Assembly: GCA_937902925.1 (NCBI GenBank)
Contig: CALFNN010000083.1
Span: forward strand, 1 to 64,000
Direction: 5' to 3'
DNA: 64,000 nucleotides
Origin: an uncultured Opitutaceae bacterium
GTDB taxonomy: Bacteria; Verrucomicrobiota; Verrucomicrobiia; Opitutales; Opitutaceae
How positions within the stretch are numbered: the stretch's first letter is position 1; every line of letters begins with the position of its first letter. The notes under the pieces are model-generated. The model was not told the DNA's origin. It saw nothing but the letters and a program-made list of their open reading frames with translations, and made no database searches. Below are positions 1 to 64,000 of this stretch, piece by piece. The translations under genes and the position numbers were made by a program.

Positions 1-1913
1 CGCACGCCGTCCACCTTGCCGCTGACGCGCAGGACGTAGCTGCCCTGCTGCCGGCCGTCGGCGTCGGAATCCGCGAAATAGATCGAGCAGTAGGCCGACC
101 ACTTCGAGTGCGCCGGATCGGGGTTGTCGATGCGGTTGCTCACATAGCTCGTGTAGCGCACCGCGGCGGCGAGGCAGAACGTTTCGGAATTCCAGTGCCA
201 TGTGTCCACCGGCCGGCCACCGATGACGCCGACCTTGGGCTTGAACCCGAAATGCGGCGGCGAGAAATCGTCCCAGATGTTGCGCCCGGCCTCGTCGCGG
301 AAATCCTCCGTCTCGATCAGCGGCGCCTTGTCGCGCCGCGCGATGGCGTAGCCGCGGAAAATATCGTCGCCGGCGACCTTGTCGGTCTGCGGCGCCTGGC
401 CGATCATCACGCCGTAGAATTCGGACACCGGCGTGAGCGCCTTGTTGGCGTCGGACTGGTCGTTGTCGCGCGTGCCCATCACGCGGCCGCCGTGCGGGTC
501 GAGCTCCTTGCGCAGCGCGACCATCTCCTCCATCTGCTGCGGGGTGACGATGGTGTTGCCCGCCTCCCAGAAGAGGATGCTCGGGTTGTTGCGATAGAAA
601 ATCATCGAGTCGCGCATGACCTCCGTGCGCTGCTCCCATTGGCGGCCGGTCACCATCCGCTCCTTGTCGCCAGCCGGACAGACCTCGACGATGCCCAGGC
701 GATCGCACGCCGCGACATCCGCCCGCTGCGGCGAGACGTGCATCCAGCGGAGGTAGTTGCCGTGGCTCTCGCGCGCCAGCGCGAGCGTGTAGTCGTGCAT
801 CCAGTCGGGATAGGCGCCGCCGAGTCCGGCCCAGTCGTTGGCCGAGCGCTGGGCGAAGCCGGTGAGCCAGACGAAGCGGCCGTTCAGCCACACGCCGCCG
901 GTGCCGGCGCCACCCTTGAACTCCGTCTGGCGAAAGCCCGTGGTGGTCTCGCACACATCCACGACCTTGTCGCTCACGGAGAGCACCGAATAGACGCGAT
1001 AAAGATACGGGTCGTTCACGTCCCAAAACCGCGCGCCGTCCAGCGTGCCTTCCGCCGTGAAGACCTCCGTCTGCCCGGCGACGAGGTCGGAGGTATTGCC
1101 GTCGAGTTTCGCGCGCACCACGCCGTCGCGGTCCACGACGACCGCGGAGAGCGTGATCGAGGCGTAGTCACCGGTCTCGTTCATGACCTCGGCCTCGACC
1201 TTCAGATCGGCGGATTTTTTCTTCAGGTCGATTGCGGCGGGATAGACGTAGACGCCGGTGGTCTTGAGATTTTCGTAGAGCGGCAGCGTCTGGTGGATTC
1301 TGCCGGTCACGATGAGCGTGGCGTCGCGGTTCAGGCCGCCGAAGTTCGGGTTGAAGTCCTTCGCGTTCCACTCGAACGCCGTGCCGGTGGCCTCCTCCTT
1401 GTAGTTCGGGCTGTTGTCGACCTTGACGGCGAGGAGATTGTCGGCGCCGCCAAACTTCGCGAACTTCGTGATGTCGAGGCCGACGGCGGTGACGCCGTTC
1501 TCGTATTTGCCGACGGGCTGGCCGTTCAGGAAAAAGCGCCCGGCCTGCCGCATCCCGTCGAATTCGAGAAACACCTTCCGGCCCTCGGCGCTGGCGGGCA
1601 GTTTGAAATGCTTCCGATACCAGCCGACGCCGAACATCTTTTCGCTCTGGTCGCCGCCGCTGTGGCTGATGTAGGCGCGATAGGAATCCGTCTCGTTCCA
1701 GGTGTGCGGCAGGCTCACGCCGGCCCACGCCGAATCGTCGAAGGCCGGCTGGTCGGCGCCGGCGGCGTCGCCGAAGGCGAATTTCCAGCCGGGGTTGAAA
1801 TTGTAGGTGGCGCGCGGCGAGGCGGGCGGGTGGAAGACGGCGGGCTCCGCGGCGCGGAGCGCAAGAGCGGCGAGAAGGCAGAGAATGGGCGAGAGATGAC
1901 GGATGGGACGCAT
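1..1913 (-). CDS. Glycoside hydrolase family 2 protein (3' end outside window)
   Basis: Secreted GH2-type hydrolase, probably acting on beta-galactoside or beta-glucuronide side chains in the periplasm. The start at 1913 gives a signal peptide (MRPIRHL then a leucine/alanine core ending near ALRAAEP). Residues about 30-190 form the GH2 sugar-binding beta-sandwich (W-K-F, then S-L-P-H-T-W-N, then F-L-N-G), followed by an Ig-like domain and the start of the TIM barrel. The segment that normally holds the acid/base Asn-Glu pair reads WEAGNT (449-454), so Thr454 sits where Glu is expected. A nucleophile candidate is E534 or E536 in LIETEDF. The frame is open through base 1, with 637 codons visible. 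It lies 31 bases after the GH95 gene and is probably the last visible member of that operon. Family is secure; activity is not. Confidence 0.88.
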   Translation of the reverse strand, partial: MRPIRHLSPILCLLAALALRAAEPAVFHPPASPRATYNFNPGWKFAFGDAAGADQPAFDDSAWAGVSLPHTWNETDSYRAYISHSGGDQSEKMFGVGWYRKHFKLPASAEGRKVFLEFDGMRQAGRFFLNGQPVGKYENGVTAVGLDITKFAKFGGADNLLAVKVDNSPNYKEEATGTAFEWNAKDFNPNFGGLNRDATLIVTGRIHQTLPLYENLKTTGVYVYPAAIDLKKKSADLKVEAEVMNETGDYASITLSAVVVDRDGVVRAKLDGNTSDLVAGQTEVFTAEGTLDGARFWDVNDPYLYRVYSVLSVSDKVVDVCETTTGFRQTEFKGGAGTGGVWLNGRFVWLTGFAQRSANDWAGLGGAYPDWMHDYTLALARESHGNYLRWMHVSPQRADVAACDRLGIVEVCPAGDKERMVTGRQWEQRTEVMRDSMIFYRNNPSILFWEAGNTIVTPQQMEEMVALRKELDPHGGRVMGTRDNDQSDANKALTPVSEFYGVMIGQAPQTDKVAGDDIFRGYAIARRDKAPLIETEDFRDEAGRNIWDDFSPPHFGFKPKVGVIGGRPVDTWHWNSETFCLAAAVRYTSYVSNRIDNPDPAHSKWSAYCSIYFADSDADGRQQGSYVLRVSGKVDGV

Positions 1914-1944
1914 GAGAAAGAAAATGCTGCAACGGGCGCGATGC

Positions 1945-4332
1945 TCAGAGGCCAGCGCCAAAAGTTCTGGCCTGGCCGGGCTTGAGACCGAGTTCGATGA
2001 CCTTGTCGCCGTAGCGGAGCTTGCCGCCGGCGCCGGCGACGCTGCGGACGGTCGCGGAGGTGAGTTTGCCGTTGGCCCAGGCGACATCGACCTCGAAGCC
2101 GCCGCGGGCGCGCAGGCCGGTCACGGAACCGGTCGGCCAAGCGGAGGGCAGGGCGGGCAGGAGGTGAATCTCGCCGGTCTGCGACTGCACGAGCATCTCG
2201 CAGATCGCCGCGGTCGCGCCGAAGTTACCGTCGATCTGGAACGGCGGATGCGCGTCGAACAGGTTCGGGTAGGTGCCGCCGGCGTTGTTGGCCTCGGTGC
2301 CGCGCGACGCCTGCTCCGCGGCGCGCGCACCGGGGACGGCGAGCTGGCCGCGGAGCATCTTGTAGGCGTGGTCGCCGTCGAGAAGGCGCGCCCAGAACGC
2401 GATCTTCCACGCCATCGACCAGCCGGTGCCGGCGTCGCCGCGCGACTCGAGGGTCTTGCGCGCAGCGGCGAGCCACTCGGGGGTCTGCCGCGAAATCTGG
2501 TGGCCGGGAAAGAGTCCAAAGAGCTGCGAGACGTGCCGATGCGTGTCGCCGGGTTGGTCGAGGACGGGATCGGCCTTCTTCTCGTTGAACCATTCCTGGA
2601 GCTGGCCCCAGCTGCCGACCTTCGGCTTGGCGAGTCGGTCGCGAAGGCCCGCGATGGTGTCGCGAAATGGTTTGTCGGTGCCGAGGGCATCGGCGGCGTG
2701 AACGGTGTTGTCGAAAAGATCCCAGATGATTTCCTGGTCGTAGGTGATGCCGTCCTCGATCGGGCCGTGCTCGGGCGACCAGCCGTCGGGCGCGACGAGC
2801 GTGCCGTCGGGCGCGGGCTTGAGATAGTCCTGCCAGAACTCGCAGACCTCCTTCATCAGCGGATAGGCCGTGGCGCGGAGGAATTCCCTGTCCTGCGTGA
2901 ACGCGTAGTGCTCCCAGAACTGCTGCGCATACCAGGCGTTGCCGGGCTTGTTCCAAGTGTAGCTCATCGCGCCGTAGGGATTCGACTCGGTGCGGACGGT
3001 CCAGCCGCGGACGGGCTTTCCGGCGGCAGTGAGAAATGTCTCCTCCGGCGGGCGGGTGGTGTTTGCGCCGGCGGGCGGGGCGGATGCAACGGATGGTGGA
3101 TTGGCGAGCGCGCGCGCGGCGGTCGCGGCGATGAGCTGGCGGTAGACGGGCACCACGCCCTGCACGAAATTGAAGAACGGCTGCGTGCACTCGCTCAGAT
3201 TCGCGGGCTCGGCCGGCCAATAGTTCATCTCGAGGTTGATGTTCGTGTGGTAGTCGGAGTTCCACGGCGGCGTGAGGCTGTCGTTCCACAGGCCCTGCAG
3301 GTTCGCCGGCAGCGAATCGCGCGAGCACGACAGCAGGAGGTAGCGGCCGTATTGGAAGAACTGGGCCTCGAGGCCGGGGTCGTTGCCGTCCTTGGTGTAG
3401 GCGGCGATCCGCTGGTCGGTCGGCAGGTCGATCCGGTCGGCGGGCGCGGTCCCGAGGTCGAGCGCGACGCGGCCAAAGAGCGACTGGTAGTCGCGCTCGT
3501 GGGCGAGCAGCAGGTCCGCGAAATTCGAGGCGGCCGCGGCGTCGACGGCGGCGGTGACGCGCGCGTGCGGATTTTCGCCCTGGAATTTCCGGGCGGCGTC
3601 GGGCACGTAGCTCGTGCCGGCCCCGAGGATGATCGTGACGGAATCGCAGCCGACGAACGCGACCTTGCCGTTGGCGGCAAGAAGATTGCCGCCCTCGTTG
3701 ATCACCTGAACCTGGCTCTCGTATTCGAGCGCGTTGGTCGAGGGAGGAGGCGGCGGCGCGGTGGCATTGCCGCGACGACGGGTGGGCTGGACCCAGCCGG
3801 CGAGGGTGCCGGTCGCGGTAAGCCGGCTGCCACCGGCCGTCACCGTGGCGACATGCATGTCGGTCAGCTCGACCGTGCCGGTGAGCGACGCGGAGGTGTC
3901 GGCGGTGAGAAAAAGAACGATGACGCCGGCGGGATGGCTGGCGAAGGCGACGCGGCGGAAGGTGACATCCCCCTGCTTGTAGCTCACCCCGTGGACGCCG
4001 TGCTCGAGGTCGAGGGCGCGCGTGTAGTCGGTGGTTTCGCCCCGGCTCACGACGGAGACGAGCACATCGCCGAACGGCTGATAGGCGCCCATGACCTGCG
4101 CGTCGCCGGACCAGAGGCTGATATCGTTGAACTGGACTCGCTCGCGTTCGACGCCGCCGAAAATCATTGCCCCGATCCGGCCGTTGCCGATCGGGAGGGC
4201 CTGCGTTTCCCAGCCGGCGGCGGTCTCGGGCGCCGGGTGATCGTAGCGCAGCGTGAGATCGGCGGCCACCGACCACCGTGCCGTCGCGAGGACGCCTCCG
4301 AAAAGCAGCAACGAAGCAAGGGGCGGCTTCAT
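1945..4332 (-). CDS. GH95 alpha-L-fucosidase / alpha-L-galactosidase family protein
   Basis: A 795-residue secreted enzyme with a signal peptide at residues 1-23. An N-terminal beta-sandwich (about 27-290, with the early GNGRIGAM motif) precedes an (alpha/alpha)6 barrel. Conserved family motifs are visible: [14 protein letters not shown] at 362-375 (the two Asn residues that activate water in the Bifidobacterium enzyme), PEHGP with E521 as probable acid, and QIDGNFG with D701. Full length for the family. Characterised GH95 members remove alpha-1,2-L-fucose or L-galactose from plant and host glycans; which one applies here cannot be read from sequence. A proline-rich stretch near 192-198 looks like a loop insertion. 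It is 31 bases upstream of the GH2 gene and 198 bases downstream of the PL8 gene, in the same direction. No clear Shine-Dalgarno is seen. Confidence 0.93.
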
Positions 4333-4530
4333 AAGGGGAATGTATTCCGGCTGCGGGCCAGCGACGGGGCAACAGAGTCTGGCGACGGACAGTTAGATTG
4401 AAACGCCGAGCGGGAACGTGATCAAGAAGTCAGGGCGACGAAGGCCGAAATCCCGACGGCGGTGCCCGCGCCCGCTCGAAGCCGCTCTCGCCGCCCTCGC
4501 GGTCCGTCGAGGAGTCCGGAGCGCGAAAAC

Positions 4531-6603
4531 TCAACGCATCGCCTGCGCGGTCCCGGCCAGTGCACCGGTGGGGAAGGCGACGACTCGGGCGCGGCCGTCC
4601 ACCGTGAGTCGGAGATGGGCGAGCTTTTGCGTGGGATCGACGACAAGGATCTCGTTCGTGGCCGCCAGCAGGAGGCACGGTTCGTCCACGGACACATGAC
4701 GGTGGTCGGGCAGGTCGATTTCGCCGGGCGCCCAGAACAAAATCCCGACCTTTCCGTTCGACAACTGCACGGCTTGCGTCGTGCGCGAATTCGCGAGCAC
4801 GTGGAAGCCGGCGGAAGAATCCACCGGGGCGACGGCATACGCGTAGTGCGCGCCTTGGGGTTCGCGGCCATGATCGAGCCAGAGCTTGAAGAGGTCTTTA
4901 GTGACGTCGGCGGCGGGGGATTCGGGGTTGTCGAACACGCGATGCCAGTTGCCCGCGACGGGACCGGTATCGAGCTGGAGCGTGCCGCCGTCCAACAAGG
5001 TATAGCGCCAGCCGTCGTGTTCGACGAATTCGACGTCGGCGAGGGTGTGGCTTCCGGTGCCGAGAGTTTCCCTCCGGCCGGCCGACTGCACTCGCACCGG
5101 GCCGTGCAGGAGACACTGGTTGAGCGTCGTGCCGATGGCGGTGGGAGTCTGGCCGGCGATATCCGCGCCGAGGCAGATCACCGTGTCGCCGTCGAAAAAC
5201 CACGCCTTCTTCGCCTGCACGCCGTTGCGCACGTAGTCGAGGGCGCAGCAGCCGTCGATCCCGTCCGAGACCCCGCCGACAAAATCGCGATCGACGAACG
5301 AGGTCGCGAACGCCGGCGGACCGTCCTCGGCGCAGGTGACGCCGGGCAGCCGGCACCAATCCCACACGGGAAAGATATCCTCATATTCGCGCCCGGTGCG
5401 GTAGAAAAAAAGGCAACCGTCGGCCGCGTGGTAGCCGGAAAGATTTTCACTGTTCACCAGTTCGGCCCCGATCACGCGCTTCGAGGACATCTTCAACGTG
5501 GCCGCGAAGCCGGGCCGGCGGTGAATCATGTAGTCCGATCGCCAGAAATATTTGTTGCCGGTCAGGTCGTTCGCGGCGCCGGGCTGGTTGCGGGCAACGA
5601 AGGCCTCGTAGGCTGCCCGACGGGAGGGGTCGAACACCGCGGCCTGGGTCATCACGCGGGCGATGTTCGCGGTTTTATCGAGCGGGGACGCCGGCGTGAA
5701 TTGCCGGCCGCACGCGCTGACGTCCATGGCGCCGCGCCACGAAACCCAGTTTTGACCCTCGAGGAGATAATTTCGGAAAACCTCGAGTTTGTCGCCGGGG
5801 AGCTGCCATGGAGTCTCGCGGAGGATTCGTCCCCAGCGCGCGGCCTCCACGGCAAACGCCATCCCGTAGTTGCCGAACTGCTGCTGCGCACCGTGCTGTT
5901 GAAAGCTGAAGTCCGCTTGAATGCCCTCGTCGCCCGACACGCGCACCTCGCTCCAGATGGCCGTCGCCGCCTCCCGGATCACGGCCTCGTCGTTGGTGAG
6001 CAGGCCGAGCATCAGGGTGTTGCCGGCCAGCCAGACCTTGTTCTGACCCGTGCGGGCGATTTTGAAGCGGGCGAGCGAGATCCGCGTGACGTAGTCGTAT
6101 TCGGCGGGCGTCAGCTGGTCGCCGAGCAGCAGCGCGCAGGTGCCCAGGAACTTCGGCGTATAGATTTCGTTATACCACCAGTTCAGACACTGGAAGTCGT
6201 GCGCCACCCAAAAGGCGAAGGCGCGATGCGTCGCAACGAGGAGCGCGGCGCGCTCGGCGGCCGGAACTCCCTCCTCGCCGGCCAGCGCCACCATCGCCGC
6301 CATCCGCGTATAGTGCGTCGCCGGCGCCCAGCCCGACCGGGCGGAGGAGGCGTAGTCGAGATCCGCCCAGGCACCGTCGGCGCGCAGTGCTTGGGCGAAG
6401 CCCAGGGCGTGTGCCGGATCCGGCGCCGGATTGCTTGTGTCGCGCATCGCGAAGGCGTCGGCTTGGTCCAGATAGAATTCGCGGAATTGCCGGATCGCGC
6501 GCGCGACTGCCGGCGCAGGCGACAGCGGTGCGGCCAGCCCGGCGGAAAGCGCGGATGCGACGGCAAGGACGACGAATCCCCACCGGGTGGGAAGAAATCT
6601 CAT
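4531..6603 (-). CDS. Polysaccharide lyase family 8 (hyaluronate/chondroitin/xanthan lyase-like)
   Basis: A 690-residue secreted lyase that should cleave a uronic-acid-containing polysaccharide by beta-elimination, leaving a 4,5-unsaturated uronate. Start chosen at the ATG at 6603, which begins a signal peptide (hydrophobic run FVVLAVASALSAGLAA); longer frames upstream overlap the dehydrogenase gene. The alpha/alpha toroid carries NWWYNEI at 141-147, QQHG with H237 and Y246 (catalytic His/Tyr pair), and SWRGAMDVSACGR at 288-300 with the expected Arg. The beta-domain has E381 and N384 in GAELVNSEN with the spacing of Glu371/Asn374 in chondroitinase AC, followed by a DGCLFFYRTGREYEDI segment. 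Length is typical. It begins 20 bases after the dehydrogenase gene. PL8 covers hyaluronan, chondroitin and xanthan lyases; no sulfatase is nearby, so a sulfated substrate is less likely. Confidence 0.93.
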   Translation of the reverse strand: MRFLPTRWGFVVLAVASALSAGLAAPLSPAPAVARAIRQFREFYLDQADAFAMRDTSNPAPDPAHALGFAQALRADGAWADLDYASSARSGWAPATHYTRMAAMVALAGEEGVPAAERAALLVATHRAFAFWVAHDFQCLNWWYNEIYTPKFLGTCALLLGDQLTPAEYDYVTRISLARFKIARTGQNKVWLAGNTLMLGLLTNDEAVIREAATAIWSEVRVSGDEGIQADFSFQQHGAQQQFGNYGMAFAVEAARWGRILRETPWQLPGDKLEVFRNYLLEGQNWVSWRGAMDVSACGRQFTPASPLDKTANIARVMTQAAVFDPSRRAAYEAFVARNQPGAANDLTGNKYFWRSDYMIHRRPGFAATLKMSSKRVIGAELVNSENLSGYHAADGCLFFYRTGREYEDIFPVWDWCRLPGVTCAEDGPPAFATSFVDRDFVGGVSDGIDGCCALDYVRNGVQAKKAWFFDGDTVICLGADIAGQTPTAIGTTLNQCLLHGPVRVQSAGRRETLGTGSHTLADVEFVEHDGWRYTLLDGGTLQLDTGPVAGNWHRVFDNPESPAADVTKDLFKLWLDHGREPQGAHYAYAVAPVDSSAGFHVLANSRTTQAVQLSNGKVGILFWAPGEIDLPDHRHVSVDEPCLLLAATNEILVVDPTQKLAHLRLTVDGRARVVAFPTGALAGTAQAMR

Positions 6604-6623
6604 GGCGAAGGTGGCCGACCGGT

Positions 6624-7622
6624 TCAGGCGATGAGAGGAATCTGGTCGGGCGTGACCTCGCCGAGCAAGGGTTTCCCGCGCAGATAGCGCTCGACCTCGT
6701 CGGCCATCATCCGGCCGATCTTTTGATACTCGCGCCCAAGGCTGCCCGCGATGTGCGGGGTGAGCACGACGTTCGGGAGCTGTCGCAGCGGGGAGTCCGG
6801 TGCGGGCGGCTCCGGCGCTGTCACGTCCAGGACGGCGAACAAATCCGGCCGGCGCGACAGCACCGCGACCATCTCGGGCTCGTTGACGACGGCACCGCGC
6901 GCGGTGTTGATGAACGAGGCGCCGGGCCGCATCGACGCGAAGTGGCGCGCGCGGATCATGCCGGTCGTCTCCGGCAGCAACGGCGTATGACAGGAGACGA
7001 CGTCGCTCCGCGCGAAAACCTCGTCGAGACCGCACAGCGTCGCGCCCCATTCCCGCGCCTGCTCCGGTGGCACGAACGGATCGCAGGCCAGCACTTCGGC
7101 CTCGAGCGGCTGCAGCCGTTGGGCGACGAGCCGGCCGGTATGGCCGAGCGAAAGCAACCCGATGGTCGCGCCGTGGATGCCGGGGACCGATTCGTCCTCG
7201 CGACGAAAATGGGACCCCGCCCGCACCTCGAACACCCGTTGCCAGCCGTGTTTCAGGCAAAAGACGATCTGCGAGACGGTGAACTCGGCCACGGGCACGG
7301 CGTTCACCCGCGCCGCGCTCGAAACGCGGATGCCGCGTTGCCAGAGTGCGGCCGTGACGAACGGCTTCACCGTGCCCGCCGCGTGAAAAATCGCCCGCAG
7401 TTTCGGGAAACGCGCCAGCATGTGCTCGTCCATCACGGGCGGCGACCAGCTCGACAGGATGACCTCGACGGTGTCGAGCGGCACGGTGGTGCTGGCGAGG
7501 TCGGCCGCCGTCAGCGGAGGGGCGATGAAATCGAGGCGCGCGGCGAGGGCCTGCTGCTCGGCCGGACTGAAGACCAGCGGAAAAATCTCCGCATCGACGA
7601 CGTAGATGGCGCGCAGGCTCAT
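6624..7622 (-). CDS. D-isomer specific 2-hydroxyacid dehydrogenase family protein
   Basis: Cytoplasmic NAD(P)-dependent oxidoreductase of 332 residues. The C-terminal half has the Rossmann domain with GLLSLGHTGR at 155-164, then the family catalytic triad: R242 in NTARGAV, E271 in APEPP, and H290 in TPHIAGS. The first glycine of the usual G-x-G-x-x-G loop appears as Ser158. The ATG at 7620-7622 overlaps the stop of the upstream symporter gene by four bases (ATGA), which implies translational coupling and fixes the start. Lying between a sugar-type sodium symporter and a secreted lyase, it may process a uronate- or sugar-acid-derived hydroxyacid or keto acid released by the pathway; that role is inferred from position only. 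The substrate cannot be predicted from the residues visible. Confidence 0.88.
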   Translation of the reverse strand: MSLRAIYVVDAEIFPLVFSPAEQQALAARLDFIAPPLTAADLASTTVPLDTVEVILSSWSPPVMDEHMLARFPKLRAIFHAAGTVKPFVTAALWQRGIRVSSAARVNAVPVAEFTVSQIVFCLKHGWQRVFEVRAGSHFRREDESVPGIHGATIGLLSLGHTGRLVAQRLQPLEAEVLACDPFVPPEQAREWGATLCGLDEVFARSDVVSCHTPLLPETTGMIRARHFASMRPGASFINTARGAVVNEPEMVAVLSRRPDLFAVLDVTAPEPPAPDSPLRQLPNVVLTPHIAGSLGREYQKIGRMMADEVERYLRGKPLLGEVTPDQIPLIA

Positions 7623-9382
7623 GCGGTTGATTCCTCTCTCCGCCGATTTCCGGTCCATCGGAGCACGCCGCCGATCGCCGCGATCATTCCGCCGCAAAAA
7701 AGAAATGCGGTGCGGCCGGCCGGTTCGCCGGGCAGGGCGGCGAACAATGCGATGCCCGCGCCATAGGCCAGGCTCAGCCGGCCCATCGTCCGATATTGCC
7801 GGAGATCGTCGAGCGCGCCGCCCTCGTCCGCGGGGCTGATCGGGCGGCGGAGGTCGGAAAAAAAGGCCCGCACGTGATCCGGTTCCGACGCGTGCCGCGC
7901 CAGCCAGACGGACGCGGCATACCACGCGCCACAGACGATCACCACGGCGATGACCGTGGCGCCGTAACCGAAGCTGTCCGCCTCGAGGATGGTGAGGTTG
8001 TTCCAGCCCAGCCACGAGGCGAGACGCGGCAGGCCGAGGGCGAAGCGCAGCGTCCAGCCCGCCGCGAGGCCGACGAGTGGCGTGCTCCAGCCCGCCCAAT
8101 CGGGCGCGCTTCGGACAAACAGCCCGAACACCGTCGGGATCATCAGTGGCAGGCTCACGAGCGAACCGAACGTCAGCACGAGGTTGAACAGGTCGAGCTG
8201 GCTGTAGAGCGCCACGCTGCTGGCGAGGCCGACGATCGCGCAGCCGAGTCCGAGCGTGCAGGCCTTGCTGGCGAAGAGCAGTTCGCGTTCGGGCGCGAGT
8301 GGCCGGAGAAAACGCTGGTAGAAATTCCGGATCAACAGGCCGGAGTTGCGGTTGAGGCCCGTGTCCATGCTGGCCATCGCCACCGAGAAGATCCCGGCGA
8401 CGAGCAGTCCGACGACACCCGCCGGCATCGTGCGAAGGCAGACCGCGACGAACGCCGCCTCGCGGGGATTGCGCAACGCCGGAAACGCCGCGTGCAAATC
8501 CGGGAAGACGATGGTCGCGGCCAGCGCGGGGAGCAGCAGCAGGACCGGGATGGCGAGAAAGCACGCGATCATCGCGAGCGCCGCCTTGCGGGCGTGGGCC
8601 TCGTCCTTGACCGTCAGGAAGCGCGCGGCGCCCTCGGCCATGTTGTTGAAGTTGAAAAACGAGTTGATGAAGCTCGCGACGCACCACAGGACCACGATCT
8701 CCCCGCGCAGCCGGCGGCCCCAATCCCAATGGTCGGCCGAGACTTTTGCCAGCAGACCCGAGACTCCGCCGATCTCCGGCAGGCGCAGGGCAAACCAGCC
8801 CGCCAGGCCCATGACGAGGAGCATCAGCAACGATTGCAGAAAATCGCCCGCCACGACCGCCCAGGCGCCGCCCAGCATCGCGACGAACACGACGACCGAT
8901 CCCAGCACGATCACGGTCGGCAGGAGCTCGGTGTGAAAAACCGCGGTCATGAAGACGCCCAGCGCGCTGAGTTCGATGCCCGACTTCACCAGGCTCACGG
9001 GCAACTGGACCCAGACGTAGAACTGCTCGGTCGCGCCGCCGTAGCGCCGCCGCACCGCCTCCGCATAGGTGACGACGCGCATCCGGCGAAAGCGCGCGCT
9101 GCTGAAAAACAACACGAGGGCGAGATTGGCCGCGTTGGACCAGTAGATGGCGGCCACGAGCGTGCCGGTTTCGTAGACGGAGCCGGCTGCGCCGGTGAAA
9201 CTCCACGCGCTGATGGCGCTCATCGTCGCCGACGCCCCGCTCATCCACCAAAGCATCTTTCCGCCGCCGCGAAAGTAGTCGCTGATGTCGCGATTGAAGC
9301 GGCGAAAGACGAGGCCGATCACCACCAGAAAACCGAGATAAAAGGCGATGACCAGGTAGTCAGCGGAGCCGAGGGGGTGCAT
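7619..9382 (-). CDS. Sodium:solute symporter (SSS family)
   Basis: Inner-membrane transporter of 587 residues with about 13 hydrophobic segments. It starts MHPLGSADYLVIAFYLGF, the usual first helix of the SSS/SLC5 fold, and continues with ISDYFRGGGKMLWWMSGASA around residues 31-50, the signature for this family. Related transporters next to hydrolase genes take up mono- or disaccharides or uronates with sodium. It is the first gene of the minus-strand operon running into the dehydrogenase, PL8, GH95 and GH2 genes, and overlaps the dehydrogenase start by four bases. A putative LacI operator lies about 110 bases upstream (9490-9506), so its transcription is probably controlled by the LacI protein encoded just beyond. 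Confidence 0.92.
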   Translation of the reverse strand: MHPLGSADYLVIAFYLGFLVVIGLVFRRFNRDISDYFRGGGKMLWWMSGASATMSAISAWSFTGAAGSVYETGTLVAAIYWSNAANLALVLFFSSARFRRMRVVTYAEAVRRRYGGATEQFYVWVQLPVSLVKSGIELSALGVFMTAVFHTELLPTVIVLGSVVVFVAMLGGAWAVVAGDFLQSLLMLLVMGLAGWFALRLPEIGGVSGLLAKVSADHWDWGRRLRGEIVVLWCVASFINSFFNFNNMAEGAARFLTVKDEAHARKAALAMIACFLAIPVLLLLPALAATIVFPDLHAAFPALRNPREAAFVAVCLRTMPAGVVGLLVAGIFSVAMASMDTGLNRNSGLLIRNFYQRFLRPLAPERELLFASKACTLGLGCAIVGLASSVALYSQLDLFNLVLTFGSLVSLPLMIPTVFGLFVRSAPDWAGWSTPLVGLAAGWTLRFALGLPRLASWLGWNNLTILEADSFGYGATVIAVVIVCGAWYAASVWLARHASEPDHVRAFFSDLRRPISPADEGGALDDLRQYRTMGRLSLAYGAGIALFAALPGEPAGRTAFLFCGGMIAAIGGVLRWTGNRRREESTA

Positions 9383-9489
9383 GAAGAGGTTCGGGTGGCG
9401 CGGAAATCGCGATCAGGCTGGGGTGCTGGACCTTCCCGCCACGATCACAGCACCGTTGGGCACGGGAAAAAAACTTTCCAGCGCGACGA

Positions 9490-9506
9490 GGGATTACCGT
9501 AACCCG
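9490..9506. promoter_or_regulatory. Putative LacI operator O1, upstream of the symporter operon
   Basis: The sequence GGGATTACCGTAACCCG is an imperfect palindrome (GGATTAC, centre C, GTAACCC) with one mismatch from perfect symmetry in the seven-base arms. It overlaps the TAA stop of lacI (9494-9496) and lies about 110 bases upstream of the symporter ATG. The same motif is perfect at 10687-10703, so this looks like one member of an operator set. Confidence 0.6.
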
Positions 9507-10582
9507 CCGCCCCGGTCGCCGCCCGCCCGGCCCCGGAGAGCGCGGCCCGGACACGAGACGCCGTCGAGCCAGACGCCGTGCACTTCGGTCGTGGTCGGAT
9601 GCCGGGGCAGTCCTTTCTCGCCGTGTTGAATCATGCCCGCCAGCAGGTCCAGCGCCGTGGCGCCGACTTCGCCCGGCAATTCATCGATGCCGGAGATGAG
9701 CGACGAAGGCGTGGTGTTCGTGCTGGCAAAGCCCACGGGACCCGGGATCGGCAGGCCGAGAATCCGGGCGTATTCCCGGCTGAAGGAATCGTCCGTGGCG
9801 ATGATCGCGTCCGGTTTTTCCCGTCGATACCACGCCTGCAGGGCCGCCGGCTCGAGCCGTTCGTAAATGAAGGGCGGGACGGCCACCCGGTGTCCCGCGA
9901 GATTGTGCCGGATCACCGCGGCGCTGAAGGCATGGTTCACGCGCAGTTCCTGCACGGCGTCGATGGCGAGCCCGATCCGGCGGTAGCCCAGCTCGGTGAG
10001 CTTGCGGCAGATTTTGAGCGCGTTGGAGAAATGATTCGGAATGGCGCGATGCACGCCCGGCGCCAAAATGCTCAGCGTCATCCCGACCACCGCGAGATCT
10101 TCCCACGGCAGCAAATCGGTCAGGTCGAAGGGCTGGCGCAGCGGCAGCAGCAGCACGCCGCGGACCCCGCGCGCCCAGATCACGCGGCGCAACTGGCGGC
10201 GGTGATCGGCGTCCTCCTCGAAGCGAATGAGGCCGAAACCGTAACCGCGTTTCTGGGCCTGCTGCTCCGCGCCGGCGGCGAGCCCGCTGACATAGGGATG
10301 CGCCATGTCATCCGGGCGGTCGGTGATGGCGCAGATCAGCCCTTGAAAGCTCCGCTTCGATCGGTTGCGCAGGTGGTGCATGAGCTTCGCGACCTCCGGG
10401 TCCGGCTTGTAGCCGGCTTTTTCCGCCACGCGGACGACATGCGCGCGGGTTCGCGCGGAAACTTTCGGCAGGTTGCGCAGGGCCTTCGACACGGTCATCG
10501 CGCTCACTCCCGCCATCCGCGCGACGGTTCGGATCGAGACCCGCGCCTCGCGGCCGGCGGGAGAGACGAGACGCTTCGCCAT
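9494..10582 (-). CDS. LacI-family transcriptional regulator
   Basis: A 362-residue DNA-binding regulator. The N-terminal helix-turn-helix spans residues 16-37 (SIRTVARMAGVSAMTVSKAL) and is followed by the hinge segment with AGYKPDPEVAKLMHHLR, a form common in verrucomicrobial LacI proteins. The rest is a periplasmic-binding-protein-like effector domain (QGLICAITD at about 80, later PDAIIATDDSFSREYARILG). It should bind a sugar released by the pathway and leave its operators. Three related palindromes flank the gene: one overlapping its stop, one next to its start codon, and a perfect one in the divergent promoter shared with the TonB receptor. It therefore probably controls both the receptor and the symporter-lyase operon, and itself. 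Confidence 0.94.
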   Translation of the reverse strand: MAKRLVSPAGREARVSIRTVARMAGVSAMTVSKALRNLPKVSARTRAHVVRVAEKAGYKPDPEVAKLMHHLRNRSKRSFQGLICAITDRPDDMAHPYVSGLAAGAEQQAQKRGYGFGLIRFEEDADHRRQLRRVIWARGVRGVLLLPLRQPFDLTDLLPWEDLAVVGMTLSILAPGVHRAIPNHFSNALKICRKLTELGYRRIGLAIDAVQELRVNHAFSAAVIRHNLAGHRVAVPPFIYERLEPAALQAWYRREKPDAIIATDDSFSREYARILGLPIPGPVGFASTNTTPSSLISGIDELPGEVGATALDLLAGMIQHGEKGLPRHPTTTEVHGVWLDGVSCPGRALRGRAGGDRGGGLR

Positions 10583-10588
10583 GGCCGG

Positions 10589-10605
10589 GGGATTACCGCA
10601 GCCGG
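10589..10605. promoter_or_regulatory. Weak LacI operator-like half site at the lacI start
   Basis: One arm, GGGATTAC, matches the operator motif exactly and is followed by a poorly matching second arm (GCAGCCGG). It lies six bases upstream of the lacI start codon at 10582, so occupancy would block lacI translation initiation or transcription. Only half of the symmetry is present, so this may be chance. Confidence 0.35.
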
Positions 10606-10686
10606 ACGAGAGGTGTCGAGGAGGATCGTGAGCGCGGCGCCGCCTCCGGCGCGGCGACTCGGGCGCAGGGCAGGGTGCAGCGGTTT

Positions 10687-10703
10687 GGGATTACGGTAAT
10701 CCC
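10687..10703. promoter_or_regulatory. Perfect 17-base palindrome, probable LacI operator O3
   Basis: GGGATTACGGTAATCCC is perfectly symmetric around one central base. It lies in the 264-base divergent region between lacI (start 10582) and the TonB receptor (start 10847). It is the best copy of a motif found twice more around lacI, and its size and symmetry fit a LacI dimer. The rest of the divergent region shows no other clear structure. Confidence 0.7.
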
Positions 10704-10846
10704 CCGAGACGGTTGATCCGCTCCGGTTTTCCGGGTGCGGTTCGCCCGGCCGCTGTTCCCCTTTTTCATCCCACCCCGTTTTCACCGCAGCCGGCGGCGA
10801 CCGCCCGCTTACCGCGGCGAATACCTTCCCGATCCCAAACCCACCC

Positions 10847-13800
10847 ATGAACACCAAGACCCCGCAGCATCCGGCGGCGCCGGACCGCATCGATTCCCCC
10901 TCCGCGCCGGCCGCGTCCGGCCGCCTCCCTCGTCGCCTGTCGCAGGTTGTGTCGGCGATCCTTTTGCTGGCCCCGGTCGTGCGATCGTGGGGTGCACCGA
11001 CTCCGCCGGTGCCCCCGCCCGGTGAAGCCAAGGCGGCGTCGGAGCAGGCCGTGGTGCTCTCGCCGTTCGAGGTGAACACGTCGAAGGACGAGGGCTTCGT
11101 GGCGACGAGTGCGCTGGCCGGCGGACGGCTGGCCACCCCGCTGAAGGACACCCCGGTGGCCTATTCGGTCCTGACGAACGAATTCCTGGAGGCCTTCAAC
11201 ATCACCGACCTCACCGAGGCGGTGCAATGGTCGGTGAACACGACCTACAACCCGGGCAACAACACGGACCAGGGTTTCGGCTTTTCGCCCGCGATCAACA
11301 TCACCATGCGCGGGGCGGCGCCCAGCGAGTCGAACTACCCGATGCGCAATTTCTTTCCCTACAACTCCAACACGGACAGTTATGCGCTCGACCGTTTCGA
11401 TTTTGCCCGCGGCCCGAACGCCATCCTGTTCGGCGCGGCGCAGTTTGGCGGCACGCCGAGCGCGGTGACCAAGCAGGCGCAGACGGCGAAGACGATCCGG
11501 CAGGTCCGGTTGCAATACAGCTCGTGGAACCACGTCCGGGCGACGGTCGACGTGAACCAGCCGATCAACGACCAGGCGGCCGTCCGCGTCGACGGCGTGT
11601 GGGACCGCGGCGACACCTGGCGCGAAAACGAGTGGCGGCGCAAAAAGGGGGTTTTTCTGACGGGCACCTACCGGCCGACCCCGGCGACCACGATTCGCGC
11701 GGACGGCGAATACATGGAGACGCAGGCGAAGATCTTCCCGACCAACCTGAGCGATCAGGTCTCCGCGTGGGACGGCAAGACCACGTTCGCGAGTTCGGTG
11801 CTCCCCGCGAGCGCGCCCACCGCCGCGCAGCAGGCCGCCGCCGGTGTTTCCTACGGCACGAACAACGCCAACCCGCAGTTTTCGCCGCTGTGGGTTTACG
11901 ATCCCACGGGGTTCGGCACCTCCAACCTGTTGAATTTCGCCAACACCTTTCGCACGAAGGGCGCCGCGGGCAACGGCACCGCGGCCAACGCGAATTTCGT
12001 CGGCGGCAACCGCATCGTGAACTCGAGCGTGAGCTACGCCGGCCAGCCGATGCTCTACGGCTACGATGTGCCGGCGGGCCGCTACGACACCGATCTGGCG
12101 GGTTCGTCGTTTTTCAACGTGCCCTCGCAGAAGACCACGAATCTCTGGACCGGCAGCAAGCCGACGCTGGCCCAGGTGGCAAAGGATTTTTCCCTCACGC
12201 TCAACCACAAGATCGGCGACTCGCTGTTTTTCGAGGTGGCGGGCGACACCAACAAGGTGACGGTCGACGGCAACAACGCGGTCAACCGCGGCCTGAACAC
12301 CGTCTACATCGACGTCACGCAGACGCTGCCCAACGGGGCGGCGAATCCGAACTTCAAGCATCCCTACACCGAGTTCTGGAGCTACCAAAACCTCCGCTGG
12401 TATGAATTGCGCAGTCTGCGGGCGCAGGCGGCCTACGTTAAGGAAACGCGCTTCGGCAAGATGCAACTCGGCGTGATCGCCGGCGCCAACTACCAGCGGC
12501 AGGAAAAACGCAGCTACCTCTATCTGCTCCCGCTGACGACCTTCGGCCCCGATGCCCGCTACCTGGATGCGAGCCAGGCGAGCGTCGCTGTCTGGAACCG
12601 CCTCTACCTCGACCAGGGCGGACGCGATTTCTACAACACCAACCTCGGCCCGCTCACGCTCGTCAACCCCGACGGCACCACGACCACCGCGACACCGAAG
12701 TGGGTGCTCGACGCCAGCCGCAAGGACAACAGCGCGAGTAATATCACCAAGTTCAAGTTCGCACAGGCGGCCGGCAACTTCAGCCTGTTCCACAACCGGC
12801 TCGTGATCATCGGGGCCGTGCGGCGCGACCTCACCGATCTGATCACGCGCAATACGCTTCTGCCCGGCGACTATCCGTCGGGTTGGGATGGCTCGAACAT
12901 CATCTTCAAGCCCGACGCGCCCGCGGATTGGGCGACGCTCACCTACATCCCGAAGAGTGCGACCGGCGTCGCGACCGGTCCGGCGCTGCCGGCGGACACG
13001 CGGCCGCGGCTGTCCGTCCCCGCCACCTCGACGACCACGAGCAGCAACATCCTGCCGCAGCCGCAATACGCCGGCGACCGTTTTCGCGACGACTACAACC
13101 CGCCGGCGCTCAATGTCGGCGTCAACACCTACTCGGTGGGCGGCACGGTCAACGCGACGAAGTGGCTCGGCCTCTACGGCAACGCGGCGACCACCTTCAA
13201 CCCGAACCTGCTCATCCAGCGCCTCGATGGCACCCTGCTGCTGCCCACCTCCGCGCACGGCACCGACGTCGGCATTCGCATCAATCCGCCCGATGGCCGG
13301 CTTTCGATCAGCATTGGCATGTTCCACTCCTATCAGAACAACTCGCCCGTCAACGCGCCCGGGAATTTCATCAACGACTACAACGCGATCTACAACGCGC
13401 CCGTCGTCGGTGACTTGAGTTCCTCGGGTCACAACGCGCGCAACGTCGGGCTGATTCCCACCGTGGTGCGCGACACCCAGACGCAGCAGTCGCATGGCGT
13501 GGAGTTCGAGGTGACGGCGAACCTCACCCGTTCGTGGCGGTTGCTCGGCAACGCGTCCTACACCCGCGCGTGGCAGTCGAACACGTTTCCCGATTCCACT
13601 TCTTACGCCGCGCGACAGGACGCGGTCGTCCGCCAGATCCTCGCCGACGCGGGCGTGCTGATCAGCTCCAGCAACGTGGCCAGCATCAATCCCACCGTGA
13701 ACGACCCGACCAAGATCAACGTCGGTGCGGTGACTAGTGCGGTGAATGCGTGGAATCAGCTCCAGACTTCCGTGTTTCCCAACATGGTCACCGGCCGCCA

Positions 13801-14281
13801 GAAACTCGCGGGCTCCGTCGAGCAGACTGCCAACCTTGGCACCGACTACACGTTTCACGAAGGCATGCTCAAGGGTTTCACCGCGGGCTTCGGTCTGCAC
13901 TACCGCGGCCGGATGGTCGTCGGCTATCGCGGCTCCGATACGATCGTGAATCCCGCCAATCCGACCACGGCGATCGACGATCCGACGGTCGACGCCTATA
14001 CGACCGTCTTCACCAAACCGTATACGACCGCCGACGCGCGCTTCGCCTACACCTGGAAATTGAAGGACCGCCGCACGGTGGACTTCAGCCTGAACGTGGC
14101 GAACCTGTTCAACCATCGGACGCCGGTGTTTTTCCTCGATGCGCCCGGCGCGCAGGTCACCAACACCGTGCTTCGTCCGCGCAACGGCGACGTGACCTCG
14201 CCGGCGGTGGAGACTGTGCCGGGCGGTTACTCCTGGCTGAACCCGATCAGTTTTACCTTCGGCGTCACCCTGAATTTCTAG
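10847..14281 (+). CDS. TonB-dependent receptor (SPFEV type)
   Basis: Outer-membrane active transporter of 1144 residues, the likely uptake gate for oligosaccharides of this locus. Residues 1-50 contain an unusually long leader (basic SGRLPRRL then a hydrophobic run ILLLAPVVRSWGA). LSPFEV at 71-76 is the TonB-box-like motif typical of Opitutaceae receptors. The plug domain follows (LKDTPVAYSVLTNEFL, later DRFDFARGPNAILFG near 190), then a long beta-barrel ending in aromatic SFTFGVTLNF, as expected for BamA recognition. No SusD partner is encoded anywhere in the window. The upstream perfect palindrome suggests LacI control. Plug and barrel are complete, with no frameshift seen. Confidence 0.94.
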   Translation: MNTKTPQHPAAPDRIDSPSAPAASGRLPRRLSQVVSAILLLAPVVRSWGAPTPPVPPPGEAKAASEQAVVLSPFEVNTSKDEGFVATSALAGGRLATPLKDTPVAYSVLTNEFLEAFNITDLTEAVQWSVNTTYNPGNNTDQGFGFSPAINITMRGAAPSESNYPMRNFFPYNSNTDSYALDRFDFARGPNAILFGAAQFGGTPSAVTKQAQTAKTIRQVRLQYSSWNHVRATVDVNQPINDQAAVRVDGVWDRGDTWRENEWRRKKGVFLTGTYRPTPATTIRADGEYMETQAKIFPTNLSDQVSAWDGKTTFASSVLPASAPTAAQQAAAGVSYGTNNANPQFSPLWVYDPTGFGTSNLLNFANTFRTKGAAGNGTAANANFVGGNRIVNSSVSYAGQPMLYGYDVPAGRYDTDLAGSSFFNVPSQKTTNLWTGSKPTLAQVAKDFSLTLNHKIGDSLFFEVAGDTNKVTVDGNNAVNRGLNTVYIDVTQTLPNGAANPNFKHPYTEFWSYQNLRWYELRSLRAQAAYVKETRFGKMQLGVIAGANYQRQEKRSYLYLLPLTTFGPDARYLDASQASVAVWNRLYLDQGGRDFYNTNLGPLTLVNPDGTTTTATPKWVLDASRKDNSASNITKFKFAQAAGNFSLFHNRLVIIGAVRRDLTDLITRNTLLPGDYPSGWDGSNIIFKPDAPADWATLTYIPKSATGVATGPALPADTRPRLSVPATSTTTSSNILPQPQYAGDRFRDDYNPPALNVGVNTYSVGGTVNATKWLGLYGNAATTFNPNLLIQRLDGTLLLPTSAHGTDVGIRINPPDGRLSISIGMFHSYQNNSPVNAPGNFINDYNAIYNAPVVGDLSSSGHNARNVGLIPTVVRDTQTQQSHGVEFEVTANLTRSWRLLGNASYTRAWQSNTFPDSTSYAARQDAVVRQILADAGVLISSSNVASINPTVNDPTKINVGAVTSAVNAWNQLQTSVFPNMVTGRQKLAGSVEQTANLGTDYTFHEGMLKGFTAGFGLHYRGRMVVGYRGSDTIVNPANPTTAIDDPTVDAYTTVFTKPYTTADARFAYTWKLKDRRTVDFSLNVANLFNHRTPVFFLDAPGAQVTNTVLRPRNGDVTSPAVETVPGGYSWLNPISFTFGVTLNF

Positions 14282-14364
14282 GCCGCCGCCGCCCCGCAGC
14301 TCTCAGTCCCACTCGGTTCGCACGCACCGACGCCCGGCTCCTCTCCCTCACCCTGGTCCGCTGA

Positions 14365-14379
14365 GGCTCGTTGCGAGCC
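14365..14379 (+). terminator. Short hairpin after the TonB receptor
   Basis: GGCTCG and CGAGCC pair around a three-base TTG loop about 85 bases after the receptor stop. There is no U-run behind it, so it may be only a weak or Rho-assisted termination site or an RNA-stabilising hairpin. A second inverted repeat, GGGAG/CTCCC at 14443-14458, encloses an AGGAGG ribosome-binding sequence ahead of the next gene and could mask it. Confidence 0.3.
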
Positions 14380-14484
14380 GGCAGTCGGGCCGCGGTCCTC
14401 CCTGACCGTCGCACCATCCCCCTTCCTCCGGTCGATCGAGACGGGAGGAGGTTCTCCCAAAACATGAAACAGGAAATATCGACC

Positions 14485-16497
14485 ATGAATCGCAATCATC
14501 TGCGCACCGTCGCGCTTCTCGGGGCCTTGCTTGCCCTTGCTTCCGTCCCCGCCTTTGCGGCTTCCGGCACCGTCGGTCCATTCTATACCGTGCCCAACGC
14601 CACGTTCATCGAGAATCAATCGGGCGACACCATCGTCACGCTCAACGACACCTCCGGTTCCATCGCCACGCTCCAGACCTCGATCAACAACGCCCGCTCC
14701 GCCAACCCCAGCGCGATCCTCGTGATCAACCTGAAGAGCGGCGCGACCTACACCGTGAGCAGCACCGGCCTTGTGCTCGGCTCGCATGAATGTCTCATCG
14801 GCACCGGTGCGACAATCTCGGCGAGCAGCACGTCGACGGCGACGTTCCTCATCCAGGTTTCCTCCGGCGCGACCAACGTGTCCATCGCCGGCGGCACGCT
14901 CAACGGCAACAACCGCACCCTGAACGGCATCCAGGTGCCCGCCGCGAACCGCGTAAATATCGACAAGGTCGTCGTGGAAAATTGCGGCAACGACTGCATC
15001 CTGCTCAAGGGGAATGGCAGCACGGTCTTCGACAACGAGTGCACGGTCACGCGCTGTGACTGCTCCGGCAGCTCCGCCCACGCCGGCATCAGCGCGCAAA
15101 ACCTCACGCAGGCCGTCATCGCCGAGAACAACTGCCACGACAACGGCCAGGGCATCTGGCTCGCGACCTCCGCACGCTGCAGCGTGTTCAACAACACCTG
15201 CAACAACAACACGACGACCGACATCCAGGTGAACAGCGGCAGCGACAACGCGATCGCGAACAACCACCTCGAGGGCGGCGCCACCGGCCTCACGATGGCG
15301 AGCGCCACGTCGAACAACGTCGTCGCTTCGAATTATTTCAAGACGCTCGCGACCGGCATCAGCGACGCGGCGACCGGCGACAACTACCACGACAACTTCT
15401 ACTCCAGCGGCGTCACCACGCGTTTCACCAGCTCCGGCACCGGCGCCAACATCGTCGCCTACAAGGGCACGCTCGCCGCCTCGGGCCAGAATTATTTCTA
15501 TCCACCGACCAGTGTCGACAACCACTCCGCCGCCATCATGAACGGCAAGGCGCGCACCGACGTCACCATCGGAGCGACCACGATGTCGAGCGTCCAGAGC
15601 CAGTATAACAGCGCGCGCTCCGCCCACCCGAACGACGTCATCGTGCTCCACCTCACCGGCACGACCTACACCGGCAACGCTGCGCTCGTGCTCTCATCCT
15701 ACACCTGCGTGATCCTCAGTGGCACGATCAACCTTAACTCCGGCATTGCTGGCATCACCGCCAGCAGTGCCTCCTACATCAGCGTCTCCGGCGGCACGAT
15801 TAACGGCCAGAGCACCACCGGCCGCACCGGCATCAGCTTCTCCGGCTGCACCATGGTGCTCATCGACCACATGACGCTCGAGAATTTCGGCGACAAGAAC
15901 ACACGCGTTGGCGGCTCCGATGTGATCCACCTCTCCGGCGGCGGTTCCCCGCAGATCGTCGGCTACTGCACGATTAACGGCGGCGCCGCGCGCGGCATCT
16001 GGACTCAACTCTCGGGGCAGAAATCGATCATCACCGACAACGAGGTCACCAACGTCAACCAGGACGGCGTCGACTGCGACTCGCACACGAAGTCGTCGCT
16101 CGTGAAGATCAACAACTGCCACGACAACATTCGCTACGGCGTCTTCATCGAGCAGGGCGCCACCTACGACCAGGCGCTCGCCAACACCTGCACGAACAAC
16201 GGCCGGGGCGTGAACATCTACGACAATCTCGAGGACACGACGAACTGGAACACCGCCGCCTTCAACCAGTGCAGTGGCAACGGCACCGGCATCCGGGTCG
16301 GCTCGTTCGACACCACGACGGTCGCCAGCCATAATTTTCTGTTCAACAATGTCATCACGACCAGCACGAGCGGCGGCGTGAACTCCGAGACGAACGGCAC
16401 GCAGAATTACTGGTCGCAGCAATACCTGAGCGGCAACGGCAGCGACTACGGTTCGACCGTCAGCGCGGTGTTCTTCAATTCAAAGGACGTGCCGTGA
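14485..16497 (+). CDS. Secreted right-handed parallel beta-helix protein, two tandem modules
   Basis: A 670-residue secreted protein. The ATG at 14485 gives a clean signal peptide (MNRNHLRTVALLGALLALA then VPAFAAS); an in-frame ATG at 14464, 12 bases after AGGAGG, would add seven residues. The protein is rich in Asn, Thr, Ser and Gly, with short beta-strand repeats such as V-V-E-N-C-G-N-D, N-N-C-H-D-N-G-Q-G-I and A-N-N-H-L-E-G-G, which marks a pectate-lyase-like beta-helix. It is internally duplicated: LQTSINNARSANPSAILVINL near residue 45 and VQSQYNSARSAHPNDVIVLHL near 370 start two similar halves. Such folds occur in lyases, GH28 and epimerases. I see no catalytic motif that decides between them, so function is open. 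Confidence 0.8.
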   Translation: MNRNHLRTVALLGALLALASVPAFAASGTVGPFYTVPNATFIENQSGDTIVTLNDTSGSIATLQTSINNARSANPSAILVINLKSGATYTVSSTGLVLGSHECLIGTGATISASSTSTATFLIQVSSGATNVSIAGGTLNGNNRTLNGIQVPAANRVNIDKVVVENCGNDCILLKGNGSTVFDNECTVTRCDCSGSSAHAGISAQNLTQAVIAENNCHDNGQGIWLATSARCSVFNNTCNNNTTTDIQVNSGSDNAIANNHLEGGATGLTMASATSNNVVASNYFKTLATGISDAATGDNYHDNFYSSGVTTRFTSSGTGANIVAYKGTLAASGQNYFYPPTSVDNHSAAIMNGKARTDVTIGATTMSSVQSQYNSARSAHPNDVIVLHLTGTTYTGNAALVLSSYTCVILSGTINLNSGIAGITASSASYISVSGGTINGQSTTGRTGISFSGCTMVLIDHMTLENFGDKNTRVGGSDVIHLSGGGSPQIVGYCTINGGAARGIWTQLSGQKSIITDNEVTNVNQDGVDCDSHTKSSLVKINNCHDNIRYGVFIEQGATYDQALANTCTNNGRGVNIYDNLEDTTNWNTAAFNQCSGNGTGIRVGSFDTTTVASHNFLFNNVITTSTSGGVNSETNGTQNYWSQQYLSGNGSDYGSTVSAVFFNSKDVP

Positions 16498-16526
16498 CCG
16501 GATAACGCGCCACCGCGCGTGCCGAC

Positions 16527-17663
16527 GTGAGACGTTCTTCGTTCATCCTCGCGCTGTCCGCCCTGGCCGCGACCGGATTCCTCGCGCTGCCGGCCTGGCG
16601 TGGAACAGTCGGTTCCGTTCCGCCCGTCGCGAGAAAGGTTGTGATCTCGCGCCGGGCACCCCGCTTGGGCGCCGGCGAATCGGGCCGACGAATCGCCGTG
16701 TTCGCCGGTTGGCGCGCGCAACTAGCCGCCGCGACCACGCCGGTCGCACGTCATGCGCTGCTTGGCGCGTTTGCCGCCGACGATCCGCGCCTCGCGCTGG
16801 AATTCGCGCGGTCGCCGGCCATTCCCGAGGCGGCGCGCTACGCGACGATTTGCGATATTCTCCGCGTTTGGGCGGTTTCGGCACCGCGAGAGTCCTGGGC
16901 TTGGGTGCAACAAAACTCGGCCGCGCTCACGCCGGACGACGAGATGCCGTTGGAGGCTGCGTTCTTCAGCGCGGTGGCCACGCAGGATCCGTCGCTCGTG
17001 CTGACGTTCGCGGACGAGTCCTTGTCGGATTCCCGCGGCACCCACATCGCTTTTGCCGCGGTCAATGCGCTGCTCGAGAAAGGCCGCGCCGATCTCGCCC
17101 GGCAAAAAATCGAGGATTGGGCGTCTGATCCGGCGTCGGCCGCCGCGGTCGGCAACGGGGCTTTTCAAGCAATGGCGCTCCACCTCGCGCGTGATTCCGA
17201 CGCCGGCGCGGCCGGCTGGGTGCTTGCGCTCCCGGCTTCGCCGGAGCGCGATGCGGCGGCGGTCGCGGTCGCCGCGGAGTGGGCGAATCACGATCCCGTC
17301 GCGGCGCTGGCGTGGGCGCAGACGCTCGGCGAGGATGACGGCCGCGCCGTGGCCATGGGGCGCGCGTTCCGGGTGTGGGCGGATCACGGGACGATGCCTG
17401 CGGCGGAATGGTTGCTCGACCATGAGGCGCTGCCTCAGGGCGATCGGCTGATCGCCGAATTTGTCGGTCATTCGGAGGTCGTCGACCGGAGCCCGCAGAC
17501 CGCCCTCCACTGGGTCTCGCTCATTCGGGACGATACGTTGCGCCGGAAGGGCCTGGCGGCCGTCCTTGAAAAATGGCATGAGCGCGATCCGGCGACGGCC
17601 TCGCGGTTTTTGACCGCGAATGGCTTCAGTTCGTCGGCGGGCGTGTCGAGCGGACCACACTGA
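16527..17663 (+). CDS. Exported helical-repeat protein of unknown function
   Basis: A 378-residue protein of no family I can name. The start is GTG at 16527; it begins RRSSFILALSALAATGFLALP, a signal peptide or membrane anchor, and no better ATG exists upstream. The body is almost entirely alpha-helical, made of repeated units of about 30 residues with a W-x-x-x-x-P-x-x-A pattern (DILRVWAVSAPRESWAWV, EWANHDPVAALAWAQTL, EKWHERDPATASRFL). This resembles HEAT- or TPR-like solenoids that hold proteins together. It follows the beta-helix gene by 29 bases and precedes the GH29 gene, so it may be co-transcribed with them. Similar repeats are common in large verrucomicrobial genomes, by recollection; no function is inferred. 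Confidence 0.75.
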   Translation: MRRSSFILALSALAATGFLALPAWRGTVGSVPPVARKVVISRRAPRLGAGESGRRIAVFAGWRAQLAAATTPVARHALLGAFAADDPRLALEFARSPAIPEAARYATICDILRVWAVSAPRESWAWVQQNSAALTPDDEMPLEAAFFSAVATQDPSLVLTFADESLSDSRGTHIAFAAVNALLEKGRADLARQKIEDWASDPASAAAVGNGAFQAMALHLARDSDAGAAGWVLALPASPERDAAAVAVAAEWANHDPVAALAWAQTLGEDDGRAVAMGRAFRVWADHGTMPAAEWLLDHEALPQGDRLIAEFVGHSEVVDRSPQTALHWVSLIRDDTLRRKGLAAVLEKWHERDPATASRFLTANGFSSSAGVSSGPH

Positions 17664-17787
17664 ACTCTTAGGACGCGGGAGGCTTTGCGGTGAATCCCGG
17701 AAGATTCCCGCCTTGGAATTCGTTACGATGCGTGGTGGCTTCCTGTTCCCCTGCCGGACGACGCGAGTTCGTTCCGGTGCCCCAACG

Positions 17788-19425
17788 ATGACGACCCAGC
17801 AAAAACTTTCGATGCCGCTCATGGTCTTGGCAACGGTGTTCGCCGCCGGCGTCGGTTTGAGGGCGGCGGATCCGTTGCCGGCGGTGCGCACGATCGCGCC
17901 GGGGCCGTTTCAGCCGACGTGGGAATCGCTCGTCGCGAACTACCAGTGCCCGGACTGGTTTCGCGATGCGAAGCTCGGCATCTGGGCGCACTGGTCGGCG
18001 CAGTGCGTGCCCGAGGAAGGCGACTGGTATGCGCGCAGCATGTATATGCAGGGCAACCGCCAGTATGAGGCGCACCTGGCGAAATACGGCCATCCGTCGG
18101 AGTTCGGGTTCATGGAGATCGATAACCTGTGGAAGGCCGAGCACTGGGAGCCGGAAAAACTCATGGAGCTCTACATCGACGCCGGCGCGAAATACTTCGT
18201 CGCGCTCGCGAACCACGAGGACAACTTCGACACCTACGATTCGCGTTACCACGACTGGAACGCCGTGCGCGTCGGCCCGCACCGCGACATCGTCGGCACG
18301 TGGGCGAAGATCGCCCGCGCACACGGGCTTCGCTTCGGCGTTTCGAATCATTCGTCGCACGCGTGGCACTGGTTTCAAACCGCCTACGGCTACGATGCGG
18401 AAGGGCCGAAGGCGACCTTGCGCTACGACGCGTTCACGCTGACCGAGGCCGACGGGAAAGGGAAGTGGTGGGAGGGGCTCGACCCGCGCGACCTCTACGG
18501 CAAGCCGGCGATCGTGATCCCGGACGGATTCACGACGGCGAAGGAGGTGCGCGACTGGCACGACAAGAACGACCTGCCGTGGACCGAGGACCCGCCGCCG
18601 AACGACCCCGAGTTCGTCGACAAGTGGTTTTTCCGCGCGCAGGACCTCGTCGACAAATACGATCCGGACTTCCTTTACCTCGACAACACCGAACTGCCGC
18701 TCGGCCAGGCCGGGCTCGATATCGCCGCCCACTTCTACAACGCGAACATCGCCCGGCACGGCGGCAAACTCGACGCGGTGCTGACGGCCAAGGGGCTGAA
18801 GCCCGAGCACCGCGGCGCGGTCGTGCAGGATTTCGAGCGCAGCATCAGCAACGGCGGCATCCAGGACCGGCCGTTCGAAACCGATACGTGCATCGGCCAG
18901 TGGCACTACAAGAAAGACATCGTCTACAAGACGGTCGGGCAGGTCGTGCGGATGTTCGTCGACGTCGTGAGCAAGAACGGCACGTTGCTCCTCAGCATTC
19001 CGCAACGCGGCGACGGCACGATCGACGACCGCGAGGTGGCGTTTCTTCACGGGCTCGCGGCGTGGAACCACGTCAATGGCGACGGCATCTTCGGCAGCCG
19101 GCCGTGGCTCGTCTTTGGCGAGGGTCCGACGCAGGTGCCGCGCGGCCGGGCCGCCGACGCGCCGATCCCGTATGGGCCGGAGGACATCCGCTTCACGACC
19201 AAGGGTGGCAAACTCTACATCTTTTTGCTCGCCGAGCCGACGGGAGCCATCGCCGTAAAATCGCTCGGGCTCGCGGCGCCAACGGGCAGGCACGTAAAGG
19301 AAATCGCGCTCGTCGGGTCCGACGAAACCGTGCGCTGGCAGCAGGACGCCGCCGCGCTGCACATCGAAAAGCCGGATCGGTTGCCGTCGGCGGACGTCAT
19401 TTCCTATCGCGTGACCTTGGAATGA
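17788..19425 (+). CDS. GH29 alpha-L-fucosidase
   Basis: Secreted 545-residue fucosidase using a retaining mechanism. The ATG at 17788 begins a signal peptide (MTTQQKLSMPLMVLATVFAAG then VGLRAAD). The TIM barrel contains KLGIWAHWSAQ with H68, ANHEDNF with H143, and FLYLDNTELPLG with nucleophile D299. In GH29 enzymes the second site usually reads His-His; here the second His is Glu144. The C-terminal part (about 450-545) is a small beta-domain. Length is normal. Its TGA overlaps the ATG of the next hydrolase gene (ATGA), so the two are co-translated and presumably act on the same fucosylated chain. Substrate linkage cannot be predicted, and the altered pocket residue makes strict fucose specificity less certain. 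Confidence 0.92.
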   Translation: MTTQQKLSMPLMVLATVFAAGVGLRAADPLPAVRTIAPGPFQPTWESLVANYQCPDWFRDAKLGIWAHWSAQCVPEEGDWYARSMYMQGNRQYEAHLAKYGHPSEFGFMEIDNLWKAEHWEPEKLMELYIDAGAKYFVALANHEDNFDTYDSRYHDWNAVRVGPHRDIVGTWAKIARAHGLRFGVSNHSSHAWHWFQTAYGYDAEGPKATLRYDAFTLTEADGKGKWWEGLDPRDLYGKPAIVIPDGFTTAKEVRDWHDKNDLPWTEDPPPNDPEFVDKWFFRAQDLVDKYDPDFLYLDNTELPLGQAGLDIAAHFYNANIARHGGKLDAVLTAKGLKPEHRGAVVQDFERSISNGGIQDRPFETDTCIGQWHYKKDIVYKTVGQVVRMFVDVVSKNGTLLLSIPQRGDGTIDDREVAFLHGLAAWNHVNGDGIFGSRPWLVFGEGPTQVPRGRAADAPIPYGPEDIRFTTKGGKLYIFLLAEPTGAIAVKSLGLAAPTGRHVKEIALVGSDETVRWQQDAAALHIEKPDRLPSADVISYRVTLE

Positions 19426-21698
19426 AAACGCTTCGACGCTTCGACCCCGCCCTGACCAGATGCGTTCGCACCGCGATCAGGGTTGCTCCCGTTTTCGCCG
19501 CGCTCGCTGTCGCGTGTGCGCACGCCGCCGACGACATTCCGCTGCAGCCGTTCAGCATCGACCACGCCGGCCACAAGGATTCGCCCGCGGACGTCTCGTT
19601 CCTGCTCGGCAAGGATCCGGCGGGGCAGGGCGGTTTTATCGCGGTGCAGAACGGCCACCTCACGAAGCCCGACGGATCGCGGTTCCGGATCTGGGGCGTC
19701 GATATCACCGGCTGGACGCAGGGCTCGTCGAACCTGCCGCCGAAGGACCAGGCGGAATTCTGGGCGGCGGAGATGGCGCGGTCGGGGATCAATTGCGTGC
19801 GTTTCCATTTTCTCGATTTGCCGACGCGCAGCGCCGAGGACGACGCGAGGATGGCGGAGCGGCGCAAGCAGGCGGAGGCCGCCGGCGAGCAGTTCAAGGG
19901 CCGGCCCGCGGGTCTCGTCGACCGGAATCGCAACGACACGCAGGCGCTCGACCCGGAGGCGCTCGACCGGCTCGACTATTTCGTCTTCCAGCTCAAGCGC
20001 CACGGCGTCTACTCGAATCTCAACCTCAACGTCGGCTTGCGCTACAAGGCCGGCGACGACGTGCCGGACTCCGGCGTCATCAACCTGAGCAAGGGCTTCA
20101 CCTATATCTCGACGCGGATGATCGAGCTGCAGAAGAAATACGCCCGGGAACTGCTCACGCACCATAATCCCTACACGAACACCGACTATGCCCACGAGCC
20201 GGCGGTCGCGACGGTCGAGATCGTGAACGAGAATTCGATCTTCGAGTTCTGGATGCGCAACTGGCTGCGCGGCGAACTGACGCCGGATGGCCCGCACTAC
20301 CAGCTCGATTTCACGCCGTTCTACGCGAAGCAACTCGATACGATGTATAACGACTGGCTCGCGAAGAACCGCACGCCGGCGCAGGTCGCGCATCTGCGGG
20401 AGCTCGCGGGAGTGAAACCCGGCGAGCCGGTGCCGCGGATCCGCCGCGGCGATTTCAGCATCACGCCCAAGGAACGATTCTACGCCGAGGCGGACTTTCT
20501 CGCCGAGGTGGAGAAGAACTTCTTCGTCGGGATGCGCGACTACCTGAAGAAGGACCTCGGCGTGCAGTCGCTCGTCATCGGCAACGCCGACCACACCTAC
20601 TGGATTCCCAACCTGCCGATGATGCGGGCGAACAGCCTGCTCGATTACATCGACGGCCACGTCTACTGGCAGCACCCGGCGATCTGGGGCAAACGCAACA
20701 CGCCGATGGTCGACGACCCGCTGCACTCGACGATCGTGAAGCTCAGCCGCTCGCCGTTCCTCGACCGGCCGTTCACCGTCAGCGAGGTCAATCATCCGAA
20801 CCCGAACGAATATGCCGCGGAGATGATCCCGATCCTTGCGAGCTATGCGGCGTTCCAGGACTGGGACGGGATCTATTTCTACACCTTCGAGCCGAAGGTC
20901 GGCGCGGAGTGGCAGCACTACGTGGCCGACGAATTCGACATCACGCTCGACCCGGTGAAGATGACGCAGATGAGCGTGGGCGCGCTGATCTTTTGCCGCG
21001 CCGATGTGCAGCCGGCGAAGGAGATTGTGGCGCGGACGTATTCCGCCGAGCAGGTGAACGAGAGCGCGCGGCTGCCGGAGTCGGAGCGGCCGTATTTCAC
21101 GCCGGGGTTTCCGCTCTCGACGGCGCTCCGCCACGGCTCGCGCATCCGTTCGCTGACCGGCCCGCCGACGGCAAAGTTCGCGCCCGATCCCGCGCCGCCC
21201 TACGTGACGGACACGGGCGAAATCGCGTGGCACGTGGATCCGGTGAAGCACGGGCTCGTGACGATCGACACGCCGCGCGCGCAGGCGCTGGTCGGATTTG
21301 TCCGGGACAATTCACAGATGACGACCAGGCACCTCGCCGCGGAAGTTAAGAACGACTTTGCCGTGATCACGCTTTCGTCACTCAGCGCCGAGCCGATCCA
21401 GCGCGCCAACCGGCTGCTGCTGACGGCCTGTTCGCGCTGGCAGAACACCGGTTCGCAATGGAACGACCGCCACACTCTCTGGGACAAGTGGGGTCACGGT
21501 CCGACGTTGATCGAGCCCGTGACGGGCTGGCTCGTGCTGCGCGAACTCGACGGCGCGGTGGCCGTGTTGCTTACGCCGCTGGACGGCGCAAGCCAGCCGA
21601 TCGGCCAGCCGATCGGTGGCCGGCGGCTGGAGGACGGTTGGGAAATCCCGCTCGGGAACCCGGCGACCACGCATTACCTGATCCAGGTCGTGCGCTAG
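19422..21698 (+). CDS. Clan GH-A (beta/alpha)8 glycoside hydrolase, family uncertain
   Basis: Secreted 758-residue hydrolase. The start ATG overlaps the GH29 stop by four bases. A leader (RTAIRVAPVFAALAVACAHAA) is followed by an N-terminal beta segment, then a TIM barrel. The clan GH-A pattern is clear: VEIVNEN with N269 and E270 as acid/base after strand 4, and FTVSEVNHPNP with E455 as nucleophile after strand 7. A charged helical insertion sits near 135-165, and a C-terminal beta-rich domain occupies about 560-758. It resembles GH5/GH39/GH42-like enzymes but I cannot assign a CAZy family, and it may be unclassified. Coupling to a fucosidase suggests it removes or cleaves sugars next to fucose. 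Confidence 0.85.
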   Translation: MKTLRRFDPALTRCVRTAIRVAPVFAALAVACAHAADDIPLQPFSIDHAGHKDSPADVSFLLGKDPAGQGGFIAVQNGHLTKPDGSRFRIWGVDITGWTQGSSNLPPKDQAEFWAAEMARSGINCVRFHFLDLPTRSAEDDARMAERRKQAEAAGEQFKGRPAGLVDRNRNDTQALDPEALDRLDYFVFQLKRHGVYSNLNLNVGLRYKAGDDVPDSGVINLSKGFTYISTRMIELQKKYARELLTHHNPYTNTDYAHEPAVATVEIVNENSIFEFWMRNWLRGELTPDGPHYQLDFTPFYAKQLDTMYNDWLAKNRTPAQVAHLRELAGVKPGEPVPRIRRGDFSITPKERFYAEADFLAEVEKNFFVGMRDYLKKDLGVQSLVIGNADHTYWIPNLPMMRANSLLDYIDGHVYWQHPAIWGKRNTPMVDDPLHSTIVKLSRSPFLDRPFTVSEVNHPNPNEYAAEMIPILASYAAFQDWDGIYFYTFEPKVGAEWQHYVADEFDITLDPVKMTQMSVGALIFCRADVQPAKEIVARTYSAEQVNESARLPESERPYFTPGFPLSTALRHGSRIRSLTGPPTAKFAPDPAPPYVTDTGEIAWHVDPVKHGLVTIDTPRAQALVGFVRDNSQMTTRHLAAEVKNDFAVITLSSLSAEPIQRANRLLLTACSRWQNTGSQWNDRHTLWDKWGHGPTLIEPVTGWLVLRELDGAVAVLLTPLDGASQPIGQPIGGRRLEDGWEIPLGNPATTHYLIQVVR

Positions 21699-21734
21699 TC
21701 GGCGAACGCCGAGCGCCGACCGGCACCACGACCA

Positions 21735-21752
21735 ACCGACCGCGCTGTCGGT
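21735..21752. other. Hairpin between converging genes
   Basis: ACCGAC and GTCGGT pair around a six-base loop, 37 bases after the clan GH-A gene. No U-run follows on either strand. It may help end transcription between the converging genes but is not a classical terminator. Confidence 0.3.
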
Positions 21753-21760
21753 CGATGCGA

Positions 21761-21779
21761 TGTCAACTAATAGTTGACA
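21761..21779. promoter_or_regulatory. Perfect 19-base palindrome in a convergent gap
   Basis: TGTCAACTAATAGTTGACA is symmetric around a single base, so it cannot form a normal loop and looks more like a binding site for a dimeric regulator (GntR-like sites have comparable form) than a terminator. It is AT-rich against GC-rich surroundings. It lies between the 3' ends of the clan GH-A hydrolase and the mutarotase gene, which is odd for an operator. Confidence 0.45.
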
Positions 21780-21896
21780 GCCTAAATCGCGGAGGCGAAC
21801 ACAAGCGCGGGCTGGCATCGGCGAAGGCCACCGCGCGCACGTTGCGCGGGCGCGCGCTGGCAGCCGGCCCGAAGCGGGGGACGACCGCGGCGGGCT

Positions 21897-22235
21897 TCAG
21901 TCGCAGTGGAAAACCTCTTCCATGCCGGCCCACCATTCGTCGGTGGCATGGTCGGGGAGCGGTTCCTGGCACGGTTTGCACACGGCCCACCATTTCTGCG
22001 TCATCGGGTCGGCGGCCATCCGCGCCATGTCAGCCGCGAAATCGTCGCCGGTATATTCGAAATAGCTGAAGAGATAGTGCTTCCCGTCCGGCATGCGGCG
22101 CAGGTAGATCGAATAGTTCCGGATGTGGCAGGTCGTGATCATCGCCAGCACCGCCGGCCACACCGTGGCGTGCAGCTGGCGATACTCCGCGAGTTTCTCT
22201 GGACGCAAACCGATCACGGAGCCGTAGCGTTTCAT
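21897..22235 (-). CDS. L-rhamnose/L-fucose mutarotase (RhaM/COG3254 family)
   Basis: A 112-residue cytoplasmic enzyme that interconverts alpha and beta anomers of a 6-deoxy-L-sugar so that the next enzyme can use it. It starts MKRYGSVIGLRPEKLAEYRQ; Y18, H22 and Y41 fall at the same numbers as active-site residues of E. coli RhaM, and the KWW (81-83) and C-terminal EEVFHCD segments are typical. Length is slightly above the 104 residues of E. coli RhaM. Members of this family act on rhamnose, and some are annotated as L-fucose mutarotase type 2. Two fucosidase genes and one rhamnosidase gene are in the window, so both are possible. It lies 66 bases downstream of the solute-binding-like gene, same strand. 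Confidence 0.9.
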   Translation of the reverse strand: MKRYGSVIGLRPEKLAEYRQLHATVWPAVLAMITTCHIRNYSIYLRRMPDGKHYLFSYFEYTGDDFAADMARMAADPMTQKWWAVCKPCQEPLPDHATDEWWAGMEEVFHCD

Positions 22236-22301
22236 GGGAACTGGTAGGATGGAGGAAATTGCCGCTCGCTTGGCGAGATCTAACCGCGGCTCGCGTTCGC
22301 G

Positions 22302-23459
22302 TCAGGCATCGTGCGGGCGGTCGCGATAGGCTTCCTCGAGCCGCGCAAGCGCCGCCGCATCCGACAATTCCCCGCGCAACGCCGAATGGACGATCCGGGC
22401 CGCCCGTTCTTGAAAACCCAGGTAGCCGCGAAATTGCGGTCGCAGCCAAGCGCGGTCGAGGACTGGCAGCGTGCGCTTGAAATAATCGCCGGTAAGCCGG
22501 TTGTTTCCGGCGTCGAGCCAGGCCGCGCGATGTCCGGGCTGCCCGCCGCTGCGGGTATAAAGCCCGCGTTGGGTGCGGGCCGAAGCGACGAACTTCGCGT
22601 AGGCGAGCGCCTCGCGCCGGTGCCGGCTGCGGGCCGACACCCCGAGGCCGGCGCCGCCGAGCACCGTTCGCAACGGTTGTCCGGCAAAGAGCGGCGGTTC
22701 TCCGAATTCGATGCGGTGGTCTGTGTAGCCCGCGCGCGCATAGTTGGAGTAGCCGTAGGCGAGGGGACCGTAGCAGATCTGGCGGTTGCCCGCCGAGGCC
22801 GCCAGGTCGAGCGAGGCGATCGGATCGCGCGTCCAGCATCCCGCGTCGCACCGGGCCAATAGTTCCCGCAGTCGCCGGAGCGCGGCGGCTCCGACGACGG
22901 AGGAGACGACCCGCCCGGGGTCCACAAACGGCTCTTCGCCCACAGCCGTGCATAGCGAAAAGAAATTCATCAGGCAGTTGATCGGTGCGGCCGGCACGTC
23001 GACATGCCCGAGCCGGGCGAGCGCCAGCACCTCGTCCCAGGTGCGGGGCACGGCGCACTCGAGCTGGTCGAGCAAGTCGGCGCGCCAGAACGCGACCGGT
23101 GCGGCCGCATCGATCGCGAGCGCCCATTGGTGCCCGGCGTGCGTGTAACTGGCGTGGGAAAGTCCGGCCGCGTGCGTGGCCTGGTCGGCGAGAAATGCGG
23201 GAGCAAGATGCTCGTCGAGCGGCAGCAGGGCTCCGCCCGGAGCTGCGGCGCAGACGCACGGATGGTCCAGGACCAGCAGGTCGTAGGTCGCCGCGAGCGC
23301 GGCGACCGGCGAGGCTTCGAACGTTTTCAGCGAATGCTTCTCCCACTGGATGCGAATCTCCGGATGCCGGTCGCGGAATCGTTTCGCCGTGGCGACCAGG
23401 GGAAGCCAGCCGCGGGCGTGATTCCAAGTGATGCCTCGAAGGGTGACGGAGGACGGCAT
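22302..23459 (-). CDS. Solute-binding-protein-like protein without signal peptide
   Basis: A 385-residue protein with the fold pattern of family 1 extracellular sugar-binding proteins: RGITWNHARGWLPLVATAKR near residue 8, HPEIRIQWEKHSLKTFE, YDLLVLDHP, and later RTWDEVLALARLG. The ATG at 23459 is the most plausible start; upstream codons give a proline/arginine-rich stretch with no export signal, so the protein looks cytoplasmic. No permease or ATPase gene is nearby. I recall similar leaderless proteins annotated as ABC substrate-binding proteins in other bacteria, but cannot check this. It lies upstream of the mutarotase gene on the same strand, which suggests a sugar-sensing or sugar-handling role rather than transport. 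Function unproven. Confidence 0.78.
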   Translation of the reverse strand: MPSSVTLRGITWNHARGWLPLVATAKRFRDRHPEIRIQWEKHSLKTFEASPVAALAATYDLLVLDHPCVCAAAPGGALLPLDEHLAPAFLADQATHAAGLSHASYTHAGHQWALAIDAAAPVAFWRADLLDQLECAVPRTWDEVLALARLGHVDVPAAPINCLMNFFSLCTAVGEEPFVDPGRVVSSVVGAAALRRLRELLARCDAGCWTRDPIASLDLAASAGNRQICYGPLAYGYSNYARAGYTDHRIEFGEPPLFAGQPLRTVLGGAGLGVSARSRHRREALAYAKFVASARTQRGLYTRSGGQPGHRAAWLDAGNNRLTGDYFKRTLPVLDRAWLRPQFRGYLGFQERAARIVHSALRGELSDAAALARLEEAYRDRPHDA

Positions 23460-23943
23460 GAGGGTGGAGGGTGGGGGGCGGGCAGGGCGGCAGCCGCCGG
23501 GCGAGCGATTCCGCAAAAGCAGCGGAACAACGCGCCGGCGGGCCCGGTCTTTTTCATTTGCAAAACAATTTTTTATTAGCAAACCGAAGCAAGTCGGAAA
23601 TCCCCCCAACCCCACGTTTCCCTGTGCCGGCACGGCCGAAGAAATTTGTTTTCATCGAGGCGTCTCTTGCTTTCGCGGCGTTTCAGCCGTCGACCGGCAG
23701 GGCGATTTGTCCGGCGCGGAGGTCGCGTTCGCGGCGGTCGGCGCCGGGGCGGACAAGCCGGGCATCGTGCGATCCCGCGGGACCGCGGGTCGGCGTGGTT
23801 CGGCGACGCAATAAACTTTTTGCTTTTTCGGCGTCCCGTTTCGGGGCGCTGCAAATCAACCCCCAAAAGAGAGAACCCAATCCCGGACGGACCGCCGCAG
23901 GATGCATCAACGCCATCCCGGAGGGACTTATCCTGACACTCCC
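23460..23943. other. 484-base divergent intergenic region with an AT-rich island
   Basis: No gene is seen here. It should hold the promoters for the solute-binding-like gene (minus) and the second TonB receptor (plus). An AT-rich island at 23551-23584 contains the palindrome TTTGCAAA (23557-23564) and a second GCAAA at 23579-23583, a possible operator or promoter. A second AT-rich patch (AATAAACTTTTTGCTTTTTC) lies near 23811-23830, about 115-130 bases upstream of the receptor start, and could be its promoter. Confidence 0.5.
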
Positions 23944-26655
23944 ATGCAAACAAAAATGACACTGCCGTCGAGGACCACTCTGCTGGCCCTCCTGTCGCTC
24001 GGCTCCGCGCCGTTGCTCGCCCAGACCGCTCCCGCCAGCAACACCAACCCCGCGACCAACAAGGACGAGGTGGTGAAGTTGGAGGCGTTCCAAGTCACCG
24101 GCCTCCGTGGCAGCCTCGCGTCCGCCGATGAGATCAAGCAGTCCAATTTGCAGATCGTCGATTCGATCGTGGCGAGCGATATCAACAAGCTGCCGGACGT
24201 CGACGTCTCGTATGCGCTCGCCAGAATCCCGGGCATCCAGGTGGCCCACACCTTCGCGGGTCTCGGCGGCAACGGGGCGGTCACCATCCATGGCCTCACC
24301 CAGGTGGCCAATACCACCGACGGCCGGGAAGTCTTCACCCCGGGCGGTGCGTCCGGCGGCGGCATCGCGAACGGCCAGCGCACCTTCGATTACTCGCAGA
24401 TGCCGTCGGCGCTGATCGGAGGCATCGATGTCTACAAGACGGCGGCGGCCAACCAGATTGATGGCGGCCTCGGGGGGTTGATCGATGTTCGCCTCCGCAA
24501 GCCGTTCGACTTCGGCGAAGGCCTGCACACGGGCGCCACGGCCGGCGTCACCTACTCGGGACTCGATAACCAGACGCGGCCAAGCTACAACGTGCTTTTC
24601 AGCGACACGGCGAACACGGGCATCGGCAAGATCGGCGTGCTGGTCTCCGGCAGCAACAATGTCACGCCGTGGCGCGAGGACAACATCGGCGTCGGCAACC
24701 CGTCACCCAGCGCCACCGTGACGACCGGAACCCCGACGGCCCTGGTCGCCACCGGTTACAATCTCTCCGCGTCCTGGGGCGTGTTCAAGACGATCGGGTA
24801 TAACGCCGAGATCCAGTGGCAGCCGCAGGAACATCTCCAGTTCTATGCGGGAGTGAACCACAACCAGTGGTCGAACATCGAGGACCAGGTTTCGATGCTG
24901 ATCGGCCTGCCGGTGGCGAACGCCGTGGCGGGATCGGGCGTCATGTTCCCGGGCAGCACCACGGCGGTGAAGACCGCCACGTTCACCAACGTCACCGGCA
25001 CGTCCTACAGCGTCATCCGCGACCTGAAGGACCGGAGCACGATGGGCTACGTGGGCGCCAACTGGACCTCCGGCAACCTGAAGCTGAACTTCGACCTGAA
25101 CCAATTCGTGTCCGCCTACGGTTTCTACAACAACGGGGTCTTTGGCTCCGCGACGATTCCCAGCCTCACCTACGATCTCGGCGGCACCGTGCCCAACGCG
25201 GTCGTGACGGGCGCCAGCCTCTACGATCCGAGCATCTACAAGACCGTCCAGGTCATCAACCGGCTGTTCCCCTCCACGGCCAAGGCGACCGCCGGAAAAA
25301 TCGACGGCGAATACGGCCTGACGCAGGGGCTGTTCACCAAGATCCTCGGCGGGTTGCGCTACTCCCAGACGGAACAGGACAACAGCAATCTCAACCTCTA
25401 TCTCGGCGCCTACAACATCCCGGCCGCGCAACAGGCCTTGGGCACTTTCCCCAACACCTGGGGCCCCACGCCGATTCAGGATTTCTTCACGGGCTATCGC
25501 GAGGCGCAACCCTCGCAGTATCTCAGCGTGGGAAATTTCGACACGTTCCGGGATCCCGATGCCACGCTGCGGCTGTTCGGCGCTCCCTCCACGGTGACGT
25601 CAAAGAACGACGGCACGGTCAACCCGCTCGGTTTCTTCAAAATAACGGAGAAAACGACGGCCGCTTACCTCATGCCCCAGTTCTCCGGGCGGGTCGGTGA
25701 AATGCCCTTCGACGGAAATATCGGCCTGCGGGTGGTGCAGACGAAAGAAAACCTGGGCGGCTACCAAACCATCAACCCCGGCACCGCGTCCCAAGGCATC
25801 GGCCCGATCAATCTCTCGAGTTCCTACACCGACTGGCTGCCCAGTCTCAATTATCGGCTGAAGCTCACGGACAAACTCTTCCTGCGGCTCGCGGCGTCGA
25901 AAACGATCACGCGTCCGAACTTTGGCTCGATGTCGCCCTCGCTGACCTTGAATCAGAATCCGATCAATCCGACCGCCAATTCCGGCTCGCAAGGTAACCC
26001 GAACCTGAAGCCGATCCGCTCGACCAACTACGATGTGTCGGTGGAGGATTACCTCACCAAGGATGCGGTGATTTATGCCGCCGGATTTTACAAGGACGTC
26101 ACGGGGTTCATTGCCAACACGACCGGCCCGCAGACTTACGACGGAGTGACCTACCAGATCACCACGCCCGCGAATCTCAACCCGGCGACGATCAAGGGCG
26201 CCGAGGTCGGCTACCACCAGTTCTTCAGTTTCCTGCCGGCGCCGTTCGACGGACTCGGCTTGCAGGCCAACTACACCCTCGTCCAGAGCTCCACGCCGAG
26301 CACGATCCAGGGCTACAACATTCCGCTGACGAATCTCTCGCGCACGAGCTACAACGCCGTGGCGATGTATGAAAAAGGCCCGCTCTCCGCGCGCCTCGCC
26401 TACAACTGGCGCGACAAATACGTGACCGGCGTTTCCAACTTCGTGAACGTCGGCCTCCTGCAGCAGGTCGTGCGCGCCTATGGCGATCTCGATGCCTCGC
26501 TGAACTACGAGGTCACGAAAAACGTCCAGATCTCCGTCCAAGGCGTGAACCTCACCAATACGCTGCGGTATCAGTTCTGGGGCTCGCCCCAGTTCCCGTC
26601 GAACGCCTACCTCGACGGCATTTCGCTGATGGCCAACGTCACTCTCCGCTTCTGA
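23944..26655 (+). CDS. TonB-dependent receptor (Xanthomonas/Caulobacter type)
   Basis: Outer-membrane transporter of 903 residues for a large nutrient, probably an oligosaccharide. The ATG at 23944 begins a signal peptide (MQTKMTLPSRTTLLALLSLG, cleaved near LLAQTAP). A TonB-box-like LEAFQV at 45-50 is followed by the plug: GLRGSLASADEIKQSN, then VASDINKLPDVDVSYALARI with IPGIQV, the pattern of the carbohydrate-associated receptor group first described in Xanthomonas and Caulobacter. This differs from the SPFEV receptors elsewhere in the window. The barrel is complete and ends MANVTLRF. An ATG at 23902 would lengthen the leader and is less likely. A strong terminator follows, separating it from the esterase operon. 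Confidence 0.93.
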   Translation: MQTKMTLPSRTTLLALLSLGSAPLLAQTAPASNTNPATNKDEVVKLEAFQVTGLRGSLASADEIKQSNLQIVDSIVASDINKLPDVDVSYALARIPGIQVAHTFAGLGGNGAVTIHGLTQVANTTDGREVFTPGGASGGGIANGQRTFDYSQMPSALIGGIDVYKTAAANQIDGGLGGLIDVRLRKPFDFGEGLHTGATAGVTYSGLDNQTRPSYNVLFSDTANTGIGKIGVLVSGSNNVTPWREDNIGVGNPSPSATVTTGTPTALVATGYNLSASWGVFKTIGYNAEIQWQPQEHLQFYAGVNHNQWSNIEDQVSMLIGLPVANAVAGSGVMFPGSTTAVKTATFTNVTGTSYSVIRDLKDRSTMGYVGANWTSGNLKLNFDLNQFVSAYGFYNNGVFGSATIPSLTYDLGGTVPNAVVTGASLYDPSIYKTVQVINRLFPSTAKATAGKIDGEYGLTQGLFTKILGGLRYSQTEQDNSNLNLYLGAYNIPAAQQALGTFPNTWGPTPIQDFFTGYREAQPSQYLSVGNFDTFRDPDATLRLFGAPSTVTSKNDGTVNPLGFFKITEKTTAAYLMPQFSGRVGEMPFDGNIGLRVVQTKENLGGYQTINPGTASQGIGPINLSSSYTDWLPSLNYRLKLTDKLFLRLAASKTITRPNFGSMSPSLTLNQNPINPTANSGSQGNPNLKPIRSTNYDVSVEDYLTKDAVIYAAGFYKDVTGFIANTTGPQTYDGVTYQITTPANLNPATIKGAEVGYHQFFSFLPAPFDGLGLQANYTLVQSSTPSTIQGYNIPLTNLSRTSYNAVAMYEKGPLSARLAYNWRDKYVTGVSNFVNVGLLQQVVRAYGDLDASLNYEVTKNVQISVQGVNLTNTLRYQFWGSPQFPSNAYLDGISLMANVTLRF

Positions 26656-26686
26656 TGGGGCATCGTTCAGATTTTTAGGAAACCGG

Positions 26687-26742
26687 CCCCGGGTGCCCGG
26701 GCGACGCGAGTCAACGTCGCACGGCATCCGGGGTCTTTATTT
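26687..26742 (+). terminator. Rho-independent terminator with nested hairpin
   Basis: CCCCGGGTGCC (26687-26697) pairs over 11 positions with GGCATCCGGGG (26723-26733), with one G-U pair. Inside it GCGACG (26701-26706) pairs with CGTCGC (26715-26720). A T-rich stretch, TCTTTATTT, follows directly. It lies 31 bases after the receptor stop and ends 10 bases before the esterase ATG, so it should end or reduce read-through into the hydrolase genes. Confidence 0.75.
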
Positions 26743-26751
26743 GCCCCGCCA

Positions 26752-28269
26752 ATGATCGCTCGTCCATTCCACGCCTCGGCACTCCAACTGGTCTTCCGCC
26801 TTGGCGTGATGTCCGGGCTCCTCGCCATGGCCGCCGCGCCGCTCGCCGCGGAGGTGCGCTGCACGGGCCTTTTCGGCGATCACATGGTGTTGCAGCGCAA
26901 CCGCGCGGTCCCGGTCTGGGGCGACGCCGCGCCCGGGGAAAATGTGCGGGTCGAGTTTGCCGGTCAGGCCAGGACCGCCACCGCCGACGCCGCCGGCCAT
27001 TGGCGCGTGACGCTTGATCCGCTCGCCACCAGCGTCGAACCGCGCCCGTTCAAGGTGCAGGGATCGAACTCGCTCGTGTTTTCCGACGTGCTCGTGGGCG
27101 AAGTCTGGTTCTGCTCCGGCCAGTCGAACATGGAGAAATTCTTCGGCCCGCGGACGGGCCAGCAACCGGTCGACAATCATGATTTGGAAGTGGCCGCCGC
27201 GAACTACCCGCGGCTCCGTCTCTTCCAGGTGCCGCACGCCCCCTTGCCGCCGGAGAGCCCGGCGCTGCTCCACTGGTTGCCGTGCTCGCCGGAGGCGCTG
27301 CAAGCATCGGGGTTTTCGGCCGTCGCCTATTTTTTTGGTCAACAGATTCTCCAGATCCTCGGCGTGCCGGTCGGCCTGATTCACTCCAGCTTTGGCGGGA
27401 CGCGCATCGAGGCCTGGCTGCCCGACGAGGCGTTCGCCGGTCCGCCGCTCCGCGACCTGCCGGACCAGCCGTATTTCGCCTGGATCGCGGGCGTCCAGCG
27501 GACCGAGCTGTTCCACAGCATGGTCGCGCCGTATGCGCCGTATGCGCTGCGCGGCTTTCTCTGGTATCAGGGCGAGACGAACCTGATGGCGGGCAATGTG
27601 GCCGACTATGCCGCGAAGCAGACGGCCTTGATCGCCGGCTGGCGGCGGGCGTGGGGCGAACCGGACGCACCTTTTTACGGCGTGCTGATCGCACCGATGG
27701 ATTACTCGAAGTGGGAAAAATTCCCGGTGACGGACGCGGCACTCCCGGCCTTTTGGGCGGAGCAGGTCAAGGCGCTCTCCGCCGCGCACGCCGGTTACGT
27801 CGTCACCACCGACCTCGTGGCCAACGTGCACGACATCCACCCGACCGACAAACGCGATGTCGGTCTGCGGCTCGCGCGCCTGGCGCTCGCGGAGACCTAC
27901 GGGCGCGCCGACCTTCCGGCGCACGGTCCAACGTTCGCCGCGATGCGCGCGACGGGAAATAGCATCGAGCTGACCTTCGATCACGCCGACGGCCTTCGCT
28001 CCCGCGACGGGCGGCCGCTGACGGGTTTCGTCGTGTCCGGAAAGGAAAACACTTTCCAGCCGGCGGACGCCCGGATCGAGGACGGCAAGGTCGTCGTTTC
28101 AAGCCCCGTCGTGGCGGCGCCGATCGCGGTGCGGTTTGCGTGGAGCGAAACGGCCAACCCGAATCTGATCAACGGGGCCGGTTTGCCGGCGGTGCCGTTT
28201 CGCACCGACGACTGGCCGCTGTTCTATCTTCGTTCCGGTCCGGCCGGCAATCCGGACGCGAACAAGTGA
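26752..28269 (+). CDS. SGNH esterase of the sialate O-acetylesterase (SASA) family
   Basis: Secreted 505-residue esterase that probably removes acetyl groups from a polysaccharide. A signal peptide precedes EVRCTGLFGDHMVLQR, the N-terminal beta-domain motif of this family. The catalytic SGNH elements are CSGQSNM with S125, SFGGTRIEAWLP near 210, WYQGETN near 280, and VHDIHP with D361 and H363. The C-terminal domain is beta-rich. Although the family is named for sialate, members in plant-glycan loci deacetylate pectin or xylan; with GH2, GH42 and GH106 genes following in the same direction, an acetylated pectin side chain is the more likely target. It starts just after a terminator, so it needs either read-through or its own promoter. 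Confidence 0.9.
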   Translation: MIARPFHASALQLVFRLGVMSGLLAMAAAPLAAEVRCTGLFGDHMVLQRNRAVPVWGDAAPGENVRVEFAGQARTATADAAGHWRVTLDPLATSVEPRPFKVQGSNSLVFSDVLVGEVWFCSGQSNMEKFFGPRTGQQPVDNHDLEVAAANYPRLRLFQVPHAPLPPESPALLHWLPCSPEALQASGFSAVAYFFGQQILQILGVPVGLIHSSFGGTRIEAWLPDEAFAGPPLRDLPDQPYFAWIAGVQRTELFHSMVAPYAPYALRGFLWYQGETNLMAGNVADYAAKQTALIAGWRRAWGEPDAPFYGVLIAPMDYSKWEKFPVTDAALPAFWAEQVKALSAAHAGYVVTTDLVANVHDIHPTDKRDVGLRLARLALAETYGRADLPAHGPTFAAMRATGNSIELTFDHADGLRSRDGRPLTGFVVSGKENTFQPADARIEDGKVVVSSPVVAAPIAVRFAWSETANPNLINGAGLPAVPFRTDDWPLFYLRSGPAGNPDANK

Positions 28270-28437
28270 TTTCAAGCGGACGACAGCTTCGATGACACGG
28301 GCGAATGCCACCTCAACGTCCCGTCGGTCATCGCCTGGCCGTCACGGTGGAACTCTGTCCATTCGACAGTGCGGGACCGGTGGCGAAATCTCTCTGGGTG
28401 AACCCGGGACAATCTGTTATCCAACCGAAATCGTTCG

Positions 28438-30840
28438 ATGAATTGGCTCCGTGCAATCGCACTTTGGGGTGGTGCCGCAGTCGTCTCCGCGGGGGCGCGT
28501 GAGTTGCGTTCGTTGGACGCCGGTTGGGAGTTTCATTTGGGCGACGTGCCCGGCGCCGAAGCTCCGGGCTTCGATGCGCATGCATGGCGGCGCGTCGACC
28601 TGCCGCACGACTGGAGCATCGAGGGCGCGGTCGACGAGCATGCGCCGTCCTCGGGCGCGGGCGGATTCTTCCCGACGGGCATCGGCTGGTATCGGCGGAC
28701 GTTCGTTGCGCCGCCCGCGGCGGCAAACCGGCACGTCGCGGTCGAGTTCGAGGGGGTCTACATGAACGCCGAGGTCTGGCTCAATGGCGTGCGGCTTGGG
28801 AGCCACCCCTACGGCTACACACCGTTCCGCTTCGACCTCCCGCCGGCCCTGAAACCGGGCGGCGAGAACGTGCTGGCGGTGCGTGTCGACAATTCGCAGC
28901 AGATCAACTCGCGGTGGTATTCCGGCTCCGGCATCTATCGGCACGTCTGGCTCGACGTGACCGCTCCGGTGCACGTCGCACCTTGGGGAGTCTGGGCCAC
29001 GACGACGGCGCTGGCGGAAGCTTCGGCGACAGTGCGAATCGAGACGACCGTGCAAAACGACTCGGCCGCGGCCAGCGACGTCGAAGTCGAGACAACGCTC
29101 GCCGATCCGGCGGGGCGCGTCGTTGCGACGGTTCGTGGCGGCGGGCGGGCCGAACCCGGAGGGTCGGTCGTTGTCTCGCGCGACGCGTCGATCGCCCGTC
29201 CGCTTCCGTGGTCGCCGGAGTCACCGGCGTTGTATCGGGCGGCCACGCGCGTTTTGAGCGGCGGGCAAGTGCTCGACGAGACCCGGACGACATTTGGGAT
29301 TCGGACGATTCACGTTTCGGCTGCGCGCGGTTTCGAATTGAACGGCCGCACAATCAAGCTGTGCGGCGGGAGCGTGCACCACGACGACGGCGTGCTCGGT
29401 GCGGCGGCGTTCGACCGGGCCGAGGAGCGCAAGGTGGCGCTGCTCAAGGCGGCGGGATTCAACGCCGTTCGGACCGCGCACAATCCGCCGTCGCCGGCGT
29501 TTCTCGACGCGTGCGACCGGCTCGGGCTCCTCGTGGTCGATGAAGCGTTCGACGGCTGGGAAAAGCCGAAGAACAAGCACGACTACAGTGTCTACTTCGA
29601 CGACTGGGCGCAGCGCGACATCGAGGCGATGGTCCGGCGCGACCGCCGCCATCCCTCGGTGGCGCTGTGGAGCCTCGGCAACGAGGTCTACGAGCGCGGC
29701 AGTCCGACCGGAGCGCGCATTGCGAAGGCGCTGGGCGACCGGGTGCGCGAACTCGATCCCTCGCGGCCGGTCACCGCCGGGCTCAACGGCATGGGCAAGG
29801 GCGGCGACTGGACGAAGGAGGACCCTGTTTTTGCGACGCTCGACGTGGCCGGCTACAACTACGAGATCGCGCGGCACGCGGAGGATCACGCGCGGTTGCC
29901 GCAGCGCGTCATCCTCGTGACCGAATCCTACCAGAGCGAGGCGTTCGCGAACTGGGCCATCGCGCACGACGAGAATTACGTGATCGGGGATTTCGTCTGG
30001 AGCGGCCTCGACTACCTCGGCGAGGCGGGCATTGGCCGCGTGTTTCCGCCGGGCGAGAAGGTCGTCAAGCATTGGGAGGGAAATCTGTTTCCGTGGCACG
30101 GCGCCTATTGCGGCGACATCGACCTCACCGGCTGGCGCAAGCCGTCTTCGCACTATCGCGCCATCGTGTGGGATCGCGGCGAGAAACTCTACGCGGCGGT
30201 GATTGCCCCGACGCCCAACGGTGAGCCGTGGGGCGTCTCGCCCTGGGCGACGCCGACCGCGCTGCCGAGCTGGACGTGGCCCGGGCACGAGGGCGCACCG
30301 CTCACGGTCGAGGTCTACTCGCGGCACGAGGCCGTGCGGCTCTACCTGAACGGCGCGCTGCTCGGCGAGAAACCGACGACCCGCGCGGAGGAATTCAAGG
30401 CGGTGTTCGAGGTGCCGTATGCGCCGGGTGAACTGAAGGCGGTGGGAATCGATGCGGGCCGCGAGATCGAAAAATTTGCGCTGCCGACGGCGGGCAAGGT
30501 CGCGCGACTGCGACTCACCGCAGACCGCGCCGAGGTGCAGGCCGGCGGAGAGGATCTGGCGTTTGTCACCGTCGAGGCCGTCGATGCGCGGGGCATCGTC
30601 GTGCGGGACGCGGACGCCGCGGTGCAGTTCGCACTCGCGGGACCGGCAACATTCGCTGGCATCGGCAACGGCGACATGGCCTCGCTCGAAAGCTACCAGG
30701 CGAACCCGCACTCGCTTTTTCAGGGCCGTGCGCTCGTCGTGCTGCGATCCGTTGCGACCGCCGGCAACATCCGGCTGACTGCGACGACGCCGGATGGCCT
30801 ACGCGGCGAAATCTCGCTTACGTCGGTCGCCGGAAACTGA
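28438..30840 (+). CDS. GH2 beta-galactosidase-type hydrolase
   Basis: An 800-residue secreted retaining hydrolase. Residues 1-20 are a signal peptide. The sugar-binding domain (about 25-180: DLPHDWSIEG, YMNAEVWLNGVRLG) is followed by an Ig-like domain and the TIM barrel with LWSLGNEVYERG (acid/base E416) and VILVTESYQSEA (nucleophile E496). The C-terminal part carries beta-domains of the DUF4982 and Ig-like type (HEGAPLTVEVYSRHEAVRLY near 625). Both catalytic Glu residues are intact, unlike the GH2 protein at 1-1913. It lies 168 bases after the esterase and 10 bases before the GH42 gene. Galactosidase activity is most likely; GH2 also contains glucuronidases and mannosidases. Confidence 0.93.
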   Translation: MNWLRAIALWGGAAVVSAGARELRSLDAGWEFHLGDVPGAEAPGFDAHAWRRVDLPHDWSIEGAVDEHAPSSGAGGFFPTGIGWYRRTFVAPPAAANRHVAVEFEGVYMNAEVWLNGVRLGSHPYGYTPFRFDLPPALKPGGENVLAVRVDNSQQINSRWYSGSGIYRHVWLDVTAPVHVAPWGVWATTTALAEASATVRIETTVQNDSAAASDVEVETTLADPAGRVVATVRGGGRAEPGGSVVVSRDASIARPLPWSPESPALYRAATRVLSGGQVLDETRTTFGIRTIHVSAARGFELNGRTIKLCGGSVHHDDGVLGAAAFDRAEERKVALLKAAGFNAVRTAHNPPSPAFLDACDRLGLLVVDEAFDGWEKPKNKHDYSVYFDDWAQRDIEAMVRRDRRHPSVALWSLGNEVYERGSPTGARIAKALGDRVRELDPSRPVTAGLNGMGKGGDWTKEDPVFATLDVAGYNYEIARHAEDHARLPQRVILVTESYQSEAFANWAIAHDENYVIGDFVWSGLDYLGEAGIGRVFPPGEKVVKHWEGNLFPWHGAYCGDIDLTGWRKPSSHYRAIVWDRGEKLYAAVIAPTPNGEPWGVSPWATPTALPSWTWPGHEGAPLTVEVYSRHEAVRLYLNGALLGEKPTTRAEEFKAVFEVPYAPGELKAVGIDAGREIEKFALPTAGKVARLRLTADRAEVQAGGEDLAFVTVEAVDARGIVVRDADAAVQFALAGPATFAGIGNGDMASLESYQANPHSLFQGRALVVLRSVATAGNIRLTATTPDGLRGEISLTSVAGN

Positions 30841-30850
30841 ACTCCATTTC

Positions 30851-32923
30851 ATGACCTCACGATTTGTCCGCCCTTTTTTCCTCACCGCTGCGCTCGTCGC
30901 ATCGTTGGCCGCGCCGGCAGCGTCGCGTGCCGCCGGGATTCCGCCGCTGATGCTGGGCTCGGCGTGGTATCCCGAACAGTGGCCGGAGACGCGCTGGGAT
31001 GCAGACCTCGCGCTGATGCAGCAGGGCGGATTCAAGATGGTGCGCATCGGTGAATTTGCGTGGAGCAGTCTCGAGCCGTCCGAGGGAAAGTTCGACCTCG
31101 ACTGGATGGAGCGCGCAATTTCCGCCGCCGCCGCGCATGGGATCGTCACGATCATCGGCACGCCGACGGACGCCCCGCCGGCGTGGCTGACCTCGAAGTA
31201 TCCGGAGACGCTGCGCGTCGCGGAGGGCGGCCAGCGGATGGAGCACGGCATGCGCCGCCAGTTTTCCTATTCGAGTGCGAAATATCGCGAGTTGTGCCGG
31301 CTCATGGTCGAACAACTGGCGAAGCGGTTTGGCCACAACCCCAACGTCATCGCCTGGCAGATCGACAACGAATACACCGAGGATTCTTTCGACGACGAGT
31401 CGCGCGGACTCTGGCACCGCTGGCTCGAGGCGAAATACGGTTCGCTCGGCCAGTTGAACCAACAGTGGATGACGGCCTACTGGAGCCAGACCTACAGTGC
31501 ATGGGATCAGATTCCGATGAACACCGGTCGCAACAACCCGGGGCTGCTCCTCGACTACAAGCGGTTCGTCACCGACGAGTGGCGCGGGTTTCAGAAGAAC
31601 CAGCTCGACGTCCTTCGCCGCTACGTCGAACCCCGCCAGCTCATCACGACGAATCTCGGCGGCCTCGGCTGGGCGAACCGTTTCAACCGCCGCGTGATCG
31701 CCGGCGACCTCGATATCATCGGCTGGGATCCGTATGTGGGGCAGGGGCATTTCGACTACCAGCGGATTGGTGCGACGCACGATCTCGTGCGCGGCTGGCG
31801 GCGGCAGAATTTCTGGGTCCTCGAGATGCAGCCGGGGTTCGTCGACTGGGCGGGCGTCAGCAACTCACTCAACAAGGGTGAGACGCGCGCGATGATGTGG
31901 AACGCGGTCGGCCATGGCGCCGACTGCGTGTCGTTCTGGCAGTGGCGCGCGGGGCTCAACGGCCAGGAGCAATACCACGGCGTGCTCGTCGGCGCCGACG
32001 GCCAGCCGGTGCCGATGTATGACGAGATCGCGCAAGCCGGCGCCGAGTTTGCGAAGGTCGGCGCGGCGATCGCGGGCACTTCGCCTGAGGCGCAGGTGGC
32101 GATCCTGCACGACTACGACAGCCGCTGGTCGATCGATTTCCACAAGCAGACGAACCGGTGGGACAACGTCGACGTCCTGATGAGCTACTACCGACCGCTG
32201 CACGACCTCGCGCAATCGGTCGACATCGTCGACCCGACCTTTTCGCTGGATCGTTACAAGCTCGTCGTCGCACCCGGGCTGATCGTGATGTCGCCCGAAC
32301 TGGCGAAGCATCTGACGGACTATGTCGAGCAGGGCGGGCATCTCGTGCTTGGTCCGCGCTCCGGGATGATGAACGAGTTCAACGCGCTCAATCCCGAGCG
32401 GCAGCCCGGTCCGCTCGTGGCGGCGCTCGGCGGTCGCGTCGAGCAATTCTACGCGTTGCTCGAAGATGCGCCGGTTGCCGGCAAGTGGGGCAATGGCAGC
32501 GCGACGATCTGGGCCGAGCGGCTGTCGACGAAGACTGCGGACGCGGAGGTCGTCATGCGCTACGGCAAAAGCAACGGCTGGCTCGATGGCGAGCCGGCAG
32601 CGATCACGCGGAAAATCGGTCGCGGGACGATCACGTATGCCGGCGCGCTGTTCGACGCGCGGTTGACGCGCGCGATGACAGCGAGCCTGCTTGAGGCGAG
32701 CGGCGTCGCTCCCGCGCCGCTGGCCGTGCCCGAGGGCGTGGAAGTTTGCCGGCGGATCGGCGGAGGTCGCACGGTATTCATTGTGCTCAATTTTTCGAAC
32801 GCGGACCAAGCCATCGCATTGCCGCGGGCGATGCGGGACTTGCTGGCCGGCGGGGAAACATCGCGGGTCGTGCTGCCACGCTATGGCGTCGCCGTGTTGT
32901 CCGAGAACGGAGGAGCGCAATGA
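30851..32923 (+). CDS. GH42 beta-galactosidase
   Basis: A 690-residue enzyme with a signal peptide (MTSRFVRPFFLTAALVASLA), unusual because many GH42 enzymes are cytoplasmic. The TIM barrel begins MLGSAWYPEQWPETRWDADL and contains WQIDNEYTED with acid/base E174 and WVLEMQPGFVDW with nucleophile E325. A trimerisation-type domain (about 400-610) and a small C-terminal beta-domain follow, as in the family. Start chosen at the ATG at 30851, 10 bases after the GH2 stop. Its TGA overlaps the GH106 ATG, so the GH2, GH42 and GH106 genes form one transcript. It should release terminal beta-linked galactose, for example from galactan side chains. Confidence 0.95.
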   Translation: MTSRFVRPFFLTAALVASLAAPAASRAAGIPPLMLGSAWYPEQWPETRWDADLALMQQGGFKMVRIGEFAWSSLEPSEGKFDLDWMERAISAAAAHGIVTIIGTPTDAPPAWLTSKYPETLRVAEGGQRMEHGMRRQFSYSSAKYRELCRLMVEQLAKRFGHNPNVIAWQIDNEYTEDSFDDESRGLWHRWLEAKYGSLGQLNQQWMTAYWSQTYSAWDQIPMNTGRNNPGLLLDYKRFVTDEWRGFQKNQLDVLRRYVEPRQLITTNLGGLGWANRFNRRVIAGDLDIIGWDPYVGQGHFDYQRIGATHDLVRGWRRQNFWVLEMQPGFVDWAGVSNSLNKGETRAMMWNAVGHGADCVSFWQWRAGLNGQEQYHGVLVGADGQPVPMYDEIAQAGAEFAKVGAAIAGTSPEAQVAILHDYDSRWSIDFHKQTNRWDNVDVLMSYYRPLHDLAQSVDIVDPTFSLDRYKLVVAPGLIVMSPELAKHLTDYVEQGGHLVLGPRSGMMNEFNALNPERQPGPLVAALGGRVEQFYALLEDAPVAGKWGNGSATIWAERLSTKTADAEVVMRYGKSNGWLDGEPAAITRKIGRGTITYAGALFDARLTRAMTASLLEASGVAPAPLAVPEGVEVCRRIGGGRTVFIVLNFSNADQAIALPRAMRDLLAGGETSRVVLPRYGVAVLSENGGAQ

Positions 32924-35900
32924 GACACGCCCGCTTCATTCGCCGTCTGTGCGGCCTGCTGTCAGCGACCCTCGTTGCGGGAGTGTCCCCGGCGATAGGC
33001 CAGACCCAGGACGAACTCGAGGCGGGGTTCCGCCAGCCGCCGGCGAGCGCCAAGCCGCAGACGCTGTGGTTCTGGATGAACGGCAACGTCAGCCGCGACG
33101 GAATCACGCGGGACCTCGAGGCGATGCAGCGGGTCGGGCTCGGCGGGGCGTTGATGTTCGATGGCGGCACGTATTTGCCAGAAGGTCCGGCGAAATACCT
33201 GACGCCGGGCTGGCGCGAGCTGATGACCCATGCCGTCAAGGAGGCCGATCGGCTCGGGCTCACGCTGGGCATGCACAACGGCCCCGGCTGGTCGAGCAGC
33301 GGCGGTCCGTGGATCACGCCCGACCGCGCGATGCAACAACTGGTGTGGACGGAAACCGCGGTGCCGGGTGGGAAGGCGGTCGACGTCGTCCTCCGGCAGC
33401 CGCAAACGAACTTGGATTTTTACCGCGATGCTTTTGTGCTCGCGTTTCCCACGCCAGCGGCGGAGCAAACGCCCTATGCCGAGGCGCTGCGCGGCATCAC
33501 GACCGCGAGCGGCGGGAGCGTGCCGGCAACAGCGCTCAGCGACGGCGACCTGGCGACCAGCGTGGCGGTCACGCCGCAGGATTTCCTGCAATTCGAATTC
33601 GTGGCGCCGACGGAAATCCGGGCGATCACCGTGGCGCCGCGTCGCAATGGACGGTTTCCCAACGTGACCTTGGAAGCTTCCGACGATGGCGCGACTTACC
33701 GGCGGATCTGCGCGGTGACGAATCCCGGCCGGCACGGCATCCAGCCGGCGGGCGCCCAGAGTTTTCCGCCGGTGCGGGCGCGTTTCTTCCGCGCGGTGCC
33801 CAGCGGCGCGGGCGAACTGGCGGAGGTCGTGCTCCACCGCACCAGCCGGGTGGACGACTGGAACTTCAAGGGCAACTTCGCTTACCGCCTCGGCCACCAG
33901 ATGGAAATTCCGCCGCCCGGCAGCAGCGACGGCGCGATCGATCCGGCCACGGTGGTCGACGTCACAGCGCATCTCAGCCCCGACGGACATCTGCGGTGGA
34001 ACCCGCCGGCGAGAGCAGGCGCCGGCGGGTGGACGATCATGCGGGTCGGGTTCACGCCGACCGGTCAGCACAACATTTCCGCGTCGGCGGCGGGCGACGG
34101 CCTCGACTGCGACAAGTTCACCCAGGCGGCCGTGGATTATCATTTCGACCACGTGATCGCAAAAGTGCTGGCCGACGCGGGTCCGCTGGCCGGGAAGAGC
34201 TTCACGCTGGTGGAAATCGACAGCTACGAAGTCGGCATGCAAAACTGGTCGGCGGATTTTCCGGCGGAATTTCGGCGACGGACCGGCTACGATGTGCGTT
34301 CCTACCTGCCGGCGATGGCGGGCGGGCGGATCGTCGGTGATGCGGCGCGGACGGAACGGTTTTTGTTCGACGTGCGGCGCGTCCAGGCGGACCTGATGGC
34401 GGAGAATTATTACGGCCGGATGGAGGAGCTTTGCCGCGAGCACGGGCTGAAGTTTTACGTCGAGGGCTATGGCCAGGGCGTGTTCGACGAACTGCAGGTG
34501 AGCGGCGTGCCGGACTTTCCGATGACGGAGTTCTGGGAACGGACGCCATGGACGCCGAATCGCACGGTCAAGCTGGTGGCATCGGCCGCCCACGTTTACG
34601 GCAAGCCGGTGGTCGCGGCGGAGTCGTTTACCGGCGAGGAGGAGACGGCGCGTTGGGAGGAATATCCGTATTCGCTGAAAATTCTCGGCGACGAGATGTT
34701 CGGGCTCGGCGTCAACCAGATGTTTTTCCACCGGTTCGCGCAGCAGCCACATCCGAGCGCGGTGCCGGGCATGACGATGGGGCCGTGGGGATTTCATTTC
34801 GACCGGACGAACACGTGGTTCGAGCAAAGCGGGCCGTGGCTCGAATATCTCGCGCGCAGCCAGTTCCTGCTCCGCCAGGGCGCGTATGTCGCCGACGTGC
34901 TTTATTTCGTCGGCGAGCGCCCGCCGGATGTGGCCCAATACGCGATGCCGGTGTTGCCGCCCGGCTACAACTACGACCTGGCGAACGCCGAGGTGCTGCT
35001 CAACCGCGCCAGCGTGCGCGACGGCCGGATCGTGCTGCCCGGCGGCGCGAGCTACCGGCTGCTGATGCTGCCGCCCGACTTGAAATGCATGACGCCGGAC
35101 GTGATGGCGAAGGTGCGCCAGTTGGTCGCGGCGGGCGCGACGGTGCTCGGGCCGAAGCCCGAAAGTTCGCCGACCCTGCGCGGTTTTCCCGCCAGCGAAG
35201 CGGCGATGCGCGCCACCGCCGACGAGCTGTGGAGCGGGCGCGCCCTGGGTCGCGGACGCGTGATTGCGAATGAGTCGGTGGCGGATGCCTTGCGCGACAT
35301 CGGCGTCGCGCCGGATTTCGAATTTGCCTCGCGCCAGCCCGACACCGCGGTGTCGTGGCTGCACCGGAGACTAGCCGACGCGGACATCTATTTTGTCGCG
35401 AACCGCCAGCGGCGCGTCGACGAGATCACGGCGACGTTTCGCGTGGCAGGCCGCGAGCCGGAAATCTGGCAGCCGGAAACCGGCGAGATGAAACGCGCCG
35501 CAATCTACGCGCCGGACGGCGGCCGGGTGCGCCTGCCGTTGCGGCTTGGGCCGGCGGAGTCGGTGTTCGTCGTTTTCCGGCGGCCGGCGGGTTCGCCGGC
35601 GCAGGGACTCATGCGCGATGGCGTGCCGCTCATTTCGGCGAAGGCGCCGGCGGTGCATGAACGGTCGGCGGTATCGAACAACTTCACGATGAGTTTATGG
35701 GCGAAGCCGGACATCGATCTCCGCGTGATGCCGCGCGAATCCGCGACCGGCTCGATCGACGAGACTGGAAAATTCTACGCGATCCTGGCCGACGAAGGCG
35801 ACCGCGTGTTCGGCGCGGGTCACGCGACGGCGGGGCTCGCGATCGGTCGCAACGGCGTGTTGGTCGTGGAGCGGTCGAGCAAGGGTTTGCCGGCGGTGCT

Positions 35901-36936
35901 GGTGGCGCGGACGCCGATCGCCGGCTGGACGCATTTCGCGGTCGTGTATCGCGATGGGAAGCCGCGGCTGTTTGTCAACGGTCGGTTCGTCCGTGAAGGG
36001 CTCGCCTCCGGGAGCATCGTGCATCCGGGCATCGGATCGCCGCCGCCGATGCCGGGCGACTCGTTCAACTTTCCCGCGCTCGACTCGATGACGCGCACCT
36101 CCGGTCTCCCGCGTCCGCCGTCGCAGGGCATGGCGTTTTATTTTGAAGGCAACATGACGCCGCCGCAGCTCGTGGAGAGCGCGTTGTCCGACGAAGCCGT
36201 CGCGCAGCTCGCGGCACCAGGCCTGCCGCCCGAGGATGAGACACCGGACGCCGAACTCGCGCAACGCGACGACGGAAAGGCCGACGCGCTGATCTGGCAC
36301 TCCGGTTCCTACGCGCTCGGCCAAGGCAAGCAGGTGAACGTAACCGTCGCGGCGCCGGTCACGTTTGCCGGTCCGTGGCGGGTCGCGTTTCAGGGGAAGC
36401 GGGGCGCGCCGGCATCGGCGTCGTTTCCTCAATTGATTTCGTGGCATCGCAGCGCGGACGCCGGCATCAAGTATTTTTCGGGCATGGCGACTTACACGCA
36501 TTCGCTGGATGTGCCGGCGGATTTTGTTGGCGCAGAAAAACGGATTGTCCTCGATCTCGGTCGCGTGGAAATCATCGCGCGCGTCCGGATCAACGGCCGC
36601 GATCTCGGCATTCTTTGGAAGGAGCCCTACCGCCTCGACGTGACCGACGCCGTTCACACCGGCGCCAACGATCTGGAAGTCGCAGTGACGAACCTCTGGC
36701 CGAACCGATTGATCGGCGACGAGCAACTGCCGGCCGAAAACGACTATGCGACCGGCGGCGAGCACGGCATCCTGAAGCTGCCCGACTGGTATGCGAAGGG
36801 CGAGCCGAAGCCGCCGGGCGGGCGGATCACGTTTGCGACTTGGAAATTCTACACCAAGGACGAGCCGCTCTTCGAATCCGGGTTGCTCGGGCCCGTGCGC
36901 TTGCTCGATCCGGTGAGGTGCGTGCTCGGGAAATAG
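32920..36936 (+). CDS. GH106 alpha-L-rhamnosidase with inserted LamG-like domain
   Basis: A secreted 1338-residue inverting rhamnosidase, longer than the usual 1000-1150. The start ATG overlaps the GH42 stop and has AGGAG just upstream. After a signal peptide ending near SPAIGQ comes the family opening LWFWMNGNVSRDGITRDLEA (49-68) and GLGGALMFDGG. A discoidin-like segment occupies about 195-300. Catalytic candidates are E432 and E437 in VEIDSYEVG and E568 in VVAAESFTG. Residues about 905-1095 are an extra LamG/concanavalin-like domain (NNFTMSLWAKPD, then GWTHFAVVYRDGKPRLFVNG). A GH2-like sugar-binding domain ends the protein (VRINGRDLGILWKEPYRLDV). GH106 enzymes act on rhamnogalacturonan I and II, which supports a pectin role for this operon. 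Confidence 0.93.
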   Translation: MRHARFIRRLCGLLSATLVAGVSPAIGQTQDELEAGFRQPPASAKPQTLWFWMNGNVSRDGITRDLEAMQRVGLGGALMFDGGTYLPEGPAKYLTPGWRELMTHAVKEADRLGLTLGMHNGPGWSSSGGPWITPDRAMQQLVWTETAVPGGKAVDVVLRQPQTNLDFYRDAFVLAFPTPAAEQTPYAEALRGITTASGGSVPATALSDGDLATSVAVTPQDFLQFEFVAPTEIRAITVAPRRNGRFPNVTLEASDDGATYRRICAVTNPGRHGIQPAGAQSFPPVRARFFRAVPSGAGELAEVVLHRTSRVDDWNFKGNFAYRLGHQMEIPPPGSSDGAIDPATVVDVTAHLSPDGHLRWNPPARAGAGGWTIMRVGFTPTGQHNISASAAGDGLDCDKFTQAAVDYHFDHVIAKVLADAGPLAGKSFTLVEIDSYEVGMQNWSADFPAEFRRRTGYDVRSYLPAMAGGRIVGDAARTERFLFDVRRVQADLMAENYYGRMEELCREHGLKFYVEGYGQGVFDELQVSGVPDFPMTEFWERTPWTPNRTVKLVASAAHVYGKPVVAAESFTGEEETARWEEYPYSLKILGDEMFGLGVNQMFFHRFAQQPHPSAVPGMTMGPWGFHFDRTNTWFEQSGPWLEYLARSQFLLRQGAYVADVLYFVGERPPDVAQYAMPVLPPGYNYDLANAEVLLNRASVRDGRIVLPGGASYRLLMLPPDLKCMTPDVMAKVRQLVAAGATVLGPKPESSPTLRGFPASEAAMRATADELWSGRALGRGRVIANESVADALRDIGVAPDFEFASRQPDTAVSWLHRRLADADIYFVANRQRRVDEITATFRVAGREPEIWQPETGEMKRAAIYAPDGGRVRLPLRLGPAESVFVVFRRPAGSPAQGLMRDGVPLISAKAPAVHERSAVSNNFTMSLWAKPDIDLRVMPRESATGSIDETGKFYAILADEGDRVFGAGHATAGLAIGRNGVLVVERSSKGLPAVLVARTPIAGWTHFAVVYRDGKPRLFVNGRFVREGLASGSIVHPGIGSPPPMPGDSFNFPALDSMTRTSGLPRPPSQGMAFYFEGNMTPPQLVESALSDEAVAQLAAPGLPPEDETPDAELAQRDDGKADALIWHSGSYALGQGKQVNVTVAAPVTFAGPWRVAFQGKRGAPASASFPQLISWHRSADAGIKYFSGMATYTHSLDVPADFVGAEKRIVLDLGRVEIIARVRINGRDLGILWKEPYRLDVTDAVHTGANDLEVAVTNLWPNRLIGDEQLPAENDYATGGEHGILKLPDWYAKGEPKPPGGRITFATWKFYTKDEPLFESGLLGPVRLLDPVRCVLGK

Positions 36937-36952
36937 CCGGAGTTTCTTTCGC

Positions 36953-39900
36953 TCAGAGCTGCACGGCATTGTTCATGGTTGTGATCTCCTCGAGTTGGTG
37001 CCCGGAATCCAACTCGACACTCGCGCCGTCGGGCGCGGAACCGGCGGGAAGGAGCAACTCGATATCCGCAGTCTTCGGGAAAAGGTCCACGGGCGCCGGA
37101 ATCGCAGGCACCGCGGCCGTGGCGACGATCCGGCCCGCGTGGTCGCGGATTGCGAGCGTCGAGGCCGGGGCGTCGACCGAACCGAGGCTGTGGACGCGGA
37201 CGCGCACCGATCGACCGTCGATGCGGACGTCGCTGCGCTCAAGGCCGAGATCGGGCCGCTGCCAGTAGGGTGTGCCGGGTGTCTTCAGCTTGAACGTGAG
37301 CACGGTCGTGGCTCGCGGAGCGAACGTGAGGTCAACCGAGCGCGAGCGTTCGAACGGGGCGCTCCACGAGGCAATCGCCTGGTCGGCCGCATCCGCGCCG
37401 GTGGTGTCGATGCCTTGGGAGATTTCCCACATGCCCGGATCGATATTCCAGCCGGTCATGGTCGCATGCACGGGCAGCCCGTCGAGGTTGTAGGCGACTA
37501 CCTTGAAGGCCGTTCCGGTTGCGCTGGGAATCAGGATCGCGAGGCTCTGGTCGGAGGCGGGGGCGCGGAACTGCCAGCTCACGACATGGCCGGGATAGGT
37601 GCCGTTGCGCACGAGCGCGATGCCGCCGAGCCGGGCGCGCTGCAGGTCGGCATGGTGCACGCCGACGCGATCGATCCAGATGCTGCCCTCCGTGTTGATG
37701 TAGTCCATCATCGACGCCTCGGCGATCTGCGCGGCGTAGAGGCGCTCGAGGTAGTGCTTGTCACCCGTGACCTGCCACGCGAGGAAGCCGGTCGAGGCGT
37801 TGCGATATTCGCTGGAGCGCGACTTTTCGAGGTAAGCGCCCACTTGTTTTGGATCCGCAAGATTCTCGGCGTCCGCGACGACCCGCGGTCCCCACGTGGC
37901 TCGCAGACCGGCGAGATCGAGCATGTCCGCGTTGACGGTGGTAACGGCGCCGACGCCGCCGTCGAGGATCGGATCGAGGTAGCGGGCGGCGCCCGACCAT
38001 TTCCACGCCGACCAATACAACGGCCAGGGAAAGTAGTTGTGCCGGACGTTTTGCGCGATGTCGGTCTGGTATTGGATGCCGGAGGGAATCTCGAACTGGC
38101 CCTTCTCGTTCTGGCGACGGTGGGCGAGCTGGCTGTCGGCGAGTTCCATGATGACTTTCTTCGCGGCGGGATTGCCATTGAAGTCGACGAGGAGCTCGCC
38201 GGGCTGGAGGACGAGATTCGAATAACCGCGCGACCAGCCCCACACGCCCTCCTCGGCCATCTTGGTGCCGCTATAGTAGGCGGTCTTGAAATGCCGGTGG
38301 CCCGCGGCGTTGATGCCCGTAAGTCCGGCGACGCCGCGGGCGGTCTCCATCGCCCGTTCGAGGATCACAGGGTTGCCGTAGTCGAGAACCATGTTCTGAC
38401 CGATGCAATTGATGCCCTCCTCGAAGCTATGGAGGTAGTCCGCCTGGATCGTGGGCAGGCCATTCGTGAACATGCCGTTCTTGTAGGCGGCATCGAGGAG
38501 CGCGCGATCGGAGCGACGGATTTTTTCCGGGATGCAGCCCATCAGCGCGGTGCCCGGCCACGAGTTGAGCAGGTCGACGTCGTCGGAGATGCCGCCGCCG
38601 AAATCGCCGTAGGGGACCTGCCGGTTGTCGATATACCATTCGACGAAATGCTTCAACTGGCCGAGCAGCGTCACCTGCTGGTAAGCCCAGAGCGGCACGC
38701 CGGCGGGCGGCGGTGGCGGCTGGTAGGTCGGCAGCTCGCCAGAGATCGCCGCGGCGTAGTAGGAGCGACCGGGGTTGTGGTTCGGGTCGACGCGGATCAG
38801 ATCGTTGATGTCGCCCTCGAAGCGGTTCCACAGATTCAGCCTGTGGTTCCCCTGAGGATGCTCCTCGACGAGCATGGCGTAGCTGTCGCGCGCCTCGGTG
38901 AAACGATCGAGCGCATGCTCGGCGATGGCGGCCTCGCGCGGTTTGAAGACGAGACGGAGCTTCGCGCCGGCGAGTGACGCAGCGCCAAATTCGCCACTCG
39001 CCGAGACGATCGTGAGGTAGAGACCCTTGCCGGCGGGGAGCACGCGGTCGCGCAAGTCGAGCCACAGCGTCTTCGCCTCGCCGGGTTTTACGCTGAATGT
39101 GAAGTCGAGCATGTTGCGCGCGGGCCAGAGCGGGTCTTTCACCTGGATGTTGAGCGGAATGAGGCCGTGGTGAGTTGGCTGCACCGTGAGTGCGGGCAAA
39201 TCGAGCGCGATGCCGTCGAGTCCACCGGCCACATCATCCAGCCGATAGGCGGCGGTGGCCGACTCGGTTGGGATCAAAACGTGGACGATGGGTAGTGCGG
39301 GCACGCCGACGCCGGCGACAGCAGCCGGCGGGGGGAGGGCCGTGCCGACGGGTTGGGCGACGAGGGTCGCGCGTTCGTCGGCGGCGAACCGACCGGCGAT
39401 GAACGTTTGCAGCGGCTGCAGGCTGGCCGTCGCGGGAGCGGCCGCCGTGAGGCGATACTCCAGCTTCGCGCTGCCGGCCGGTTCGCGACCGACGGTGACA
39501 TCGTAGGCCGCGAGTTCGCCGATCGGCTCCTCCGCTTCGACGTTGGTGAACCGGATTTTCTGGCCGACGATGGCGTGGTCGAGCTGGTGCACTGTTTTTT
39601 CCTGACCCTTGGGCCGCTCGAAAAGCAGCGAGCGGGCGGGCGCGTCGTTGGCATCGTCGGCGTCGAGCAGGCTCATCGAGCCCCACGCGGAGCCGGAGAT
39701 TTCAAGGTGATTCCAAGGTTCATCCGGTAGATAGAATGTGACCGACTTGCCCGACTCGACGTAGCAATCCCAGTCGGGGAGCGTGAAATAATCGCGACGG
39801 CCAGGAATCCGGGAACGGTTGTAGACACCGGGCCAGGTCGTCTCGCGGATGCCGTCGCAGGCTTTCCACCACCACCGTTTGAGATCGTAGGCCTCGTGGA

Positions 39901-40801
39901 TTTCCACTTTGCGCACGCTGACCGCGGCGTCGGCGAGGTAGGGTGGTGGATCGTCCGGGCGGTTCCAGCCGTAGCGGAACCACCATTCGTCGCGCCAGCG
40001 GCCGTCGGATAAATTGCGGGGCGGCAGCGGGGGCAGCGTGGTGACTGCGTCGCCATAGGCGAGCGTGGCGACCGCGGCATCGTCCAGCATGCGGTCGTAG
40101 ATCCGCACTTCGTCGAGGTCGCCGCCGCGGGTGAAGTTGTAGTCGCTCTGGACGTTATAGGGACTGATGATGCGCGAGTGCGGGCCGAACTGGTCCAGGC
40201 CGGCGTTGAGAATCACCGTGGTCTCCTGCGAGGCGGCGAGCTTGCCGTTGACGTAGAAACGGATGCCGCGGGTTTCATCCCACGCGAGCGCGAGATGGGT
40301 CCATTCATTGGGCTGGGCAAACGGCTGCAGCGGCACCGAGACGCGGATGCGCGCAAGGCTCGCATCGGTGACGAACGCATCGAAGCCATGGCCGTTATAA
40401 TCGATCCGCAGCCAGACCATGTCCCAACTGGAGTGGTCGGAGTAGCTGACGCGGAAGATGGGAAATTCCGTCGGCCCGACTGGATAACGCGAGCGCCAGA
40501 AAAACGAGAGCGTGCCGCGCTGGGCATAGATGTTGCCGGGCGCCCAGTAGGAAAGCAGTTGGTCGTCGCTGCAGCTCAACCCGGCGCCCTTTGCGCCGTC
40601 GGCGACGGGCGTGATCTCGGCCTCGTAGTTTGGCTTGGCGGTTTGGGGCGCCGCCACGTCCGCAGTCGTCCCGTGTTCGCCCGAGAGGTAGAACAAGAGC
40701 CCGGGCTCCGCGCCAGCAATGGTGTGGGTCGCCCACGCAAGACCGACGGCTGTGACAACGGCCCGGAGACCGCGAATATTGTGCGCGTGCAGGGGTAGCA
40801 T
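36953..40801 (-). CDS. Large secreted LamG / alpha-helical / CARDB protein, possible new hydrolase or lyase
   Basis: A 1282-residue secreted protein that I cannot place in a family. The ATG at 40801 gives a signal peptide (GLRAVVTAVGLAWATHTIAG); a TTG at 40843 would add 14 residues. Residues about 32-250 are a LamG-like beta-sandwich (QRGTLSFFWRSRYPV, WTHLALAWDETRGIRFYVNG, GGDLDEVRIYDRML). Beta-rich regions follow to about 600. Residues about 640-1000 look like an (alpha/alpha) barrel with aromatic and acidic motifs, including VPYGDFGGGISDDVDLLNSW and HSFEEGINCIGQN. The C-terminus (about 1165-1282) is CARDB/Ig-like. This layout fits a secreted glycan-cleaving enzyme. It is convergent with GH106 (16 bases apart) and divergent from GH28 over 118 bases. 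Confidence 0.82.
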   Translation of the reverse strand: MLPLHAHNIRGLRAVVTAVGLAWATHTIAGAEPGLLFYLSGEHGTTADVAAPQTAKPNYEAEITPVADGAKGAGLSCSDDQLLSYWAPGNIYAQRGTLSFFWRSRYPVGPTEFPIFRVSYSDHSSWDMVWLRIDYNGHGFDAFVTDASLARIRVSVPLQPFAQPNEWTHLALAWDETRGIRFYVNGKLAASQETTVILNAGLDQFGPHSRIISPYNVQSDYNFTRGGDLDEVRIYDRMLDDAAVATLAYGDAVTTLPPLPPRNLSDGRWRDEWWFRYGWNRPDDPPPYLADAAVSVRKVEIHEAYDLKRWWWKACDGIRETTWPGVYNRSRIPGRRDYFTLPDWDCYVESGKSVTFYLPDEPWNHLEISGSAWGSMSLLDADDANDAPARSLLFERPKGQEKTVHQLDHAIVGQKIRFTNVEAEEPIGELAAYDVTVGREPAGSAKLEYRLTAAAPATASLQPLQTFIAGRFAADERATLVAQPVGTALPPPAAVAGVGVPALPIVHVLIPTESATAAYRLDDVAGGLDGIALDLPALTVQPTHHGLIPLNIQVKDPLWPARNMLDFTFSVKPGEAKTLWLDLRDRVLPAGKGLYLTIVSASGEFGAASLAGAKLRLVFKPREAAIAEHALDRFTEARDSYAMLVEEHPQGNHRLNLWNRFEGDINDLIRVDPNHNPGRSYYAAAISGELPTYQPPPPPAGVPLWAYQQVTLLGQLKHFVEWYIDNRQVPYGDFGGGISDDVDLLNSWPGTALMGCIPEKIRRSDRALLDAAYKNGMFTNGLPTIQADYLHSFEEGINCIGQNMVLDYGNPVILERAMETARGVAGLTGINAAGHRHFKTAYYSGTKMAEEGVWGWSRGYSNLVLQPGELLVDFNGNPAAKKVIMELADSQLAHRRQNEKGQFEIPSGIQYQTDIAQNVRHNYFPWPLYWSAWKWSGAARYLDPILDGGVGAVTTVNADMLDLAGLRATWGPRVVADAENLADPKQVGAYLEKSRSSEYRNASTGFLAWQVTGDKHYLERLYAAQIAEASMMDYINTEGSIWIDRVGVHHADLQRARLGGIALVRNGTYPGHVVSWQFRAPASDQSLAILIPSATGTAFKVVAYNLDGLPVHATMTGWNIDPGMWEISQGIDTTGADAADQAIASWSAPFERSRSVDLTFAPRATTVLTFKLKTPGTPYWQRPDLGLERSDVRIDGRSVRVRVHSLGSVDAPASTLAIRDHAGRIVATAAVPAIPAPVDLFPKTADIELLLPAGSAPDGASVELDSGHQLEEITTMNNAVQL

Positions 40802-40850
40802 AAGAGGGGAAAGAAAGCTTCGCCCGGGCAAAGGGGCGCGCAAGAATTAA

Positions 40851-40860
40851 GACACGTGTC
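40851..40860. promoter_or_regulatory. Palindrome GACACGTGTC in a divergent promoter
   Basis: A perfect ten-base palindrome centred on CG, set in AT-richer sequence (AATTAA before, GTTTTGA after). It lies between the large LamG protein gene (start 40801, minus) and the first GH28 gene (start 40920, plus). A CG-centred palindrome fits a LacI-family operator. It differs from the GGATTAC motif of module A, so a different regulator would be needed; none is encoded here. Confidence 0.5.
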
Positions 40861-40919
40861 GTTTTGACTTCCCGACAGTTCGATTTCGGCCACGCTCGGC
40901 AAACGTCTTCCCATTCCTC

Positions 40920-42230
40920 ATGAATCGATTTGTCCGTCTGGTGTGTGTTTGGACCGTCCTGGCCGTGTTCGTTGCCGCGCCGGCGTCCGCGCGGGTCTTC
41001 AACATCGCGTCCTACGGCGCGGTGAACGATCCGGCAGCGTCGAGCAGCGATGCTTTCCGCCGCGCCATCGCCGCTTGCCACGCCGCCGGCGGAGGCACGG
41101 TGGAGGTTCCGGCGGGTCGCTATCTCACCGGGCCGATCGACATGGTCGACAACATGACCCTGCAGATCGACCGCGATGCCGTCGTGCTGTTCGTGACGGG
41201 TCGCGAGAATTATCCCGACATTTCCTCCCGCTGGGAAGGGCAGACGGAAACGGGCCCGCATCCGCTGCTCTTCGCCGACGGGTTGCACGACATCGCCATC
41301 ACCGGCGCGGGCACGATCGACGGTCAGGGCGCCCCGTGGTGGAAGGACATGGACATGGCGGAGCGAGGCAACGCGCGCCCGAACCGCCCGATCCGCCGCC
41401 GTCCGCCGCTCGTGCAGATCCGGAATTGCGACCACGTCCGGATCGACGGCCCGACCTTCACGAATTCGCCGTTCTGGGCGATCCATCTCCTCTACAGCGA
41501 GAATATCGATGTTGGCAACTGCCGCATCATCAACCCGCCGAATTCGCCCAATACCGACGCGTTGAACACGGATTCGTGCCGCCACGTCGTGGTCCATGAC
41601 TGCTTCGCGGACGTCGGCGACGACGGCTTCGGCATCAAGTCGGGCCGCGACGAGGAGGGCCGGCAGATGCACCGCCCGACGGAGGACGTTACTTACATCC
41701 GCTGCCATGTGGCGCACGCGCACAGCGTCTGCGCGATCGGCAGCGAGGAATCCGGCGACGTCCGGCACGTCCGCTTCATCGACTGCGATGGCGAGGGCAC
41801 CGACAACGGCATCCGCATCAAGAGCACACGCGGCCGCGGTGGCGTGGTCGAGGATGTGGTGGCTTCGAACATCCGGCTAAAGAACGTCGGCACCGCCATT
41901 GTGCTGTCGATGCATTACACGCGGACGCCACCCGAGCCGTTTTCCGAGCGCACGCCGGTCTTTCGCAATATTTCCATCGACCATCTCACGGCGACGAACG
42001 TGAAGAAATGCTGCACCATCGAGGGACTGGAGGAACATCCGATCGAGAACATCACGCTGGACGACATCACTCTTTCGGGGACGACGGGCGTCAGTTGCTC
42101 CTACGCGAAGGACGTTACGTTCAAGAATGTGACCGTGACCGCCCAGCGCGCGCCGTGGACGGAGGACCATTCGGAGAATGTGCAGCGACTTGGCTGGAAG
42201 GAAAGCGCCGCCAGTTCCGCCACGCCCTGA
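40920..42230 (+). CDS. GH28 polygalacturonase-family protein
   Basis: A 436-residue secreted beta-helix hydrolase for galacturonan or rhamnogalacturonan backbones. The signal peptide ends near PASARVFNIASYGA, and that last segment is the typical GH28 start. Catalytic motifs are present: SPNTDALNTD with the NTD at 211-213, VGDDGFGIKSG with D234 and D235, HAHSVCAIGSEESG with H268, and GIRIKS with R299 and K301. The motifs are nearly canonical, so activity is likely, most probably exo-acting given the inserted loops. It begins the plus-strand pair of GH28 genes; the next starts 59 bases later. Confidence 0.93.
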   Translation: MNRFVRLVCVWTVLAVFVAAPASARVFNIASYGAVNDPAASSSDAFRRAIAACHAAGGGTVEVPAGRYLTGPIDMVDNMTLQIDRDAVVLFVTGRENYPDISSRWEGQTETGPHPLLFADGLHDIAITGAGTIDGQGAPWWKDMDMAERGNARPNRPIRRRPPLVQIRNCDHVRIDGPTFTNSPFWAIHLLYSENIDVGNCRIINPPNSPNTDALNTDSCRHVVVHDCFADVGDDGFGIKSGRDEEGRQMHRPTEDVTYIRCHVAHAHSVCAIGSEESGDVRHVRFIDCDGEGTDNGIRIKSTRGRGGVVEDVVASNIRLKNVGTAIVLSMHYTRTPPEPFSERTPVFRNISIDHLTATNVKKCCTIEGLEEHPIENITLDDITLSGTTGVSCSYAKDVTFKNVTVTAQRAPWTEDHSENVQRLGWKESAASSATP

Positions 42231-42289
42231 GGCGCAGGCGCTCGGCCGCGTCCGTGTTGTTGTCCAATCTGTCCGCCGTTTTCTTAATC

Positions 42290-43795
42290 ATGAATTCCCT
42301 CACACGTTTTGTTTCACTCGGATTTGCCTCGGCAGTGTGTGCGGCCACGAGTCTCCCGGCTGCGACGCTCGAAAGTTACCTTGCTTCGGCGCCGTTCAAG
42401 ATGCCGATGGTGCCGGTGCCATCGTTTTCCGACCGGCGGTTTCCGATCACCGACTTCGGCGCCGTCGGCGACGGACATACGCTCGACACCGCGGCCTTCG
42501 CCAAGGCAATCGATGCCTGTGCCGCGGCGGGCGGTGGACATGTCATCGTGCCGGCCGGGCTCTGGCTCACGGGGCCGATCGCGCTCAAGAGCACCGTCGA
42601 TCTCCACGCCGAGCGGGGCGCGCTGGTGCAGTTCACGTCCGATCACACCGCCTATCCGATGGCGCCGCGCGATGACCGCGGCCTCTACGCCGCCTCCTGC
42701 CTCAGTGCCGTCGGGCAGCGCGACTTTGCGCTTACCGGCGATGGCATCTACGACGGCGCGGGAGACACGTGGCGTCCGGTGAGAAAGACGAAGACAACCG
42801 ACGCCGAGTGGCAGCGGCTGCTGGCAAAAGGGGGCGTGACCAGCAACGAGGGCACGAATTGGTGGCCGACCAAGGAAGCCATGACGGGCGAGGACTATCT
42901 GGCCGAACTGGCGAAAAAGACTGCGCATCCAACCGCCGAGGAGATGCTGCCGGCGCGCGATTTCCGACGCTCGGCGATGGTCGCCTTCACCGGTTGCGAC
43001 GACGTGCTGGTCGAGGGGGTGACGCTACGCAATTCGCCGAGCGGGCTGTTTGTGCCGGCGCGCTGCACCAACCTCACGGTGCGCTACGCGACGCTCTTGA
43101 ACGAGTGGTCCGCACAGAACGGCGACGGCATGGACATCGGCCCGTGCAAGAATGTAGTGGTTTATCGCTGCACGGTCAGTGCCGGCGACGATGCGATCTG
43201 CATGAAGGCGAGCGGCAAGAGTCCGTGGCCGGGCGAACCGGGACTGCAGAATGTGATCGTGGCGGAGTGCACCGTTTACCGCGGGCACGGCGGTTTCGTC
43301 GTGGGCGGCACCACCGAGGGCGGCATGCAAAACCTCTGGGCGACCCAGTGCGATTTCGACGGGACCGATGTCGGAATTCGCGTCAAGAGCGGACTCGGCC
43401 ACGGCGGGCTCGTGCACGACGTCTTCGTCGACCACGTCTACATGAAAGACATCCTGAATGAGGCGATCCTGTTCGACACGTTCTACGACAATGCGCCGGT
43501 CAGCGCGGCGACGGTGAAGGTTGCCCTGAGTCGCGACCCGGCGAAGACGCCCGAATTCCGCGACTTTCTCCTGCGCGATATTTATTGTCTCGGGGCGGGC
43601 TCGGCGATTGCCATCCGGGGACTGCCGCAGCAGCCGGTGCACCGGATCACGATCGAACATACGACCATCACGGCGCGTCGAGGCTTCCGGGCCACGGACG
43701 CCGCGGACATCACGTTGCAGCAGGTCAAGATCAACGCCACCGAAACCCCGGCGGTCGTCGAAAAAGACACCCGTAACATCAGGATTGTCGACTGA
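42290..43795 (+). CDS. GH28 family protein (second copy)
   Basis: A 501-residue secreted beta-helix hydrolase, longer than its neighbour because of an insertion at about 160-225 (RKTKTTDAEWQRLLAK to EEMLPARDF), a loop common in exo-polygalacturonases. The start at 42290 gives the signal peptide MNSLTRFVSLGFASAVCAAT. Motifs: NGDG at 277-280 in place of NTD, AGDDAICMKASG with D300 and D301, RGHGGFVVGG with H333, and GIRVKSG with R364 and K366. All catalytic positions are kept. Sequence differs clearly from the 40920 gene, so this is not a recent duplication. It probably trims galacturonate from chain ends. Confidence 0.93.
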   Translation: MNSLTRFVSLGFASAVCAATSLPAATLESYLASAPFKMPMVPVPSFSDRRFPITDFGAVGDGHTLDTAAFAKAIDACAAAGGGHVIVPAGLWLTGPIALKSTVDLHAERGALVQFTSDHTAYPMAPRDDRGLYAASCLSAVGQRDFALTGDGIYDGAGDTWRPVRKTKTTDAEWQRLLAKGGVTSNEGTNWWPTKEAMTGEDYLAELAKKTAHPTAEEMLPARDFRRSAMVAFTGCDDVLVEGVTLRNSPSGLFVPARCTNLTVRYATLLNEWSAQNGDGMDIGPCKNVVVYRCTVSAGDDAICMKASGKSPWPGEPGLQNVIVAECTVYRGHGGFVVGGTTEGGMQNLWATQCDFDGTDVGIRVKSGLGHGGLVHDVFVDHVYMKDILNEAILFDTFYDNAPVSAATVKVALSRDPAKTPEFRDFLLRDIYCLGAGSAIAIRGLPQQPVHRITIEHTTITARRGFRATDAADITLQQVKINATETPAVVEKDTRNIRIVD

Positions 43796-44120
43796 GGCCG
43801 ACTCGAGGCGGCCCGCGGTTTTCCAACTGCGCCCACAGGCGGAGTCCCTCAGGCAACCAAGGCGAAAAGTGCCCGGCAATCGACCAGTTCCGGCGGGTTG
43901 GACATCCGCAACCCTCCACCTATCGGCGTCGACATACTGGCGAAATGGCTGCCCGGGCTGGGATCGGACATCTCTATCAATCCAGCTACGAGGGAAAATG
44001 CTCCCTCTCCTTCGATGCTCAAGGAGAATCGAGCTAAACTCAGGCTAACTTTCCGAAACTCCGTCACCACTTTTACTGACAGTTTCACTGGCAGTTAACT
44101 GAAGCAGCTCGCGCGTCGCG
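43796..44120. other. 325-base convergent intergenic region with small palindromes
   Basis: No gene is supported. The region is less GC-rich than its flanks. It contains a stem-loop TCTCCTT/AAGGAGA (44006-44027) with an eight-base loop, and a run of small palindromes at 44075-44101: ACTGACAGT, ACTGGCAGT and CAGTTAACTG spaced about 12 bases. On the minus strand, 43946-43968 resembles the last 23 bases of a tRNA including CCA. It separates the 3' ends of GH28 and GH31 genes. Confidence 0.45.
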
Positions 44121-46640
44121 TCAGGGCGGGGAGCCGAGTCGGATATTCAATGCGTCGCCGGTGCCGTCGTTCAATCTGCGCAACCACAGATTCCGGTGGG
44201 CTACATCATAGTGCCATCCCTCGCCGCCGGCCCGGAAGGCGGCCACCGAGTCGAGGTGTGCCAGTGCGCCGGCGCCACCTGTCACCTGCGTGACATCCAG
44301 ATTCGTATCGAGGTGGACACGCAACAAATGATTTCGATGCGTCGGCCCCCAAGCGATGCGAACAACGTCGTGGTCGTCCCAAGTGGCTTCGATTTTCACC
44401 GCCCCCTCGGTGTCGTGCAGCGTAAAGGAACTGGAACCGCGCACCTGAGGCCAGAGCGCGAGGGTCACGTAGCCCGTGGACTCCGGCCAGCCAAAGCCAG
44501 TCACGGCATTGGAGATTTCCATTGGAATAATCGCTCCCGCGCGGACAAAAAGCGGAAATTTGTCCGGCGCGGTCCAACCCTTGAACCAGTCGATCCGGCC
44601 CGGACCACGATGGATTTCCGACTCGTCCCAAAAATCGAACCACTCGCCCGCCGGCAGATAAACGCTGCGGTCGGGATTGGCGTTGAGTATTGGCGCCACC
44701 AATAGCGACGGTCCGACGGTGAATTCGTCGTCGACTCGCCAGCAGTCCTCGTCGGCCTGAAAGGTCCAGACAAGCGGACGGCAGACGGGCGCTCCCGTTG
44801 CAGTGGCCTCGTGGGCGAGACTCATCCAATATGGAGTGAGATCGGTATGCAGCCATGCGAGGTAGCGAAAATGCGCGAGCGCTTCCGGCGAATACCACCA
44901 CGGCATGTGCAGGGTCTGCATCCCTGGCAGCATGGCCCCAAACTGGGCCCACCGCAGCCACGGGACCTCTGGCGCCGGCTGATTCTCGAAGCCGCCAATA
45001 TCGGTGGAGACAAACGGAATTCCGCAAAAGGCCAGGGACAGGGACGAGTAGACCGAGGACGGCAATCCGTTGTTGGCAAAACTTCCGCTCAAATCGCCCG
45101 GCCATTTGAAGTTCGTGTAAGCCGAGGAGCCCATCCATGCGGCACGCGGGACCATTAGAAAATCATTGCCGAAGCGGCGCTGCAGTGTCTCGAAAAACAC
45201 GCGATCGTATTCTCGCGCGTAAGAGTTGTGCACGTCCTCGCCGTGGCGACCGCCGTAGAGCAGTGCGTCCGCCGGGAGATCCTGTCCCGCGTCGAGTTTG
45301 TAGCCGCGGATGCCGGTAGCCATGCCCCGCTCGATCTCATGTTGCCACCACCGAAACGCGGCCGGGTTGAAAAAGTCGATGGCGGTGTAGTAGTTGCCTG
45401 CGAGTTCCCCCGAGGTGGAGATGCTGACTTTCCCGTTCACGGGGCCCGTCGGTTTTCGCACCAGGTAACCGTGGGCGAGCGCTTCCTTCCAGTTGACGGC
45501 CGCATCGGTGGTATACGGCGACGTCCAGGCCAGGGTGTGCACGCCCATGGCTTCGAGTTGGCGAACCAGGCCCGGAACGTCGGTGCTGAAGGAAGGGTTT
45601 GGCTCGAAGGAATTGCGCGCATCCTGCCACGGCGGCTCGAACCACGTCACGCCGACTGGAATCGACAGATCGTGCAGCTTCTGGACCATGCCGATGAAGT
45701 GCTCGCCTTTTAGGGTATCGATCTTTCCGCCGGGATGCGCAGGATCGGACATCAGCCAGAACCAGGGCTGGAAGGCCCAACGCGGTGGTCGTTGCGGCAG
45801 TCCCATCGTGGTAAGAAAACTTCGGACGGTCGACGGAATGCTGTCGCCGCGGACCAACGTGAGGTCGAGTTCCGACGCCGGCGCCTCGAAGGTAATGCGG
45901 TCGGCCCGGTGCTGGCCGACATCGAAGTGGACACGCCCGCCATAGTTCAGGAAGAGCGCGTAATTTGCGGTCGACACAAAGTAGGGCATGTAGGCGCATT
46001 CGTCCGGCGTGCCAGACTTGTCCCACAAGTCGAATGCCTGACCGCGTTGGGCAACGTGACCGTTCCACATCTCGCCGAAGCCATAGATTTCCTCCACCGG
46101 ACGCAGGTCGGCCGAGCCACGCACCCCGGAGATGTCACGGCCCTCCGCGTGAATGAGAACCCGAAAGCCGGCCTCTCCATAGGGGGTCACGTCAGCATGG
46201 GCATGGACGCCGTTCGCAAGTTCCAGTCCGATCCGGATCCCGCCGTCCGCCGTGGGAGCGGCGTCGGTGGTGCGGGCCAGCGCTGTCCATTCACCCCGGA
46301 TTCGGAAGGCGGGGGCATCTGCTTCGACGTATTGGTCGCGTCCGTCGAGACCTGACAAGCGAAGTCGCCACGGGTTTTGCTGGATCGTTAGGACCGCGTT
46401 GTCGTTTTGACAGCGATAAACTCCGGGGGCGTCCTGCAGGCGAATGAGCCCGGGACCGGTGGCCTCGGCGGCGTTGGCCCGCGCGACCAGCGACGCCGCG
46501 ACAAATGCCAGAGCAATTCTCGGGAGCGTTCGGCGCCATCGGGGCGCGATGAGGTCCGTCGCCGTTGCGGGCGCGCATTTAGAGTGTCGATCACTCGCGG
46601 GTAGGCCGCACGGAAGCTGGGAGAGAAATATCGAGGCCAT
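44121..46640 (-). CDS. GH31 alpha-glycosidase (alpha-xylosidase/alpha-glucosidase/alpha-galactosidase type)
   Basis: An 839-residue enzyme with a TIM barrel between beta-domains. The ATG at 46640 gives a long N-region of about 40 residues before the hydrophobic LPRIALAFVAASLVARANA, so export is likely but the start is not certain. Family motifs: YGFGEMW near 186, AFQPWFWLMSD near 289, GIRGYKLDAGQD with nucleophile D450, and FKWPGDLSG with acid/base D516. The KLDAG form of the nucleophile segment, rather than the common W-x-D-M, points to a subgroup away from classic alpha-glucosidases. It is the last gene of the seven-gene minus-strand operon, 13 bases after GH105. Xylose or galactose side chains of plant polymers are plausible targets. 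Confidence 0.92.
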   Translation of the reverse strand: MASIFLSQLPCGLPASDRHSKCAPATATDLIAPRWRRTLPRIALAFVAASLVARANAAEATGPGLIRLQDAPGVYRCQNDNAVLTIQQNPWRLRLSGLDGRDQYVEADAPAFRIRGEWTALARTTDAAPTADGGIRIGLELANGVHAHADVTPYGEAGFRVLIHAEGRDISGVRGSADLRPVEEIYGFGEMWNGHVAQRGQAFDLWDKSGTPDECAYMPYFVSTANYALFLNYGGRVHFDVGQHRADRITFEAPASELDLTLVRGDSIPSTVRSFLTTMGLPQRPPRWAFQPWFWLMSDPAHPGGKIDTLKGEHFIGMVQKLHDLSIPVGVTWFEPPWQDARNSFEPNPSFSTDVPGLVRQLEAMGVHTLAWTSPYTTDAAVNWKEALAHGYLVRKPTGPVNGKVSISTSGELAGNYYTAIDFFNPAAFRWWQHEIERGMATGIRGYKLDAGQDLPADALLYGGRHGEDVHNSYAREYDRVFFETLQRRFGNDFLMVPRAAWMGSSAYTNFKWPGDLSGSFANNGLPSSVYSSLSLAFCGIPFVSTDIGGFENQPAPEVPWLRWAQFGAMLPGMQTLHMPWWYSPEALAHFRYLAWLHTDLTPYWMSLAHEATATGAPVCRPLVWTFQADEDCWRVDDEFTVGPSLLVAPILNANPDRSVYLPAGEWFDFWDESEIHRGPGRIDWFKGWTAPDKFPLFVRAGAIIPMEISNAVTGFGWPESTGYVTLALWPQVRGSSSFTLHDTEGAVKIEATWDDHDVVRIAWGPTHRNHLLRVHLDTNLDVTQVTGGAGALAHLDSVAAFRAGGEGWHYDVAHRNLWLRRLNDGTGDALNIRLGSPP

Positions 46641-46653
46641 GGTTTTCGGAGGT

Positions 46654-47787
46654 TCAGCGCAGCAGGGCGTCGACGCACCACAGCATCGGCGCCTGACCAT
46701 GCAAGTCTCCCGTCACGCGTTGCCGGGTAAGATAGTATTCACGGTCATTCTTCTTGTTCGTGCTTTCGCAAACGTCCCGAAGGGCGCCGTCGGGCTCGAG
46801 ACGACTCACGAGTGCGAGCCAGCCCCGGCGCGCCGCCGGGGCGTAAGTGTCGGCCTCGAGCCAGCCATGCTTGACGCCGGAAATGAAGGCGAAGGTGAAC
46901 ATGGCGGTGCCGGACGATTCCGGGAACGACTGTGGCTCGTCGAGGAGCTGGTGCCACATGCCCTCCGCATCCTCGGCCGCCCGGAGGGCCGCCATCATCT
47001 TTCTGTAGCCGGCGAGAATGCGTTCGCGGCGGGGATGATTCGCCGGCAGGGAGGAGAGCAGTTCGGACATCCCGGCGGCAAACCAGCCGTTGCCGCGAGC
47101 CCAATAGAAGGGGGTGTCGGGTGCGTGCAGGAAAAGTCCGTTCGGCTGCTGGAGTTTGTCGAGGTAGGCGACCGCCTCCGCCGCCGCCCGGTCGAGGTAA
47201 CGTTGGTCATGCGTGGCTCGATAAGCCTGCGTCTGGAGCATCGTGATCATATACATGTCATCGATCCAGAAGCGGGTGTGCCAGCTGAGCCCGCCACGGA
47301 CCGCCTCGCGGGCCTCCGGGCTCAGTTCGTTTTGATCGACTGGGGTGGTCCATTGCCGGTCGGCCAGGTCGAGACCGAGCTTCCGGTAGCGCTCGTCCCG
47401 GGTCTGCCGATAGAGCTCGAGTGGCAGGGCGCCGAAGACGGCGTAATCTACGTTGGTGGGCGGAGGGATCAACTGGGCTTGCGGTCCCAGCAGGGATTCA
47501 AACCGCGCGACGAGTCGCTCGGTCAGATCGTGCTCGTGGGTCAGTTGGGCAAACTGCAGCGCTCCATACCAGGCGCAGGTCTCCGCGTAGTGCATCACCG
47601 GCGGCTTGCTGGTAAGGCGGAAGTCGTGGCTGAGGAATCGCTCGGTGATCCGTCGTCCGATTACTGCCGGCGCCGCGCCGCTTGGCCACGGCCCGGAAAG
47701 CGGGTCGCCCGCGGCGCGGACGGGCAGGGTCGCCGAAAAGCCGACGATGATAATGAGGGCGACGCGAAACGAAGGGAATGGATTCAT
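46654..47787 (-). CDS. GH105 unsaturated rhamnogalacturonyl hydrolase-type enzyme
   Basis: A 377-residue protein with a signal peptide (VALIIIVGFSATLPVRAAG) and an (alpha/alpha)6 barrel. Family marks are NVDYAVFG with D114, WHTRFWIDDMYM with D176 and D177, and FYWARGNGWFAAGM at 227-240. GH105 enzymes hydrate and split off the 4,5-unsaturated uronyl residue left by a polysaccharide lyase, so a lyase must act upstream; the candidate in this module is the beta-helix protein at the right edge of the window. It lies 28 bases after GH28 and 13 before GH31. GH88 is a related alternative but the motif set fits GH105 better. Confidence 0.9.
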   Translation of the reverse strand: MNPFPSFRVALIIIVGFSATLPVRAAGDPLSGPWPSGAAPAVIGRRITERFLSHDFRLTSKPPVMHYAETCAWYGALQFAQLTHEHDLTERLVARFESLLGPQAQLIPPPTNVDYAVFGALPLELYRQTRDERYRKLGLDLADRQWTTPVDQNELSPEAREAVRGGLSWHTRFWIDDMYMITMLQTQAYRATHDQRYLDRAAAEAVAYLDKLQQPNGLFLHAPDTPFYWARGNGWFAAGMSELLSSLPANHPRRERILAGYRKMMAALRAAEDAEGMWHQLLDEPQSFPESSGTAMFTFAFISGVKHGWLEADTYAPAARRGWLALVSRLEPDGALRDVCESTNKKNDREYYLTRQRVTGDLHGQAPMLWCVDALLR

Positions 47788-47815
47788 GATGGAGCGAGCG
47801 GCGGCGTGACGTGGC

Positions 47816-49489
47816 TCAAAGTTTTTCGTCAGTGATCAGCGTTGCCCGCGAGGTATCGGCGAGACCGGGGCACTGACGAACGCTGAAACCGGTCACGCCC
47901 TTGAGAACGAACATGGGAGTAGGCGAACCCGCGGGAAACCGGGCTCCGGTGAAGGTCACCTCCGTGGCGTCCTCCAGCCATGCCACCGGCCGGAGATCCG
48001 GCGCCTGCCATTGGAATTCAAGGCCGGCAACCGTCAGGTTACGGACATGGCGGGCAAAGATTCCCCAGACCGGCAGCACACCGAACAGGGAAGGATCCGG
48101 ATAGTTGAACCGCTCATCTTCCGGCACGACTCGGGCGGCGTCTGCGCGAGTGCCGCCACCCTGGTAGCTCACGAAGATGTTGGTGAGCGACACGTCCTCG
48201 ACCGGATGGCCCGGCGAGCCGGCGATGAGGATGCCGCCACCGACGCCAGAACCGGCTCCGGACACGACCAGGTTGTCGATCTTGATCCGCCGGATGGCGC
48301 CGATGGTCGTGCCGGGCGGACCGCGCAGCCGGCGCCCGAGGCGGATGAACACGGGTGAATCGTAGATGTCGCGCATCGTGACATTCGCGATGACGATGTC
48401 CTCGATCGCGGCTCCATCGACCGCCTGCAGGGCCAGCCCATGGCTGTGTTCGATGACGCAGTTGGTAATCGTGATATTGCGGAAACCGCCATTCGACTCG
48501 GTGCCCATCTTCAGGTGCCCAATGGCCGTGCGCCCGCTGGGCTCCACGGGAAAGGGGAGGAAGCGGCCGTCGAGCAGGGTGCCCTCGATATAGCCGCTCA
48601 CCTGGCAGTTGGTGATCGTGACATTTTCCGTCGGGCGCGTGTGGCCGAGTGCGAAACTGCTTTTCGGGCAGATGCCGTCGTCGCGCGGGGAATTGACGGT
48701 GCAGTTGCTGAGACGCACGTTGCGGCAGCAGTCCAGATCGATGCCATCGCGGTTCGTGTCGATCGTGACGTGGTCACACGTCCAGTTGTCCACCCCCGTG
48801 GCGAGGATGGCAAAATGTCCGCCGTGGAAGACGGTGAAGTCGCGAAATAGCACATTGCGGCAGTTCTTGAGCGCGATCGCCTTGTTGCCGACGCCCGCGG
48901 GCAGGGTTTCGCCGCCCGGATAACCGAAGGGCCCGGGCTTGATCGCGGCGATGGCGTCACGGATTGCCGGCGGCAGTGACAAGGCCGGATCCGTCCGACC
49001 CGCCGGGGTGCCTGGCGGAAGATCGCAGCGCAGGCCGGGCGTGCCGCGGCTCAACCCACGGCCGAAAATCCGGCCCGGGCCGGTGATGCCGACGTTTTCA
49101 AGGTCCTCGCCCCAGATCAGGCTGTTGTGCCAGTGGGAGTGCCCGAAGTCCTGATATTGATCCGCTCCTGGATTGGGTTCGGGGGCGTCATAGCCGGCGG
49201 ATAGATCCGCCGGTGGTTCCGCGGCAACGAGCGTGGCGCCGGGTCCGAGATAAAGCGTGACGTTGCTTTGGAGGTGAACGGAAAATGCAAGGTAGTCGCC
49301 GGCGGGAAACTCGACGGTGCCGCCGCCGGCCCGGGCGGCGGCGGCGATGGCGCGATTGATGGCGTCGGTGTCGAGGGCATGGCCGTTGCCCGCCGCACCA
49401 TAGGATTTGACGTTAAAGGTGGCTGCACGAAGCGACAGCGCGGCACCGGCGAGCAGGAGGGTGAGGAGGCGGAAGATTCGGTCGGCCAT
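47816..49489 (-). CDS. Divergent GH28-family protein
   Basis: A 557-residue secreted beta-helix protein. The signal peptide (RIFRLLTLLLAGAALSLRA) leads directly into ATFNVKSYGAAGNG, the GH28 opening. It has a large insertion at about 95-200. Motifs are altered: TNRDGIDLD at 245-253 replaces NTD with NRD, SPRDDGICPKSS keeps D270 and D271, and GHLKMGTESNGG keeps H325 after another insertion, but the R-I-K substrate-binding motif is replaced by ALQ near 353-355. This suggests a subfamily with a different sugar at the +1 site, such as rhamnogalacturonan rather than homogalacturonan. It is 193 bases downstream of the unknown barrel gene; that gap includes an AT-rich patch that could hold an internal promoter. 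Confidence 0.87.
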   Translation of the reverse strand: MADRIFRLLTLLLAGAALSLRAATFNVKSYGAAGNGHALDTDAINRAIAAAARAGGGTVEFPAGDYLAFSVHLQSNVTLYLGPGATLVAAEPPADLSAGYDAPEPNPGADQYQDFGHSHWHNSLIWGEDLENVGITGPGRIFGRGLSRGTPGLRCDLPPGTPAGRTDPALSLPPAIRDAIAAIKPGPFGYPGGETLPAGVGNKAIALKNCRNVLFRDFTVFHGGHFAILATGVDNWTCDHVTIDTNRDGIDLDCCRNVRLSNCTVNSPRDDGICPKSSFALGHTRPTENVTITNCQVSGYIEGTLLDGRFLPFPVEPSGRTAIGHLKMGTESNGGFRNITITNCVIEHSHGLALQAVDGAAIEDIVIANVTMRDIYDSPVFIRLGRRLRGPPGTTIGAIRRIKIDNLVVSGAGSGVGGGILIAGSPGHPVEDVSLTNIFVSYQGGGTRADAARVVPEDERFNYPDPSLFGVLPVWGIFARHVRNLTVAGLEFQWQAPDLRPVAWLEDATEVTFTGARFPAGSPTPMFVLKGVTGFSVRQCPGLADTSRATLITDEKL

Positions 49490-49682
49490 GGGCGGGGATG
49501 GGCAGAAGCGGCGGCTTCGCGTGCGACGTTTGGAACGGGGCGCGCTACTCCCACGCGTCGCCTGTCACTCGAAGACTGGCTCAGGCTTCAGGTGGCCACG
49601 GGTCCAAGCAAACCGCATTGCCCAGCGGATTAAAAAATGTGACGCAATCTGCTTGGTGGACTCCGTCCGCTCCGTCGGCCCG

Positions 49683-51770
49683 TCAATCAGCGGGCTGCAG
49701 GGTCACGATCGACCGAATCGCCGGATATCTCGTGCCCGACTTCCGAATCCTCACCACGACTTCCCGCTTTGCACCCTCCGATGTGCTTGGGGCGAGTTCG
49801 GTTTCGTAACGGCCCTGCGCGCCGTAACGCACTTCACGCGCCCGGCCGTCGCACTCGAGAAGAAAGCCGTCCGACTGCGAGGGATCGCCGGTGATGACCA
49901 GCCGACAGGGACCCTGCGCGGGCGCGGCCAGCCGACATTCGATAAATCCATTGGGGAAAACGCGGTTGCCTGCGAACCGCACCGGCCAGCCTCGCTCTAG
50001 TCGCGCATGGCTCGCGTGCATGTAGCGAACGACACGGATATCGTCTACCAATCCCCCGCACACGATTGAATCGATCACGCCCGGCTGGCCGCGGCACTCG
50101 TTCCGTTCGGCCAGTTCCGCCTCATAGTGGGGCGTCAGCTGTTCGACAAGGCACCACAGCGGGCGAATATACGCTCGCGCCACGGAATCCTCGATTTCGT
50201 CGTGATCGCCGTATTCGTGCCCATGTTTTTCCGCCGACGATTTCGCCGGGGTCGTGGTGGTGGCCGTGCATCCCGGCAGGGACCGCTCGAACTCCACCCG
50301 GGCGGTCGCGACGGCACGCCGGAGGTTCGGATGCAGCGGCTCGTGGCCTTCGATGTCGTCGAAATAAGCGCAAACGCAGCGACACCATTCGCGAATGAGG
50401 CGGGTCACGACCACGGCGTTCTCCCATGCCGTGCGCGCCATCTGCGCTTCCGCGGAGGGCAACTGCGCGGCGAGGGAGCGCAGCGCCCGTAATGATTCGT
50501 CGGCCATCCGCACGGCCTCGTCTTTCTCCGCGAGCAGCGCGGCCCGCGTCGGAGTCGTGCGCTCGGGCAGGATGCCCCACATGCCTTGGTGGTGGGCAAG
50601 CGATATCCCTGGCGTGAAGACCGAGAGAATGCCGCACGCCTGGAGCCATTTCCAGGACGGATCGATGGGAAAGGCGTGGAAGATGACGTGGCCATCGATG
50701 AAATGGCATTTTTTCACCATTTCGATGCCGCGACGCATCACCGCGGTCATCTCCGCCGGACAACGCGGCCACTGCCGTTCCGCCCACTGCCGCCAGATTT
50801 CGTCTGCGGTGACGCACGGTTCATGGATCGCGCGATCGAATGCGAGCAAGTTGACCGCCTGCGTCGAATCGAACGTCGCGTGGCCAATGCGATCGACCCG
50901 GATCGCATGGCGGTCGACGCCACAGTCCTTCGCAAAGCGCACGCCGGCGATAACCCGCTCGGGATCAGCCGCGGGCAGGAAGCCCGCGCCGAGGAACTCG
51001 CCGAGCGAATCGTATTCGGCGGACCGCGTGAAGCGCCCGGTGCGCTGCAAGTAGCGATTGAACGGCAGAAACGGGCTGAAGTCATACGGCGTGATCTTCG
51101 TTTCGACTTCGAAAGCGAATTGCGCGTCGACCGCACTCGCGCCGGCGATGATATCCTCATAATCTTGTGGCACGGAGCCGAAGCTCCGAAGGACGAAACG
51201 CTTTTTCAGCCGCTGCAGTTCCGCGGCGAACGTGGTCACGACGTGCGCCACCACCTGCGCCGGAGGATAGCGCCGGGGATTGGAATTGTGGATCACCGAG
51301 TAGTCCGACTCGGTCACTGTCAACACGAGCCCGTCCATCTCCGGCACCTCGTCGAAGAACTCGCGGATCTTCGAGCGGAGCAGGTCGTGATAGACCGCCC
51401 CGAGCAGGTCAAATTCGCCCGTCTCGTCGAGGAGGCCGGGCACCGATTCGACGATCTCCCGCGGCACCATCACTTCCCGATGCCAGTAAACGATCGGCCG
51501 GCCGGAGGCATCGGCGAGTGCGGCGAGTTTGCGCAGGGCTTGGATGTTTTTGTCCCGCGCCGCCAGATCCAGCCGGATCGCGACCGCCGGATAGTCGCGA
51601 AACCGAATCGCACCGTCGAGGCTGCCGAGCGACGTGTGGGCTTCACCGCAGACCTCGAAGCTGTCCACGCGATAGGCCCCGGCGGCTGTGACAATGGCGC
51701 GCATGTTTGCCGCGTCGAGTTTGCTCGGATGCAGGATGGACCAGGTGATTTCGGGCGCGGTGGTTTTCAA
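49683..51770 (-). CDS. Cytoplasmic TIM-barrel-like protein of unknown function
   Basis: A 695-residue protein with no signal peptide and no family I can name. It starts MKTTAPEITWSILHPSKLDA. Several segments look like strand ends of a glycosidase-type barrel: YRVDSFEVCGEAH, GRPIVYWHREVMVP, MDGLVLTVTESDYSVIHNSN, KRFVLRSFGSVPQDYE, FAFEVETKITPYDF, and RSAEYDSLGEF. The acidic residues at these ends (for example E in LTVTESDY and E in FEVETK) could be catalytic. The arrangement recalls GH67-type alpha-glucuronidases, but I see no decisive motif. Helices occupy about 400-560, with a beta-domain at the C-terminus. It follows the symporter gene by 36 bases, so it may cut the imported oligosaccharide in the cytoplasm. 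Confidence 0.8.
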   Translation of the reverse strand: MKTTAPEITWSILHPSKLDAANMRAIVTAAGAYRVDSFEVCGEAHTSLGSLDGAIRFRDYPAVAIRLDLAARDKNIQALRKLAALADASGRPIVYWHREVMVPREIVESVPGLLDETGEFDLLGAVYHDLLRSKIREFFDEVPEMDGLVLTVTESDYSVIHNSNPRRYPPAQVVAHVVTTFAAELQRLKKRFVLRSFGSVPQDYEDIIAGASAVDAQFAFEVETKITPYDFSPFLPFNRYLQRTGRFTRSAEYDSLGEFLGAGFLPAADPERVIAGVRFAKDCGVDRHAIRVDRIGHATFDSTQAVNLLAFDRAIHEPCVTADEIWRQWAERQWPRCPAEMTAVMRRGIEMVKKCHFIDGHVIFHAFPIDPSWKWLQACGILSVFTPGISLAHHQGMWGILPERTTPTRAALLAEKDEAVRMADESLRALRSLAAQLPSAEAQMARTAWENAVVVTRLIREWCRCVCAYFDDIEGHEPLHPNLRRAVATARVEFERSLPGCTATTTTPAKSSAEKHGHEYGDHDEIEDSVARAYIRPLWCLVEQLTPHYEAELAERNECRGQPGVIDSIVCGGLVDDIRVVRYMHASHARLERGWPVRFAGNRVFPNGFIECRLAAPAQGPCRLVITGDPSQSDGFLLECDGRAREVRYGAQGRYETELAPSTSEGAKREVVVRIRKSGTRYPAIRSIVTLQPAD

Positions 51771-51806
51771 GGACGGAAGGTCTTGGTTAGGGCCTCCTCC
51801 GGCGGC

Positions 51807-53879
51807 TCACCGGGTGGCGTGGACGAGGGCCATGAACAGCAGGAGAATCGTGCCGGAGACGGCGCAGCAGGCGAGGAAGCCGAGCGTGTCGGTGCGGTCC
51901 CATTTGGTGAGTTCCCAAGAGGACCGGGGGAAGAGTTTCGTCGCGTCGAAGCGATGGGGGTCGCGCCGCGTGGACCCGAGGGCCGCGATTTCCAGTTCCG
52001 GCGTCGCACCGACCGGCGTCTTCATCTTGCCGTAGAATTGGTCGACCAGCGCGGCGGGCGGACCCCGCGTGAACAGGCTGACCGCGAGCAAAAACAGGAA
52101 GGGCACGAGGCCGGAGACGAGGAAGCGGGCGGTGAAGCGCGCGCTGGCGGACCACTGCGGCAGGTCGAAACCCGCGAGATGCAGGAGATAGAGCTCGGCG
52201 TGAAAGCGGCCGCGGCCCTCCAGCGGACTGTGCAAATCGTCCGCGCGCACGTGGACGACCGATTCGAAATAAACGGCCTCCGGCTGGCCTCCCGTCGCGG
52301 AAGTGGAAAGCGCGGTCGCGTCCGGCGCGCGGGCGAGGGCCGGCACCAGCGGCACGACAAACGGGGCGACGAGCGTCACCAGGGCGGACATCACGACGGC
52401 GGTCCAGACGGCGGCCGGCGTGAGCCGGCGCCATTGGAAGACGAACAACACGGCGGCGCCGAACGGGACGTTCATGAGCAGGAACAACTGGATCACGGTA
52501 AACGCGCCGCTCATGGCGGAGGCGGCGACAATGCCGGCGGCCAGCGAAACGACGATGGCCCATCGGCCGGCGGCCAGCGCTTCGCGATCGGAGGCGTCGG
52601 GACGCAGATGGCGGTAGACGTTCCGGACGAAGAGCCCCGAGACCGCCATGGTATGCATCGCGCCAGTCGACATGCTGCCGGCGAGGACGCCCGCCAGCAT
52701 CAGGCCCAGAAGCCCCGGGCCGAGTAATTGCCGCGCCATCGTGCCCCAGACCGCATCGGGATCCGAGAGCGCCTGCGTTTCCCGAAACAGGGCGACGGCG
52801 ATCAGGCCCGTGAAGGCCCACAGGATAATCATGAGTCGCTTCGCATAGGTCCCGGACACGGCGCCGAACCGTGCCGCGAATTCGTTGCGCGCCGATCCGC
52901 TCACGCTCATGTTGTTGATATTGGCCGGCGCCTGCACGAGGGTGACAAAGAGGATGGCCATCATCGTCCAGCCGTTGATCTGCGAGGTGGCGCTGCCGAA
53001 AATCTCGAACATCGACGCCGGGATTCGCACGGACAGGGCGTGCCAGCCCCCCACGGCGTGCAGGCCCACTGGGATCAGCATCGTCGAAAGAACCAAGGTC
53101 AGCGTGCCTTGCAGGACCTCATTGCGGGTCGTGCCATGCATGCCCCCGAGGACAATGTAGGCGCCGATGATAAGGTTGAAGCCGAGATAAAAGCTCCACG
53201 GGTGCAACAGGGTGATGAAACTGTGCAACTCGCCGCGCGCGTCGGCCTCGTGGAGTTCCTGCAGCCGCGACTGGTCGACGGGGGCGAGGGGCGCCGCCTT
53301 GGCCTCGTGTTCCAGTTGTTTCATCGCACGGTAGCCTTCGACCGAACGGACCTCGGCGGCGGTCCACTCCGCCTCGGGCTTCACGATGAGCGAGGCGGAG
53401 ATCTTGTAGGCGATGAGATTGGCGAATCCATTGACAACAAAGACCGCGGTGAGGATCTGGAAGATGGAATAGAAACGCGCGAGCGGCCGGCTGCCGAGCC
53501 GGTCCTCGAACAGGTCGGCGACGGTCGTCAGCCGGGCCCGGCGAAACCAGGCATTCATGAACCAGTAGTAGGGATTTACGAACAGGGTCTGCAGCGTCAG
53601 CCATACGCCCGAGATGCCCTCCTGGTAGACAATGCTGACGGTGCTGACTGCACCCTGCGGATCGGTCGACTGGCCGAAGTTCAGGAAAAACTGAAAGAGT
53701 TTTCCGAATGAGCGGTTGGCGAGGAAGAAACCATCCTCGCTCCGGTTCTTTTTGGCCGCCCGCTGGCCGAGATAGATCACCAGAAAAAAATACGCGGCGA
53801 TGACGACAAGATCGACGACGTGAAGGCTGCCGAAAACGGCTGCATCCAACAGGGCGGGAGACAACGTTCCAGGGATCAT
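51807..53879 (-). CDS. Sodium:solute symporter (SSS family), extended
   Basis: Inner-membrane transporter of 690 residues, longer than usual for the family. Helix 1 is LHVVDLVVIAAYFFLVIYLG, followed by RSEDGFFLANRSFGKLFQFF, the SSS signature region. A charged insertion (about 180-215, LEHEAKAAPLAPVDQSRLQE) and a hydrophilic segment near 515-560 (YFESVVHVRADDLHSPLEGR) are extra loops, and the C-terminus ends in one more helix. The ATG overlaps the stop of the upstream alpha/beta hydrolase by four bases. In this operon it is the expected import route for the mono- or small oligosaccharides made in the periplasm. The substrate cannot be told from sequence. Confidence 0.92.
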   Translation of the reverse strand: MIPGTLSPALLDAAVFGSLHVVDLVVIAAYFFLVIYLGQRAAKKNRSEDGFFLANRSFGKLFQFFLNFGQSTDPQGAVSTVSIVYQEGISGVWLTLQTLFVNPYYWFMNAWFRRARLTTVADLFEDRLGSRPLARFYSIFQILTAVFVVNGFANLIAYKISASLIVKPEAEWTAAEVRSVEGYRAMKQLEHEAKAAPLAPVDQSRLQELHEADARGELHSFITLLHPWSFYLGFNLIIGAYIVLGGMHGTTRNEVLQGTLTLVLSTMLIPVGLHAVGGWHALSVRIPASMFEIFGSATSQINGWTMMAILFVTLVQAPANINNMSVSGSARNEFAARFGAVSGTYAKRLMIILWAFTGLIAVALFRETQALSDPDAVWGTMARQLLGPGLLGLMLAGVLAGSMSTGAMHTMAVSGLFVRNVYRHLRPDASDREALAAGRWAIVVSLAAGIVAASAMSGAFTVIQLFLLMNVPFGAAVLFVFQWRRLTPAAVWTAVVMSALVTLVAPFVVPLVPALARAPDATALSTSATGGQPEAVYFESVVHVRADDLHSPLEGRGRFHAELYLLHLAGFDLPQWSASARFTARFLVSGLVPFLFLLAVSLFTRGPPAALVDQFYGKMKTPVGATPELEIAALGSTRRDPHRFDATKLFPRSSWELTKWDRTDTLGFLACCAVSGTILLLFMALVHATR

Positions 53880-55510
53880 GGCCGCGCCTCGAGCCGGAAG
53901 CTTTGCTCAACGAGCGGGGCGGCGGAGACGGGATCCGTTCCGCCGTGCCCGAGTTGCCAGGCGACGACGGTGACCGTGACCGGAAAGCGCGCCCGCGGCG
54001 GCAGCGGCAGGAACACCAGATCGTCCCCGGCAATCTTGGCCGGTCCGACGCGGACGAAAAACTCGGGTTTCAATCCGGCGTTCGAGGTCGCGTGCAGCGG
54101 GATGGATTTCACCCCAACCGTTTGATCGGGAACCGCCTCGAACGCGAGGCGCTGTGCACGACCGCCGTAGTCGGGGACGACGAGGCGGCCGGGCTGCACG
54201 GAGGGACGGTAGGCGGCGTCGCCGGGGTGACGGACGGCAATGAAGTTCGGCGTGTCCGGGTAACCGCGATTCAGTTTGATCCGATATTTTCCGTCCTCGA
54301 TCGCGAAAACTCCCGACACGCGCTCGAGCGTGCGCTCACCGTCGCCAGCGTGACCGAATACCATGCCCGCCTGCGTAAAATTGGCCGGAAGTTTCTCGAG
54401 GAAAGTGGTCTCGATCCGCTGGATGGTCACGCCGTCCGGCGCCATCTCCATCGGCACCGGGTCCACGATGCCCGATTTTGAAAACGTCGCGGGCGTGCCG
54501 TCGAGGTTGGCGAACGCCACGATTTGGTTTTTCCGCAGCCAGTTCACGTTCATCAACGCGACGGCCGCCTCGGCGAGCTCGCGATCAAAAAACCAGATGC
54601 CGTCACGGAGCGCGGCCGGCGCGCCGGCCACCGGTGCGATCGTCATGGGCGATTGGGGCAGGGGCGGACGCAGATCGACAACATAGCCTTCCCCGGGGCC
54701 GATCGGCCGCACCGTGCCGTCGGGATTCAGCCGGAATTGCACCGCTTTCTCGATGTAGAGCGCGAGAAACTTCAGGTAGGGCTCGCTGTAGTCGAAGTGG
54801 CCGCCGCCATATTCCTCGACGTAGGAGTAAGGCCGGAAGTTCCCAGCCTGGGCGGCGCGAATTTTTTTCAGCCCCTCGAGCGCCATGCCATTGGTCGTCC
54901 AGTCGTGCGTGGGTTGCCGCCACTCGGGAAATTCCCCGGCGGTGAAGAGGCACGGGCCGGCATAGCTGCCGGCCGGGGGAAACGAGATTCCGCCTTTCGC
55001 CGAAATGACGGCGAGCACTCGATCCGGCCGGGCTTCGGCGGCGTTGCGCGCATAGATGATGGTGTTCGAATGGCCGAACGTGATCCACGGCACTTGGCCG
55101 AGCTCGTCGTAGCCGGAGATCCGGCCGAGCTCCTCGAGCACGTGCTCCTGCTGCTGCACCGCGGCCTCCCGGTGTTCCTGAAATTTCAGGTCGAGCGCCG
55201 GGCAGGTCCAGACGATCGCGAGGTCGCAGGCGGCGCACGCTGCGCGGATGACCGGGCTCTCAATGAATGCCTGCTCACCGACGTTTTCGTGCGTCACGAT
55301 CGCCCCGCGCAGTCGCTGGCAGGTCGGCGGAATCCAGAGATAGGCGGTGTAGTCGTGCGCGGGGTTGCCATCGACCCCGGCATTGTTGAGTCGCACGCTG
55401 AATTGAAACTCGCCGTTGCGACAGTCGTCCCGCACCACGGGGAGCGAAGCGGCCAGAGTGGCGGCCCCGAGGCCACACCAAGCAAGAACGAGGGAGCGGA
55501 GAATCGTCAT
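53876..55510 (-). CDS. Secreted alpha/beta-hydrolase-like protein, possible carbohydrate esterase
   Basis: A 544-residue exported protein. The signal peptide (MTILRSLVLAWCGLGAATLAA) fixes the start at 55510. The first 300 residues have an alpha/beta-hydrolase pattern: strands such as RGAIVTHENVG and DLAIVWTCPALDL, then the nucleophile elbow TFGHSNT with S148, and SAKGGISFP. A candidate His is in EEYGGGHFDYSE. The rest is beta-rich. I cannot name the family; it is related at a distance to esterases and depolymerases. Placement between a ferritin-like protein and a symporter in a pectin-type operon suggests removal of an ester group (acetyl, methyl or feruloyl) or a non-sugar substituent. Stop overlaps the symporter start (ATGA). 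Confidence 0.8.
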   Translation of the reverse strand: MTILRSLVLAWCGLGAATLAASLPVVRDDCRNGEFQFSVRLNNAGVDGNPAHDYTAYLWIPPTCQRLRGAIVTHENVGEQAFIESPVIRAACAACDLAIVWTCPALDLKFQEHREAAVQQQEHVLEELGRISGYDELGQVPWITFGHSNTIIYARNAAEARPDRVLAVISAKGGISFPPAGSYAGPCLFTAGEFPEWRQPTHDWTTNGMALEGLKKIRAAQAGNFRPYSYVEEYGGGHFDYSEPYLKFLALYIEKAVQFRLNPDGTVRPIGPGEGYVVDLRPPLPQSPMTIAPVAGAPAALRDGIWFFDRELAEAAVALMNVNWLRKNQIVAFANLDGTPATFSKSGIVDPVPMEMAPDGVTIQRIETTFLEKLPANFTQAGMVFGHAGDGERTLERVSGVFAIEDGKYRIKLNRGYPDTPNFIAVRHPGDAAYRPSVQPGRLVVPDYGGRAQRLAFEAVPDQTVGVKSIPLHATSNAGLKPEFFVRVGPAKIAGDDLVFLPLPPRARFPVTVTVVAWQLGHGGTDPVSAAPLVEQSFRLEARP

Positions 55511-55535
55511 GATGGGGCGACCACGGGCGTTTGAG

Positions 55536-56825
55536 TTAGCTGGCGGCAGCCGTGGTGCTTCCGGGCGCGGTGAGTTTGTCGAGCATGCGCTGAAATATCG
55601 CCGCACTGGCCTGCTTGTCGTCCTCGTCTGCCGCGGCCAGTTTCTGCAGCACCGCGGCGCGGGCGGCGTCCTTCACCTGGCTGAGAGTCCGTTCGTCGCC
55701 GGACTGGCGGAGAAATTCGCCGAGCCATCGTTTGCCATACGCCGTGTGAATCAGCTCATCGGCCCAGTCGAAGTCCATGTCGTGCGAGCTCAACCGGTCG
55801 CCCATCGCCGCGAACTTGGTCGTGCGTTCCTTTTTGGTATGGATGTAGGTCGCCTCGAAATAAAAAATGATTCCCAACCGCGTGATTGCGTCGACGCCGG
55901 CGCCGGCGTCATAGGAAAAGGAATCGAGCGGAATCTCCGCATCGCGAAACCCCCAGGCTTTGAGGCGTTCGTAGCCCATCCGGCAGTGGCGAATCTCGTC
56001 GTAGCACCAGCGCGCCGCGTCCTCAAGGAACTCGGGCGGAGCCGCCGGTCCGAGATCATGCAGGCAGGCCGCGGCCATTTCCGCGGCCCAGACCTCGTTT
56101 ACGTGATGGACCGCCTGGCGGGCCCGCAATTGCATCCCGTCCCCGGCGTTGCCGGGCGAGTGGCGGTCGGGCCAGGCGAAGGCCACGCGATGAAAGCGCG
56201 GGTCGCGGGCCGCGGCGCGCGCGATGGCGAGCGGCTTTTCGAGCGCGGTGAAATGCGTGGGGGGGCCAGGTGGCGCGGGGACGGTCGAAAAAAAGTCATC
56301 GTGGGGCCAGCGTTGCAGCGATTGTGCCACCGCCGCGCTCCACTCCCGGGCCACCTTGGCCTCGGCGGGAAACGCCGCCAGCGCCGCGGTGGCGGTCGTG
56401 CGCAGGCGCGCGATCTGGCCTTCGAGATCGGCCATGCCGTGCCGCAGGATAAATTGCGACGGACCATCGTCGAGTTGATCGGCGCGCGAGGCATAGCGCT
56501 GGTAGAGATCCAGCATAAACGGTTTGATCACGTCGCCGAGCACCACCACGAACGCCACCGCGTTGGGCGCATGGCCCCAGCGACGCACGAACCCGAACAA
56601 CGGGGCCTCGCCGGATTCGAGCGCGATCCGGCGTTCCGGGAAGCGCAGTTCGAGGACGCGTTGTCGAAGTTCCCGCGCGAGGATCGAGCTTTCCCACAGG
56701 ATCTCCGGGAGGAGGAGCTTCGATTCCCAATGCGCCGTGCCCGGCACCCAGCCGGCGGCGAGGTGGATGAGTTCGCGCTCGAGGAAATAGAACCGCTTCA
56801 GAATGGCTGCCGACTCGGTCACCAT
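55536..56825 (-). CDS. Ferritin-like diiron protein (DUF455-like)
   Basis: A 429-residue cytoplasmic, helical protein with a ferritin-like diiron site: VNEVWAAEM (E244, E249), CYDEIRH (E277, H280), FYFEATYIH (E324) and ADELIH (E357, H360). This order, with two E-x-x-H motifs, is the ligand set of carboxylate-bridged diiron proteins. The N-terminal 120 residues are a separate helical region (ILKRFYFLERELIHLAAGW). The ATG at 56825 was chosen; GTG or TTG codons at 56885 and 56900 could extend it by 20-25 residues. It is the first gene of the operon, 25 bases ahead of the esterase-like gene and divergent from the TonB receptor. An oxidase or hydroxylase role in glycan metabolism would be unusual; function is unknown. 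Confidence 0.78.
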   Translation of the reverse strand: MVTESAAILKRFYFLERELIHLAAGWVPGTAHWESKLLLPEILWESSILARELRQRVLELRFPERRIALESGEAPLFGFVRRWGHAPNAVAFVVVLGDVIKPFMLDLYQRYASRADQLDDGPSQFILRHGMADLEGQIARLRTTATAALAAFPAEAKVAREWSAAVAQSLQRWPHDDFFSTVPAPPGPPTHFTALEKPLAIARAAARDPRFHRVAFAWPDRHSPGNAGDGMQLRARQAVHHVNEVWAAEMAAACLHDLGPAAPPEFLEDAARWCYDEIRHCRMGYERLKAWGFRDAEIPLDSFSYDAGAGVDAITRLGIIFYFEATYIHTKKERTTKFAAMGDRLSSHDMDFDWADELIHTAYGKRWLGEFLRQSGDERTLSQVKDAARAAVLQKLAAADEDDKQASAAIFQRMLDKLTAPGSTTAAAS

Positions 56826-57229
56826 CAGGCTGGTGCGGGAAGCCACGGTCGGGGATGAGATCACGGGCCCGGAGCGTGCGGTCACGGACGCGGAGGCCAA
56901 AGGGAAACGAGCGGCATCTTTGGGCCGTTGACCGATTTTGCTGGGGTCGGGTGAAATTCCGTGTCGACCGGGGGCGCCCCGGCGCGATCACGCTGCGGTG
57001 CCGGCGCGGCACGGGCGGCGGCCAGGGGGCGCGGGCAGCATTTTCGGTCACTTCGCGGAAGATGCGGTTTCAATTGATTTGGCCCGCGCTCATCGCGCGG
57101 CCCACAGTGGCTCATCAACCTAACTTCTGTTCGCCGGTTTGGTGGCTCGAATCGACGGCAGAACCGCCTCAATCGAAGGTGGAGGAGGTGACAACGCTTC
57201 TCTCCACGAGCGACCAGTTCCCCTGTCAA
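56826..57229. other. 404-base divergent promoter region of module E
   Basis: It lies between the minus-strand operon and the third TonB receptor, and its first 75 bases may belong to a longer form of the ferritin-like protein. The stretch at 57065-57130 (GGTTTCAATTGATTTGG, then AACCTAACTTCTG) is AT-richer and may hold promoter elements. A strong GGAGGAGGTGA at 57181-57191 looks like a ribosome-binding site but no start codon follows at the right distance. No operator resembling those elsewhere was seen. Confidence 0.45.
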
Positions 57230-60200
57230 ATGACTACCAACCAACCAATCCCCACTCCCATCACGTTCCATGGCCGCGTCCGCGATTCCGACGGTGCGAG
57301 CTGTTTCCGGCGAAGCCTGATCGTCGCCCAAGTCTTGCTCACGATGGCCGTGGCACCGTGCGGGCGCGCGCAGTCGACGGCCCCGCAGCAGCCCAGTGCC
57401 GCCGCGCTGGCGAAGTATGACCGGAACCACAACGGCGTGCTCGACGGTGACGAGGTCGCGACGATGCAGGCGGATAACGCCCGCGCGGCGCAAGGTGTGA
57501 CCACGACAATCGCCACGGAGGATGGCGATTCGGTCACCCAGATGTCGCCGTTCGAAGTGGTGTCCAGCGACCGCGGCTACTATGGCGGCAACACCATGTC
57601 CGGCACCCGCCTCAATTCGAAGATCGAAGACCTTGCCTCGTCGATCACCGTCGTGACGAAGGAGCAGATGGCGGACTTCGCGATGCTCGATATCAATGAC
57701 ATTTTCGCCTACGAAGCGGGCACCGAAGGCTCGGCCACTTATACGGATTTTAACTTCAATGCGAGTTCCCAGCCGCAGGACAACCTGGCGCAGAGTCCAA
57801 ATACCGCTAACCGCATCCGCGGATTGAACAGCGCGAACGTTTCCTTGGGCGCCTTCGAGACCAGCAACCGCGTTCCCATCGACCCGGTGGGCATCGACGC
57901 AATCGAAATCAGCCGCGGGCCCAATTCCAATATCTTCGGCTTGGGGAACGCTTCGGGCACGGTGAACATGGTGCCGTCCGCGGCCAACCTGGGCCGCGAC
58001 AAAACGCAGGTGCAATTCCGCGCCGACTCGTTCGACGGTTACCGCGAGAGCCTCGATGTGAACCGCCAGCTCCTGCCCAACAAGCTGGCGCTGCGCGTCA
58101 GCGAGGTCTTTCAGCACACCGGCTACACCCGCAAACCCTCGGGCACGGACACGGAACGCTACAACGGCATGGTCAAATACCAGCCGTTCCAAAACACCAC
58201 GCTCACCGCTTCGTTTTCCTACTACCGCCTGACCGGCCGCCGGCCGAATTCCATTACGCCGCGGGACGCCGTCTCCCAATGGGTCGCCGAGGGCTCACCG
58301 ACGTGGGATCCCGTCACCACTACCGCGTATCTCAAGGGTTCACCGGTCAACAAATCCGGGGTGGCTGTCACGACGACGGGAGGGGGAATTCCGACCCTCA
58401 ATGGCGCGGCCGCCTTCAGCAGCGCGTATCAGACTTCGGGCCGCGGCCAGTCGCTGATGTATGTCGACCAGAGCGGAGTTTCCTATTGGACGACGCCGCG
58501 CAACACCAATCTGACCAATCCGATCGGTCCGCTTACCGACATTGCAGGATTCAATTACGTGCAATTGAACCCGAACACGATCCGCGCGACCCAACCACTC
58601 TGGCAGTCGGACGGCGCGGTCAGCAGCAAGTCGCTCTACGATTGGTCCTCGATCAACGCCATCGCGATGAACTCGAGCCGCGAGCAGGCCCGCACGTCGA
58701 TGGTCAATCTCAGCCAGATCTTCGTGAACACGCCCCGCCAGATGCTGGCCGCCCAAGCCAGCTGGTTTCGCGAGGACTCCCCGGTCTGGCATCAGGAGAC
58801 TCAAAGTGGCGGTGCAAGCGGTTCGACCTACCTCTATGTCGATGTGAACCAGCGGCGCCTCGACGGCACGCCCAATCCTTATTACCTGCGACCCTACTTC
58901 GGCGTGGCGGAAGGCATCACGATCGACACGCCGCTCCGCAACGACACGGTTCGGGCCCAACTCGCCTACAAGCTCGATCTAACGAAGGAGAAGGGCATCC
59001 TCCATTGGCTCGGCCTGCACCAGGTGTCCGCCTACGCCGAGTATAAGGATTTTGAGAAGCGGCAGTATCTCAGCGAGTATGCCATGCTCGACAATCACGC
59101 TTGGCTGGCGGCTGGCTCGCCCCGCGCGACGTCCGCGGCGCTGCTGGGCGACACGCTGCCCCAGGATCTCGCCGCCCCGTTCGGCACGCGCTCATTTGCG
59201 TTTTACTACGTGGGCGACAACAGCGGCAACAACGTCGATTATGCTCCCACGCCTATTTCCCCGGGCACCTACACCTTCAATTGGGGCAATTTCCAGACCG
59301 GCAAGGTCAATGCCGAACCCACGCAACTCGGCCTCGCAGCCTCGATCAACAGCACCGGCGCCGCCGTCAATGCGTTGAAGATCCAAAAGACGAACGGAGC
59401 CGTTCTGCAGAGCCATTTTCTCTCGGACCGGATCGTTACCACGCTGGGCGTGCGCAAGGACAAGGTTTATACCAAGGCCGGTGGGAACCCTCAGCTGCTC
59501 CCTGATGGTTACACGGCAAACTATGCCGTGGACGAGCTATGGGCGAGCGGCGACTACAAAGGCAATCAGGGCCTCACGCGCACGGTCGGCGCGGTCGTGA
59601 AACCGTTCCACTGGCTCAATTTCTTCGCGAACAAGTCCGACAGTTTCATTCCGGCCGATCCCGCGATCAATCTTCACGGCGAAGTCCTGCCCAATCCGCA
59701 GGGCAAGGGTGAGGATTGGGGCTTTGCGTTGAATCTGTTCAACAACAAGCTGATCATCCGGGCCGATCAATATATCACTCGGCAGGCCAATTCGCGCGAG
59801 GGCACCTCGACCACACTGGCGGTCCGGGCCGTCAAGATGGATATATTCGACGGCCAGCCGTCGCGCGATTTCTCGATGGATCTTCGTGTGCCCAACGGCA
59901 TTGGCCTGAGCCCGAGTCTCGTGTCTCTCCTGGAAAACACCGTTGCGTTTAATCCCGGCTACATCGCCGAATCGCAGGACGCCTTGAGCACCGGCCGCGA
60001 GATCGAGATCAACTACAATCCGGTGTCGTATTGGACGGTGGCGGCGAATGTCACCGAGGTGGCGGCGATCCAGCAAAGCATCGCGAAGGACCTCACGGAC
60101 TATCTCGCCGAACGCATGCCGATCTGGACGGCGGCCAAGGATCCGACGACGGGGCAGCCGTGGTATACCTTTTCCTACGATAATGGCACGGCCCAGACGC

Positions 60201-60673
60201 CGTCGGCCTATCTGCTCAAAAACGTCACCTCGCCACTGGGCATTGCGCTCGCGAAAGTGGGCAAGTCCCTGCCGCAGATCCGAAAATATCGCGCCAACCT
60301 GAGCACGAATCTTCATCTTTCAGGGATCACCGAAAACCGGTTCCTCAAGCATGTGAACGTGGGTGGTGCGATGCGCTGGGAAGACAAGGGTGCGATCGGC
60401 TACTACGGGCTGCAACAGCTTCCGGCCATCGTCACCGACCTCGATCCGAATCACCCCATCTACGACAAGGCCCATCTGTATGTCGACCTCCTCGCGGCCT
60501 ACCGGACGCGGTTGTTCGCCAACAAGGTCGGGGCGACCTTCCAACTCAACGTGCGCAACGTGCAGGAAGGTGGCCGGCTGCAGCCCGTGAGCGCCTTCCC
60601 GGACGGCACGCCAAACGCCTATCGCATCGTCGATCCGCGCCAGTTCATCTTCACGGCGACCTTCGATCTCTGA
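57230..60673 (+). CDS. TonB-dependent receptor (SPFEV type) with N-terminal EF-hand
   Basis: Outer-membrane transporter of 1147 residues. From the ATG at 57230 a long polar leader is followed by the hydrophobic RSLIVAQVLLTMAVA and a cleavage region CGRAQST. Residues 64-75 read DRNHNGVLDGDE, a complete 12-residue EF-hand calcium loop, placed in the periplasmic extension before MSPFEV at 105-110 (TonB-box-like). The plug has NSKIEDLASSITVVTKEQMAD and IEISRGPNSNIFG; the barrel is long and ends FTATFDL. No Shine-Dalgarno is near the chosen start, and a longer N-terminus cannot be excluded. It opens the plus-strand set with the DUF4838-type and beta-helix genes and should import products of this module. 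Confidence 0.93.
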   Translation: MTTNQPIPTPITFHGRVRDSDGASCFRRSLIVAQVLLTMAVAPCGRAQSTAPQQPSAAALAKYDRNHNGVLDGDEVATMQADNARAAQGVTTTIATEDGDSVTQMSPFEVVSSDRGYYGGNTMSGTRLNSKIEDLASSITVVTKEQMADFAMLDINDIFAYEAGTEGSATYTDFNFNASSQPQDNLAQSPNTANRIRGLNSANVSLGAFETSNRVPIDPVGIDAIEISRGPNSNIFGLGNASGTVNMVPSAANLGRDKTQVQFRADSFDGYRESLDVNRQLLPNKLALRVSEVFQHTGYTRKPSGTDTERYNGMVKYQPFQNTTLTASFSYYRLTGRRPNSITPRDAVSQWVAEGSPTWDPVTTTAYLKGSPVNKSGVAVTTTGGGIPTLNGAAAFSSAYQTSGRGQSLMYVDQSGVSYWTTPRNTNLTNPIGPLTDIAGFNYVQLNPNTIRATQPLWQSDGAVSSKSLYDWSSINAIAMNSSREQARTSMVNLSQIFVNTPRQMLAAQASWFREDSPVWHQETQSGGASGSTYLYVDVNQRRLDGTPNPYYLRPYFGVAEGITIDTPLRNDTVRAQLAYKLDLTKEKGILHWLGLHQVSAYAEYKDFEKRQYLSEYAMLDNHAWLAAGSPRATSAALLGDTLPQDLAAPFGTRSFAFYYVGDNSGNNVDYAPTPISPGTYTFNWGNFQTGKVNAEPTQLGLAASINSTGAAVNALKIQKTNGAVLQSHFLSDRIVTTLGVRKDKVYTKAGGNPQLLPDGYTANYAVDELWASGDYKGNQGLTRTVGAVVKPFHWLNFFANKSDSFIPADPAINLHGEVLPNPQGKGEDWGFALNLFNNKLIIRADQYITRQANSREGTSTTLAVRAVKMDIFDGQPSRDFSMDLRVPNGIGLSPSLVSLLENTVAFNPGYIAESQDALSTGREIEINYNPVSYWTVAANVTEVAAIQQSIAKDLTDYLAERMPIWTAAKDPTTGQPWYTFSYDNGTAQTPSAYLLKNVTSPLGIALAKVGKSLPQIRKYRANLSTNLHLSGITENRFLKHVNVGGAMRWEDKGAIGYYGLQQLPAIVTDLDPNHPIYDKAHLYVDLLAAYRTRLFANKVGATFQLNVRNVQEGGRLQPVSAFPDGTPNAYRIVDPRQFIFTATFDL

Positions 60674-60681
60674 TCAGAGTG

Positions 60682-62754
60682 ATGCCCGGGATCTCGGCCG
60701 TCTGCCCGTCTGTCCGAAGGTTCGTTGAAACCTTCGGGCGCCTCGTGGCGTGCGGTAGTCTTGTCGGATGGCTTGCCGCCTCCCGACTGCCGGCCGCCGA
60801 TGCCTCGACCGAAGTTGCGATCGTTCGAGGCGGCCGACCGGCGGCCGTCATTGTCACTGCCGACCGCCCCAACGCCGTGTGCACTTACGCGGCGACGGAG
60901 CTCGCCTATCACGTGCGGAAGGCGTCGGGCGCGCAGCTCCGCATCGTGACGGAATCAACCATTCCATCCGACGCGGGCAGCCGGATCTATCTCGGAGCGA
61001 CGCGCGCTGCCCACGCCACCGGATTGGCGTTCGAACATCTCGCGCCGGAAACTTTCATCCTGAAATCGGCGCCGGGCGCCTTGTATATCGTGGGGGCCGA
61101 TACCGACGGGTCGGCGCCAGCCGACACCGCCGGTTCCGAAGATCTCTACAACGCGCCGGGAAAATCCATTGGCGACCCGCTGAACATGAACACGTCGGCC
61201 GGCACGCTCTTTGGAGTCTACGAATGGCTGGAGCGAGACCTCGGCGTGCGCTGGTTGTGGCCGGGCGAACTTGGCACGCTGGTGCCCAAGCGCACCGACG
61301 TGACGGCGCACGCGGTCGCGGCGACGATCGCGCCCCGCTTTTTCCAGCGCGCCGTGCGGCCGGGGCTGAGCTTTACATTCGACCATGCCGCGCTCGGCTT
61401 CACCCCGCAGGCTGCCGCGGCCTACGCGCACGACCAGACGGTCTTCCTGCGGCGCAATCGCATGGGTCGCGGCGTGGCGATGACCTATCACCACGCGTTC
61501 GTCGATTGGTGGGAGAAATACGGCCCGGAGCATCCCGACTGGTTTCAACTGCTGCCCGACGGCAAGCGCGGTCCCGCGAAACCCGGCGGTCGTTTTTCGA
61601 TGTCGGTTTCGAACCCGGGCCTGCAGCAGCAGGTCGTTGCGCTTTGGAAGGCGCAGCCCGCGCCGCGTCCGCACTACATCAACGCGGTCGAAAACGATAT
61701 TCTGGGACTGTGCACGTGCCCGGACTGTCTCGCGTGGGACGGCCCCGAGCCGGCGGATTATTCCACGTTCACGCCGCCGACCTCGAAGATGTTCGGCTCG
61801 CGCTTCGTCACGGACCGCTACGCGAAATTCTGGCTGGCCATCCAGCAACTCGCGGCCAAGGACGATCCCGAGGTGAACGTCGTGGGCTACGCCTACGAAA
61901 ACTACTTTCAACCGCCGACCTCCGGGGTGAAGCTGAATCCGCACATCGTGGTCGGGTTCTGCCCGTCGAGCTATTGGTATCCGCGTCCCCCCGATGAGCA
62001 CGCCTGGGTGAAACAGCAGTGGACGGGATGGAGCGAGACGGGAGCGCGGCTGTTTTCGCGCACGAACTACTTCCTCGATGGCTACTGCATGCCGTTTATT
62101 TTTGCGCACCAATTTGCTGACGATTTCCAGCACGAAGCGCGACACGGGATGGTCGCCACGGATTTCGACTCGCTCACCGGTCAGTGGAGCACGCAGGGTC
62201 CGAACCTCTACCTGCTCATGCAACTTCAGACCCGGCCTGACGCGGATCCCGACGCACTGCTGGCCGAATACTATTCGGCTTTCGGCGGGGCGGCGGCGGC
62301 GGTCAAAGCCTACTTCGATTACTGGGAGAATTACACCATGACTCACCGTCCGCTGCTGGTGAAGAGCTTCGCCGACTTGGGGGCGTCGCGCTGGCGGACT
62401 TTCGCGCGCGCGGCGCAGGCGGTGTTTCCGCCATCGTGTTTCCCACCGGCGGAAGCGATTCTCGCCACGGCCCGCATGGCGGCAGCCGGGGACCGCGAAG
62501 CGGCGGAACGGGTGGCTTTCCTGGCGGACGGGCTCGCGCACGCGCAACTTTGCGCCCGCGCGGCCGCACTCCTGACGCTGGGCGATCCTCAGTCCACGCC
62601 CGCGCGGGGCAAGCAGGCCCTCGATGAATTGCTGGCATTCCGTCGCGCCCACGAGCGCGAGTGGATCGGCAACTTCAACCACGATGCCTGGGTCGAGGAT
62701 CTAAGCTGGAAACTGTCGGCCGAAACCAAACAGCAACCCGAACTTTATCCATGA
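60682..62754 (+). CDS. DUF4838-type secreted protein, GH67-like architecture
   Basis: A 690-residue secreted protein, starting 8 bases after the receptor stop. The ATG at 60682 leads to a hydrophobic segment (LVACGSLVGWLAASRLPAA). Residues about 45-135 form the N-terminal beta/alpha domain shared with GH67/GH20-type enzymes (CTYAATELAYHVRKASGAQL, GSRIYLGATRAAHATG). A barrel-like domain follows with GVYEWLERDLGVRWLWPGE near 178, HPDWFQLLPDGKRG, and a cysteine cluster CTCPDC at 344-349 that could bind a metal. DUF4838 proteins are common in Bacteroidota and Verrucomicrobiota glycan loci but I know of no settled activity. Co-location with GH28 and GH105 suggests action on a uronic-acid side chain, for example as a glucuronidase. 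Confidence 0.83.
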   Translation: MPGISAVCPSVRRFVETFGRLVACGSLVGWLAASRLPAADASTEVAIVRGGRPAAVIVTADRPNAVCTYAATELAYHVRKASGAQLRIVTESTIPSDAGSRIYLGATRAAHATGLAFEHLAPETFILKSAPGALYIVGADTDGSAPADTAGSEDLYNAPGKSIGDPLNMNTSAGTLFGVYEWLERDLGVRWLWPGELGTLVPKRTDVTAHAVAATIAPRFFQRAVRPGLSFTFDHAALGFTPQAAAAYAHDQTVFLRRNRMGRGVAMTYHHAFVDWWEKYGPEHPDWFQLLPDGKRGPAKPGGRFSMSVSNPGLQQQVVALWKAQPAPRPHYINAVENDILGLCTCPDCLAWDGPEPADYSTFTPPTSKMFGSRFVTDRYAKFWLAIQQLAAKDDPEVNVVGYAYENYFQPPTSGVKLNPHIVVGFCPSSYWYPRPPDEHAWVKQQWTGWSETGARLFSRTNYFLDGYCMPFIFAHQFADDFQHEARHGMVATDFDSLTGQWSTQGPNLYLLMQLQTRPDADPDALLAEYYSAFGGAAAAVKAYFDYWENYTMTHRPLLVKSFADLGASRWRTFARAAQAVFPPSCFPPAEAILATARMAAAGDREAAERVAFLADGLAHAQLCARAAALLTLGDPQSTPARGKQALDELLAFRRAHEREWIGNFNHDAWVEDLSWKLSAETKQQPELYP

Positions 62755-62860
62755 TGCGCCGCTCGCGCGCCGGATCCCGCGGGAGGGTGGCCGCCGACCC
62801 TGCCGAACCTGCGTCGCGCCGCCGGCTCGGCGGCACCGCCCGGATCATATTTCTCCTCCG

Positions 62861-64000
62861 ATGAAACGACTTCTTTTTACCGCGGGCCTTGGGCTGCTGG
62901 CCGCCTTCACGGGGCGGGCGGCCGACGAACCGGAGCCGCCGGTCGACCTCGTGGTCAAGCCGAACGAATTGCAGCTTTGGCCAAGTTTTGAAACTTGCAG
63001 CTTCTATTTCGTGCCGACTGGCGCTCGGGAGCCGGGTTATCAGGTTGAATTTCGCCGGGTGGGAACGGAAGCGTGGCAACGGACCTTTGCGCCCGTGTGC
63101 GACAAGCCCGCGACCATCTGGAAGGGCAGCATCTTCGGCCTGGCGGAGGATACGAGCTTCCAGGTGCGGGTGCTCTCTGGCAACGGACAACGGGAACTCC
63201 TGCACGGCGATTTCCATACCTGGTCCAGCCACCCGCCCATCGGCCGGACGGTGGATCTGAGCACGCTCGACCCGGCGCCGAAGGAGGGCCTCGTGATTTC
63301 CGACCAAGGCACCGACGGCGGTTGGATCAGATACACCGCGCCCGCCGGTTGGATTCTCCGCCGCGCCGCGGATCCGGATGACCCGAGCAAGGCCGCGATT
63401 ACCTTTCGCCACGCGAGCCACGTGATTCTCGACAACGTCACCATCGTCGGAGGATCGCACTACGCGGTCATGGTCGACGAATCGGAGTCGGTGCGCATCG
63501 AGAATTGCGATCTGTCGGGCTGGGGCCGGGTGGGCACGCAGCAATTCACCAACACCGGCATGCGCGGCAAGTCCCTCGATTCCAAAGGTGACCTGATCAA
63601 TCTCGACGGTGGGGTCGAGGTCAATCGGAGCGCCCGCACCGTGATTGAGCGGTGTTACATCCACGATCCGCGCGGCCGCGCCAATTCGTGGATGTTCTCG
63701 CATCCGTCGGGGCCGTGCGGCCTCCATATCAACTACGCGCGCGGCGGCACCGTCGTGCGCTGGAACGACATCGTCGGGAGCGACGAGCACCGGTGGAACG
63801 ACGTGATCGAGACGACCAGCAACTCCTCGATCGTCGGCGGCTTTTACCGCGACAGCGACATCACCGGCAACTTCCTCGCCTTCGGAGAGGATGATGGCAT
63901 CGAGATGGAAGGCGGCGGCATGAACGTCCGCTTCTACCGCAACAAGGTCGAGGGCACGACCTGCGGCGTCAGCACGGGGGCCTGCATCCTCGGTCCGCAG
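62861..64000 (+). CDS. Secreted beta-helix protein, possible polysaccharide lyase (3' end outside window)
   Basis: Open at the right edge, 380 codons visible. The ATG at 62861 starts a signal peptide (MKRLLFTAGLGLLAAFTGRA). Residues about 30-125 look like a fibronectin type III domain (PNELQLWPSFETCSFYF, YQVEFRRVG, EDTSFQVRVLSG). After about 165 the protein becomes a right-handed beta-helix with repeating I-x-N/D-C turns: ITFRHASHVILDNVTIVGG, ESVRIENCDLSGWG, TVIERCYIHDPRG, NDIVGSDEHRWNDVI, and EDDGIEMEGGGMN. Such proteins include lyases and mannuronan epimerases. A lyase here would supply the unsaturated ends that the GH105 enzyme removes; this is inferred from context. A small GCCGCC/GGCGGC hairpin (62818-62834) precedes it. 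Confidence 0.82.
   Translation, partial: MKRLLFTAGLGLLAAFTGRAADEPEPPVDLVVKPNELQLWPSFETCSFYFVPTGAREPGYQVEFRRVGTEAWQRTFAPVCDKPATIWKGSIFGLAEDTSFQVRVLSGNGQRELLHGDFHTWSSHPPIGRTVDLSTLDPAPKEGLVISDQGTDGGWIRYTAPAGWILRRAADPDDPSKAAITFRHASHVILDNVTIVGGSHYAVMVDESESVRIENCDLSGWGRVGTQQFTNTGMRGKSLDSKGDLINLDGGVEVNRSARTVIERCYIHDPRGRANSWMFSHPSGPCGLHINYARGGTVVRWNDIVGSDEHRWNDVIETTSNSSIVGGFYRDSDITGNFLAFGEDDGIEMEGGGMNVRFYRNKVEGTTCGVSTGACILGPQ

Follow-up and report, generated by a model that had tools for sequence, protein, structure and literature searches.

The window, a stretch of 64,000 nucleotides from an uncultured Opitutaceae bacterium, carries on its minus strand a single intact open reading frame (36953..40801; ATG at 40801, stop at 36953) encoding a protein of 1282 aa, here called P0001. 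A first-pass annotation had described the protein as full-length and unbroken, which is borne out, but the gene lies on the minus strand. The leader reported there agrees with a basic and hydrophobic N-terminus, seen by inspection only, that may serve as an export signal (residues ~1–34, 40700..40801, minus strand); judged from its sequence, P0001 is probably a large exported protein. A second copy with 65% identity is found at another site in the same genome, and orthologues in other genera are 57–66% identical over nearly the full length, so the frame cannot be attributed to chance. The genome apparently also contains a third copy, split across contig ends.

On one side of the P0001 gene lies a GH106 alpha-L-rhamnosidase gene (32746..36936, plus strand; PF17132, E 1.9e-216) and on the other are two GH28 genes, as had been noted at first reading. 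The nearer of the two (40920..42230, plus strand; PF00295, E 1.7e-40) diverges from the P0001 gene across 118 bp. The second (42239..43795, start approximate, plus strand) has an 83% homologue in another genus, where this homologue is the divergent neighbour of an 81% P0001 homologue, the pair having been kept. A GH88/GH105-type gene follows at 46654..47787 (minus strand; PF07470, E 2.6e-55); the genome holds ten GH88/GH105 matches, including in the same cluster as P0001. Further genes of the window encode a beta-helix GH28-like protein and members of GH31, GH2 and GH42. The P0001 gene had been credited with its own divergent promoter. A scan of positions 40700–41000 for sigma-70-type sites detected none for this gene on the minus strand, and the sole site in that interval is on the plus strand and faces GH28. 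Upstream of the P0001 gene lies a perfect palindrome, GACACGTGTC (40851..40860), a candidate operator, which occurs as one exact copy only in the window and is also found upstream of the homologous gene at two other loci (L187 and L073). It is not a general feature, being exact in three of 38 long-form loci, present with one mismatch in three more and absent from the remaining 32.

Several accessory domains surround the central part of P0001. The N-terminal LamG (concanavalin-like) domain (residues ~30–252; 40046..40714, minus strand) had been recognised from the letters as a LamG sandwich, and residues 130–245 indeed match Pfam Laminin_G_3 with E 8.5e-12, scoring 45.9 bits, above the cut-off of 27.6. 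The best fold match of this part (model residues 6–229) is the GH43 arabinanase AbnA (Z 17.9). Two further beta-sandwich regions follow on the minus strand. The first (residues ~267–455; 39437..40003) holds the very conserved sequence RWWWK..DGIRETTWPGVYNRSR, in a stretch where model confidence is low, and the other (residues ~505–600; 39002..39289) comes from predicted secondary structure. C-terminal to the helical core, prediction and alignment place a beta sheet containing W1076 (residues ~1074–1165; 37307..37582, minus strand). For the CARDB-like C-terminus proposed earlier (residues ~1180–1282; 36956..37264, minus strand), six of 45 relatives have CARDB matches (best E 1.5e-6); P0001 itself has no match to PF07705 at E <= 1.

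The putative catalytic module is a helical region (residues ~614–1060; 37622..38962, minus strand), within which the toroid proper spans residues ~702–1056. A fold search with a 1157-residue model was uninformative on this region: it was swamped by the LamG jelly roll, returning arabinanase AbnA together with clostridial neurotoxin binding domains that have the jelly roll alone in common with P0001. For this reason, the barrel was predicted alone. AlphaFold then modelled an (alpha/alpha) toroid (pLDDT 90.5, pTM 0.90), a fold found in many enzymes that cleave sugars, in keeping with the (alpha/alpha) barrel read at first pass. The nearest solved folds belong to GH76, GH88/GH105 and sugar epimerases (Z 12–16, 5–11% identity). 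In VIA fold comparison, the Z values across 272–298 residues were 16.2 for GH76, 15.1 for the GH88 unsaturated glucuronyl hydrolase (UGL) and 13.3 for GH105, the highest being only slightly above the level of ~13–14 that is common for helical models according to the tool; unrelated functions also stand among the top rows (7tkv, Z 15.3; AprG transaldolase, Z 14.1). The predicted barrel has the (alpha/alpha)6 toroid form of GH76, with six or seven hairpins.

The absence of a known family signature, also claimed earlier, holds for Pfam and NCBIfam, neither of which has a model matching the barrel, and the outcome rests on these libraries and on PDB sequences. Searches of the latter with P0001 and with two family profiles (A4 and A10) yielded no convincing match on the barrel, the best profile matches being a helical protein (E 0.0018 over 87 profile positions) and 4mu9 (E 0.01 over ~50). 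GH76 (PF03663) is absent from the 16 families matched by 45 relatives at E <= 0.01, and hhalign comparison of the family with six GH76 sequences returned a probability of 5.3%. P0001 likewise has no match to PF07470. Titles and abstract openings retrieved by a literature search do not describe this toroid family, which does not prove that the literature lacks it.

P0001 is not a lone protein, because a single pattern scan gave at least 160 relatives; the 80 kept for alignment span about twelve phylum-level names. The family has several architectures, a long LamG form in Opitutae and Alphaproteobacteria and shorter forms, so that P0001, put forward at first as a candidate founder, is better seen as one member of a broad family. 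At 17 of 42 loci the long form has a small LamG protein next to it; the P0001 locus has none. The 695-aa gene at 49686–51770 was considered as a short-form paralogue and rejected, as in this genome the A10 profile picks up the long copies alone. Homologues occur in the cultured species Niveispirillum irakense, Novosphingobium capsulatum and Chitinophaga rupis. Three plasmid homologues, 42–44% identical over 97–98%, are annotated as 'LamG domain-containing protein'.

The alignment reveals a small set of invariant residues, all encoded on the minus strand. D740 and D741 (38579..38584), directly before the first inner helix, are identical in 80/80 rows. Those loci were chosen with a pattern containing DD; the pair is also present in 23/23 rows chosen without it. 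D788, H791 and E794, where the second inner helix begins (38420..38440), lie outside the search pattern and are likewise identical in all 80 rows. D1044 and R1045 (37667..37672) are found in the 75 rows that reach them, the other five having a gap; W1076 is conserved in all 75 rows that extend to it, and R727 in 76 of the 80. H791 is the sole invariant His in alignments of 45 and 43 rows, and no Tyr is invariant among the relatives, Y681 being nearly so. Acidic residues make up the majority of the invariant polar set, contrary to one of the refuting results named at first pass, a lack of conserved acidic residues. The acidic-aromatic motif quoted at first pass, VPYGDFGGGISDDVDLLN, contains D740-D741. 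According to predicted secondary structure, the invariant polar residues sit in loops leading to inner helices or in first turns. In known toroid enzymes the active site lies at the same end, where inner helices begin.

Outside the Opitutaceae window, the family often recurs beside pectin-degrading genes, though other loci differ. PL10-like lyases, uxaC, kduI and kduD are near the P0001 homologue in some alphaproteobacterial loci. In Brevundimonas abyssalis a 541-aa PL10-like lyase (E 1.7e-27, over part of the profile) adjoins it, and homologues of this lyase occur in four of 15 alphaproteobacterial loci, B. abyssalis included; equating it with the GH43 protein of N. capsulatum proved wrong on comparison. 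The N. capsulatum island comprises uxaC, altronate dehydratase, kduI, kduD, a sugar kinase, a TonB receptor, GH43, the P0001 homologue and its satellite. Within ~64 kb either side, the PLSDB gene tables, which are incomplete and leave the chromosome outside view, annotate no PL, GH28 or GH105. By annotation, GH43 and the P0001 homologue are the sole candidate depolymerases of the island, some genes of which are hypothetical; two GH3 genes lie 31–39 kb from it. Among short-form loci, GH28 is present in at least five of 19, against 0.22 expected from genome counts; three of these five belong to Chitinophagaceae and are not independent. In a family sample, all 19 long-form genomes also hold GH28, compared with 72 of the other 101 (p 0.003, with kinship and genome size ignored); the others here include one genome (G030) that has fragments of the long form but no GH28. 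The Sphingomonas sp. R1 locus has no pectin genes, with GH68, alpha-galactosidase, GH2 and GH3 instead. Opitutae neighbours are mixed, with one PL10 and one GH78 among 80 proteins from eight loci (25 of 101 families listed).

We infer, with about even confidence, that P0001 belongs to an unnamed family of glycoside hydrolases and is secreted; its activity, substrate, bond and catalytic roles would be as follows. P0001 would be an exported, multi-domain carbohydrate-active enzyme whose catalytic module is the toroid together with its C-terminal sheet, while its accessory parts (LamG, the further beta-sandwiches, the CARDB-like terminus) may anchor it on, or guide it towards, a chain that is insoluble or branched. 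Its substrate would be a pectin-type chain containing galacturonate, in which it would hydrolyse a glycosidic bond. The invariant carboxylates D740/D741 and D788/E794 of two adjacent inner helices might provide the acid and the base or nucleophile, and H791, R727, D1044-R1045 and invariant Trp residues might bind the uronate.

Many toroid folds are lyases, and P0001 could instead be a toroid-fold polysaccharide lyase, such as a pectate lyase of exo or endo type, relying on H791 and on either R727 or R1045 for proton abstraction and charge neutralisation. The single invariant His and the invariant Arg would suit such a mechanism, as would the N. capsulatum island, which has kduI and kduD, handling the product of unsaturated uronates, yet none of the annotated lyases or GH28 and GH105 enzymes sought around it. 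We nevertheless regard this as unlikely, since the polar set is mainly acidic and lacks an invariant Tyr, and since the fold matches listed are mostly hydrolases and epimerases. Slightly less credible is an unsaturated galacturonyl hydrolase that would hydrate the 4,5-unsaturated end in the manner of GH88/GH105, trimming what PL10 or other lyases release. UGL ranks among the leading folds, a PL10-like gene adjoins in some alphaproteobacteria, one of 45 relatives has a weak Pfam GH88 match (E 0.0024), and the two acidic clusters, 48–54 residues apart on adjacent inner helices, resemble in their spacing the Asp residues of UGL and YteR, two in each. However, cluster and genome already contain such enzymes, profile–profile comparison by hhalign with nine GH88/GH105 sequences of the same genome fails (probability 5.9%), and the size of P0001, with its LamG and CARDB-like parts, would be better suited to a polymeric substrate than to an oligosaccharide.

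That P0001 is a sugar epimerase, or a surface protein with an enzyme fold that binds glycans without acting on them, seems improbable to us. The first Foldseek match of the barrel is a glucose-2-epimerase (E 2.5e-4), and P0001 has several carbohydrate-binding-type domains; epimerases use two His against the one that is invariant here, and a conserved set of acidic residues, His and Arg across such phylogenetic breadth would not be expected of a mere binding protein.

P0001 is probably a pectin-cutting enzyme not yet described, of a family uncatalogued in Pfam and NCBIfam. It is tempting to speculate, though we hold this fuller reading rather unlikely, that this widespread toroid family has its own catalytic set (DD ahead of one inner helix, DxxHxxE on the next and DR before a later one), cuts a pectin linkage assigned to no described family, has in its long form a co-inherited small LamG partner, and provides the main depolymerase of the Novosphingobium hexuronate/kduI-kduD island.

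If the proposed function is true, a CAZyme-like family of this extent is visible in annotation, in the three plasmid records, only through its LamG domain, and pectin clusters of Opitutae and alphaproteobacteria are incompletely read without it. The invariant residues and the recurring LamG partner would make its function directly testable.

The action of P0001 would resemble that of the GH76, GH88 and GH105 toroid hydrolases, while by sequence it falls outside those families. With GH76 alpha-1,6-mannanases (BcGH76, Salegentibacter GH76A) it has the toroid in common (rmsd 3.7 over 280 residues). In each, two consecutive Asp precede a helix that contains Trp: D740-D741 in P0001 and, in GH76, a pair that is mutated in 'inactive' structure entries among the fold matches. 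Identity to GH76 is only 5–11%, and the setting of P0001 is pectin, not mannan. Judged from the residue ranges of a sequential structural alignment, the Asp pair of GH76 and D88 of UGL appear to align with the second inner helix of P0001 and not with D740-D741, and the catalytic roles are therefore uncertain. The GH88 unsaturated glucuronyl hydrolase (1vd5) and GH105 unsaturated rhamnogalacturonyl hydrolases (4xuv; YteR, 1nc5, Z 12.5) share both the toroid and a uronate-polysaccharide setting with P0001, whereas identity is 5–9% and their chains of ~380 residues contrast with the 1282 aa of P0001 and its LamG, sandwich and CARDB-like parts. The AGE-type sugar 2-epimerases (Z ~13, 11% identity) have two catalytic His, unlike P0001, which has a leader peptide and H791 as its one invariant His. 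Finally, proteins named 'LamG domain-containing protein' are of the same family as P0001, the name covering the N-terminal accessory domain only and remaining silent on the barrel.

P0001 is encoded by a single unbroken frame of 1282 residues (window 36953-40801, minus strand). The first-pass annotation had described a leader, a LamG domain and a helical barrel, and this anatomy is borne out by a leader-like N-terminus (judged by eye), a Pfam match to Laminin_G_3 at residues 130-245 (E 8.5e-12) and the barrel predicted by AlphaFold. Pfam also shows a sub-threshold DUF346 stretch (E 0.027), and P0001 had no match in NCBIfam or among PDB sequences. At residues 309-347 (window 39761-39877), the stretch RWWWK..DGIRETTWPGVYNRSR..GR.DYF.LPDWDCY is nearly fully invariant in 11 long forms, the LamG-bearing relatives, and its consensus is largely retained in alphaproteobacteria; despite this strong conservation, pLDDT is below 50 over most of its length (model 288-321).

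The same genome carries a second copy at 65% and, divided between contig ends, what appears to be a third; other genera of the taxonomic family hold full-length orthologues at 57-66%. A three-row profile of the middle module (A1) located the module in 25 of the 120 genomes sampled from the taxonomic family and in 15 of the 387 in the phylum sample (three candidates scored per genome), with one weak match (E ~1e-4, internal stop) in each sample. A scan of species genomes for one conserved pattern yielded 194 stretches, 160 of which code for a relative; the best 80, which were retained, belong by record title to Verrucomicrobiota, Alphaproteobacteria, Planctomycetota, Bacteroidota, Acidobacteriota, Calditrichota, Latescibacterota, Hydrogenedentota, Myxococcales, Neomarinimicrobiota, Armatimonadetes and Ignavibacteriales. 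P0001 had been proposed as the founder of a new glycan-active family. The family is wide and P0001 is no single founder, but a family of glycan-active type, new relative to Pfam, NCBIfam and PDB searches, is plausible. In a quick-method module tree (43 rows), 10 Opitutae rows, the window protein and one alphaproteobacterial clade (8 rows, support 99) form a long-form clade (support 100), apart from 24 short forms that retain the whole module (533-575 residues aligned) with different or missing N-terminal parts.

Among 45 diverse members, Pfam detected LamG and CARDB in six each, a galactose-binding-like domain in three and every remaining family, GH88 included, in one; no NCBIfam family, among the 25 of 35 listed, matched more than two of the 45. 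Match positions were seen for P0001 alone, and for the other members it is the low counts that point to a missing barrel model.

In the window, 16 bases separate the 3' ends of the P0001 gene and a convergent GH106 gene; on its other side, a gap of 118 bp leads to a GH28 gene that runs divergently. The wider cluster comprises a TonB receptor, GH2, GH42, GH106, two GH28, GH31, GH88/105-type and beta-helix GH28-like genes and a sodium symporter. It also holds a 695-aa frame without any Pfam match (49686-51770, minus strand), and a second such frame, of 576 aa (53879-55606, minus strand), adjoins the symporter gene. In genome G085, the gene divergent from an 81% homologue of P0001 is 83% identical to the second GH28 gene's product; the target and this GH28 gene are a kept pair. 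In the taxonomic-family sample, with kinship ignored, GH28 occurs in 19 of 19 long-form genomes versus 72 of 101 others (p 0.003), and PL10 in 14 of 19 versus 50 of 101 (p 0.044); the 19 take in fragmentary copies (G105, G122), and the 101 include G030, with long-form fragments and no GH28, and the divergent G116. Among genomes reached through loci, PL10 is present in 20 of 21 with long forms and GH28 in 29 of 36, GH28 being found in none of the four alphaproteobacterial genomes G492, G496, G498 and G499.

In Brevundimonas abyssalis, a PL10-like lyase gene begins ~70 bp downstream of the target; homologues of its product occur at 4 of 15 alphaproteobacterial loci, its own counted, and several of the 15 are short contigs. 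The 53 neighbour proteins of six alphaproteobacterial loci include, among the 25 of 66 families listed, six TonB plug domains, two PL10 and single instances of UxaC, altronate dehydratase, mannitol dehydrogenase and TRAP parts. In N. capsulatum, the last two genes of a hexuronate island (altronate dehydratase, uxaC, mannitol dehydrogenase, sugar kinase, kduD, kduI, TonB receptor, GH43) are the target and one for a small LamG protein, with a 4-base overlap between them. The gene table, incomplete by design, shows no PL, GH28 or GH105 for ~64 kb in both directions, and two GH3 genes are 31-39 kb away. Short-form neighbours (82 of 135 predicted, 11 of 18 loci) include four GH88, three GH28, three GH20 and two sulfatases among the 25 of 89 families listed, and GH28 occurs at 5 or more of 19 short-form loci versus 0.22 expected from genome counts, three of the five being Chitinophagaceae. 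The GH88 match at L113 is a member of a separate, conserved 420-aa toroid family near four short forms (L113 6202-7449, L117 16328-17584, L118 14629-15897, L135 12909-14171), with weak, mixed Pfam matches to GH88, GH127, GH76 and C5-epimerase. Against a pectin setting count Sphingomonas sp. R1, with GH68, alpha-galactosidase, GH2 and GH3 close by; Asticcacaulis sp. AND118, with a GH28-related gene only at a distance of ~12 kb; and the 80 neighbours at eight Opitutae loci, which are mixed, with one PL10 and one GH78 among the 25 of 101 families listed.

The small LamG partner comprises a leader (by eye) and LamG in ~220 residues. At 15 of 22 verrucomicrobial loci it is encoded no more than ~3 kb from the long form, and it also adjoins the paralogue on contig C69 of the same genome (L158 5008-6228); another copy is at L182 21768-22451. 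The N. capsulatum partner is 43% identical to an Opitutae copy. In total it occurs at 17 of 42 loci (alphaproteobacterial 1 of 18), some of which are too short for a verdict. Neither the window gene nor its relative L073 has the partner alongside, so it seems to have disappeared from the window's branch.

The P0001 gene showed no sigma-70-type promoter. A perfect palindrome, GACACGTGTC, stands ~50 bp ahead of the start codon both in G085 and in the window (40851-40860); in L073 (6814-6823) it immediately precedes the target gene. The upstream copy is the sole exact one in the window, in L073 and in L187 (16260-16269). The palindrome, a candidate operator, is exact in three and one off in three of 38 long-form loci. 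GACACGTATC is close to the starts of the C69 paralogue, L082 and L086. A different palindrome, around ACCGGT, lies upstream of the target in four alphaproteobacterial loci (L099, L100, L107, L181) and is LacI-operator-like by eye; in L099 it reads GACACCGGTGTC.

AlphaFold returned pLDDT 85.7 and pTM 0.87 for residues 24-1180 (51-row alignment), and 90.5 and 0.90 for residues 612-1150 alone (43 rows), modelled as a toroid of ~14 alternating helices with three extra helices before and a beta sheet after. W705, G736, D740, D741, W748, G781, D788, H791 and E794 are identical in all 80 loci added to the module alignment; D1044, R1045 and W1076 are identical in 75 of 75, the other five rows having a gap, and R727 is present in 76 of 80. 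The search pattern contained DD and W748, the remaining invariant residues lying outside it, and all 23 rows collected without the pattern likewise have DD (D740-D741). In the predicted secondary structure, D740/D741 sit where the first inner helix starts and D788-E794 where the second does, D1044/R1045 ahead of a later inner helix and R727/Q728 at the end of, or after, an outer helix; all are predicted by the model to lie on one toroid face. In known toroid enzymes, the active site is on the face matching that of these invariant polar residues.

We give roughly an even chance to P0001 being a secreted pectin-type glycoside hydrolase. The acidic invariant set and the lack of an invariant Tyr favour hydrolysis over elimination, and we regard a lyase as unlikely. 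An unsaturated uronyl hydrolase appears more doubtful still: one of the 45 members has a weak Pfam match to GH88 (E 0.0024) in its favour, but nine GH88 sequences from this genome fail in profile-profile comparison (5.9%). An epimerase or binding protein has a slim chance: glucose-2-epimerase is among the Foldseek matches of the barrel model (E 2.5e-4), with GH76 (2.7e-4) and GH47 (7.6e-4), and the single invariant His speaks against a two-His epimerase.

An hmmsearch of PDB with the family profiles gave no convincing match, and profile-profile comparison with six GH76 sequences fails (5.3%). From the failed GH88 and GH76 comparisons alongside the fold matches, we say that the modelled barrel would share the GH76/GH88 fold class and form a separate family with respect to Pfam, NCBIfam and PDB. 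Because helical models can attain Z ~13-14 in VIA through common arrangement alone, only the leading rows rise, slightly, above background in the comparison with the barrel model, which runs from epimerases (Z ~13), GH105 (13.3), GH47 (13.6) and AprG transaldolase (14.1) to GH88 UGL (15.1), an uncharacterised Brucella protein (15.3), Lin0763 (15.7) and GH76 (16.2; 280 residues, rmsd 3.7, 8% identity).
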